DNA of 42,334 nt from Planctomycetales bacterium (lineage in GTDB: Bacteria; Planctomycetota; Phycisphaerae; SM23-33): positions 1-42,334 of the forward strand of contig JAUWNJ010000028.1 in NCBI GenBank assembly GCA_030612725.1. Direction: 5' to 3'. Position 1 is the stretch's first letter. The number at the start of each line of letters is the position of its first letter. Under the pieces are notes generated by a model. The model made no database searches, had not been told where the DNA came from, and saw nothing but the letters and a program-made list of their open reading frames with translations. Below, one piece after another: positions 1-42,334 of the stretch. The position numbers were made by a program, and so were the translations under genes.

Positions 1-41
<41 letters not shown>

Positions 42-63
42 CACCCGGAATGAGAATCTACCG

Positions 64-1092
64 ATGACCGAAAGCGAAGGTCACGAAGCGATGCTTTATG
101 AATCCGTCGGCGACGGCAACGTCCGCTGCCGGCTTTGCGGACATAAGTGTCTCATCAAACCCGGAAAAACCGGCATCTGCCGCGTACGAAAAAATATCGA
201 CGGAAAACTTATCTCGTTGAATTACGACGCCCTGGTGGCCGTCAACATCGACCCGATTGAGAAGAAGCCGCTGTTCCATTTCCTGCCCGGTTCGACGAGC
301 CTGTCGATAGCGGCCGCAGGATGCAACTTCCAATGCTCATTCTGTCAGAACTGGCAGATTTCCCAGGCGCCGCGGACGGGAAAAATCCTCGCAGGCGAGT
401 CAATCCCACCGGCCAACCTCGTCGCTACAGCCAAACGCAACGATTGTGAGTCCATCAGTTACACCTACACCGAGCCGACCGTCTTTTTCGAGTTGTGCTA
501 CGATACATCCAAACTCGCCCACGAAACGGGTATCAAAAATTGTTTCGTCTCCAACGGATTTATGACGCCCGAAGCAGTGCAGACCATCGCCCCGTACCTT
601 GACGCCATCAATGTCGATTTAAAAGCCTTCCGCGACGAGACCTATCAGCGAGTGATGAAGGGACGCCTCAATCCGGTGCTGACATGCCTGAAAGAACTGG
701 TGTCAGCCGGCATATGGGTCGAAGTAACAACACTGGTGGTTCCGGGAATGAACGACTCGGAGGACGAACTGGCTGATATTGCCGGTTTCATCGCCGGTGA
801 GTTGGGCGTCGATGTCCCCTGGCACGTCAGCCGATTCCACGGCGATTACCAAATGACCGACACGCCGACGACTCCGATGGAGACTCTCGAAGCGGCAATT
901 CGGATTGGACAGGAAGCGGGATTAAACTATATCTACTGCGGGAATGTCCCGTCCGGCGAACACGAAAACACCCTCTGCCCAAACTGCGGGGCAGTGCTGA
1001 TTCGGCGCAGCGGTTTTCGCGTCGCGGAAATCCGCCTCGTTGGAACCCGATGCCCAGACTGCTCGACGGAGATCGCAGGGATATGGAACTGA
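64..1092 (+). CDS. amrS: AmmeMemoRadiSam system radical SAM enzyme (AmrS-like)
   Basis: This 342-residue protein belongs to the radical SAM superfamily, in the pyruvate formate-lyase-activase-like branch called AmrS. The iron-sulfur cluster motif CxxxCxxC is C87, C91 and C94 in GCNFQCSFCQNW. An N-terminal Cys cluster (C22, C25, C29, C39) and a C-terminal pair of CxxC motifs (CPNC, CPDC) suggest extra metal sites. The family reductively cleaves S-adenosylmethionine. Its usual partners are the AMMECR1 and MEMO1 proteins, and their joint substrate is poorly known. The ATG overlaps a possible TGA stop (65-67) of a frame running in from the left, so it may be the last gene of an operon whose partners lie outside the window. 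GGAATGAGA upstream could serve as the ribosome site. Confidence 0.88.
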   Translation: MTESEGHEAMLYESVGDGNVRCRLCGHKCLIKPGKTGICRVRKNIDGKLISLNYDALVAVNIDPIEKKPLFHFLPGSTSLSIAAAGCNFQCSFCQNWQISQAPRTGKILAGESIPPANLVATAKRNDCESISYTYTEPTVFFELCYDTSKLAHETGIKNCFVSNGFMTPEAVQTIAPYLDAINVDLKAFRDETYQRVMKGRLNPVLTCLKELVSAGIWVEVTTLVVPGMNDSEDELADIAGFIAGELGVDVPWHVSRFHGDYQMTDTPTTPMETLEAAIRIGQEAGLNYIYCGNVPSGEHENTLCPNCGAVLIRRSGFRVAEIRLVGTRCPDCSTEIAGIWN

Positions 1093-1103
1093 TTTACAGC
1101 AAT

Positions 1104-1161
1104 CAGCCATCAGCAGTCAGCGTTCAGCATTTTTTTATCTTTCGCTGAACGCTGATGGCTG
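1104..1161. terminator. Hairpin between convergent genes
   Basis: A perfect 10-bp inverted repeat, AGCGTTCAGC (1119-1128) and GCTGAACGCT (1144-1153), encloses a T-rich loop. CAGCCATCA (1104-1112) can pair with the downstream TGATGGCTG (1153-1161) in an extended imperfect stem. It lies between the convergent amrS and the small minus-strand gene, so a bidirectional terminator is likely. The AATCAGC-type words recur at 5869-5890, so this is also a dispersed repeat. Confidence 0.5.
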
Positions 1162-1179
1162 AACGCTTTCTGTTAGCCC

Positions 1180-1257
1180 TTATCGCTTCTTTCGACGGTT
1201 ACGACGTTCGCGGCGTTTCTTGGAACCTATTTTCCTTCTTCGTCTTGGTTTGCTCAT
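1180..1257 (-). CDS. Tiny highly basic protein, possibly ribosomal (COX24/bS22-like)
   Basis: This 25-residue protein reads from ATG at 1257 to TAA at 1180. About 17 of its 25 residues are Lys or Arg. It begins MSKPRRRRKIGSKKRR and ends NRRKKR. An AGGAAG ribosome-binding site lies about 6 bases upstream of the ATG on the minus strand, which supports real translation. The composition and the KIGSKKRR core resemble the very short AURKAIP1/COX24-type (bS22-like) small-subunit ribosomal proteins. That family assignment is from memory of the pattern, not a search. The gene converges on amrS across a hairpin. An alternative is a nucleic-acid-binding peptide of unknown role. Confidence 0.6.
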   Translation of the reverse strand: MSKPRRRRKIGSKKRRERRNRRKKR

Positions 1258-1443
1258 GCGGCTTCCTGTAATTGTTACTTATTGCACCGGAATTATATCG
1301 AAACCGGACCGACTTTACGAGAACTTAAAATCAAACGTCAAAAGATTATAACCATAAAATCGAAAATGTCGAGAAATTGTTCTTCCAAGAACGCTTATGG
1401 AAATATATTCTTGCGTCGATACCATTAGTAAATAGAATATGTG

Positions 1444-1479
1444 ATAGTTTGAACCCGCACTATAGTTTGAACCCGCACT
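1444..1479. repeat. 18-bp perfect tandem duplication
   Basis: ATAGTTTGAACCCGCACT occurs twice back to back (1444-1461, 1462-1479), ending 16 bases before the ATG of the next gene. It could be replication slippage or a duplicated regulator site. The sequence alone does not decide. Confidence 0.9.
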
Positions 1480-1495
1480 ATTGAGGGCTGGAATT

Positions 1496-2722
1496 ATGCG
1501 CACGAATATATGTTTACTGGCGTTGGTCATGGCGATGTTTGTTACCGGCTGCGAGGTACAGGATGAAAATCCCGATTGGGATCCTCAAACCGATTATCCG
1601 TCCTGGACTTACGACAAACCATACTACTATCGTCCCAGCGAGGACCTTCCGGTTGCCGAGGTCGTCGGCGAGGGCATACCGGTCTATTACACCAACAGCC
1701 AACAGTTCTTCGTAAAACACTCGTCTGGTTACCAGGTCCCCGGTGTGCCCCGTCTGGCGATATGGTACTCCACCAGCGCCGGCGAGAACTGGGATCGCGC
1801 GGGATATTTCGGCGTCGAGCAGACACACTTCCTCTTCCATGCCGAGACCGACGGTTCATACTGGGCCCGCTTCGTAGGTCCCGGCCAGGGCGTCGCAGCG
1901 GCTTCGCCCGGAACGCCGCATCGAATCTATGTCGTCGATACGACCAGACCGGCGATTGATATCTCGCTCGAACCGCCTGCCACAGAGAAGGACAAGAAAG
2001 GTAACGAGATTCCTCATATCTATCCCGTCGGCGATATGGTTGAGGTCAGATGGTGCGTCCGCGACGCCAACCTGGTTACCGACAGCGTGCGCATGGCTAC
2101 GACGGTCGGAACGTTCCCGGAAAACGCCGTTTGGACCAGGTTCCCGCTGAGTCTTCCTGCCACCGGCGCGATGAAAGTTTCGGTTCCGCCTGAAGCCGCC
2201 GGACGACAGGGGCGAGGCGGCGGAAGGATGCGATTCCGCATCGAAGCGACCGACAAAGCCGGTAACGTCAACTTCGCGTTCTCGGAAATTCTCCACGTGG
2301 ACGGACCACCGCTTCAGGTAACCCGACCGATCATCAGGCCGGTCAGTCCATGGGAACTCGTCGCGCAGCCCGGAGAAAAACCGGGTTGGCCCCAGCCCGG
2401 GGCGCTGATTAGAGGCGGAACTTCGCGGATGCTCAAGTGGCTTCCCGACGGTGTAGAAAAATACAAAAATGTCATCCTGCAATTCTCCGCGAATAACGGG
2501 CGATCCTGGAGAACCGTAGCAGAGAACCTCCAGAGCGGAGATCCTATCAGGTGGGCCGTTCCGCAGATCAACTCCAAACTCTGCCGACTCCGCGTCCTGG
2601 CCGTCAAAAGCGACAAACATCGCCTGATGCTCGCCAAGACCCAGGCGTTCACAGTCCACACTGCCCCGCCGGACACTATCCTCGGGCCTGAAGAAATCCC
2701 GCCGGAATCACAGGGAAAATAA
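1496..2722 (+). CDS. Secreted lipoprotein of unknown function
   Basis: This is a 408-residue protein if translation starts at ATG 1496, which follows a GAGGG ribosome site with good spacing. An in-frame TTG at 1481 would add five residues but lies in the ribosome-site region. The N-terminus, MRTNICLLALVMAMFVTGC, is a lipoprotein signal with lipobox VTGC, predicting lipidation at C19. The rest is rich in Trp, Tyr, Pro and Arg and has beta-sandwich-like stretches (WYSTSAGENWDRAG, FSANNGRSWRTVAE) reminiscent of repeated fibronectin/Ig-like or sialidase-type Asp-box segments in cell-surface proteins. I do not recognise a family. An envelope structural or adhesive role is inference. Confidence 0.75.
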   Translation: MRTNICLLALVMAMFVTGCEVQDENPDWDPQTDYPSWTYDKPYYYRPSEDLPVAEVVGEGIPVYYTNSQQFFVKHSSGYQVPGVPRLAIWYSTSAGENWDRAGYFGVEQTHFLFHAETDGSYWARFVGPGQGVAAASPGTPHRIYVVDTTRPAIDISLEPPATEKDKKGNEIPHIYPVGDMVEVRWCVRDANLVTDSVRMATTVGTFPENAVWTRFPLSLPATGAMKVSVPPEAAGRQGRGGGRMRFRIEATDKAGNVNFAFSEILHVDGPPLQVTRPIIRPVSPWELVAQPGEKPGWPQPGALIRGGTSRMLKWLPDGVEKYKNVILQFSANNGRSWRTVAENLQSGDPIRWAVPQINSKLCRLRVLAVKSDKHRLMLAKTQAFTVHTAPPDTILGPEEIPPESQGK

Positions 2723-2969
2723 ATCCGCAACACGAGTTGGTTGATTGGGGACATCTCGCGGATAGTATTCTGTCCGGGTAATAGTAATGCAGAGTGGCGC
2801 CTTCAACCGGAGCGGTTCGCAGGATCGCATTGTGGAGCGAAGGAGAGTGAGCGCCGGCACACCACAGGACGGTCTTGAGGTTTTTTTTATTGCGGATCGG
2901 GCTTTGCGCCGGTAGTGTATCGGCGGTTTCGGTGTTTCCTGACATTAACCGGTTAATAGTGAGAACATT

Positions 2970-4394
2970 ATGCACAAAAATCGGCTTGGTCTTAACTGTA
3001 TATTGTTATCCTTGGTGGTAGTGTCGGTTCTGGTCTGCAGAGCATCCGCTCAGGAGCCTATCGAGCGTGGTCGGCGCGTGTACGGCGAGCAGTTGCGGGT
3101 CGAGTTGGACAAGCAGCAGGCGACAGCCAGGCAGATGGGTCTGGACGCCGGCGGATGGTTCAGTTTCGCCTTCTTCGATTTCGAGGACGCCGCTGCCCGA
3201 AAGGAACGGACGCTTCGGCAGTACGAATTGAGGCTTTGGGCGAACTATACCGTAGCCGGTGTACATACGTTTTATTTCCGCGGCAAGATGGGATATGACG
3301 ATTGGAACAGCGGCGACAACCCCGACGGCGATTCCGGCGACGATTTCAACAAGCCCGACGTCGAGCGGGCGTGGTACCGTTTCGATTACGATCGCCTGAT
3401 CCGCAACCAGACGGGACAGGACCCCCCGGCAGGATTCACAATTCAGGTTGGTCGCGATTTTTACGAGATTGGTTCAAGCCTGGTCCTGGCGATGACGCTG
3501 GACGCGGTAAAACTGACCGGAAGAGTCGGCGACCTGACGGTCGAAGGTTTGCTGGGACAGACAATTGTCCATGATACCTACAACATCGACGATTCACCCT
3601 CCGTCAGCGAACACATGGATCGCTGCTTCTATGGTATCGAGGTGAAGTATTCCGGCTTCGACCGCCATGAGCCGTACGCCTACTACCTCTGGACCAACGA
3701 CCATACCGATGTTCGTGGATACGTCGATAACCAGGAGTATTCCTACGACAGTCGATATTTCGGTATGGGAAGCAGAGGCAGCGTCGAGCCGCTCCCGAAC
3801 CTCCGATACGAAGCGGAGATAGTTTTCGAATCAGGACATTCCTACCCCGAAGGCGTCAACTCGCAGGAAAAAATCGACGCCATGGCCATCGACTTGCTGC
3901 TGGAGTATCTCTTTCCGGTAAAGCGAAAACCCCGTGTCGCGTTTGAATATCTCTGGGGAAGCGGAGACCTCGACCGTCGCACCAGCAGCACCTCAACAAT
4001 CGGCGGTAATCAGCCCGGAACCCGCGACAAAGCGTTCAACGCCTTCGGATACCGCGATACCGGTCTGGCATTCGCACCGGCGATAAGCAACCTCCATATT
4101 TTCCGACTGGATTGCAGTGCGATTCCGCTGGAGGATATTGAACTGTTCCGCAAAATGGAAGTCGGAACCACGGCCTTCTTCTACACCAAGGACGCTCGCG
4201 GCGGGGCAATCTCCGATACACAGGGAGCGGCTTCGTCCAGCTGGGTCGGATGGGAATGGGACACCTATGTCAACTGGCGATTAACTTCGGACGTGTCATT
4301 CACAATCCGTTATGGTCTGTTCTTTCCGGGCGCAGCGTTCCAAAACGACCACTCGCGCCACTTCCTGTACACTGGTCTGACATATAGTTTCTGA
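2970..4394 (+). CDS. Outer-membrane beta-barrel porin, alginate-export-like
   Basis: This 474-residue protein has a cleavable signal peptide (about residues 1-28, ending CRASAQ). The mature protein has alternating hydrophobic/polar strands rich in Tyr, Trp, Asp and Arg, and it ends in an aromatic residue (LYTGLTYSF), the classical C-terminal signal of outer-membrane barrels. The pattern (FYFRGKMGYDDWNSGD, QVGRDFYEIGSSLVLAMTLDAVKL, a barrel ending in F) fits the alginate-export / OprB-like porin group common in planctomycetes. The substrate cannot be read from sequence. It starts an apparent operon with the next two genes (12-bp gap, then a 1-bp overlap). The 247-bp leader (2723-2969) has no gene but carries a T8 run near 2881. 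Confidence 0.75.
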   Translation: MHKNRLGLNCILLSLVVVSVLVCRASAQEPIERGRRVYGEQLRVELDKQQATARQMGLDAGGWFSFAFFDFEDAAARKERTLRQYELRLWANYTVAGVHTFYFRGKMGYDDWNSGDNPDGDSGDDFNKPDVERAWYRFDYDRLIRNQTGQDPPAGFTIQVGRDFYEIGSSLVLAMTLDAVKLTGRVGDLTVEGLLGQTIVHDTYNIDDSPSVSEHMDRCFYGIEVKYSGFDRHEPYAYYLWTNDHTDVRGYVDNQEYSYDSRYFGMGSRGSVEPLPNLRYEAEIVFESGHSYPEGVNSQEKIDAMAIDLLLEYLFPVKRKPRVAFEYLWGSGDLDRRTSSTSTIGGNQPGTRDKAFNAFGYRDTGLAFAPAISNLHIFRLDCSAIPLEDIELFRKMEVGTTAFFYTKDARGGAISDTQGAASSSWVGWEWDTYVNWRLTSDVSFTIRYGLFFPGAAFQNDHSRHFLYTGLTYSF

Positions 4395-4406
4395 GGATTA
4401 CCGAAA

Positions 4407-4952
4407 ATGAACCGAACTTTTATATTCTTTCTATCGGTAACTGTTCTGGTGATGACTTCATGCCAAGCCACAGATAACCGACCGCAGGTCCGGGGCGGGG
4501 ACGTAAAATCAGTCCCTGTCGATTCCGCAACCTACCTCGACAGTATCTCCTCTATGCCGACGGTTTCGGAGGCAGAGGCGTTAAAAGGGATACTATTGGT
4601 CCTGGATGAGCCGCACAAAGCGACCTTCGCCGAGACCGTTACCGTACTACAGAAGCGAAAAATTATCTCTCCGAACTGGGATTTTCAGGCCGACAGACCC
4701 ATAACTAAAGGAAAAGTCGCCTATATGACCTATCAGGCCTGTGGTCTCAAGGGCGGTTTGACGCTGATTTTGACTGGACCGTCCCAAAGATATTGCTTAA
4801 AAGAATTACAATATAGAGGCCTCTTAAGCCAGGGCATAACCTATAATACAGTTACAGGAATGGAGTATCTGGCTATTCTGGGGCGGATTGATGAGTTCCG
4901 CCAGACAGGAGACGTAGTCGGCTCTTCGGCCCGTGAAGGAGGTCAGGAGTAA
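4407..4952 (+). CDS. Small lipoprotein of unknown function
   Basis: This 181-residue protein has an N-terminal lipoprotein signal (MNRTFIFFLSVTVLVMTSC, lipobox MTSC, lipidated C19). The mature part contains short helical segments around residues 48-165 (for example SEAEALKGILLVLD and ETVTVLQKRKIISPNWDF) without a recognisable catalytic motif. It starts 12 bp after the porin, and its stop overlaps the next start (TAATG), so it is probably translationally coupled to the FecR-domain gene. A role as a periplasmic partner of the porin/FecR pair is inference from position only. Confidence 0.7.
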   Translation: MNRTFIFFLSVTVLVMTSCQATDNRPQVRGGDVKSVPVDSATYLDSISSMPTVSEAEALKGILLVLDEPHKATFAETVTVLQKRKIISPNWDFQADRPITKGKVAYMTYQACGLKGGLTLILTGPSQRYCLKELQYRGLLSQGITYNTVTGMEYLAILGRIDEFRQTGDVVGSSAREGGQE

Positions 4953-5791
4953 TGAATATCTATCTGCGCGCATGTCTGATTGGTATGGTCGTGATGGTTC
5001 TCACCGGCGCGAGTTTTGCGCAAAAGGACAAAACCCCGGAAAAAAAAGCCGCGCCCAAACCCAAAGTGGACGACCAGGTCAAACCGATGGTCGTTACTGT
5101 CAAAGAGGTTTCAGGCACCGCCCGCCGTCTTGTGGTGGGTAAAGACGATAAGAAATGGGTGGCCCTGAAAATCGGCGACAAACTGGATGAAATGACCATC
5201 ATCTGCACCGGTTTTCGCACGAAGGTAGTGCTGACCTTCGCCGACAACTCGGTCGTAACCATCGAACGGGCGACGAAGATGGGCATCAAGGAGTTTCGCA
5301 AGGAAGGGAAAGTTACCAAGACGACCCTGGGTCTGAAGTATGGTTCGATGCGACCGACTGTGAAAAAAGCAGCCGGACCCAACAACTTCCGGGTTGTTAT
5401 GCCCACAGCCACCGCCGCTGCAAGAGGAAGCAAACTCTGGGTTGCATACAGCGGCGACTTCGGTAGCGAAATGAAATGCTTCTCTGGGAAATGGAACGTC
5501 AAAAAGGGACGTAACCGCCGGAACCTGGTAAAAGGCGAAGGAACCAATAATAAACTTCTGGCGTCGATCAAGATACTCAAAAAGAAGTTTACGCCCGTTG
5601 TTGGGGATGTTACCGGTGGTCTCAGCAGGAAAGAAATCAAGTTCATGGTAAACCATGGCGCTACGGGACGAGGTAGTTTGACTAAAAAAATCGGCAGTCG
5701 CTCCACCCCCAGGCCGCTGAGAACAATCACCGCGCCTAAACCGACCCCATGCGTACACGTGGGAGGTTTGGACATAAATATCGGTGAATGA
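4952..5791 (+). CDS. FecR-domain exported protein
   Basis: This 279-residue protein has a signal peptide (about 1-24, ending GASFAQ) followed by a Lys/Pro-rich linker and a FecR-type domain at about residues 45-170. Diagnostic stretches are LKIGDKLDEMTIICTGFRTKVVLTFADNSVVTI and LKYGSMRPTVKK, followed by FRVVMPTATAAARGSKLWV, the typical truth-or-template pattern of stand-alone FecR domains. In classical systems FecR transmits an envelope signal to a sigma factor. Stand-alone periplasmic versions occur beside CHASE2 cyclases, as here (next gene downstream). There is no transmembrane helix after the signal, so it is likely periplasmic. It is the last gene before a strong terminator. Confidence 0.8.
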   Translation: MNIYLRACLIGMVVMVLTGASFAQKDKTPEKKAAPKPKVDDQVKPMVVTVKEVSGTARRLVVGKDDKKWVALKIGDKLDEMTIICTGFRTKVVLTFADNSVVTIERATKMGIKEFRKEGKVTKTTLGLKYGSMRPTVKKAAGPNNFRVVMPTATAAARGSKLWVAYSGDFGSEMKCFSGKWNVKKGRNRRNLVKGEGTNNKLLASIKILKKKFTPVVGDVTGGLSRKEIKFMVNHGATGRGSLTKKIGSRSTPRPLRTITAPKPTPCVHVGGLDINIGE

Positions 5792-5831
5792 CGGATACTA
5801 ACCAGTAACAGCACCATTCGAATTGCAACAT

Positions 5832-5866
5832 CGCGGCGTCCCATGGAATCGGGACGCCGCGTTTTT
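5832..5866 (+). terminator. Rho-independent terminator after FecR gene
   Basis: A perfect 11-bp GC-rich stem, CGCGGCGTCCC (5832-5842) with GGGACGCCGCG (5851-5861), has an 8-base loop and is followed by TTTTT. It ends the porin-lipoprotein-FecR unit 41 bp past the stop codon. Confidence 0.9.
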
Positions 5867-5900
5867 ATAGCAATCAGCAATCAGCGGTCAGGAAAAGAAA

Positions 5901-5936
5901 AAAACAGCATTGAGCATTTTCTGCTGTTTTTTTTTA
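5901..5936. terminator. Second A/T-flanked hairpin
   Basis: AAAACAGCA (5901-5909) pairs with TGCTGTTTT (5922-5930), and the T-run continues to about 5935. It follows an AATCAGCAATCAGC-type dispersed repeat (5869-5890). It may act as a backup or bidirectional terminator, or may simply be part of the repeat. Confidence 0.45.
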
Positions 5937-6002
5937 CCGGCTACTAACCACTATTTCAAAGCAGGCTGGACGGACCGGTCGGTAGCGGAATATACTCATG
6001 TC

Positions 6003-8912
6003 ATGTCGTCCCGTTCACCGAAACTAGGCCGGATTATTCGAGGGATACTTCTAGGTCTGTCGGCGACGCTCATCGTCGCTGCCGCACACTTTGCGGGCGT
6101 GGGCGAGCAGGCTGAACGGTGGGCGCTCGACTTCCGCTTCCGCAATCTTCCGACCCTCTCGCCGCGCGACGACATCGTCCATATAGACATCGACGATCAA
6201 TCGCTGGACAAAATCGGGCGCTGGCCTTGGCCACGGCGACGACTGGCGCAACTGATCGACTCGCTCAACACCTGCGGCGCCAAGGTCGTCGTGCTGGACA
6301 TCATCCTCCCCGAACCCCAGGAACCTCGCTACGTCAAGGAAGGCTTTACCGATCTATACATGGCCGATACGGAAACGGTCTTCAATCCCGATGCGCCGCC
6401 GCGACTGGTGCTGGACGACGTGGAACTCGCAGCCGCGTTGTCGGCGAGTCCAAACCTTTTCCTTGCGATGCACATTGACATTATCAAGAAGACGCCCCGT
6501 CAGCGTGGTAAAGACCTTACGAGAATCATCGCGAACATTGTGGCTACGCGACCAGTCGTTACGCTCGATGAGATCGCCGCCGAACTCCATCTCGACCTTC
6601 CGGTCGTCGAAGAGGCTATACCTCGCGCAAGGGAGATCGCATATAACCGGCGAATCGAGGCCCTGCTGCGCGACCGTCCCGAACGGTCGCTGAAAGAGGT
6701 GCTCGCGAGGTTGTCGGGGCAAATTATTCCCGGAAGCAGGGAATTTGACGTTGCCAGACGTATCTATCTTCGACGACAGGCATTGCACGTCCTGAAGCGA
6801 TTCGCTCTGTCGGAATCGAGGATTTCGAGCGAAACCCTTCCGACCGGACGGGCTATTCCGCCGCTTGTTACGTTCGCCAGGGAAATGTCTCACACCGGAT
6901 GCGTAACCATCAATCCCGATGAAGACGGCGTCGTTCGTCGAGTCCCGCTGCTGGTAAAGACCGACAGCGGAGTCTTCGGACAACTCGCCCTTATCGCTGC
7001 CGCTGAAGCACTGGCGAAAGAGCACGGCGGAAAATACGAAATATCCGCCCAAAGCGGAAAGGTCGTCATTACCGGCGAAAAATACCGAAGGGAAATCCCG
7101 GTAGATGAAAATGGATACATGCTCATCAACTGGACGCAGGACACTCCCGACAACCCCGTCGCCAGGCATATTCCCGCTTTCGCCGTTGCAGAGGTCTGGC
7201 AGGCGACCGAATCGCTTCGGAACAATAAAAATCTCTACTTCATTGCCTGCGAAAAAATGTCCGTACTGATCCCCCACGTCTTCGAAGGCAAGGCGATGCG
7301 AAAGTATTTCGTCGAGGACGCCGAAATATCGAGGAAAATTCACCTTGCCCGACAGGCGAGACAGTCGGCCCTGCTGTTCAGACCGACCAACGTGCCCGAA
7401 ATACCCGGCGACCTGCTGAAACAACAAGCCGACCTGGACAAGACAATCGAACGTGGATGCAAGGAAACGCTCGCCTTTATCGACGACCTGCTCGCCGGCG
7501 CTGACGAGGCCGGAGGCCGACCTGATGAAACCGAAAAAAAGGTCCGCTCTCTGAGAACATTAATCCGGCAGATCGAACGACAACAGCAGGAAATTCATCG
7601 GCAATTAAGCAGTTCAATACAACGGGTGCGCAAGGAAGTTTCGGGTAAAATATGCTTCATTGGATCGTCCGCTACGGGGGCGGCGGATTTTATTCCTACA
7701 CCGGTACATCGACGTGTTCCCGGCGTTAACATGCATGCCAATATTTACAATACGATACTATCGGGAAAATTTGTCCACACCCCCTCCGGGTGGATATCGG
7801 CGGTACTGATAATTCTGACTGGGATGCTGGTGGCTTTGGTAACCGCCACTCGTGGGCCGATTGAATCGGCCATTGTGTTGGTGGCGGCGATTGTGGGATA
7901 TGCTTTTGTGGACGCCAGCGTATGGAAGGGATGGGATTACTGGATAGTGTCGGCTACACCGGTTGCTACGATGCTGCTGGTCTTTACCGTCATCACCGTC
8001 TATCGCCAACTCACCGAGCAACGTCAGCGCAGGCAGATAACCAGCACTTTCAAGCAGTATCTCTCGCCGGCGATGGTCGATGAACTGGTTCAGGATCCGA
8101 CACAGGCCTCGCTCGGCGGGCAAAAAAGGCAACTCAGTTGCCTGTTCGCCGACCTGGCGGGGTTCACCACGATTTCCGAGCGGCTTGGAGCGGAAGGAAC
8201 CGTCGGACTGCTGAACCGATACCTCGACCGCGTCGGGGATATTCTCCAGGGTCGATACGGCGGGACGCTCAGCAAGTATGAGGGCGACGGTATCTTCGCA
8301 TTTTTCGGCGCGCCAATACCGCAGGACGACCATGCCAGGCGGGCGATACTCTCGGCCATTGACTGCCAGGCATTCCTGCCGGAACTGAATCGCGAACTGC
8401 ACAACGAGCAATTCCTCCCCGAAGGCGACGAACTTTCTGCCCGGATAGGAATCACCGCCGGAGAAGTCTTCGTCGGGAACATGGGTTCGACACAGCGGGT
8501 CGCATACACCGCCATCGGCGACGCGGTGAATCTTGCCGCAAGGCTGGAATCGGCAAATAAGTTCTTCGGCTCGCGGATTATGGTCAATGATGAGGCCTGG
8601 AAGTCGGTTGAAGGCGAACTCATCGGCAGACCTTTGGGAAAAATCATCGTTGTCGGAAAGACCGAACCGGTATCCGTATGGGAGCCGTTGGACCGAAAAG
8701 CCAACGCCGACGATAAACTCCGCAAACTCGCCGAAGATTTCACCCGTGGCGTAGAACTCTATGCCGCCGGCGATTTCCAAACCGCACGGGAACAATTCCA
8801 AACCATCCTGGCTGAACGCGACGACCCCGCCGCCAGACGCTACCTCCAACTGTCCGACGCCGGCCCGAACCAAGCCGAATTCGACGGCATCATCCGCCTG
8901 GCGGAAAAGTAA
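6003..8912 (+). CDS. CHASE2-domain receptor adenylate cyclase
   Basis: This is a 969-residue protein from ATG 6003. An upstream in-frame TTG at 5910 lies inside a hairpin and is rejected. Order: an N-terminal TM helix (about 10-30); a periplasmic CHASE2 sensor (about 35-590, with the typical IVHIDIDDQSLDKIGRWPWPR) carrying a long charged helical insert; three TM helices (about 595-665); and a class III cyclase catalytic domain (about 705-885). Metal aspartates are D717 (FADLAGF) and D762 (KYEGDG). K758 and T836 occupy the purine-selecting positions and N843/R847 the transition-state positions. This is a class IIIb-like set that predicts ATP to cAMP. A short TPR-like tail follows. The FecR protein upstream is a plausible envelope partner. 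Confidence 0.9.
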   Translation: MSSRSPKLGRIIRGILLGLSATLIVAAAHFAGVGEQAERWALDFRFRNLPTLSPRDDIVHIDIDDQSLDKIGRWPWPRRRLAQLIDSLNTCGAKVVVLDIILPEPQEPRYVKEGFTDLYMADTETVFNPDAPPRLVLDDVELAAALSASPNLFLAMHIDIIKKTPRQRGKDLTRIIANIVATRPVVTLDEIAAELHLDLPVVEEAIPRAREIAYNRRIEALLRDRPERSLKEVLARLSGQIIPGSREFDVARRIYLRRQALHVLKRFALSESRISSETLPTGRAIPPLVTFAREMSHTGCVTINPDEDGVVRRVPLLVKTDSGVFGQLALIAAAEALAKEHGGKYEISAQSGKVVITGEKYRREIPVDENGYMLINWTQDTPDNPVARHIPAFAVAEVWQATESLRNNKNLYFIACEKMSVLIPHVFEGKAMRKYFVEDAEISRKIHLARQARQSALLFRPTNVPEIPGDLLKQQADLDKTIERGCKETLAFIDDLLAGADEAGGRPDETEKKVRSLRTLIRQIERQQQEIHRQLSSSIQRVRKEVSGKICFIGSSATGAADFIPTPVHRRVPGVNMHANIYNTILSGKFVHTPSGWISAVLIILTGMLVALVTATRGPIESAIVLVAAIVGYAFVDASVWKGWDYWIVSATPVATMLLVFTVITVYRQLTEQRQRRQITSTFKQYLSPAMVDELVQDPTQASLGGQKRQLSCLFADLAGFTTISERLGAEGTVGLLNRYLDRVGDILQGRYGGTLSKYEGDGIFAFFGAPIPQDDHARRAILSAIDCQAFLPELNRELHNEQFLPEGDELSARIGITAGEVFVGNMGSTQRVAYTAIGDAVNLAARLESANKFFGSRIMVNDEAWKSVEGELIGRPLGKIIVVGKTEPVSVWEPLDRKANADDKLRKLAEDFTRGVELYAAGDFQTAREQFQTILAERDDPAARRYLQLSDAGPNQAEFDGIIRLAEK

Positions 8913-8933
8913 AATTGGGAACACCCCAATTTT
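8911..8933. terminator. Convergent bidirectional terminator
   Basis: AAAATTGGG (8911-8919) pairs perfectly with CCCAATTTT (8925-8933) around a 5-base loop. The A and T runs on both sides make it usable in both directions. It sits exactly between the cyclase stop and the stop of the minus-strand gene. Confidence 0.8.
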
Positions 8934-10899
8934 ATTCGCGGACGGTTTTATTGAATGCTTTCAGTCTGGCGCGGAGGTCGGAAATACAATAGGTGATGTA
9001 GGCCGGATTGTGGACGGGTCGGCCTCGACGCTCGTGCATCAACCCGTCGTACACGCCGGAAAGGAGTTGCTCCATTTCGTCGGTTCCCAACGGTTCGACC
9101 GCCCGGCCCCACCTTATCAGTTCCTCAAATATTTCCCGAAGCGCCGGATTTGACTGGTATTGCGAAGCCGTCAGGAAACTTCCCGGTTTGAAATGAATCT
9201 GCAAACCTTTTAACGCGACGATAACAGGTTCGTAGTTGATGTCCTTCGTAAGCCTGAGGAATTTGAACTGCTGGACCCATCGCCCCCGTCCCGGAGACGA
9301 TACCGGCGATCTGGAATCGTCTTCGACGCTGTGGCGACGAGAGGTGTCGCTGAACAGCATGTGCATTCCAGTCTTTGAACCGACGATTTCACCGCTTCCA
9401 AGCCTCGCAATTTCGACCTGCCCGTCGTCACGACGGACCAGATTGCTTGTCAGCGCAAAAAGGCACTTCATTACCCCCAGCGGAACGGGTCTGTCGCTTA
9501 CCGGTTTGTTGGGTGAACGCAGCTGCAATGATATATGCAGGCTGTGGGGGCAGATGTCGTAAAACTCCATCACCGCGTGAATAAACTGGTTCAGCATCCA
9601 GGGGTCGTCTGTTACCGGTTTGGAGATATTGGCCTCTACCGACAGCGACCCGAGCGCCAGTTCGAAGAACCCGCGCCGGCGGCGTGGTGAACTCTTGGTG
9701 CGATGGTCGTCGAGGTGCCCGCCGAGTTTCCAGGTCAGTATGTCCAGCGCGAAGTCGCGGAAATATAGGAATCCGTCGTATTGCTTGTCGCGGCATTTTC
9801 CGTTAACGGTCGGGTTTCCGATGACGCTATGTCCGATATTGGAAAACTCCAGTTCAGCGCCCAGCGGTAGCCCGCCGCCGCCGCCCATATGATTACGAAT
9901 GTATTGTACTTCCTGCCTGGCACGGGCGGGGTCGTAAACAGTTTCGGATGAACGGATCGCCCGTCGGACATAATCGACAAGCCGGTCCGACCCGAACGAC
10001 AATTCCTCCAAAATATCGCCGGTAATCAGGTTCATCAGTTTCGGCTGGGCGTTGAGCGTCCGAAGTGCTGCCAGGGCGGAAATCGCCCGCTCGTAAAATT
10101 TATTCGACATCTGCACACGGTCCAGGTCGTAGCGAAATTCCTCACGAAAGCGGTCCTCAACCTGGTTAAAGATTACCTGTCGAACCAGCATTGTCAGGTA
10201 ATTAGGAACGAGTCTTCGGATGCCTGCGCGGGTGGGAATCTCACCGAATTCTCGCAACGGTTCGTCGGCAATGGCCTGGCGAATGGCGTAATTGCTGATC
10301 CCGCCGCCGTCGAAATGATGACGAACGAGATCGCGAATGGCCAATCCGTGCAGTTCGTACAGGGCCTGACGCGAAAGTTCCTCTCTGGTGTTCAGACGCC
10401 GACTTTCGTCTTCCGCCAATGCCTGCTCGATCTTTCCCCGAAGAAGAACCTCCTGCTTGAGGTGGTCGCGGAATTCCCATCCGAACGAGTGCGAAAGTTG
10501 GTCCAGGTTCCCCACGAACGCCACTGCCGGTACTTTACCATCGGCCGTCAGGACCTTTACGCGGGCCTGCCTGTAGTTTCGCCCTTCATACTTGCGCAGT
10601 ATCGGAAGGTATTCTGCCGGAATTGGCCCGACGATGTACCCGTGAATCCGACCCTGCTTATCCGGTACGGCGTAGAGATAGGTCCGGTCGGGCGATATTT
10701 TTTTATAGGCAGCCAATATGGCATGTCGCGCGAGGAATTTTTCGACCCCGTCGGCCTCTCGCGGATTGATTACCAATCTGCGCCCGGTTACCGCGCGGAA
10801 GACCGTCGGGGCCATCAGCGTACCGTACACGAACAGATTAAACGGTTCGCAAGCCCCCCGTAACGCCCGCTCGCTTGATTGTACCTTTGACATAAGCAT
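8932..10899 (-). CDS. Gamma-glutamylcyclotransferase / amidoligase-like fusion protein
   Basis: This is 655 residues from ATG 10899 (a second ATG, 10893, is equally possible). Longer in-frame extensions would overlap aspS and are rejected. The N-terminal 125 residues form a gamma-glutamylcyclotransferase/AIG2-like fold: FVYGTLM near the start, an IHGYIVGP-like strand, and a conserved YEGRNYRQARV with the candidate catalytic Glu. The C-terminal part (about 300-600) has GAELEFSNIGHSV, an ElEf signature of glutamate-cysteine-ligase-fold amidoligases, followed by a HISLQLR motif. Such amidoligases form amide bonds to peptides or amines, and GGCT-like proteins often neighbour them and cleave gamma-glutamyl links. 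Here both are in one chain. The substrate is unknown. It is divergent from aspS. Confidence 0.68.
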   Translation of the reverse strand: MLMSKVQSSERALRGACEPFNLFVYGTLMAPTVFRAVTGRRLVINPREADGVEKFLARHAILAAYKKISPDRTYLYAVPDKQGRIHGYIVGPIPAEYLPILRKYEGRNYRQARVKVLTADGKVPAVAFVGNLDQLSHSFGWEFRDHLKQEVLLRGKIEQALAEDESRRLNTREELSRQALYELHGLAIRDLVRHHFDGGGISNYAIRQAIADEPLREFGEIPTRAGIRRLVPNYLTMLVRQVIFNQVEDRFREEFRYDLDRVQMSNKFYERAISALAALRTLNAQPKLMNLITGDILEELSFGSDRLVDYVRRAIRSSETVYDPARARQEVQYIRNHMGGGGGLPLGAELEFSNIGHSVIGNPTVNGKCRDKQYDGFLYFRDFALDILTWKLGGHLDDHRTKSSPRRRRGFFELALGSLSVEANISKPVTDDPWMLNQFIHAVMEFYDICPHSLHISLQLRSPNKPVSDRPVPLGVMKCLFALTSNLVRRDDGQVEIARLGSGEIVGSKTGMHMLFSDTSRRHSVEDDSRSPVSSPGRGRWVQQFKFLRLTKDINYEPVIVALKGLQIHFKPGSFLTASQYQSNPALREIFEELIRWGRAVEPLGTDEMEQLLSGVYDGLMHERRGRPVHNPAYITYCISDLRARLKAFNKTVRE

Positions 10900-11020
10900 G
10901 ATATTACAACGTCGCCGAACGTTTCGACAGGGGTTGTCTATTGCTTTTTTTCGCAAAATGAGTAACCTGCTCAATCTGTGTGGCCGTTGCGGCCTGGAAT
11001 AAAAGCATGGTGAACATATT

Positions 11021-12811
11021 ATGACTGAATCGTTCGACAACGCATTGAAGCGCACGCACAATTGCGGACAGCTGGGATCTGATGATGTTGACAGCCAGGT
11101 TAGCCTGTGCGGGTGGGTGCGAAGTTATCGCGACCACGGCGGGATCGTCTTCATCGACCTGCGCGACCGCGAAGGAATAACGCAGATCGTCTTCGACCCG
11201 TCCGACAACACCGAACTGCACGATCTGGCCGGTCAACTCCGAAACGAATGGGTAATCTCCGTCGCCGGTAAGGTTCGCCCAAGAGGCCGGGAGCGCGTCA
11301 ACCCAAAACTCCCAACCGGACAGATCGAAGTCGTCGCCGGCGAACTTACGGTGCTGAATAAATCTGACACCGTCCCGTTTGAGCCGGACTCGACCGAAAA
11401 GGTCTCCGAAGATATGCGCCTTAAATATCGCTACGTCGATCTTCGCCGCGCTGAAATGACGCATAACATCCGCCTTCGCCACAGTATCTGCCGGGCAATG
11501 CGGTCGGTGCTGGACGAGCGGGAATTCATCGAAATCGAGACGCCATTCCTGACCAAATCCACACCCGAAGGAGCACGCGACTTCCTCGTACCGTCGAGGC
11601 TTCAGCAGGCGTGCTTCTACGCCCTTCCCCAAAGCCCGCAACTGTTCAAGCAGATACTCATGGTCTCCGGGATGGACAAGTACTACCAGATCGTCCGCTG
11701 CTTCCGCGACGAGGACCTCCGCGCCGACCGCCAACCCGAATTCACGCAACTCGACGTGGAGATGTCGTTCGTTACCGAAGCGGACGTGATGGAAGTCGCC
11801 GACGAAGTTCTCCGCGAAATCTGCCGGGTCTGCGACAAACCATTCCCCGAATCCGTGCCGGTGCTGACCTATACCGAGGCTATGGACAAGTACGGCTCCG
11901 ACAGGCCTGACATGCGGTTCGAGTTGTTTCTGCGGGACGCCTCTGAAATCGTCAAGGACTGCTCCTTCAAAGTCTTCGCCGGATGCCTCGCCGGCGGCGG
12001 GGCCGTCAGGGGCATCTGCGTTCCCGGAGGGGCAAAGTTCACGCGAAAGGAAATCGACGGCTTCACCGCTTTTGTCGGCGATTACGGCGCTAAGGGGCTT
12101 GCGTGGTGCAAGGTCGAAAGCGGCGCGTTCGCCGGAGGAGTCTCCAAATTTCTCGAAGAACCCGTCCAGTCGGCATTGCGAGAGGCCTTCGACGCGAATG
12201 ACGGCGACATACTTTTCTTCGTGGCCGACACGCCCGTAACGGTCAACAAGGCCCTCGGCGCTCTGCGATGCAAACTCGGCGAAGAACTGAACCTCTTCGG
12301 CCCGGACGACTTCGCGTGGTGCTGGGTAACCCAGTTCCCGCTGGTCGAGTGGAACGAAGAGCAGCAGCGATGGACGAGTCTGCATCATCCCTTCACCTCG
12401 CCGGCAGCCGAGAAGATCGACATGCTGGAATCCGACCCGGGATCCGTCAGGAGCAGGGCGTATGATATTGTCCTGAACGGTGTGGAACTCGGCGGCGGAA
12501 GCATCCGTATCCACTCGACCGATCTCCAAGGCCGCATTTTCAGCCTGTTGGGGATTTCGCTCGAAGAGGCCCGGTCGAGATTTGGATTTCTGCTGGAGGC
12601 ATTGCGTTTCGGCGCTCCTCCGCATGGCGGGATAGCGCTGGGCTTGGACCGCGTCGTTATGATGATGGTCGGCGCGACTTCGCTTCGGGACGTAATCGCC
12701 TTCCCGAAGACCCAGCGGGGATTCTGTCCGCTGACCGGTGCGCCGGCGAAAGTCGAAGATAAACAACTGACCGAACTTGACCTGAAGATCATCGCCCCGC
12801 CGCAGAAGTAG
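11021..12811 (+). CDS. aspS: Aspartate--tRNA ligase
   Basis: This 596-residue class IIb aminoacyl-tRNA synthetase charges tRNA-Asp. The N-terminal OB-fold anticodon-binding domain (about 20-115) contains RDHGGIVFIDLRDREG. Class II motif 2 is FRDEDLRADRQPEFTQLD, and motif 3 is GLDRVVMMMVGATSLRDVIAFPKT near the C-terminus. The bacterial-type GAD insertion domain lies between them (about 290-430). H39 in the RDHGG loop matches the residue reported for non-discriminating bacterial AspRS, suggesting it may also charge tRNA-Asn for later GatCAB amidation. That is inference from one residue. The start codon gives a normal N-terminus. Confidence 0.97.
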   Translation: MTESFDNALKRTHNCGQLGSDDVDSQVSLCGWVRSYRDHGGIVFIDLRDREGITQIVFDPSDNTELHDLAGQLRNEWVISVAGKVRPRGRERVNPKLPTGQIEVVAGELTVLNKSDTVPFEPDSTEKVSEDMRLKYRYVDLRRAEMTHNIRLRHSICRAMRSVLDEREFIEIETPFLTKSTPEGARDFLVPSRLQQACFYALPQSPQLFKQILMVSGMDKYYQIVRCFRDEDLRADRQPEFTQLDVEMSFVTEADVMEVADEVLREICRVCDKPFPESVPVLTYTEAMDKYGSDRPDMRFELFLRDASEIVKDCSFKVFAGCLAGGGAVRGICVPGGAKFTRKEIDGFTAFVGDYGAKGLAWCKVESGAFAGGVSKFLEEPVQSALREAFDANDGDILFFVADTPVTVNKALGALRCKLGEELNLFGPDDFAWCWVTQFPLVEWNEEQQRWTSLHHPFTSPAAEKIDMLESDPGSVRSRAYDIVLNGVELGGGSIRIHSTDLQGRIFSLLGISLEEARSRFGFLLEALRFGAPPHGGIALGLDRVVMMMVGATSLRDVIAFPKTQRGFCPLTGAPAKVEDKQLTELDLKIIAPPQK

Positions 12812-12817
12812 CAAGCC

Positions 12818-13609
12818 ATGAAAAGCGGGACACTGAAAATGCGGCTGATGTTCGTTTCCATCCTGACCTTTCTGTCGGTGTCGCTGACGGGATGCCCGAT
12901 CTGGCATTCGACGGACACGCCGGTCGATGAATTCACGCTCACCGAACCTGCCGGCAAATCCAAGTTTTACCTGTACATACCGAGCGATTACGAACCGACC
13001 CGGAAATGGCCACTGGTTGTAACGCTCCACGGCACGCCGGGGTACGACAACGCCGGTCGGCAGGTGAAGGAGTGGAAAATCTTTGCTGAAGAGCACGGTT
13101 TTATCGTCCTTGCACCCAAACTCACCAGTGCTCAGGGAATCCTTCCTGTCTCCCATTCTGCCAGGATGAAGCAACTCGCCACCGACGAGAAACGCGTTCT
13201 TTCGGCTATGTCGGAAACCTCCAAGCGATACTCTATAGACGAGCGGAACGTGATGATCAGCGGATATTCCGCCGGCGGTTTTTCGATGTATTACATCACG
13301 ATGCGGAACCCGGAAAAGTTCAACACTATGGTCGCCAGGCTGTGCAATTGTAATATGGAGATTCTCAAATCTCTTCCCGTCAGCAGCGCGTCGCGGAAGA
13401 TACACATGCTGATATTTTTCTCCAAGACCGGAATCAACCCGATCTATAGCGGGCACAATCCTATAGGCCGGCAGTCGTGGGACGCCTTCGAGTACCTCCG
13501 TCGCCAGGACCATCGCAGCATCAAAATCAAGGCCGTCAAGGGCGGGCATCAACGCCATCCCGAAGTGGCCTACGCCTTCTGGCGAAAGTACTGGCCCGCA
13601 CAGCAGTAA
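12818..13609 (+). CDS. Alpha/beta-hydrolase lipoprotein, esterase-like
   Basis: This is 263 residues from ATG 12818. ATG 12839, preceded by GGGA, would give 256 residues and an equally good signal. The N-terminus ends in the lipobox LTGC, so it is probably an envelope lipoprotein. PLVVTLHGTPGYDNAG forms the oxyanion-loop strand. GYSAGG (S151 from the longer start) is the nucleophile elbow, and GGHQRHP near the C-terminus supplies a candidate catalytic His. This resembles PHB-depolymerase/feruloyl-esterase-type enzymes. The segment where the acidic triad residue is expected reads FFSKTGINPIYSG, apparently without Asp, so activity is uncertain. It begins 6 bp after aspS. Confidence 0.72.
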   Translation: MKSGTLKMRLMFVSILTFLSVSLTGCPIWHSTDTPVDEFTLTEPAGKSKFYLYIPSDYEPTRKWPLVVTLHGTPGYDNAGRQVKEWKIFAEEHGFIVLAPKLTSAQGILPVSHSARMKQLATDEKRVLSAMSETSKRYSIDERNVMISGYSAGGFSMYYITMRNPEKFNTMVARLCNCNMEILKSLPVSSASRKIHMLIFFSKTGINPIYSGHNPIGRQSWDAFEYLRRQDHRSIKIKAVKGGHQRHPEVAYAFWRKYWPAQQ

Positions 13610-13616
13610 GACGCCG

Positions 13617-14075
13617 TTACAGGTGCAGGGCGAAGTCGAGCACCTTCGCCTCGGCCAGGGCGGCGTAATCGTCGTATGCCACCTGAACGGCCTGACGGTG
13701 CGTACCGGCGGTGAAGGTGATCGTCCGGCATTGGCTCAGGCGGGTATCGACGAGAGTCTCCAGGCCGTAGGGTTTTCCGAACGGCGGCTCTGCCCCGATT
13801 TCCACGTCCGGGAACACCTTGCCGAGTTCCGCTTCGTCGGCCAGGCGGCATTTTTTGACCTCCAGAGCCTCGGCGAGTTTGCCCAGGTCGATCTTGCAAC
13901 TTGCCGGTAAGACGCACAGAACCGGCTTGTCGTCGGCATGGACAAGCACCGACTTGGCCACCATGTCACCGCTGACGTGCTCTTCGGCAGCCACCTCCTG
14001 GGCAGTGTAGGCTTCGGGATGTGTCAACGACGTGTACCTTACGCCGGCCTCGGTGAGATATTTCTCAACGTCCAT
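13617..14075 (-). CDS. YbaK/EbsC-type aminoacyl-tRNA deacylase
   Basis: This is 152 residues from ATG 14075, preceded by an AAGGGGA ribosome site 8-9 bases upstream on the minus strand. A longer in-frame extension to 14525 reads through tandem repeats and is not believable. The YbaK/ProX-like fold is shown by YTAQEVAAEEHVSGDMVAKSVLV with the conserved Lys (K41) and GAEPPFGKPYGLETLVD, the conserved G-x-x-PPFG region. Family members hydrolyse mischarged tRNAs (for example Cys- or Ala-tRNA-Pro). The exact specificity cannot be read here. It converges on the esterase gene with a 7-bp gap. Confidence 0.85.
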   Translation of the reverse strand: MDVEKYLTEAGVRYTSLTHPEAYTAQEVAAEEHVSGDMVAKSVLVHADDKPVLCVLPASCKIDLGKLAEALEVKKCRLADEAELGKVFPDVEIGAEPPFGKPYGLETLVDTRLSQCRTITFTAGTHRQAVQVAYDDYAALAEAKVLDFALHL

Positions 14076-14210
14076 TTCAAAATCCCCTTTCAAAAGTGTC
14101 TGAAGTGTCTGACAGTATTCTACACCACCCGCCGCCAAATCTCCAACCCAAAACCGACGGATAGCAATCCGTCGGCTTTGTTTCACTGACGCGGTGGAAC
14201 ATTCCCGGAA

Positions 14211-14310
14211 CGAAACGGAACGATTCGGAACAATTCGGAACGAATGGGAACGATTGGGAACGATTGGGAACAAATGGGAACGATTGGGAACGATTGGGAA
14301 CGATTGGGAA
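14211..14310. repeat. 10-bp tandem repeat, ten copies
   Basis: The unit CGATTGGGAA repeats ten times in exact 10-base register. The first four copies are degenerate (for example CGAAACGGAA, CAATTCGGAA). Decay increases toward one end, as in a slippage-generated mini-satellite. Confidence 0.95.
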
Positions 14311-14426
14311 AAATTGCAAAATCCATAACTCCTTGGCCTGTATGAATTTGCGTGTTTTGAGGTCATTTTTACGCCCATTTTAAAAAATCCACCATTGCCT
14401 ATATTGCCTAAACGGCCCAGAGTGCC

Positions 14427-14450
14427 ATTGCGGATTGCGGATTGCGGATT
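14427..14450. repeat. ATTGCGG triple repeat
   Basis: Three tandem ATTGCGG units plus ATT. The reverse complement (AATCCGC units) recurs inside gspJ at 24588-24610 and 24647-24656, so it is a dispersed element. Confidence 0.85.
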
Positions 14451-14472
14451 CCTCGGTATTCCGGTTAATCCG

Positions 14473-14520
14473 TTGACTGGTTGACTGGTTGATTGGTTGA
14501 CTGGTTGACTGGTTGATTGG
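14473..14520. repeat. 8-bp tandem repeat with 24-bp super-unit
   Basis: Six 8-bp units follow the order TTGACTGG, TTGACTGG, TTGATTGG, repeated twice, giving a 24-bp higher-order unit. The same family appears in inverse orientation at 21817-21864. Confidence 0.92.
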
Positions 14521-14624
14521 TTCATCTGTTTTCACGTAGTGACACTTCTTGTTCCCTACGCCCTATGCCCTACGCCCTATCTTCTAGCCCCTAGTCCCTA
14601 TCTGTCCTCTACATTATCTTTTCC

Positions 14625-14652
14625 GTTCGCGTTTGCGCGCGCAAACGCGAAC
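14625..14652. repeat. Perfect 28-bp palindrome, copy 1
   Basis: GTTCGCGTTTGCGC is followed immediately by its reverse complement, with no loop. A second copy lies 80 bp downstream. There is no T-run at either side, so this is not a standard terminator. It could be a protein-binding site or the end of a small mobile element. Confidence 0.9.
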
Positions 14653-14662
14653 ACAAAACGGA

Positions 14663-14689
14663 TAGCGACGCCATAAGTCCTTGGGGGCC
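14663..14689. repeat. CCATAAGT..TTGGGG direct repeat, copy 1
   Basis: A 27-bp word starting TAGCGACGCCATAAGT and ending TTGGGGGCC. It is about 80% identical to the 26-bp word at 15006-15031 in the same orientation, 343 bp downstream. Confidence 0.7.
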
Positions 14690-14732
14690 TTGGGAAAAGT
14701 TTTTTTGGAATTTTTCATCTCCCTGATTTTTA

Positions 14733-14762
14733 CGTTCGCGTTTGCGCGCGCAAACGTGAACG
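14733..14762. repeat. 30-bp near-perfect palindrome, copy 2
   Basis: The same GTTCGCGTTTGCGC arm (14734-14747) is followed by a reverse complement with one mismatch (GTGAAC for GCGAAC). The two copies bracket an 80-bp segment containing T7 and GGGGGCC. Confidence 0.9.
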
Positions 14763-14793
14763 GTTGGATTTCAGGCGGGTGGCGCCTTTTATT

Positions 14794-14903
14794 GAATAAT
14801 GAATATCGAACAAGGAATGTCGAATTTTGAAGTAAAAGAAACTCGTCCACCTTTGAGGGATGTTGTTTTTACTTCGTCATTCAAAATTCTTTGCTCATTA
14901 TTC
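14794..14903. repeat. MITE-like 110-bp imperfect inverted repeat
   Basis: Arm 1 (14794-14837) begins GAATAATGAATATCGAA and ends GAAGTAAAA. Arm 2 (14866-14903) is its imperfect reverse complement, ending TTGCTCATTATTC. It encodes nothing. The inner words AATATCGAA and GAATGTCGAA are shared with the inverted repeat at 28270-28428. Confidence 0.75.
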
Positions 14904-15005
14904 CACGTAGTGGTACGTAGTATCGCTACGCGGTGCTACGCACAATATTCTCTTCTCATGCCGCCGATTTTGAGGAAAATCCTTGCAATAAATGCAATGC
15001 AAAGG

Positions 15006-15031
15006 TAGCGTTACCATAAGTATTTGGGGCC
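15006..15031. repeat. CCATAAGT..TTGGGG direct repeat, copy 2
   Basis: TAGCGTTACCATAAGT followed by ATTTGGGGCC, the partner of 14663-14689. The segment between the copies carries palindrome 2 and the MITE-like hairpin, so the pair could mark the ends of an inserted block. Confidence 0.7.
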
Positions 15032-15253
15032 ACGTCGAACGAGTTTCAAACGCACAAGCCTCGGGGTGGCAAAACGTTGTGCACCGGCCAAGTTCATGAG
15101 ACAGGCCACAGTTCGACCTTTCTCCCACACCCGCCGGTTCACGGAAACTGAAAAACCGAGAGCGAGAAACCTGGGACTCCGACGCTTTAGCGAAGGAGGC
15201 TACCAGGCTCTCAACGCTCTTGCAGGCGCAGTTGTTAACAATGGAGAGCCAAG

Positions 15254-15868
15254 ATGGCTGTACTTGATGCGTATGTGCGAACCACCGGTAAGTTTAAAGA
15301 TCTATTGGGCAAGCTGCCTTCCGCCGGCGTTCCTGAGAGATTCACGTTCGAATTCCTGAAGACACTGGACTTCAAGAGCAGCAATGATCGTATGATGATC
15401 CAAGTGCTGAAAGGCATAGGGTTTCTCGATTCAAACGGAGTTCCAACTTCGATCTACAAGGCCTATAGAAACCCCAAAGAGGGTCCGCGTGTCTTGGCAA
15501 AGGCACTTCGCGAAGCGTACAGCGACCTCTTCTTGGCCAACACCAACGCGCATCGGTTGGGAATCAAAGACATAAAGGGCATAATCGCCACAAAAATCAG
15601 CAAAGGTTCGAACGTCGTTACTGACATTGCCAAGACTTTTAAGGCCATGGCTGAGTTGGCGCAATTCTCCGAACCAGAGCCAGTCCCCGAAGAGATAGAA
15701 GCGGTCGCAGAGGAGACACCGGAAACACCGCAGTCACCAGAAGCATTGGCCGCAGCTCGGCTGTCCCACCCATCGTTTCACTACAACATCGAGATACACC
15801 TGCCAACAACAACCGACATCTCCGTTTACAACGCCATTTTCAAAAGCTTAGGGGAGAATCTCTTGTGA
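15254..15868 (+). CDS. DUF5343-family protein
   Basis: This is 204 residues from ATG 15254, with a GGAGAG ribosome site 6 bases upstream. Residues about 8-145 fit the DUF5343 pattern: a Phe-rich helical start (KFKDLLGKLPSAGVPERFTFEFL), then MMIQVLKGIGFLDSNGVPTSIYKAYRNP and YSDLF. A Glu/Pro-rich linker (about 140-175) leads to a short C-terminal segment with a beta strand (FHYNIEIHLP). The winged-helix-like core suggests nucleic-acid or protein binding, but no function is established. The stop overlaps the GTG of the next gene by 4 bases, so the two products are probably made together. It is the first gene of the TIR/HEPN cassette. Confidence 0.75.
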   Translation: MAVLDAYVRTTGKFKDLLGKLPSAGVPERFTFEFLKTLDFKSSNDRMMIQVLKGIGFLDSNGVPTSIYKAYRNPKEGPRVLAKALREAYSDLFLANTNAHRLGIKDIKGIIATKISKGSNVVTDIAKTFKAMAELAQFSEPEPVPEEIEAVAEETPETPQSPEALAAARLSHPSFHYNIEIHLPTTTDISVYNAIFKSLGENLL

Positions 15869-16461
15869 GTGAGACGCGACACGTTGACCGCGCAAAGCGA
15901 TTTGTGTTCCGGGCCATGCTGGCCCTGAATGATCTGGACGAACTCGCTGACTCTGGAGTGTATTTGCGCGACAGCCACCGGCAATTTGGGCGGAAGCTTG
16001 CCGACCTTTCGTTTGCAGAGTTCAGCCCACAGATTCAAGACGGCGCGGAGAAGATGTCTCGCCTTTACGTTGCCTTCTTCTGTTTTGAGAACTCCGTTCG
16101 AGAGCTGATTTCACATACGCTTCGTGAAGCGTACGGAGAAACATGGTGGGACACTCGTATTCCCCCAAATATCAAGAGTAAGGTTGATAACCGTAAGGAT
16201 GAGGAAGCGAAAAACCTATGGCATCAGCCACGGAGTAGGGACAACATTAATTATGCCGATTTCGGCGATATGCCGGGGATCATACTTCGCAACTGGCAAG
16301 ACTTTGAGGACATGTTTGACTCGCAGGAATGGGTCAAGAGCCGATTTGGGGACATGGAGAAATCCCGCAACGTTATCGCCCACAACAACGTTCTTGAGGA
16401 TCAGGAAATCGACCGCATTGAATTATACCTGCGAGACTGGGCGCGAATCGTTGGTTTGTAG
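15865..16461 (+). CDS. Swt1/HEPN-like protein, predicted RNase
   Basis: This is 198 residues from GTG 15865 (GTGA overlap with the upstream stop, GGGGAGA ribosome site at 15851). The all-helical C-terminal half carries RNVIAHNN, an R-x4-H motif (R168, H173) typical of HEPN ribonuclease domains. The surrounding pattern (LYVAFFCFENSVRELISHTLRE, then WWDTRIPPNIKSKV) matches the Swt1-type HEPN proteins. HEPN domains in toxin-antitoxin, abortive-infection and CRISPR systems cut RNA. I infer the same here. Position directly after a DUF5343 gene and before a TIR gene suggests an effector or a regulator in a defence unit. Confidence 0.72.
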   Translation: MSETRHVDRAKRFVFRAMLALNDLDELADSGVYLRDSHRQFGRKLADLSFAEFSPQIQDGAEKMSRLYVAFFCFENSVRELISHTLREAYGETWWDTRIPPNIKSKVDNRKDEEAKNLWHQPRSRDNINYADFGDMPGIILRNWQDFEDMFDSQEWVKSRFGDMEKSRNVIAHNNVLEDQEIDRIELYLRDWARIVGL

Positions 16462-16475
16462 TAAGGAGAGCGACT

Positions 16476-16685
16476 ATGGCTGGTTATTATGTGAACAACA
16501 ATGCGCAAGAGAATGGCGACCACGAAGTCCACAAGAAAGGCTGCTCATGGTTGGATCTAGTGGTTAGTAAAGAGTATCTGGGTGAATTCAGCAGTTGCCA
16601 CGGAGCTGTTGCCAAAGCAAAGCGAGACCACTACGCGAAGTCTGACGGGTGCGCCTACTGCTGCCCAGCCTGTCACACATCCTGA
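16476..16685 (+). CDS. Small Cys/His-rich conserved protein
   Basis: This is 69 residues from ATG 16476, with a strong AAGGAGAG ribosome site 7-8 bases upstream. The protein has a compact Cys/His layout: HKKGCSWL near residue 20, CHGAVAKAK near 41, and GCAYCCPACHTS at the C-terminus. This suggests one zinc-binding site. I recognise the general pattern (N-terminal AGYYVNNNAQ, YLGEF, terminal CHT) as a recurring uncharacterised small protein, but no function is known to me. It is sandwiched between the HEPN and TIR genes with short gaps. A larger frame at 16582 that overlaps it is the out-of-start extension of the TIR gene. Confidence 0.75.
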   Translation: MAGYYVNNNAQENGDHEVHKKGCSWLDLVVSKEYLGEFSSCHGAVAKAKRDHYAKSDGCAYCCPACHTS

Positions 16686-16725
16686 TTGGCAAATAGCTCG
16701 CGCTTTTATCGAAAGGGAACGATCT

Positions 16726-17775
16726 ATGACCACTTCCGGGAAGATATTTATTAGCCATGCCTCAACTGACAAAGAACTCTTGGACGAAATAGTCGATCTT
16801 ATTCAAGTGGGTGTTGGCGTCACCCATAATAGATTCTTTTGCGCCTCTCTGGAAGGACTTGGCATACCTGAAGGAGAAGACTTTAAGAGCTTCATCCATA
16901 GCAAACTTCAGAATCCTCCACTGGTCATAATGGTAATAACTCCGGGCTACTACGAAAGCGCATTCTGTCTATGCGAATTGGGAGCAACATGGGTGATGAG
17001 CCATTCGTCTTTCCCGTTGATTGTCCCGCCCGTTGACTTTAGGGATCTTCGCGCGGTCTTAAACAACAATCAAGCCGGAATGATTGACAATCCTTCCAGC
17101 CTCGATGCCTTGAGGGACAGGATCATCGAGAGGCTCGAAATAGGTGATCCTGTATCCACGGCAAGATGGAATGTAAAAAGGGATGAGTTTTTAAAAAGGT
17201 TTCCAATCTTGCAAAGCAAGATGCAAGGTTACACCAAGGTATCCGTCGATAAATACGCTGAACTAAGAGCATCTTACAAAGCTGCTCAGGATGTGCTCGC
17301 TGAAAGAAAAGCGGAGATTGAGCGACTTCGGGCAATGATAGAGAAGCTGAAGAATCTGAAAAACCGCGAGGCAGTCGCAAGCCTGGTGGCTGCTGAGGTC
17401 GGTGAACTTGAATGTTTCGAGGAACTCAAGAAGACAGCAGTTTCTTGCATGGAAGGGCTGCCTGCGGTAGTTATTGAGGCTCTGTACTATCGCTTCTATG
17501 GTGAGGATTATTCACCAAGTGGCGATGAGACATATGTGTGGGATAATATCCGCCGAGCGGCAGAGAATGGATATCTCGATATCTCTGGCGCGACAGTCAG
17601 TGTAAATACGGCGGATCAAAAAATCCGGGCAGCATTGGCAAATCTCACGGAACTGGCAGAGTTCCTCGTTGATGAAGATACCTCCGCTGAGTTCCATGAA
17701 CAGTTTGAGACCGATCACGGTTTTCCTGCCGAAATCAAGAATCGAAGATTCTGGGAAGGTGTTCTCGGTCTGTAA
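16726..17775 (+). CDS. TIR-domain protein, predicted NAD-cleaving effector
   Basis: This is 349 residues from ATG 16726, which follows an AAAGGGAAC ribosome site. The open frame continues upstream to 16582 but overlaps the small Cys/His gene. The N-terminal TIR domain (about 5-140) shows KIFISHASTDKEL, RFFCASLEGLGIPEGEDF and ESAFCLCELGATW, with E84 in the catalytic Glu position of NAD-hydrolysing TIRs. A coiled coil (about 185-225) leads to an uncharacterised C-terminal domain (about 235-349, YRFYGEDYSPSG). Bacterial TIR proteins act in phage defence by degrading NAD or making signal molecules. The sensing role of the C-terminal part is unknown. It is the last gene of the cassette. Confidence 0.83.
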   Translation: MTTSGKIFISHASTDKELLDEIVDLIQVGVGVTHNRFFCASLEGLGIPEGEDFKSFIHSKLQNPPLVIMVITPGYYESAFCLCELGATWVMSHSSFPLIVPPVDFRDLRAVLNNNQAGMIDNPSSLDALRDRIIERLEIGDPVSTARWNVKRDEFLKRFPILQSKMQGYTKVSVDKYAELRASYKAAQDVLAERKAEIERLRAMIEKLKNLKNREAVASLVAAEVGELECFEELKKTAVSCMEGLPAVVIEALYYRFYGEDYSPSGDETYVWDNIRRAAENGYLDISGATVSVNTADQKIRAALANLTELAEFLVDEDTSAEFHEQFETDHGFPAEIKNRRFWEGVLGL

Positions 17776-17810
17776 CGGATGGGTTCCATCAACAGATTTC
17801 GGGGATAGAG

Positions 17811-17935
17811 GGATAGAGGGACAGATACCATAATTATCCCTAATTTCGGGAATGCCGTACTTAACTCGACACTCGGGGATAGAGGGACAGATACCATAAT
17901 TATCCCTAATTCCGGGGACGCCGTACTTAACTCGA
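17811..17935. repeat. Two 59-bp REP-like direct repeats
   Basis: Units 17811-17869 and 17877-17935 differ at three positions. Each starts GGATAGAGGGACAGATACC, contains ATAATTAT, and ends CCGTACTTAACTCGA. The GGGACAGATACCATAATTAT wording is familiar from REP-like sequences near IS200-type (RAYT) transposases in other genomes (from memory). No transposase is present in this window. Confidence 0.88.
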
Positions 17936-18030
17936 TACCCAATCGGCTTACTATTTCCGTTCGAGGCGGGTGGCGTGCGGGTGGCGTTTGCCTGTTTTAT
18001 TTTTCCCGCTTCCCCCAGTGGGGCAGGCTT

Positions 18031-18054
18031 CCGGTCGCGGCTAGCCGCGACCGG
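18031..18054. repeat. Perfect 24-bp palindrome
   Basis: CCGGTCGCGGCT is followed directly by AGCCGCGACCGG. No T-run follows (GGAGGGAGCGGG), so it is not a typical terminator. It may be a REP-type hairpin or an operator. Confidence 0.9.
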
Positions 18055-18203
18055 GAGGGAGCGGGTTATCTGTCGGCACGACTGGTCAGGCCCGTTCCAG
18101 GTAGCAAACGACATCCCCGGCCATTGTATTTGCATTGAGTTTATCTGTAAAATACTTCCTGTTGCAATGACTTAGCGGGTCTGAAGAAGATGGGAAATGT
18201 GTG

Positions 18204-19013
18204 ATGGGCAGTAATAGTGTCCGACGGCCTCGACGATACCGGCTCTACATTGATGAGTCGGGGGATCATACCTATGGCGCGATTGACGATCCTGGGAAGC
18301 GTTACCTCGGTTTGACCGGCTGCTTCGTAGAGCAGGAGCACTACCGTTCAACGCTTCAGCCTGGGATGGAGGCTTTGAAGCAGAAGCACTTTCCGCACAG
18401 TCCGGACGAACCGGTTATCTTTCACCGCAAAGACATTATAAACCGCAAAGGACCATTCTGGCGGCTGCGTGATGAAATGGCGAGAATAGCGTTCGATCAG
18501 GATTTACTGGCGTTTCTTCTGGAGATGGATTACCTGGTCATCACAGTGGTAATCGACAAGAAAGCCCATACGGAACGCTATGGTGCAGCGGCGTTTCACC
18601 CCTACAATTACTGCCTTGCCGTGATGCTGGAGCGGTACTGTGGTTTCCTGAATTATTTCAACGCCAGAGGGGATGTCATGGCAGAAGGCAGAGGTAAAAA
18701 GGAAGACAGAGTACTCGAAGGTGCATATCATGATCTTCTGAAGCGGGGAACACGCTGGCGAAATTCGGAATTCTTCCGCGATGTTCTTACGTCAAAAGAC
18801 ATAAAAATTAAACTCAAGAAGGCGAATATCGCCGGCCTGCAACTCGCTGACATAATAGCATATCCGAGCAAACATGAGATATTGGCAGGGCATGGCCAAG
18901 TCCAGACCAGACACGGCATCTTTGGCACAGAGATTCTCAAAATCATTAAGAGGAAATATAACCGGCACCTGCACGATGGGCGAATTAGTGGGTATGGCAA
19001 GGTGTTCTTATAA
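18204..19013 (+). CDS. DUF3800-domain protein
   Basis: This is 269 residues from ATG 18204 (a GTG directly before it would add one residue). DUF3800 proteins are predicted to adopt an RNase H-like fold. Matching signatures are YIDESGDHTYG at the N-terminus with the acidic D/E pair, VIFHRKDI in the middle, and GLQLADIIAYPSKHEIL near the C-terminus with a third acidic residue. These form a plausible metal-binding nuclease centre. The family is common in phages, plasmids and genomic islands, and its role is unproven. The gene stands alone after a repeat-rich spacer, on the same strand as the TIR cassette but 428 bp away, so operon membership is doubtful. Confidence 0.85.
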   Translation: MGSNSVRRPRRYRLYIDESGDHTYGAIDDPGKRYLGLTGCFVEQEHYRSTLQPGMEALKQKHFPHSPDEPVIFHRKDIINRKGPFWRLRDEMARIAFDQDLLAFLLEMDYLVITVVIDKKAHTERYGAAAFHPYNYCLAVMLERYCGFLNYFNARGDVMAEGRGKKEDRVLEGAYHDLLKRGTRWRNSEFFRDVLTSKDIKIKLKKANIAGLQLADIIAYPSKHEILAGHGQVQTRHGIFGTEILKIIKRKYNRHLHDGRISGYGKVFL

Positions 19014-19020
19014 ATGAAAA

Positions 19021-19040
19021 AGCCCCCAAAGGGACTTTCT
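19021..19040 (+). terminator. Weak hairpin after DUF3800 gene
   Basis: AGCCCCC, a 3-base loop and GGGACT form a short stem with one mismatch, followed by TTTCT just after the stop codon. The reverse strand has a better T-run. It is a low-confidence terminator. Confidence 0.3.
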
Positions 19041-19275
19041 CACGCTGGCCCTTCACGGACCATCCACCTGCGGTCAACCGCATTAACAACATTATCGTAT
19101 ATTGGGCGGGAAAAGTCAAGACAATGTGAGCAATTTTTCACGTTTTTTTTTCGCAACTCCCCAGCGAGCAGGTAAAGCGTATGCAGAAAAAGAGATACAT
19201 ACCGGCGTGTGATGTCATGGATAATCGCAATGGTACTGATCGCCTTCCAAAGTTGACTCGATTCGTGGTGATTTC

Positions 19276-19836
19276 GTGCATTGGTTGAATATTCTTGGAA
19301 TTTCGGTGGCCCTTGGTATGGACGCTTTCGCTGTGGCGATAGCGGCGGGGCTTAGCATTGAGCGTCTGACGTGGCGGCATGTCCTTCGGCTGGCGTTTTT
19401 CTTCGGATTCTTCCAATTCGCAATGGCAGTCCTTGGCTGGTTGGGCGGAAGGACAATCTCCGTCTATATAAGCACATACGACCATTGGATCGCCTTTGGC
19501 CTGCTGGCTGTCATCGGCGGCAAGATGCTGTGGGAGGCGTGGAGCGGGAAAGTACCGGAAGGCCACTCCGATCCGACTCGCGGATGGACGGTAATCATGC
19601 TATCGGTGGCTACGAGCATCGACGCGCTGGCCACGGGTATGAGCATGGCGTTTATCGGCGTGGCAATTGGCTTACCGAGCGTGGTTATAGGCGTTGTCGC
19701 CGCGGCTATGACTGTAATCGGCATCCGCTTCGGTAGCCGGATTGGGCGAAAGGGCGGTCGATTGGCCGAAGTGCTCGGCGGGGTCGTCCTTATCTCAATA
19801 GGCCTGCAAATCCTCATCTCGCACCTGCACGCATAA
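19276..19836 (+). CDS. mntP: Manganese efflux pump MntP
   Basis: This is 186 residues with six hydrophobic helices in two homologous halves, the MntP (DUF204) architecture. Each half has its conserved Asp motif: LGMDAFAVAIAAG in helix 1 and TSIDALATGMSMAF in helix 4. The protein exports Mn(II) across the inner membrane and protects against manganese excess. The start is GTG 19276 with only a weak ribosome site (GGTGAT). A TTG at 19285 is an alternative. The 262-bp upstream spacer is long enough for a regulatory leader, but I could not find the yybP-ykoY hallmark on this strand. Confidence 0.92.
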   Translation: MHWLNILGISVALGMDAFAVAIAAGLSIERLTWRHVLRLAFFFGFFQFAMAVLGWLGGRTISVYISTYDHWIAFGLLAVIGGKMLWEAWSGKVPEGHSDPTRGWTVIMLSVATSIDALATGMSMAFIGVAIGLPSVVIGVVAAAMTVIGIRFGSRIGRKGGRLAEVLGGVVLISIGLQILISHLHA

Positions 19837-20061
19837 CCGTGCTCCAGAACTATTGCTTTTTTATTTCCCATTCCCTGAAACATTCCCCTCTTTCCTGCGT
19901 CTATACTAAAGGCGGGATTGTACGCGGAATTACCGAAGGCTGCGCGGGATGGCTGCCGGCAACATCGTAACGGAACATTCGTCCGCCTGCGGTGTTAGAT
20001 AAGGTACATACAATAAGTAAGAAGGTCGGAATAATCGCAAGCCGATTTGGGGTTTGGCTGT

Positions 20062-21732
20062 ATGAGTATCGGTGAACTACTGCTGGAGAAGGGGCTTATC
20101 ACGCCGGATAACCTGGCTGAAGCTTTGGCTGCGCGCAAAAAGAGCGGACACCGGCTTGATAAAATCCTCGTGGAAATGGGATGCGTCAGCGAGGAGCGTG
20201 TCCTTCAGGTTTTCTCCGAACAGTTGGCCATACCCATGGTCGATCTTTCCGACGTGAAGATCGACGTCGATACCCTCCGCTCGCTTCCCCCGAAACTCGT
20301 TTATCAGCGTTCGCTGGTTCCGTTGAACCGCAGCAACGGTACGCTGCGAGTGGCGACGTCCGACCCGTTCGACCTCTACGGCCTGGACGAGGTGCGGATG
20401 CTTACCGGTCTGGAGATTCAGCCCGTCCTTGCGCCGTCCGATGAGATCGACAAGGTAATCAAGACCTACTACGGCGTCGGCGGCGACACCGTCGAAGAGA
20501 TGATGGACTCGATCGACCTGGAGGTCGTTACCAACGGCGACGGCGATTCGGACGACCTGCTGGAAATGGCCCAGGAAGCGTCAGTCATCAAACTGGTCAA
20601 CGAGATTTTTATCGAGGCCCTCAAAGAACGCGCCAGCGACATCCACATCGAACCCTACGAGCATGATATGAAGATACGCTATCGCATCGACGGCGTGCTC
20701 CAGGAGACGGTGATGCCGCCGCAGATTCGACGGTTCCAGTCGGCGATAATTTCACGCATCAAGATAATGTCAAATCTCAACATCGCCGAAAAACGCCTCC
20801 CGCAGGACGGAAGGATAAAGTTGCAAATGGCCGGCAGCCAGATCGACGTCCGCGTCAGCGTTATCCCGATGCTCTTCGGCGAGGGCGTCGTGATGAGGCT
20901 GCTGGATAAATCGACCGTGCAGTTCACGCTCCCGGAATTGGGCATGTCCGAGGATACATTCGCTATTTTCAACGACCTTATCGCCCGCCCGCATGGGATT
21001 CTGCTGGTTACCGGGCCGACCGGTTCGGGAAAGACCACCACGCTATACGCAGCCCTTCAGGAAATCGTTTCCCCGGCCATTAAGGTCCTGACCGTCGAAG
21101 ACCCCGTCGAATATCACCTCGACGGAGTGAACCAGATTCAGATCGCTCCGAAGGTCGGGCTGACGTTTGCGCGGGGTTTGCGGCATATTCTTCGTCATGA
21201 CCCGGACGTGGTGATGATCGGCGAGATACGCGACCTGGAAACGGCAGAAGCCGCTATCCAGGCCGCTCTTACAGGGCACCTGGTGTTCTCGACCCTGCAC
21301 ACCAACGACGCCGCATCGGCTGCGACGCGACTGCTGGATATGGGAATCGAACCGTTCCTGGTTACCTCCACCGTCGAAGCGGCAATGGCCCAACGACTCG
21401 TGCGAACCATCTGCCCGGAATGCAAAGAAGCTTACGAACCAAACCCCGACGACCTGCCGGAAGATTTTAAGTATCAACCCGGAGAAAAACTATACCGAGG
21501 CGCAGGATGCCGAAAATGCCGAAACACCGGTTACTACGGACGGGCGGGGCTGTTCGAACTGATGGTCGTCAACGAACCGATCCGACGGAATATCATGTCC
21601 CGCGCCCCGGTCAGCGACATACTCGCATCCGCCAAGGCCGACGGAATGAGACTTCTGCGAGAAGACGGATGGATTAAGGTCCGCAAAGGAATCACAACGT
21701 CCGACGAAATCATCCGGGCGACGAAGGCTTAA
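20062..21732 (+). CDS. gspE: Type II secretion ATPase GspE
   Basis: This is 556 residues from ATG 20062. The five-codon-longer frame from TTG-type starts is not needed. The N-terminal MshEN/GSPII_E_N domain (about 1-150) begins MSIGELLLEKGLI. The catalytic core has Walker A GPTGSGKTTT (about 318-327), an Asp box, Walker B RHDPDVVMIGEIRD and the His box LVFSTLHTNDA. A zinc-binding tetracysteine module (C451, C454, C483, C486) marks the GspE/PilB group. This cytoplasmic hexameric ATPase powers pseudopilus assembly. It is the first gene of the secretion locus. A TATACT box at 19902 has no good -35 partner. A 136-bp repeat-bearing gap separates it from gspF. Confidence 0.96.
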   Translation: MSIGELLLEKGLITPDNLAEALAARKKSGHRLDKILVEMGCVSEERVLQVFSEQLAIPMVDLSDVKIDVDTLRSLPPKLVYQRSLVPLNRSNGTLRVATSDPFDLYGLDEVRMLTGLEIQPVLAPSDEIDKVIKTYYGVGGDTVEEMMDSIDLEVVTNGDGDSDDLLEMAQEASVIKLVNEIFIEALKERASDIHIEPYEHDMKIRYRIDGVLQETVMPPQIRRFQSAIISRIKIMSNLNIAEKRLPQDGRIKLQMAGSQIDVRVSVIPMLFGEGVVMRLLDKSTVQFTLPELGMSEDTFAIFNDLIARPHGILLVTGPTGSGKTTTLYAALQEIVSPAIKVLTVEDPVEYHLDGVNQIQIAPKVGLTFARGLRHILRHDPDVVMIGEIRDLETAEAAIQAALTGHLVFSTLHTNDAASAATRLLDMGIEPFLVTSTVEAAMAQRLVRTICPECKEAYEPNPDDLPEDFKYQPGEKLYRGAGCRKCRNTGYYGRAGLFELMVVNEPIRRNIMSRAPVSDILASAKADGMRLLREDGWIKVRKGITTSDEIIRATKA

Positions 21733-21816
21733 AAGACAGGGACTTGGGACTAGGGATTTGGGACTGGGCAAAAACAAAAAAACAAAAACAGAACCTGAAA
21801 CTGATTCACTGATTTA

Positions 21817-21864
21817 CCAATGAACCAGTCAACCAGTCAACCAATGAACCAGTCAACCAACTGA
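21817..21864. repeat. 8-bp tandem repeat, inverse copy of 14473 family
   Basis: Six 8-bp units in the order CCAATGAA, CCAGTCAA, CCAGTCAA, CCAATGAA, CCAGTCAA, CCAACTGA. The reverse complement is the TTGACTGG family of 14473-14520, with the same 24-bp super-period. It ends 4 bases before the gspF start codon. Confidence 0.92.
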
Positions 21865-21868
21865 CCAT

Positions 21869-23059
21869 ATGCCGACATTTGAATATACAGCCAAGGACGC
21901 CGACGGGCGTGAATGTAGCGGCGCGATGCAGGCAGAGAGCGAATCGGCGGTCGTCCGCTCGCTCGATGAGCAGGAATTGTTTCCGGTGCAAATCGCCGCT
22001 CAAACCGCCGGCGCCGGCCACACCGGCAGGCGGATAAAACTCCGCGCGCTGTCGGGGGTCTATAGCCAGCTGTCCGACCTGCTGACCGCCGGCGTTCCGA
22101 TGCTGCGGAGCCTGGAAATTCTCTCGCAATCGGTCGGCAACAGTCGCCTGGCGAATGTTATCGAGAATGTGCGAGACGGCGTCTCCGGAGGCAAGACGCT
22201 CGCCGAGGCGATGGGCGAGCATCCGAAGGTTTTCAGCGATCTGCACGTCGCGATGATCCGCGCGGGCGAGCACGCCGGATTCCTCGAAGAAGCCCTTGCC
22301 AACCTTTCGGAGTTTCTTGAGAGGCAGGACGAGTTGCGGTCCAAGGTCCGCGGCGCGATGATTTATCCGATAGTCCTGGCCATTGTCGCCGTTGTCGCCG
22401 TCAGCGGGCTGTTGATATTCCTGGTACCGAAATTTCAGAATTTCCTCGGCGGCACCGACCTGCCGTTGCCTTCGCGGATGCTCTTTGCGCTTTCGGACGT
22501 GATGCGGAACCATTGGCTGATGATGCTGGGCCTGCTGGCGATGATGGTTTTATTTATTCGCGCGTGGATTCGCAGCGACAGCGGACACCGCTTATGGGCG
22601 AACTGGCAGATGCGTATCCCGCTGGCGGGGCGTGCGATCCGCCTGGTTGCCATAACACGCTTCTGCCGGGTGCTTGGAACCATGCTGCACAACGGCGTAC
22701 CGATTATTCAGGCATTGACGATCTCCAAAGACGCCGTCGGTAACGAAAAAATCGCCGAAGCCGTCGAATCAGCAACCGAAAACGTCCGCGCCGGCGAACC
22801 ATTGGCCGATCCGTTGCGACGAAGCGGACTGTTCGACACGGAAATAATAGAGATGATCGCCGTCGGCGAAGAGTCGAACCAGTTGGAAAAAGTCCTCCTG
22901 ACCACAGCCGACGCGGTCGAGCGACGAACAAACCGCCAGGTGGACGCCGCAGTGCGACTCATCGAACCGCTGATGCTGATAATCATGGCCGGCGCCATCG
23001 GGTTCATCGCATTGGGACTTCTCTCGCCGATCTTCGCTATGGCAAAAACGATAAAGTAA
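21869..23059 (+). CDS. gspF: Type II secretion inner-membrane platform GspF
   Basis: This 396-residue protein has the GspF/PilC layout: a short N-terminal beta region (MPTFEYTAKDADGRECSG), then two homologous cytoplasmic T2SSF helical domains (about 70-190 and 270-390) and three TM helices (about 165-190, 215-240, 365-390). Conserved wording includes LLTAGVPMLRSLEIL, GEHAGFLEEALANL in the first domain and GEESNQLEKVL in the second. It sits in the inner membrane, interacts with GspE, and helps turn ATP hydrolysis into pseudopilin extraction. There is no clear ribosome site; an 8-bp mini-satellite abuts the start. Confidence 0.95.
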   Translation: MPTFEYTAKDADGRECSGAMQAESESAVVRSLDEQELFPVQIAAQTAGAGHTGRRIKLRALSGVYSQLSDLLTAGVPMLRSLEILSQSVGNSRLANVIENVRDGVSGGKTLAEAMGEHPKVFSDLHVAMIRAGEHAGFLEEALANLSEFLERQDELRSKVRGAMIYPIVLAIVAVVAVSGLLIFLVPKFQNFLGGTDLPLPSRMLFALSDVMRNHWLMMLGLLAMMVLFIRAWIRSDSGHRLWANWQMRIPLAGRAIRLVAITRFCRVLGTMLHNGVPIIQALTISKDAVGNEKIAEAVESATENVRAGEPLADPLRRSGLFDTEIIEMIAVGEESNQLEKVLLTTADAVERRTNRQVDAAVRLIEPLMLIIMAGAIGFIALGLLSPIFAMAKTIK

Positions 23060-23150
23060 CTTACTTACGCTGCGCGGCATCAGCGCGGTACAATGAATTT
23101 CAGTATGAAGAAGTGATAACCATAGGCAGACAATTGAAAGGAATCGAACG

Positions 23151-23609
23151 TTGAAAAGGCAACTGATAACCAAGCCGGGCTTTACGCTGATTGAGGTCCT
23201 TCTGGTAATGGTAATTCTGGCCATGCTGGCCAGTGTGGCGATCGTGATGTTCTCCGGAACCGAAGAAGGCGCCAAGATCGACACGACCGAACTGAAACTT
23301 AAAGCAATCGAAAAGGCGCTGGGCCTCTACAACAGCCACATCAAGCACTATCCGACCGAAGAAGATGGCGGACTCGAAGCGCTGCGGAAAAAGCCTTCAG
23401 ACGAAGATATCGCCAAAAAGTGGCGAGGACCATATCTCACCGAAGCACCGAAGGACGCATGGGACAAACCGTTCCATTACGAACCGGTTGACTCCGAAAG
23501 CAGCGAGAGTTCCGGTGGTAAACCCTATAAACTGTGGTCCGAAGGTCCGGATAAACAAAGCGAAACAGATGATGACATCAGGAGTTGGTCAGAAGAATAC
23601 ACTGAGTAA
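23151..23609 (+). CDS. gspG: Major pseudopilin GspG
   Basis: This is 152 residues from TTG 23151, with AAAGGAA upstream. The prepilin leader MKRQLITKPG is cut before FTLIEVLLVMVILAMLAS, giving Phe+1 and Glu+5. The mature body shows the GspG signature GLYNSHIKHYPTEEDGGLEALRKKP and a C-terminal loop, WRGPYLTEAPKDAWDKPFHYE, that usually binds calcium. It is the main subunit of the pseudopilus. It starts 91 bp after gspF, and its 3' end overlaps the likely gspH start. Confidence 0.95.
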   Translation: MKRQLITKPGFTLIEVLLVMVILAMLASVAIVMFSGTEEGAKIDTTELKLKAIEKALGLYNSHIKHYPTEEDGGLEALRKKPSDEDIAKKWRGPYLTEAPKDAWDKPFHYEPVDSESSESSGGKPYKLWSEGPDKQSETDDDIRSWSEEYTE

Positions 23610-24183
23610 TGAGCCGTCTCTACCGGCGACGGAAACAGGTTTTACGCTCCTGGAGATGGTCCTTGCCATTGCGCTGGTGGTTATGCTGTCGGGCGTTTTT
23701 ATCGTAGTTTTCAGCGGTTCGCTGTCAAAGGCACAAACCGACGCCGCCGGTGAGCGCATCGCTTCACTGCTGAGGTCAACCCGCGCCGAAGCCGCCCTCG
23801 TCGGACGACGCTTCCGCCTGACTTTTGATACCGACACTGACCAACCAATCGTTACAATCGAACGCGACGGACTTGGTGAACCTGGCGCCTTTACCGCTTA
23901 TAAGGCATGGTGGATAGAGCAGTCGCTCCTGCCCGAAGGTATTACCGTTTCGGCCTGCGAACTCAGCGGCGAGAACACGCCGGACGAAACGGACAAACTC
24001 GAAACCGACGAGCAGGACAGCCTGGATGAAATAACATTCATGCCCGACGGGTCGAGCGACTCTGCCAGAATAGTTCTCACAAGCGACGAGAAGGAACATC
24101 CCTGGGCCGTCGAGATTACGCTCAACGGAATAGATGGAACGATAACAACCCGTGAAATCGACATTGAAGAAATCGAAGAATAA
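23569..24183 (+). CDS. gspH: Minor pseudopilin GspH-like
   Basis: This protein is 204 residues if it starts at ATG 23569 (23572 also possible), inside the end of gspG. A CTG at 23602 is a less likely start. The frame continues further upstream, but only as antisense-like overlap. The leader ends ATETG, cut before FTLLEMVLAIALVVMLSGVF, a class III prepilin cleavage site with Glu+5. The globular part contains RSTRAEAALVGRRFRLTFD, the GspH/FimT-like region. The acidic middle (TPDETDKLETDEQDSLDE) is unusual. It is a low-abundance pilus-tip or shaft subunit. The 3' end overlaps gspI by 32 bases. Confidence 0.85.
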   Translation: MMTSGVGQKNTLSNEPSLPATETGFTLLEMVLAIALVVMLSGVFIVVFSGSLSKAQTDAAGERIASLLRSTRAEAALVGRRFRLTFDTDTDQPIVTIERDGLGEPGAFTAYKAWWIEQSLLPEGITVSACELSGENTPDETDKLETDEQDSLDEITFMPDGSSDSARIVLTSDEKEHPWAVEITLNGIDGTITTREIDIEEIEE

Positions 24184-24580
24184 AACCGGTATAGTCCTGC
24201 TGGAGGTCATAATAGCGACGACGTTGTTCGTTGTCGCAGCGGCGGTAATCGGTTCGGCTGCGCACAGTTCGATGCAGGAAACTGCTGATATGCAGCGAAG
24301 CGCACAGGCCGTCAATATCGCCCGGTCCATCCTGGCAGAGATGGAAATCGGCCAGGTCGAAATTGTCGATACGTCCGAAACCCCCTGCGAGGACGACGAA
24401 GACGAAGGATGGACATATACAATCACCACCGAGGACGTCGCCGACGACGCGCCGGGGCTTAAGAAAGTTACCGTCGCCGTTACCGATTCCGACTCGTTTC
24501 GTCCCCATACGTATCACCTGACACAGTGGATTCTCGACCCCGCCGCCCTTGCCGAACAAACCGGGGAAACCAGACCATGA
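24152..24580 (+). CDS. gspI: Minor pseudopilin GspI-like
   Basis: This is 142 residues from GTG 24152. The leader MKSTLKKSKNKTG is cut before IVLLEVIIATTLFVVAAAVIG, with Glu at +5. The body is short with an acidic stretch (TPCEDDEDEGWTYTIT) and fits the small GspI family, which starts the pseudopilus tip with GspJ and GspK. The order H-I-J-K is the standard one. The stop overlaps the gspJ start (ATGA). Confidence 0.88.
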   Translation: MKSTLKKSKNKTGIVLLEVIIATTLFVVAAAVIGSAAHSSMQETADMQRSAQAVNIARSILAEMEIGQVEIVDTSETPCEDDEDEGWTYTITTEDVADDAPGLKKVTVAVTDSDSFRPHTYHLTQWILDPAALAEQTGETRP

Positions 24581-25356
24581 AACCGGCAAATCCGCAATCC
24601 GCAATCCGCCGTTCGACTCCACTCACGGCCCTGAGCCTGTCGAAGGGCAATCCGCAATTGAAAGGTTTTACGCTGCTGGAGGTATTACTGGCGGTATCGC
24701 TGGTGATTATGCTCTCGGGGGGGATATACGCCTTCTACGGATACACGCTTGGAAGCCGCGAGCAAATCGACACCGAGAGCCAGACCATCTTCGCCCAGCG
24801 GCGTGTCATGGACCTGCTGGCAGGAGAAATCCTCTCGGCCCGGACGAACATGCAATGCGCCGGCGATGAAGTCTCCTTCATGCGAACCGCCGTACCGGGC
24901 AAGGCGGTCTTCGAGACGCAGAACATCACCGAGTCGCCCTCAATCGCCTCCGATAAAACAGGTCCGTCGCCTTTCGGTCCCCAACACGACATCCAATTTA
25001 TCTCATACCGCCTGAACCACTACGACGACGAGAACGGCGTCGAGCAAATCGGCGGACTCGAACGCACCTGCCTGAAAAACATCAAAGCCAAAGTCGTCGT
25101 CGAAGGCGAAGACGTCGAGGTGATGTTCCTGACTGAGCACGTCAAATTCATTCGCCTGCAATACTGGGACGGGTCGGAATGGCAGGATTCCTCGTCAAGC
25201 ACGAATCTCCCGCAGGCGATCCGCATCAGTCTGGGGACCAAACCGCTCCCGGACGACACCGCCGTCGAGGATTACCCGTTCGAGACGGTCTCTCGCGTGG
25301 TGGCCATCCCAGCCGGGGCGAGTCAGGCCCAAAACAAACGCGGAGGACGAAGATGA
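24577..25356 (+). CDS. gspJ: Minor pseudopilin GspJ-like with repeat-derived leader
   Basis: This is 259 residues from ATG 24577 (ATGA overlap with gspI). The cleavage site is QLKG before FTLLEVLLAVSLVIMLSGG. The leader is unusually long (30 residues) and is encoded by AATCCGC repeats plus a 37-bp REP-like hairpin, giving MKPANPQSAIRR, STPLTALSLSKG and NPQLKG. The mature part (about 230 residues) includes QRRVMDLLAGEILSARTNM and a C-terminal beta region, consistent with GspJ. It is translationally coupled to gspK. Confidence 0.87.
   Translation: MKPANPQSAIRRSTPLTALSLSKGNPQLKGFTLLEVLLAVSLVIMLSGGIYAFYGYTLGSREQIDTESQTIFAQRRVMDLLAGEILSARTNMQCAGDEVSFMRTAVPGKAVFETQNITESPSIASDKTGPSPFGPQHDIQFISYRLNHYDDENGVEQIGGLERTCLKNIKAKVVVEGEDVEVMFLTEHVKFIRLQYWDGSEWQDSSSSTNLPQAIRISLGTKPLPDDTAVEDYPFETVSRVVAIPAGASQAQNKRGGRR
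24611..24647. repeat. REP-like hairpin inside gspJ leader
   Basis: TTCGAC (24612-24617) and GTCGAA (24639-24644) flank CTCACGGCCCTGAGCCT. The GAGCCTGTCGAAGGG wording is a widespread dispersed element. Copies of CAATCCGC lie on both sides, as if the element had landed in the AATCCGC array. Confidence 0.8.
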
Positions 25357-26750
25357 ACCGTGGAACGGTAATTGTGATGGTGCTGGTGATAGTGGCGATG
25401 CTCTCGCTGGCGGCGGTCGGGCAAATGCTGGTCGTTCGCAGCGAGTCGGGTGCAGCCGAAGCGTCACGGGATGGACACCAGGCACGCGCAGCGGCAATGA
25501 GCGGTATCCACCGCGCAACGGCGCTTCTGGCAGCCGAACCGAATAACTACCAGGCTCGCACCGACAGCCCCGAAATCTTCCAGGAACAACTCGTTACAGG
25601 CGATGCCGAAACAGGTTGGTACTTCACCGTCTTTGCCGGCGACACATCCGATAAGTCCGGCGCATCCGTTCGCTACGGCGTCGAAGATGAGGCCGGTAAA
25701 ATCAACATCAACACCGCCTCGGCAGAAACGCTGGCGGCTCTGCCGGGAATGACCGACGAACTTGTCGATTGCCTGATAGACTACCGCGACCGCGACAAGG
25801 AAACCCGCCAGTCCGGCGCTGAGCAGGACTACTACGACGCCCTGCCGACGCCCTACCGCATCGCAAACGGGTCGCTGAGAACGCTGGAAGAACTGCTGCT
25901 GGTAAAAGGCTTCACCGGACCGATCGTCCTCGGCGAAGACGCCAACTTCAACGGCCAACTGGAACCGAACGAGGACGACGCCGATGAGACCTTTCCGCCA
26001 GACGACGGCGACGGGCAACTTAATCGCGGCATGAGGCCTTTCGCCAACGTCATCAGTTATGAACCGAACACCGACAACGAAGGCAACGAGCGAATTAATA
26101 TCAACAGGGAAAAACCGGACAGCCTGTCGGAAAAACTCAAAGAGGCCGGTTTCGGCGAGGATACTGTGAATTTTCTCAAGGCTGCTCGCGAGGCCGAGGC
26201 GAATTTTACCGATCCGTCACAATTGCTGGGGATGAAACTGGAAGTTGAAGATGATAGCGGTTCTCGTCCGCGTGGCCGGCGAGGACGGTCCGTCAGCGGT
26301 GAAAAAACCACCATCGAAAGCGGAGTGGACGCCGACAACCTGCCGCTGGTAATGGACAAACTGACCATCGGCGGAACCAAACGCGACGGGCGGGTCAATA
26401 TAAACAGCGCGCCGAAGGAAGTTCTTTCGGCCCTGCCGGGAATCGGCGAAGATATAGCCCAACAGATTGTGGACACCCGCGACAGCCTGGATGAACAGGT
26501 CGCCTCCACAACGGCATGGATTTATACGCAGAACATTGTTTCAGCGGAGGTGTTCAAGAAGGTGTCGCCGCTGCTGACGGCGCGGAGTTACCAGTTTCGC
26601 GTCCGGTCGTTCGGGTATAGCCTGTCGTGTGGCCGATTCTGCACGCTGGAAGCAATAATTGACACCGCTTCGGGAACGCCGAAAATAGTCTATCTGCGAG
26701 ACCTGACGCACCTGGGCGTACCGATGAGACCGAAAAGTATCGAACAATAG
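25353..26750 (+). CDS. gspK: Minor pseudopilin GspK
   Basis: This is 465 residues from ATG 25353 (GGAGG ribosome site, ATGA overlap with gspJ). The leader MNRG is followed by TVIVMVLVIVAMLSLAAVGQ without Glu+5, which is normal for GspK. Two helix-hairpin-helix-like segments define the family: KININTASAETLAALPGM (about 113-130) and VNINSAPKEVLSALPGIG (about 348-365). Insertions rich in Asp and Arg (GEDANFNGQLEPNEDDAD, SRPRGRRGRSVSGE) enlarge it beyond the usual 300-330 residues. It caps the pseudopilus tip. Confidence 0.93.
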   Translation: MNRGTVIVMVLVIVAMLSLAAVGQMLVVRSESGAAEASRDGHQARAAAMSGIHRATALLAAEPNNYQARTDSPEIFQEQLVTGDAETGWYFTVFAGDTSDKSGASVRYGVEDEAGKININTASAETLAALPGMTDELVDCLIDYRDRDKETRQSGAEQDYYDALPTPYRIANGSLRTLEELLLVKGFTGPIVLGEDANFNGQLEPNEDDADETFPPDDGDGQLNRGMRPFANVISYEPNTDNEGNERININREKPDSLSEKLKEAGFGEDTVNFLKAAREAEANFTDPSQLLGMKLEVEDDSGSRPRGRRGRSVSGEKTTIESGVDADNLPLVMDKLTIGGTKRDGRVNINSAPKEVLSALPGIGEDIAQQIVDTRDSLDEQVASTTAWIYTQNIVSAEVFKKVSPLLTARSYQFRVRSFGYSLSCGRFCTLEAIIDTASGTPKIVYLRDLTHLGVPMRPKSIEQ

Positions 26751-26764
26751 CAGACCTGAAAATA

Positions 26765-28270
26765 ATGTTGAAATTCATCCGTCGAAAACACGTTGCGATT
26801 GATTATGACCGGCGAGAGGTCAGGATGGTGGTGTTCAGGTACGTCCGAGGCCGGCCTGTCATAGTCTCGCTGCACAGGGCGGAAACTCCCGAGGGTGTGG
26901 ACCCGTCCGACGCGGTCTCGCTGGGCAAATTCATCAGGACGCTCATAGTGGATTATGGACTTGACGGCGCTCGGGCGGTGATGTGCGTCGGGCGGTCCCA
27001 AGCCGTTCTGAAGAGCATGGCGTTACCGTCCGGCGTGTCTTCAGACGAACTGGCGTCGATGGTGCAGTACCAGGTCTCCCGCGAACTTCCATTCGCCGCC
27101 GACGAGGCGGTGGTCGATTTCACCCATGGCGTTCACTGGGACACCGCCGGCGCTGAAGCCGACGGCGAAGTTACCACCGTTCTTGCAGCGGCGGTTCGCA
27201 TTCCGCTAATCGAGACTATCAGTCGAATCTGCGACGAAGCGGGATTGAAACTCGAACGCCTGGGCCTTCGACCATACGCCAATCTGCGCGCGGTTTATCG
27301 GTCTATCAGGTGCGAACCGGGCGAGAGAATTCTGCTGGTTAACATTACCGCCGACGAGGCTGAAATCGACGTGATGCGCGACGAATCGCTGGAGTTTTCG
27401 CGCTCGGCGGCGGTTACATCGCCCGACGACCAGGCAGGGCCTGACGTCCGGCGAATAGTCGCCGAAGTAACCCGCTCGATTCAGAGTTTCAACGCGACCC
27501 AACCAGGCGCGGAAATTGACGCCGCTCTCGTAGCCGGCGATACCGGACTGGAAAAAGACCTGGTCGCCGCCCTGTCCGAATCGTTGTCGGTGCGATGCGA
27601 ACTGCTCGACCCCGCCGGCGGGTTCGCCGTCCAAACAGGCGAGGCCACGTCGTCTTTTGCCGCTGCGCTTGGTCTGGCATCGACCGACATTCGCGGGGAA
27701 TCGCTTCCTTTCGATTTCATCAATCCCAAACGCCCCGCACCGCCCAAAAACACCCGGCGTATCAAGGCCATCGCAGCCGCCGCTGTTATTGTCGTCCTGC
27801 TGGGCGCAGGCGCAATCGCCGGAACATCCCGCATCAAGCACCTGGAAACCAACGTCAACACTCTGACCGGAAAAAAGAAAACTCTCCTCAAGACCAACAA
27901 GTCCCTGAAGCGGCTCCGTAAGCGTGTCAGGGCGGTCGAGACCTGGTACGACGCCGACTATCGGTGGCTTGGTCAGTTGGCGCACTTCTCGACCACGCTT
28001 CCCGAAGCGAAGGCTTTGTACCTTACCGGTCTGGACTGCTCGCCTGGCAAGGTGATGCTGACCGGGCGCGTCGCCGACAGCGAAACGGTCTCGCGCTTCG
28101 CCGAAAAACTGATGAATATGACCGGATACGAGGTCCGCCCGAAGGGGACATCGGCGGTGAGGGATAATTTCGGTTACGCCATGCAGTTCCGCCTGGAAGT
28201 GCTGATTTCGCCGGACGCAAAACCTGTCCTGGCGACAAGCCGACCGACGAAAAGCAAAGAACAAAAGTAA
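26765..28270 (+). CDS. PilM-PilN-type fusion, GspL-like platform protein
   Basis: This is 501 residues from ATG 26765. Residues about 1-325 form an actin-like PilM/GspL cytoplasmic domain (KHVAIDYDRREVRMVVFRY, SVSRELPF-type VSRELPFAADEAVVDF). A TM helix (about 333-352, AIAAAAVIVVLLGAGAIAG) follows, then a coiled coil and a PilN/GspL-like ferredoxin-fold periplasmic domain (about 400-490, LTGLDCSPGKVMLTGRVAD). In type IV pili PilM and PilN are separate; here they are one chain, as in GspL. It recruits GspE to the membrane platform. Confidence 0.85.
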   Translation: MLKFIRRKHVAIDYDRREVRMVVFRYVRGRPVIVSLHRAETPEGVDPSDAVSLGKFIRTLIVDYGLDGARAVMCVGRSQAVLKSMALPSGVSSDELASMVQYQVSRELPFAADEAVVDFTHGVHWDTAGAEADGEVTTVLAAAVRIPLIETISRICDEAGLKLERLGLRPYANLRAVYRSIRCEPGERILLVNITADEAEIDVMRDESLEFSRSAAVTSPDDQAGPDVRRIVAEVTRSIQSFNATQPGAEIDAALVAGDTGLEKDLVAALSESLSVRCELLDPAGGFAVQTGEATSSFAAALGLASTDIRGESLPFDFINPKRPAPPKNTRRIKAIAAAAVIVVLLGAGAIAGTSRIKHLETNVNTLTGKKKTLLKTNKSLKRLRKRVRAVETWYDADYRWLGQLAHFSTTLPEAKALYLTGLDCSPGKVMLTGRVADSETVSRFAEKLMNMTGYEVRPKGTSAVRDNFGYAMQFRLEVLISPDAKPVLATSRPTKSKEQK

Positions 28271-28428
28271 ATATCGAAATACGAATGTCGAAATACGAAA
28301 CAATATCGAATGATTCAAATTCGAATTCTCAAAACGTTACTGACGTCTAAACCGGAATATCAATGCAGTTGTTTGAAACATTTGAATTTAGGATTTTGAA
28401 TTTGTTTCGTATTTCGTATTTCGATATT
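28270..28428. repeat. Long imperfect inverted repeat between platform genes
   Basis: Arm 1 (28270-28303) begins AATATCGAAATACGAATGTC. Arm 2 (28402-28428) is TTGTTTCGTATTTCG followed by TATTTCGATATT, its reverse complement minus 7 bases. The A/T-rich inside also pairs partly. It is related to the MITE-like element at 14794-14903 and interrupts an otherwise tight operon. Confidence 0.8.
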
Positions 28429-28510
28429 CGAATTTGAATGAGCGGAGAATGTTTTTTTAGACAATAATGTTTTCGATAAGCACAAAACCAGCCTTTCGGG
28501 ATAGTTCTAA

Positions 28511-29605
28511 ATGAATCGACGGGAGAAAATCCTCGCTGTCGTGGTCGGCTCGATACTGGGCGTGGCGATTCTTTACGGCTTGATAAACCGCATGGTGCTG
28601 TCGCGCGGGCGGGAACTGTCGGACCAGGCGCGCTCGATTGGAAAAACCGTCAAAAATCTGGAAGCCGAGAACATGCGACTTACCCGATACCGGGGTCTGT
28701 TCGCCGATTTCCGCGATCGCTCGTTCGACGACAACCCTCCCCGCGCCAGCGTATTGGCCGATACCACAATCAAGCAACTTGCCAAACAGGCGGGGCTGGG
28801 ACAGTCCGACTACACCGTCGGAAGTTTCGCCGAACGCCGCGAGGCAAAGGCATACCGCGAACTGCTCTGCACGATCACCGGAACGTCTTCGCTGGAACGC
28901 ATTACCAATTTCCTCTACCTGCTGGGACGGGACACGCACCTCCATCGTATTACCCATCTTTCGCTCAAGCGTCGCGCAGAAGGTAAGGGGCGAACAAAAG
29001 TGTCCTTTTCGCTGCGATATTCGACGCTGGTGTTCTACGGAAACATTCCGGTATCCGTTCCGTCAAGGTTCACTGCGACCAATCCGGCTGAAGCGGTCGG
29101 ACTGAACACGCCGGAGCGGGAAATCTATAATGTAATCGCCTCACGGGACATATTCAGCCCTTATGTGCGTCCGGTAGTCCGGCACAGGCCCGCCCCCCGG
29201 CCTCAACCGCGCACCCAGCCGGAGCTGCCGACGCCGCAGTTCGGGCGGCTCGTTGTAACGGGTCTGCCCGCCGTCGCCGGCAGGCAGGAGGTGCATGTTG
29301 CGATACCGGGTCAGGACATAGAAAAGGTATTAAAAGTCGGCGACTCTCTGGAAATCGGTAAAATCGTGATGGTCGATTATCGCCTGATGCCGATGCCGGG
29401 AAAACCACACTTGATTTCTCAGAGCAGAGTGATTCTAAAAGCAGGAAAGAACTACTGGGCAGTCGAGCGGGGACAAAGACTCGACCAGCGGCGTTTGCTC
29501 CGCCCGGAAGAATTGCCGGAAGAACTCAGGACACCACCGGCATCAACCCAGCCGACAACCATGCCCAATACGGTAGAAATAACGGAAACTAAAAAAACCT
29601 CTTAA
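28511..29605 (+). CDS. PilO/GspM- and GspC-like platform protein
   Basis: This 364-residue protein has a single N-terminal TM helix (about 9-28, AVVVGSILGVAILYGLI). A coiled coil (about 35-65) and a PilO/GspM-like domain (about 75-170, ITNFLYLLGRDTHLHRITHLSLKR) follow. A second part begins NVIASRDIFSPYVRP, the phrase typical of GspC/PilP homology regions that contact the secretin, and ends in a Pro-rich tail. It probably bridges the inner-membrane platform to the secretin. The assignment by region is inference. It is the gene immediately before the secretin (18-bp gap). Confidence 0.7.
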   Translation: MNRREKILAVVVGSILGVAILYGLINRMVLSRGRELSDQARSIGKTVKNLEAENMRLTRYRGLFADFRDRSFDDNPPRASVLADTTIKQLAKQAGLGQSDYTVGSFAERREAKAYRELLCTITGTSSLERITNFLYLLGRDTHLHRITHLSLKRRAEGKGRTKVSFSLRYSTLVFYGNIPVSVPSRFTATNPAEAVGLNTPEREIYNVIASRDIFSPYVRPVVRHRPAPRPQPRTQPELPTPQFGRLVVTGLPAVAGRQEVHVAIPGQDIEKVLKVGDSLEIGKIVMVDYRLMPMPGKPHLISQSRVILKAGKNYWAVERGQRLDQRRLLRPEELPEELRTPPASTQPTTMPNTVEITETKKTS

Positions 29606-29623
29606 ATAATCAGGGAGTTAATC

Positions 29624-32600
29624 ATGTTCACGCAACAAAGGATTGAAGCGGCGTTAGCAATTACTTTGGTGTTGTTGCTTTCCTCGGCGGCCGTCGGTGA
29701 AACGACCACCGCCCCGGCAGCGACGACCAAACCGGCAGCCACAACCGAACCTGCTGCCGAAACCAAACCCGCAGCCAAACCGGAAGTTACCACCGAACCT
29801 GCGATAAAAACCGCTCCGCCGAGCGTCAAGCCGCCACAGACTGAACCGCCCGTGGCAAGCCCCTCGACTTCGCTCGGGACAGGCAAAGTCAAACCACCTG
29901 TGGTGAGCGAAGTCGAACCGGCCAACATCCGCTTTCAATTCGAGGGGGAAACTTATCGCGACGTTGTGCGATTCATCTCGCGAGCAGCCGGAAAACCCGT
30001 CATCGGCGACCTGAAGCCGATTGAAGGGACGCTGACCTACTTCGACGCCAAGCCGTACACGTATCCCGAAGCGATCGGCATCGTCAATCAGTTCCTGCAA
30101 CTTCGGGGCTTCACCCTTATGGAGACGAACAGGTATCTCAAACTTGTTCCCCTCAAGGACGTCGCCCGTCAGGGCGATCTGCCGATCGTTCACGCCGGTC
30201 TGGACGTCGAACCACGCCGCAGGGGCGAGCAGATTGTAACAACTATAATCCCGCTGCATTACATCGACGCCGCCGACATTATTGACGCAGTCAAGCCGAT
30301 GATCCATTCCTTCGGAACGGTCAGCACCATGGGCAAAGGAAAGGGGAAAGGCATCATCATCACCGATTGTATCGGCAACATCCGCCGGATACAGAGGTTG
30401 CTCTCGGCCATTGACAAAGGTTCACTGGCAGAGCAGCAATTGAAATACTATCGCCTCAAAACGGCGTCTGCGACTGACGTAGCCAATCTGATTAAGCAAT
30501 TGTTCGCAGCGCCGAAGAAACCGACCACCCCTCAGCGTCGTTTCGTCGGGAGCCGGACCCGCCGACGAGCGGTACCAGCCCCACAGGCCCCCGCCGAAGC
30601 GCCCGACACTCCCGTAACCGTCGCCGCCGACGCCCGCTCAAACACCGTTATCGTAATCTGCTCGCCCTACAAGCACGCCATAATCGCCGAGTTAATCGCC
30701 AGCGTGGACGTTGACAAGCCGGCAGATGCCGAGACAAGCATCATTCGCATCGTCAAATTGAAAAACGCCAAGGCCGCCGATCTGGCCAAAACAATCATAG
30801 CAACGGTCGGAACGAAGATAGTTACCGTAACGAATCCCAAGACAAAAAAAACAATGACACAAAAAGTGCCTCTGGCGCAGGTAATGGCGGACGTCGCCAC
30901 CAATCGCCTGGTAATCTCGGCATCGCCCGACATTATGAAGAAAATTGAGGGGATAATCACCGAGATAGACGCCGACGCCGTCCAGGCCGGCACCATCCGT
31001 ATCTTCGCCCTGAAGCACGCCAAGGCAGAGCAAATCGCACCGACGCTGCAACGGATTTTCTCTCCTCAACAGAGACGAGGTCGGCCCGCCAAAGCGATGA
31101 CCTTCCCGGTTACCATCGTCGCCGATAAGCGAACAAACAGCCTCGTTGTCAGCGCCACCGCCGATGATTTCGCAAAGGTCGAGCGGATGCTCGCGAGCCT
31201 CGATGTCAAGCCGGCCGACGAGGCCAAGATACAGATCAGGTCTTACGCCCTGATCAAAGCCAATGCCAAGGAAGCGGCCAGATCGCTTTCGCGACTCTTT
31301 GCCTCGCAGAGAGGTCCGAAGACCGAGCCGCAACCCAGGTTCGAGGCCGAATCAAAGTCCAATCAATTGATCGTCGCGGCCACCGCCGAGCAGTTCGAAA
31401 CAATCGACAAACTCATCAAGCAGATGCAGACCGTTACCAAATTGACGCTGCAAATGCGGATTTTCCAACTCAAGTACGCAAGGGCCGAAGAAATAGCCCA
31501 GGTGCTGGAGAAGATTTTCCAGCCAAAAAAAGAACAGACACGCGACTGGTGGGGTAACGTAGTCGGTCAACCAGGTGAAAGTAAGGTCCGCATAGCCACC
31601 CAGAAGAAGGCCAACGCGGTGATTATCCAGGGTTCCCCGGAGGCGATCGCCTTCGCCGAGCAGATAATCAAGCAGTTCGACACCGAGACCGTCTCTGATA
31701 TCGTCATCGAGATCGTTCCGCTGGTCAAGGCCGAGGCTGTCTCTCTGGCCAAGGCGGTCAACCAGGCATTGGCAGAGGAAGTCGAAAGCACACAAGGGTA
31801 TCGGCCACAGCCATGGTGGGGCCAACCACCTGAGCGGGACAAGGACAGGGACAAGCCCATAGTCGAGCGCGCCGTCGTCGTCCCGGAGCCTAATTCCAAC
31901 AGCCTTCTCGTCCGCGGACCTAAAGCCGAAGTCGCAAATGCAGTTGCGCTGATAAAGCGTCTTGACGCCGGCGGCGCCGGTACAGGCGCACAGGTGCGAG
32001 TCTTCGCCGTCAAACACGCCGAGGTAGGCCGGCTTAGCAAAACCATCGAGGTGCTGTTCGAGCAGATAATCAGCCAGCAGCGTCGTCGTGGGCGGAGTAA
32101 TCGCGACGCCCCCGCCCCGTCGTCGTTCAGTATCGCCGCCGACGAACGGACCAGTGCGCTTATCGTCTCGACAAGCCCCGCCAATTTCGCGGTGGTCGAG
32201 TCGCTCATCAAGCAACTGGACGTGAAAGAAAACGTGGCGATGCGACAGATGCAGTACACCCCGCTGCTGCACGCCGACGCGTTCAAACTGGCGGGGAGAA
32301 TCGACGCGATGTTCGCCGACCGCAGAAGGTCCGACCAACCCCTCATCGAGGCAGACACGCTGGGTAACGGACTGACCATCGTCGCCAAAGAAGCCGACCT
32401 CAAAACCATCGAGACAATCATCGCCAAGGCCGACGAAGCCGCTAAAGAAAATTACATCCAGGTTCGCGTTGTCCCGCTCTGGCCTGAAATTCGGGCAGAA
32501 AGAATGGCCGAAATTCTCAAAAACGTCTATGAGCAGGTCAGCGGAAACGAAGTGGAAATCACCGACAAGTTGCCGAAACGCTCGACCGAAGGCGACTCGA

Positions 32601-35600
32601 AAGACCTTTTCATGCTCGAAGCGCCGGCCGATCCGCCTGCAATCGGCCCCTCGACTTCGCTCGGGACAGGTAAGGTCGAACCGCCTGCCGAACCGGCGAC
32701 TCAACCCGGAAAAACACCGACGGAAAAACCTCTCAAAGCGAAGGATAAAACTTCGTCGAAACCTCCGGTCATTATTGCCGTAGATAAGGCCTCCAATTCG
32801 CTGATAATTTCGGCATCACGGGCGGAACTGGACAACATCGAATTGCTGATCTGGAACCTGACGATTAACGCATCGACCGGCGAGGCCGAGATGAGGGTCT
32901 TTAAGGTCAAAAACGCCGATCCCGTCTTCATCGTCAAGACGCTCAACGCGCTGGTGAACCCGAAATCCGCCGCCCGGGCGCCTCGCCCGACAAAAAAGAC
33001 GGACAAGAAAACCCAACCAGCGCCGGCTCCGACCAAATCCGTCGCCACTATCGTCGCGGACGTTCGGACGCGCAGCATCATCGTCCGCGCGAAGCGGGTG
33101 GAAATGGACCTGATCGAAACGCTCATCAAGCAACTGGACACCCCCGCGAAGGTCGTTTCGATCGTCAGGATTTTTGCCCTGAAGAACACCGACGCCGTCG
33201 AGGTCGCCGCCAATCTGCGCGAACTTTTCGGACTGTCGGGCCCGACGGCGAAAAACGCACGCGGGCAGGAATTCAGTCGTCGGCTTCTGGAGATACAAAA
33301 GGCCGGCGGCGCCGGTGGAGTGGACACCTCGTCGGGAGTAACAATATCGTCCAACAAAACGACCAACTCGGTAATCGTCGCAGCCCCGGCCGAAGCAATG
33401 GAACTTGCAGCGAGGTTGATTGAGGAACTTGACCAGGCCCCGGTAGTCGGTGCGACGGAGGTGAGGATATTCAAGGTCAAAAACGCCGACGTAACGGAGG
33501 TGGCCGAAGCCGTAAGCCGCCTCTTCGCCGGTCAGCGGGCCGCGGTACGGCGGCCAGGTCGCAGAGGACAAGCCGCCGATAAGGGCGTGGTCGTAACGTC
33601 GAACGAACGTCGGAGGATAGTGATAGTATCGGCCCGCGCCGACGAAATGACCCTGGTTGAAAAGGTGATAACCGAACTCGACACCGTCGAAGCCGCCCGC
33701 GCAACAGTCGTAAAAGTCTATCGCCTGGATCACACCGACGCCCGCTCGGTAGCCAGGGCGCTGACGGAGACGCTGGCGAAATCCACCACAGGACAAGTCG
33801 CCGCGGCGACCATCAGGATCGCCGCCGACAGATCCGGTAACGCCGTCATCGTCCGGGCCGGACAGGATCAGCACAAACGAATCGCCGAACTCATCACCCA
33901 ACTCGACCAGACGCCACGGGCTGAACCGGCATTCGTTACCATCCGACTCGAACGCGCCGACGCGTCCGACGTGGTTACATCGCTCCGTCAGATGCTCCGG
34001 TCGTGGGGCGGAAGACGAAATCAGGTCCGCCCAACCGTCGCGTTTGACCAGGCCACAAATACGCTGATGATTTCCGGGCTGGAAAAAGACATCGAAAAAA
34101 TCACGGAAATGGTCAAGCGAATCGACCAGACAAGCCCGACCCGTCCCAACCTTCACCTGATCCAGTTGCAGAACGCCGAACCCGAGGACGTTCTCAAGGC
34201 CATTGAGCAGATTTTCGGGGGCGGTAGCGCTAATGGTGCTGCGCCCAGTCGTCGAGGCCGGTCAAGATCCGACAACAGGAGGGCGAATCCCCGCAAAGGT
34301 TCGTCGCCGCACGCAACTGCCCTTCCCGGTCAGCGGGCGCTTCTGGTGAGCGCTTCGGACAAAGACTGGGAGACGATCCGCAAGATTATCACCTCGCTCG
34401 ACGAAGCCGCCGCCGGGGCCAAACGCCTCGTGAAGATTTTCCCGCTGAACAATGCCGCCAATAATCGAGTGGCGACGGCGCTGAACAGGATGTATCGAAC
34501 AGCCGCCAGAAGTGGTAAGCCCGGAGATGTCGTTTCGGTCGTTCCGATGTCGGGAAGCAATGCCGTCGTCGTAACGGCCACAAAAGACAAGATGGACGAG
34601 GTCGCCTCGCTGATAAAGCAACTCGACGACGTCAAAATCGCCGGAAAGATGCAATTCCGACTTTTTGGTCTGACCAACACCGGCGCGACGAAAATCCTTC
34701 CGTTGCTCCGCCAGATGATCCGTCCGCTCCAGCAGGCCCGTCCGGGTCAGCCGATTAACATAAGCGCCGACCAGCGCGCCAACGCGATTATCGTTACCAC
34801 TCAATCGCCCGTGATGGACGAGATCGAGCGGATCATCAATCTCCTGGATAAGGCCACGCCTTTCAAGACGGCCGATGTCGCGATTTTCCCGTTGACCAAC
34901 GCCGACGCGCCGGCCTTGGCGGCGGTGCTGAGCAACATACTCACCCCCGGAACCGTAAGGGTTCGCACGCCCGAGGCCCGGGCGCTGCAGGAGCAGGTTC
35001 GCCTCCTCCGTATGCGCAAGGGCGCTGAAGCATTGCCCCTGCTGGACCTGTCCAAGCCAATCAAGATCAGTTCCGACCCCGCCAGAAGCGGTCAGAACGG
35101 ATCCAACAGCCTGATCGTCTCTTCGACTCCGGACAATATCAAGGCGATGGGCGAGATTATCGCACTCCTGGACACCATGCCGATAGCCGCAGGCGTCAAA
35201 CTCAAGATGGTTCACCTTGTCAACTCCGACGCCATCAGCGTGATGACGCTGCTGAGGAGCATTTTCACCCAAGGCCCGCGTCTTGCGGGCAGAGCAGGAA
35301 CGCCGGTAGCCGGAAAGGCCAGACCGGAAACTCTTACCGGAGAGGCGCTGACAGGCGTGCTGAACATAACCGCCGACGCGCGAACCAATACGCTCATCCT
35401 GGCGGGTAGCGCCGAGACGCTGACTCTGGCGATGCTGATAGTCAAAGACCTCGACCTCAAACCTCCGAGTGAGTTCACACAAGTCAAACTCTTCAAACTC
35501 GCCCACGCCGACGCCGGGCGTCTGGCAGGGCTTATTCGCGCGGTCTTCGCCGAGCGCCCTTCGGGCGTACCCGGAGTGGCGGGCGCAAGGGCGTACGTTA

Positions 35601-38600
35601 CGAAACTGCGAATGCTCCGCGAGAGAAAACTACCCGTCCAGACCGACGTAGCCCGCTCTTACCCGACAATGGTCGTCCAGGCGGAACCTTCGGCCAACAT
35701 TCTCATCGTCGCAGCCCGGAGCGACCTGATCGGCATTGTCGCCGAGATGGTCGCAACGATGGACATACCCGGCGCGGGCGCGATGAACGTCGTGCGAATT
35801 TATCCGCTCAAAAACGCCGACGCGACGCGGACTGCCAACGTTATTGAAAAGTTGTACACCGGACCGAACGCCCGGCTTATCCGTCCCGAAGACCGCCCAA
35901 CTATCAGCGTCGATACGCGGACAAATTCATTGATAGTTGCGTCCTCGGACAAAACGTTCGCTATGATCGATTCGCTGCTGGGAAAACTGGACGCCAAGTT
36001 GCCCATAGAACTCCGCGATATACGCCTGCTGGGACTGGAAAACGCGGATGCAGCCTCTTTGGCGACGACTTTGCAAAAGATGATGGACGCCCGCGTGAAA
36101 CGGCAGCAATCACTCGGCGTCGGCGACGCCGAAGCACTGCAAATGCTCATCATTCCCGATGCGAGAAGCAACTGCCTCATCGTCGGAGGCTCGGCCGAAG
36201 GGTTCAAACTCGTGGCCGACCTGGCGAAGCAACTGGATTCGGCGGCTCCGGCATTGAGCGGGAAGATACAGTTGATTACGCTGAAAAACGCCAACGCCGG
36301 CACACTCGGCGCAACGCTCAACAATCTGTTCGATCAGCGTTACAGCGCCGCCCGAACGCCGGAACTCCGTCGTCAGAAACCGGTTATTGTCCCGGACCTG
36401 CGGACCAACCTCCTGATGGTGGCGGCAAACCAGGACGACAGCCGGATCATCGCGTCGCTGGTGGGCAAACTGGACGCAAAACCGGTAAGCCCCGCCGTCG
36501 AACTGGCGGTTATCGCACTGAAGTACAACGACGCCGGAACCGTCGGGCCGATGATCCAGCGGGTATTCGCCGACCGTCTCAAGGCGATGACCCCTGCCGG
36601 TCAGCAGGCAGTACCTCAAGACGTCGTCTCGGTCGCCGCCGACGCGCTGGGTAACGCGTTGATTATCTCGGCCAGTAAGGAAAACCTGCAACTTGTCCGC
36701 TCTCTCGTGGCGAAGGTTGACCTGGCTCCGCCGACGGAGACCGGCGTTGTCAGGATTTATCAACTCAAGCACGCCGACGCCCAGCGTGTCAGCGGGATGC
36801 TCGATGCGCTGGTTCAGAAGGGTTTGTACAAGCCCGGCCTGGTGGGCGCCGCCGACAACGCCATCGCCCGTGCGCGCGAGAAGGTTTCCATCGCCTCCGA
36901 CGCTCGCACCAACGTACTGATAATCTCGGCCAGCAGGGAAAATTTCGCGGTTATCGAGCAGATTATCGGCAGGATCGACACGAAGGAAGGCTGGGGTCTG
37001 GCCGGGGCCGTCAAGGTCTATGTCCTCAAACACGCCGACGCCGCCCGTTTGGGTCCGACACTTCAGCAGATGTTCGACCGCAAACGAGCCGCCGAAGCCG
37101 CTACCGGCGGTCAACCACGGTCGCTTCCGGTGGTAATCATCCCCGACGAGCGAACCAATTCGCTTCTGGTCGCTGCCGGGCGCGAAAACGCCGCAGCAAT
37201 GGACGCGCTGGTTACCAGGCTGGACATCGCCGAGGTCGCGCCGACTTACGATTTCCGTGTATTTTACCTGAAGGAGGCCTCGGCAGCGGCGCTGCAACCG
37301 ACGTTGAAGCAACTCTTCGCCCAGCGCGCGACTCGCGGACCCGCAGCGTCGGCCGTTACCGTAATCGCCGACCCGAAAACGAATTCGCTTATCATCGGAG
37401 CGGCAAGGGACGAATTGACCATCGCAGCCGGTCTTATCGCCCGCCTGGACAAGCCCGTCCCGGCGGCGGGACAGGCATTCAAGGCTTTCTCGATTATCAA
37501 GGCCGATGCGGCAGAACTGGCGAAGACACTCAAGCAACTCTACGAAGACACCAAGCCAACCGGCGGCGACACCGGAATGGCGATAACCGTGGATGAGCGG
37601 TCCAACACGATTCTCGTCGCCGCCGCCAAGGTCGATATGAAAAACATCGCCGAGATGGTCAAAAAACTCGACACCGCCCCGGTAACCGACGTAACGGAGA
37701 TACGGATTTTCACGCTCCGACACGCCGACGCCAAACAACTCGCGACGATACTCACCGACGCGCTGACCAACAAGCCCAAGCCATTAACTACCGTCTCGCC
37801 CAACCGCGCGACGCTTCTGCGGTTCATCGCCAATAGCCCCGAAGGAAAGCAACTGATGTCGTCGGCCCTGAAAGCCGGCGTGATGATTACCGCCGTACCG
37901 AGGACTAATTCGTTGCTGGTCCAGGCGCCGGTCGAGACGATGCCGCTTCTGGCGCGCCTGATACGCGCTCTGGACAATACTGATCCGCGAATGGCTGAAA
38001 TCTGCGTCTTCACGCTGACCAACGCCGACGCGACGCAAATGGCCCGCGTGCTGACCGAACTGTTCCGCCTCCAGCAGGCCTCTGCGGACAAGCAGGCGGC
38101 ACGGTACACGATGCCGGTCTCTGCCGGCGGGGAAAAGGCCGCCGCTGCAACGCTCGGATCGGCGGAGCAGACCGCACTGACCATCACCGTCGATCAGCGG
38201 ACCAACTCGCTGCTGGTCGGCGGGACGCGGGAATACATCTCACTGGTCGGGCGGGTTATCAGCCAACTGGACGCCTCGCCGGCAGAGGATCGGCATACAC
38301 TGGTTTATCGCCTCCGAAACGCACAGGCAGTCGATATCGAGAAGGCGCTGACGTCCTTCCTCGACCAGGAGCGCCGGCGGGTAGTCGCCACACTCGGCGC
38401 AGACGCCGTCGGAGCGGCAAAGGCGCTATTGGCAAGGGAAGTCGCCGTAGTGGCTGAAGCCACCTCCAACACGTTGCTCATCTCCGGGTCGCCCCGATTC
38501 TTCAAGACCGTTACCGCAATGATCCGCGAAATGGACCAGCCGCCGCCACAGGTGCTGGTGCAGGTGCTGCTGGTCGAGGTAACGCTCGACGACACGATCG

Positions 38601-39490
38601 ACTTCGGCGTGCAGTGGTCGCACCTGGGCAAACCCGGCACAGATGAACGAACCAGGTCGCAGACACAGTTCGGTATCACCGCCGGGGCGACAGGATTCAC
38701 CTTCAGCCTCACCGGCGGAGACCTCGACCTGCTGCTGAGGGCATTGCAGACACAGGGGCGGACGGAACTCCTCTCGCGCCCGCAAATCCTCGCTTCCGAC
38801 AACCAGGAAGCGCAGATTAACATCGGTCAGCGAGTCCCGTTTATCACCGCCTCGCGCACCACCGACACCGGCACGATTAATACCATCCAGTATGAACCGA
38901 TCGGAATCATCCTCAACGTTACTCCGCACATCAACCCGGACGGATTCATCAAAATGGAAATCAACCCGGAAATCTCGTCGTTGAGCACTTCTTCGGTTCA
39001 GATAAGCGAGAACGTCAACGCCATCATCATCAATAACAGGTCCGCCAAGACCACCGTTACGGTGCAGAACGGGCATACCATCGTCATCGGCGGACTGATC
39101 ACCAGCAGGGACGAAAAACGCGAAGAAAAGATCCCGTTCCTGGGCGACATCCCCATCATCGGGCACCTCTTCAAGAACACCCGCCACGTCAAGGAAAAGA
39201 CCGAGTTGCTGATTATCCTGACCCCGCGCATACTGCGAACACCGTCTGAAGCCGACGTGCTGACAGGACAGATGATCAGAAGGCTCCCCGCGAAAACCAT
39301 TCACGCGGATGAATCCTTCGGCGGATTACTGAACCCCTTGCGAGATTTTTCGCCCACGGAGATCAAGCGGCTTAAGGATGCCGCAATTATGAAACCCGCT
39401 CGCAGCGGACCGGTCATTATTCCAATGACCCCCACCGACGAAAAGAAAGATAACTCGCAGAAAAAGTGGACAAACGGGAAAGATATATGA
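29624..39490 (+). CDS. gspD: Giant GspD-like secretin with about 32 N1-type modules
   Basis: This 3288-residue secretin compares with about 650-750 for ordinary GspD. Order: signal peptide (about 1-25); a Thr/Ala/Pro linker; an N0-like domain (about 101-176, FEGETYRDVVRFISRAAGKPV); about 32 consecutive Secretin_N (N1-type) modules (about 200-2972, averaging 87 residues, counted by eye); then the secretin barrel (about 2973-3200, with VPFITASRTTDTGTINTIQYE and IPFLGDIPIIGHLF) and a tail. Each module reads like VRIFxLKxADA, a helix, a variable Arg/Pro loop, VTIxADxRTNSLIV, then a helix ending LIxxLD. No stops or frame shifts appear, and the modules are diverged, not recent copies. It forms the outer-membrane channel. 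REP-like inserts lie at 29864 and 32647. Confidence 0.95.
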   Translation: MFTQQRIEAALAITLVLLLSSAAVGETTTAPAATTKPAATTEPAAETKPAAKPEVTTEPAIKTAPPSVKPPQTEPPVASPSTSLGTGKVKPPVVSEVEPANIRFQFEGETYRDVVRFISRAAGKPVIGDLKPIEGTLTYFDAKPYTYPEAIGIVNQFLQLRGFTLMETNRYLKLVPLKDVARQGDLPIVHAGLDVEPRRRGEQIVTTIIPLHYIDAADIIDAVKPMIHSFGTVSTMGKGKGKGIIITDCIGNIRRIQRLLSAIDKGSLAEQQLKYYRLKTASATDVANLIKQLFAAPKKPTTPQRRFVGSRTRRRAVPAPQAPAEAPDTPVTVAADARSNTVIVICSPYKHAIIAELIASVDVDKPADAETSIIRIVKLKNAKAADLAKTIIATVGTKIVTVTNPKTKKTMTQKVPLAQVMADVATNRLVISASPDIMKKIEGIITEIDADAVQAGTIRIFALKHAKAEQIAPTLQRIFSPQQRRGRPAKAMTFPVTIVADKRTNSLVVSATADDFAKVERMLASLDVKPADEAKIQIRSYALIKANAKEAARSLSRLFASQRGPKTEPQPRFEAESKSNQLIVAATAEQFETIDKLIKQMQTVTKLTLQMRIFQLKYARAEEIAQVLEKIFQPKKEQTRDWWGNVVGQPGESKVRIATQKKANAVIIQGSPEAIAFAEQIIKQFDTETVSDIVIEIVPLVKAEAVSLAKAVNQALAEEVESTQGYRPQPWWGQPPERDKDRDKPIVERAVVVPEPNSNSLLVRGPKAEVANAVALIKRLDAGGAGTGAQVRVFAVKHAEVGRLSKTIEVLFEQIISQQRRRGRSNRDAPAPSSFSIAADERTSALIVSTSPANFAVVESLIKQLDVKENVAMRQMQYTPLLHADAFKLAGRIDAMFADRRRSDQPLIEADTLGNGLTIVAKEADLKTIETIIAKADEAAKENYIQVRVVPLWPEIRAERMAEILKNVYEQVSGNEVEITDKLPKRSTEGDSKDLFMLEAPADPPAIGPSTSLGTGKVEPPAEPATQPGKTPTEKPLKAKDKTSSKPPVIIAVDKASNSLIISASRAELDNIELLIWNLTINASTGEAEMRVFKVKNADPVFIVKTLNALVNPKSAARAPRPTKKTDKKTQPAPAPTKSVATIVADVRTRSIIVRAKRVEMDLIETLIKQLDTPAKVVSIVRIFALKNTDAVEVAANLRELFGLSGPTAKNARGQEFSRRLLEIQKAGGAGGVDTSSGVTISSNKTTNSVIVAAPAEAMELAARLIEELDQAPVVGATEVRIFKVKNADVTEVAEAVSRLFAGQRAAVRRPGRRGQAADKGVVVTSNERRRIVIVSARADEMTLVEKVITELDTVEAARATVVKVYRLDHTDARSVARALTETLAKSTTGQVAAATIRIAADRSGNAVIVRAGQDQHKRIAELITQLDQTPRAEPAFVTIRLERADASDVVTSLRQMLRSWGGRRNQVRPTVAFDQATNTLMISGLEKDIEKITEMVKRIDQTSPTRPNLHLIQLQNAEPEDVLKAIEQIFGGGSANGAAPSRRGRSRSDNRRANPRKGSSPHATALPGQRALLVSASDKDWETIRKIITSLDEAAAGAKRLVKIFPLNNAANNRVATALNRMYRTAARSGKPGDVVSVVPMSGSNAVVVTATKDKMDEVASLIKQLDDVKIAGKMQFRLFGLTNTGATKILPLLRQMIRPLQQARPGQPINISADQRANAIIVTTQSPVMDEIERIINLLDKATPFKTADVAIFPLTNADAPALAAVLSNILTPGTVRVRTPEARALQEQVRLLRMRKGAEALPLLDLSKPIKISSDPARSGQNGSNSLIVSSTPDNIKAMGEIIALLDTMPIAAGVKLKMVHLVNSDAISVMTLLRSIFTQGPRLAGRAGTPVAGKARPETLTGEALTGVLNITADARTNTLILAGSAETLTLAMLIVKDLDLKPPSEFTQVKLFKLAHADAGRLAGLIRAVFAERPSGVPGVAGARAYVTKLRMLRERKLPVQTDVARSYPTMVVQAEPSANILIVAARSDLIGIVAEMVATMDIPGAGAMNVVRIYPLKNADATRTANVIEKLYTGPNARLIRPEDRPTISVDTRTNSLIVASSDKTFAMIDSLLGKLDAKLPIELRDIRLLGLENADAASLATTLQKMMDARVKRQQSLGVGDAEALQMLIIPDARSNCLIVGGSAEGFKLVADLAKQLDSAAPALSGKIQLITLKNANAGTLGATLNNLFDQRYSAARTPELRRQKPVIVPDLRTNLLMVAANQDDSRIIASLVGKLDAKPVSPAVELAVIALKYNDAGTVGPMIQRVFADRLKAMTPAGQQAVPQDVVSVAADALGNALIISASKENLQLVRSLVAKVDLAPPTETGVVRIYQLKHADAQRVSGMLDALVQKGLYKPGLVGAADNAIARAREKVSIASDARTNVLIISASRENFAVIEQIIGRIDTKEGWGLAGAVKVYVLKHADAARLGPTLQQMFDRKRAAEAATGGQPRSLPVVIIPDERTNSLLVAAGRENAAAMDALVTRLDIAEVAPTYDFRVFYLKEASAAALQPTLKQLFAQRATRGPAASAVTVIADPKTNSLIIGAARDELTIAAGLIARLDKPVPAAGQAFKAFSIIKADAAELAKTLKQLYEDTKPTGGDTGMAITVDERSNTILVAAAKVDMKNIAEMVKKLDTAPVTDVTEIRIFTLRHADAKQLATILTDALTNKPKPLTTVSPNRATLLRFIANSPEGKQLMSSALKAGVMITAVPRTNSLLVQAPVETMPLLARLIRALDNTDPRMAEICVFTLTNADATQMARVLTELFRLQQASADKQAARYTMPVSAGGEKAAAATLGSAEQTALTITVDQRTNSLLVGGTREYISLVGRVISQLDASPAEDRHTLVYRLRNAQAVDIEKALTSFLDQERRRVVATLGADAVGAAKALLAREVAVVAEATSNTLLISGSPRFFKTVTAMIREMDQPPPQVLVQVLLVEVTLDDTIDFGVQWSHLGKPGTDERTRSQTQFGITAGATGFTFSLTGGDLDLLLRALQTQGRTELLSRPQILASDNQEAQINIGQRVPFITASRTTDTGTINTIQYEPIGIILNVTPHINPDGFIKMEINPEISSLSTSSVQISENVNAIIINNRSAKTTVTVQNGHTIVIGGLITSRDEKREEKIPFLGDIPIIGHLFKNTRHVKEKTELLIILTPRILRTPSEADVLTGQMIRRLPAKTIHADESFGGLLNPLRDFSPTEIKRLKDAAIMKPARSGPVIIPMTPTDEKKDNSQKKWTNGKDI
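29860..29916. repeat. REP-like hairpin inside secretin, copy 1
   Basis: TCGACTTCGCTC (29864-29875) and GAGCGAAGTCGA (29905-29916) form a perfect 12-bp inverted repeat. It is translated in frame as SPSTSLGTGKVKPP and on into the N0 linker. The first 24 bases from 29860 are identical to 32647-32670. Confidence 0.85.
32647..32682. repeat. REP-like hairpin inside secretin, copy 2
   Basis: Shares 24 identical bases with 29860-29883 and has TCGAC (32651-32655) opposed to GTCGA (32675-32679). It is translated as GPSTSLGTGKVEPP within the long loop of about the tenth N-module. Confidence 0.85.
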
Positions 39491-39987
39491 TACGCCGAAG
39501 CATATTTCTGGTAATTGTCTTTGCATTACTGGCCGGGTGCAATACCGACGGGCCTAATAAGGTCTCGTCGTCCCCTCCAAGACCGGTGGACGAAATCGAC
39601 CGGATATACCTCCAGGTGTCCCCGAACGCCGTCAATTGGGACGGTAAGCCCGGTCCGGATGGGCTGGAAGCGTGCGTCCATATGTTTCGACTTTCCCAAC
39701 CGCTTCCCGTAACCGTCCGTGGAACACTACGATTCACTATCTACGAGGGCGTCATCAGCGAGAGCGACCTGGTATCGGCCAGACCGTTCCACTCGTGGCT
39801 CTTCGACGGTGAGAAACTCAAGTTGCACCAGGTACGCCTGATGATGGGATGGGGATACGCGATGAGGCTGGGGTGGGAACGGAACAAACCGACCACTTCA
39901 TCGGTAACGCTTGCAGTCGAATATCTCCCGCTGCAAGGCGTCTCCGTACACGCAAACCCCATTGCTATACCAATCGGACCAAGATGA
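39487..39987 (+). CDS. Lipoprotein after secretin, possible pilotin
   Basis: This is 166 residues from ATG 39487, overlapping the secretin stop (ATGA). Lipoprotein signal MIRRSIFLVIVFALLAGC, lipobox LAGC, C18 lipidated. The mature protein is beta-rich (IYLQVSPNAVNWDGKPGPDG, LPVTVRGTLRFTIYEG) and matches no family I recognise. Secretin loci often encode a small outer-membrane lipoprotein (pilotin) that guides the secretin to the outer membrane. Its position and lipidation fit that role, but the sequence does not show a known pilotin fold. Confidence 0.75.
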   Translation: MIRRSIFLVIVFALLAGCNTDGPNKVSSSPPRPVDEIDRIYLQVSPNAVNWDGKPGPDGLEACVHMFRLSQPLPVTVRGTLRFTIYEGVISESDLVSARPFHSWLFDGEKLKLHQVRLMMGWGYAMRLGWERNKPTTSSVTLAVEYLPLQGVSVHANPIAIPIGPR

Positions 39988-40034
39988 CCCGTATCGGCTT
40001 AGAATATGGGCGATTGAAATTGTTCTGTCAGGTC

Positions 40035-40062
40035 TTGTATCGGGGGTAAAAACGGTTATACT
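40035..40062 (+). promoter_or_regulatory. Candidate sigma-70-type promoter of glutamate dehydrogenase
   Basis: TTGTAT (40035-40040), a 16-base spacer and TATACT (40057-40062) lie 65 bases before the start codon. The -10 matches well and the -35 only partly. Confidence 0.4.
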
Positions 40063-40084
40063 GCCGCGCTTTCCAAGGTAGTAG

Positions 40085-41467
<1,383 letters not shown>

Positions 41468-41503
41468 TAATCACAAACCCGCCATCTTCTTCTTGGCGTC
41501 GGA

Positions 41504-42277
41504 ATGTCTGATAAATTCAAACAACAAGTGTACGAGCAAGCGTGGCACGCGGATATTCCTTACGATGAGAAGGAAGTCGTCCGGCTGATTAAGGCTTGCG
41601 AATTAATCCGCCGGCATGCCGACGAACTCGAACCGCCGCGACGGTACAACCTCCTTGACGTCGGCTGCGGCGTCGGACCGTTGCGGAAGTGGCTGCCGGA
41701 GAACGAATTCAATATCACCGGCCTGGAGCTCAGCGAAGCCGCCGCTGTTGTTGCCCGGAAAAATTACGACGCCTGCGAAGTCGCCGACGTCGAGACCCCC
41801 TGGCCTGTCGAACCGGAAAGTTTCGACGGCGTTCACGCCGGTGCAATAATGGAGCACGTTCTCGACTGGCACGCGCCGCTGAACCACGCCAACACCGCGC
41901 TCCGCGACGGCGGGCTGATAGTCGTCGCCGTGCCCAACCTGCGATACTGGAAGGAAATCCGCAGACTCATCCGAGGCCGGCAACCACACTGGTTGACCGA
42001 CATGCAACACCTGCACGGATACACGCCGAAATTCCTCAAGACGCTGGTGTCATTACACGGTTTTGAGGTTATCGGTTTCGAGGCGGATCGCGTGAACCTT
42101 CCCCTGATGCCACGACGAAACCGCTGGATCGAGCGGCGATTCGCCCGTATCGGGTCGGTGCTGATCCTCTCTGCCAGACTTATCCGTCGCGTCCGCGTCG
42201 AAGACGATTCACGAACAGAGCAATTCGACAATCACAAGCCCGTCGCGATGAGGTCAATCGAAATCATGCCTCGCTGA
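41504..42277 (+). CDS. MetW-like SAM-dependent methyltransferase
   Basis: This is 257 residues from ATG 41504. The class I Rossmann methyltransferase fold is shown by motif I LLDVGCGVG (about 50-58), the acidic loop GLELSEAA, and FDGVHAGAIMEHVLDWHAPLNHANTALRDGGLIVVAVPN (post-motif I to motif IV/V). The MEHVLD and PNLRYWKEIRRLIRGRQPHW wording resembles MetW and related proteins, which help acylate homoserine in methionine synthesis or methylate small molecules. No metX is present in the window to confirm. It lies 36 bp after gdhA, on the same strand. Confidence 0.8.
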   Translation: MSDKFKQQVYEQAWHADIPYDEKEVVRLIKACELIRRHADELEPPRRYNLLDVGCGVGPLRKWLPENEFNITGLELSEAAAVVARKNYDACEVADVETPWPVEPESFDGVHAGAIMEHVLDWHAPLNHANTALRDGGLIVVAVPNLRYWKEIRRLIRGRQPHWLTDMQHLHGYTPKFLKTLVSLHGFEVIGFEADRVNLPLMPRRNRWIERRFARIGSVLILSARLIRRVRVEDDSRTEQFDNHKPVAMRSIEIMPR

Positions 42278-42286
42278 ATCTGGTGC

Positions 42287-42314
42287 CGTGGCCGCGGTGT
42301 TTGCGGCCACGTTT
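42287..42314 (+). terminator. Hairpin after methyltransferase
   Basis: CGTGGCCGC (42287-42295) pairs with GCGGCCACG (42303-42311), a perfect 9-bp stem with a 7-base loop, followed only by TTT. It is probably a terminator, but with a short T-tract. Confidence 0.6.
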
Positions 42315-42334
42315 GTCCAGATATGGAAGGTTTA

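Follow-up and report, generated by a model that had tools for sequence, protein, structure and literature searches.

A type II secretion system secretin with 32 N1-type modules and its giant relatives in Phycisphaerae

Introduction

Textbook secretins are ring-shaped channels that have three to six modules in the periplasm, and an ordinary GspD, the secretin of type II secretion systems (T2SS), has about 600-660 aa and three N1-type modules. A type IV pilus (T4P) secretin, PilQ of Thermus thermophilus, has domains N0-N5 and forms a channel of about 35 nm in a periplasm of about 70 nm (PMC4463427). No earlier description of secretins as large as those reported here, or of giant planctomycete secretins, appeared in the literature searched, although most subscription journals and preprints lay outside that search and absence is not proof; secretins go unmentioned in the freshwater planctomycete and huge-protein literature searched.

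Here we analyse a stretch of 42,334 nucleotides (the window) from a Planctomycetales bacterium of the class Phycisphaerae (contig JAUWNJ010000028.1, assembly GCA_030612725.1), in which a T2SS operon ends in a secretin of 3288 aa. This protein resembles GspD, PulD and XcpQ (6hcg, 5wq7, 5zdh, 3ezj) in its domain order of N0, N1-type modules and barrel and in its T2SS operon, and they are its best matches in sequence and fold; whereas they have ~600-660 aa and three N1-type modules, the giant has 3288 aa and 32. It shares extra N-domains with Thermus PilQ, whose host has a wide periplasm (PMC4463427), but PilQ has six N-domains and belongs to a pilus system, while the giant is expected to form 33 rings and belongs to a T2SS operon. 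Fold, domain order and operon are thus those of GspD, and the novelty is the extreme expansion of the modules.

Results and discussion

Domain architecture

The giant secretin is encoded by a single open frame on the plus strand (29624-39490), uninterrupted by stops, which is the last gene of the T2SS operon and specifies a protein of about 354 kDa. A sequence-only reading of the window had described a 3288-residue frame with a signal peptide, an N0-like domain, ~32 modules and one C-terminal barrel, and this layout is confirmed by Pfam, by an HMM of our own and by AlphaFold2. The predicted signal peptide (residues ~1-25; 29624-29698) contains the strongest hydrophobic segment of the whole chain, with the top 17-mer at residues 9-25. 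It is followed by a low-complexity Pro/Ala/Thr/Lys linker (29699-29926), recognised from its sequence, and by the N0 domain (29927-30157). The N0 match to Pfam is weak (PF21305, E 1e-4, under the curated cut-off); the modelled domain matches the N0 of ETEC GspD (4jtm) with a TM-score of 0.81 of the target and an rmsd of 2.0.

The first N1-type module (residues about 199-267; 30218-30424) was recognised from its sequence and from its strand-helix-strand-strand-helix fold in the AlphaFold2 model. A further 31 Secretin_N (N1-type) modules, scoring 44.7 to 81.9 bits each, occupy residues 273 to 2975 (30440-38548) according to the HMM, which was trained in iterations on the modules of this protein itself. 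The total of 32 agrees with the earlier manual count of ~32, and the 30 separate stretches that Pfam assigns to Secretin_N (PF03958, 1059.6 bits) exceed the at least 25 matches that had been proposed as a check on it. Module 9, at residues about 942-1084, contains a long insertion. The chain closes with the secretin C-domain and beta-barrel (residues about 2976-3215; 38549-39268), where the one Secretin match (PF00263) covers residues 3040-3205 with an E value of 4e-53. For this part of the protein a phmmer search of the PDB returns 6i1y and 6hcg, and GspD structures lead in the PDB by both sequence and fold. The GspD model TIGR02517 scores 1150.8 bits against a cut-off of 351, a score inflated by the repeats. 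Barrel, N0, N1-type modules between them, predicted signal peptide and T2SS neighbourhood are all those of a GspD; with 32 modules and 3288 aa, the protein departs from the usual, though not defining, GspD size of about three modules and 600-700 aa.

The type II secretion operon

Upstream of the secretin and on the same strand lies a complete T2SS operon in the order GspE-F-G-H-J-K-PilM/L-PilO/M. Family profiles identify a GspE ATPase with an MshEN/c-di-GMP-binding motif (20047-21732), GspF (21869-23059), GspK (25179-26750) and a PilM/GspL-like protein (26765-28270). The c-di-GMP-binding motif of GspE (NF053729) scores 64.6 bits against a cut-off of 38, so the system may be under c-di-GMP control. 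The major pseudopilin GspG (23151-23609) scores 109.6 bits with TIGR01710, above the cut-off. A GspH-like minor pseudopilin (23632-24183) is matched by PF12019 and, from residue 91-92, by GspH/XpsH profiles; its true start is probably about 23632, since the frame that opens at 23365 overlaps gspG for its first ~90 codons. A GspJ-like minor pseudopilin (24526-25356) is assigned from a weak match to TIGR01711 (E 3e-5). The gene adjoining the secretin (28511-29605) had no match among protein-family profiles, but its position is conserved in relatives, and its TM/coiled-coil/HR-like layout, judged by eye from the sequence, suggests a PilO/GspM-like inner-membrane protein whose C-terminal region is perhaps GspC HR-like. 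A MITE-like inverted repeat of ~160 bp (28270-28438) separates the PilM-like gene from the PilO-like one and has 70 BLAST matches across the same genome (both strands, some overlapping).

The order E-F-G-H-J-K-L-M/O-D, or the fetched part of it, flanks the giant in at least 10 families (f1, f2, f5, f8, f94, f96, f101, f103, f104, f106, f109). As this order is kept beside it across families, the giant serves a T2SS as its secretin. The sequence-only reading had also considered a stalk or tube of novel function, which is not needed for a gene that ends a complete T2SS operon. Another idea is that the operon encodes a type IV pilus-like machine for uptake or adhesion instead of secretion, with a retractable pilus lodged in the long tube; the platform proteins are of the PilM/PilO type, the PilQ model also scores, and planctomycete fibres have been proposed to serve polymer uptake (PMC5394234). 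We regard this as quite improbable, because the best-scoring models are those of GspG, GspE, GspK and GspD, with GspG, GspE and GspD above their own cut-offs, and because, in place of a major pilin and the retraction ATPase PilT, the operon itself contains pseudopilins of the GspG type and one ATPase, of the GspE type.

Module divergence and conservation

The modules of the window protein share a mean identity of ~28% with one another and a maximum of about 42%, and no DNA tandem repeats were found over them, the sole one in the gene being in the short Pro/Ala/Thr-rich linker near the N-terminus. Compared with its nearest relative (G413, of the same genus and 88% identical), the gene has a dN of 0.072, a dS of 0.370 and a dN/dS of 0.19, while dN/dS for individual modules has a median of 0.13 and nowhere exceeds 0.63, indicating purifying selection on all modules. 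Reciprocal best modules are colinear between the window and its relatives in 31 of 31 cases for G413, 28 of 28 for both G302 and G326, 27 of 28 for G377 and 27 of 27 for G327; the length differences among these proteins are internal blocks gained or lost. Colinearity with the window fades in more distant families, yet persists inside those families. Conservation is in general higher in the modules close to the barrel than in those towards the N-terminus. The earlier suggestion that the expansion is old and kept by selection is borne out by the colinear orthologous modules and by these dN/dS values.

Forty loci were fetched and their modules counted with one HMM. Giant relatives have from 20 modules (G301) through 31-51 in most to 63 in G327 (L067), the longest relative at 6169 aa and about 639 kDa, and the number differs two- to threefold between related species. 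Blocks of modules within G327 are 68-86% alike, which points to internal duplication in that protein's recent past; recent repeat expansion is thus partly true for G327 and is rejected for the window protein. Secretins of other planctomycetes (G291 and G283, frames of 1364 and 1491 aa) belong to the same barrel family and have 6-7 modules by the same HMM, but they have five-fold fewer modules than the giant and lie on a separate branch of the barrel tree.

Distribution and origin

At least 75 of 397 Phycisphaerae genomes carry secretin frames of 2300-6169 aa among the matches listed, and with 20-63 modules in those counted, these are the similar giants in relatives that the sequence-only reading had named as support. 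Among 294 secretin-bearing genomes sampled over the whole phylum, frames longer than 3000 aa were found solely in the window's class, and the longest frame outside it has 1491 aa, both among the best matches listed. Some members of Phycisphaerae have short secretin frames alone among the matches listed, so the giant secretin is widespread in the class but not universal.

The window comes from a 65-contig draft genome, and this, together with the alike blocks of G327, could prompt the view that the gene is an assembly artefact or a functionless, decaying repeat expansion. We find this barely credible. Genes of equal size occur in single-contig genomes (G439, 4856 aa; G323, 4484 aa; G295, 4557 aa; G567, 4933 aa; G498, 4522 aa; G095, 4634 aa), none of the giant frames listed contains an internal stop, the window modules have diverged to 28% identity and lack DNA repeats, they are under purifying selection, and homologues exist in Verrucomicrobiota. 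Concatenation during assembly is ruled out by the single-contig genomes, the lack of DNA repeats over the modules and the low within-protein identity. Both outcomes that the earlier reading had named against itself, a small number of modules and a concatenated assembly, were checked and fail, with frames of 4484-4933 aa present in single-contig genomes.

A scan of public genomes revealed giants in records labelled Verrucomicrobia, with frames of up to 4311 aa. In a sample of the phylum Verrucomicrobiota that has no genome in common with the Planctomycetota sets, 2 of 145 genomes match at E 1e-50, the second with a short 402-aa frame; one Verrucomicrobiota family yields matches in 37 of 50 genomes, and many of the frames there are close to 4000 aa long. 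This family rules out a restriction of the giants to one lineage. In the barrel tree, the Verrucomicrobiota rows group inside the clade to which the window and other Phycisphaerae belong, with SH-aLRT support of 98% (97% for the inner clade). As the family is nested inside the Phycisphaerae tree, the simplest reading is that its giants were probably acquired by horizontal transfer, a conclusion to be treated with caution given the quick tree method and the MAG labels.

Secretins encoded by two genes

Families f103 and f104 divide the array between two neighbouring genes of the same strand (L089, L102-L107). The upstream chain, of 2384-3823 aa, has a predicted signal peptide, an N0-like start and 20-36 modules and lacks a barrel; the downstream chain, of 1435-1908 aa by frame length, has 12-15 modules and the barrel, with its own predicted signal peptide where the N-terminus is clear. 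These secretins resemble the window protein in operon, N0, modules and barrel, but are split into a module-only chain and a barrel chain, and they are described here for the first time. The cut falls inside a module, leaving its first half at the end of the upstream chain and its second half at the start of the downstream one: the tails correspond to profile columns about 20-46 in all nine pairs, and the heads to columns about 50-89 in eight of nine. When joined, the halves score up to 32.8 bits, compared with at most 1-6 bits for shuffled controls, with weak scores in G617 and G472; individual scores are modest, and the argument lies in the regular position across species. Given these complementary halves, the two chains most likely join by completing a single module between them, and the split genes would mean that a secretin stack can be cut into two chains.

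Single-chain proteins of f96 and several of f106 have an intra-module loop of ~110-410 aa, 11-15 modules before the barrel, that contains a signal-peptide-like segment (L079, L088, L078, L188, L080, L081); examples are MIRTTTIAATLPVFMMNVALQSAVAQ in G567 and SMPVFLMNVAISTGFAQ in L188. In f96 this segment sits where the f103 and f104 genes are split. Such segments may be relics of gene fusion, internal starts or cleavage sites. A module-only protein with 14 modules and no barrel was also seen in the single-contig genome G641 (L112, C1:438000-454000), distant from the barrel gene and in a frame that contains masked bases; two parts of a tube may be unlinked there.

Structure models and the proposed tube

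The AlphaFold2 model of residues 95-700 (20 sequences; mean pLDDT 76.8, pTM 0.45) shows N0, N1 and repeated strand-helix-strand-strand-helix modules, with the N-domains of PulD and XcpQ/GspD as its best PDB matches. Residues 2294-3288 (29 sequences; pLDDT 68.9, pTM 0.33) are modelled as modules and barrel, for which Foldseek finds GspD structures best. The best structural matches of both models are all secretins, GspD/PulD first. Single domains are thus good in these monomers, but the low pTM (0.33-0.45) means that the inter-module arrangement is not fixed, which keeps global TM-scores low; ring stacking accordingly comes from homology and is not itself predicted by the models.

From the observed domain content, operon, conservation, colinearity and split genes, we infer rings, a tube, its length and a path for the substrate. 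We propose, with a probability of about 0.65, that this is a T2SS secretin whose periplasmic part has been extended from ~3 to 32 N1-type modules, with the rings stacked as one long vestibule tube. Each module would most likely contribute to one ring of a homo-oligomer, of 12-15 subunits by analogy with GspD, and the rings would stack into one continuous tube. N0 would dock on the assembly platform at the inner-membrane end, the barrel would open the outer membrane, and the tube would lead the pseudopilus or the substrate through a deep periplasm. Some families would build it from two chains, exported separately and joined within one split module. If Thermus PilQ, whose six N-domains form a 35 nm channel, is taken as a guide, 33 rings at 3-4 nm each would give an estimated length of about 100-130 nm, and the largest relative could reach about 200 nm. 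A vestibule about ten times the ordinary length with one stacked ring per module, as the sequence-only reading had surmised, would best account for the short conserved linkers, the N0 and barrel at opposite ends and the split-module joint.

In favour of the tube are the single N0 and single barrel that bracket the 32 modules, the conserved operon, the secretins that head the structural matches, the colinear modules under purifying selection, the split genes, and the enlarged periplasm shown in other planctomycetes (PMC5394234). With module boundaries drawn tightly, the linkers between modules measure 2-8 aa in 92% of 1047 junctions (median 5), and module length varies mostly internally, in the loop that leads from the first helix to the second strand; uniform linkers and variation mostly inside the modules point to a regular stack rather than to beads on a floppy string. 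Against the tube we count the low-pTM AlphaFold2 monomers, the short-only secretin frames of some class members (among the matches listed) and cultured Phycisphaeraceae described without crateriform structures (PMC8882080), and the two- to threefold variation in module number would be odd if a fixed envelope distance set it. Some of this evidence would also suit a different arrangement, in which a few membrane-proximal modules form rings and the other ~28 make a flexible or fibrous skirt that binds peptidoglycan, polysaccharide or substrate as a tether or store. The AlphaFold2 models give no fixed inter-module geometry, module number ranges widely from 20 to 63, barrel-near modules are in general better conserved, and many modules carry long basic loops. 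We nonetheless think a skirt rather unlikely, because N0 lies at the far end and has to make contact with the platform in the inner membrane, linkers are uniform in length, and a split inside one module is most sensible if the chains join end to end.

Should the tube reading be true, it implies a tube of ~100 nm across the envelope, far longer than any described, and raises the question of how a distance of 100 nm or more is covered by a pseudopilus or a substrate. We put at about even the chances that these are sealed periplasmic tubes of ~100-200 nm, which would be among the longest and heaviest channels known (an estimated mass of about 4-10 MDa with 12-15 subunits), that some consist of two chains sharing one module, and that the system moved between phyla horizontally. 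The giant secretin could explain how a T2SS copes with the deep planctomycete periplasm. Its anatomy is extreme and testable, and the natural series of 20-63 modules offers a direct test of module number against vestibule length and periplasm depth.

Other features of the window

Scanning the window against Rfam and for tRNAs gave no hits. Upstream of the operon, a FecR-domain protein lies beside a protein of about 1000 aa with CHASE2 and adenylate/guanylate cyclase domains (4952-8912). A TIR-domain protein, possibly a defence gene, is encoded at 16582-17775, and a DUF3800 protein adjoins it at 18201-19013.
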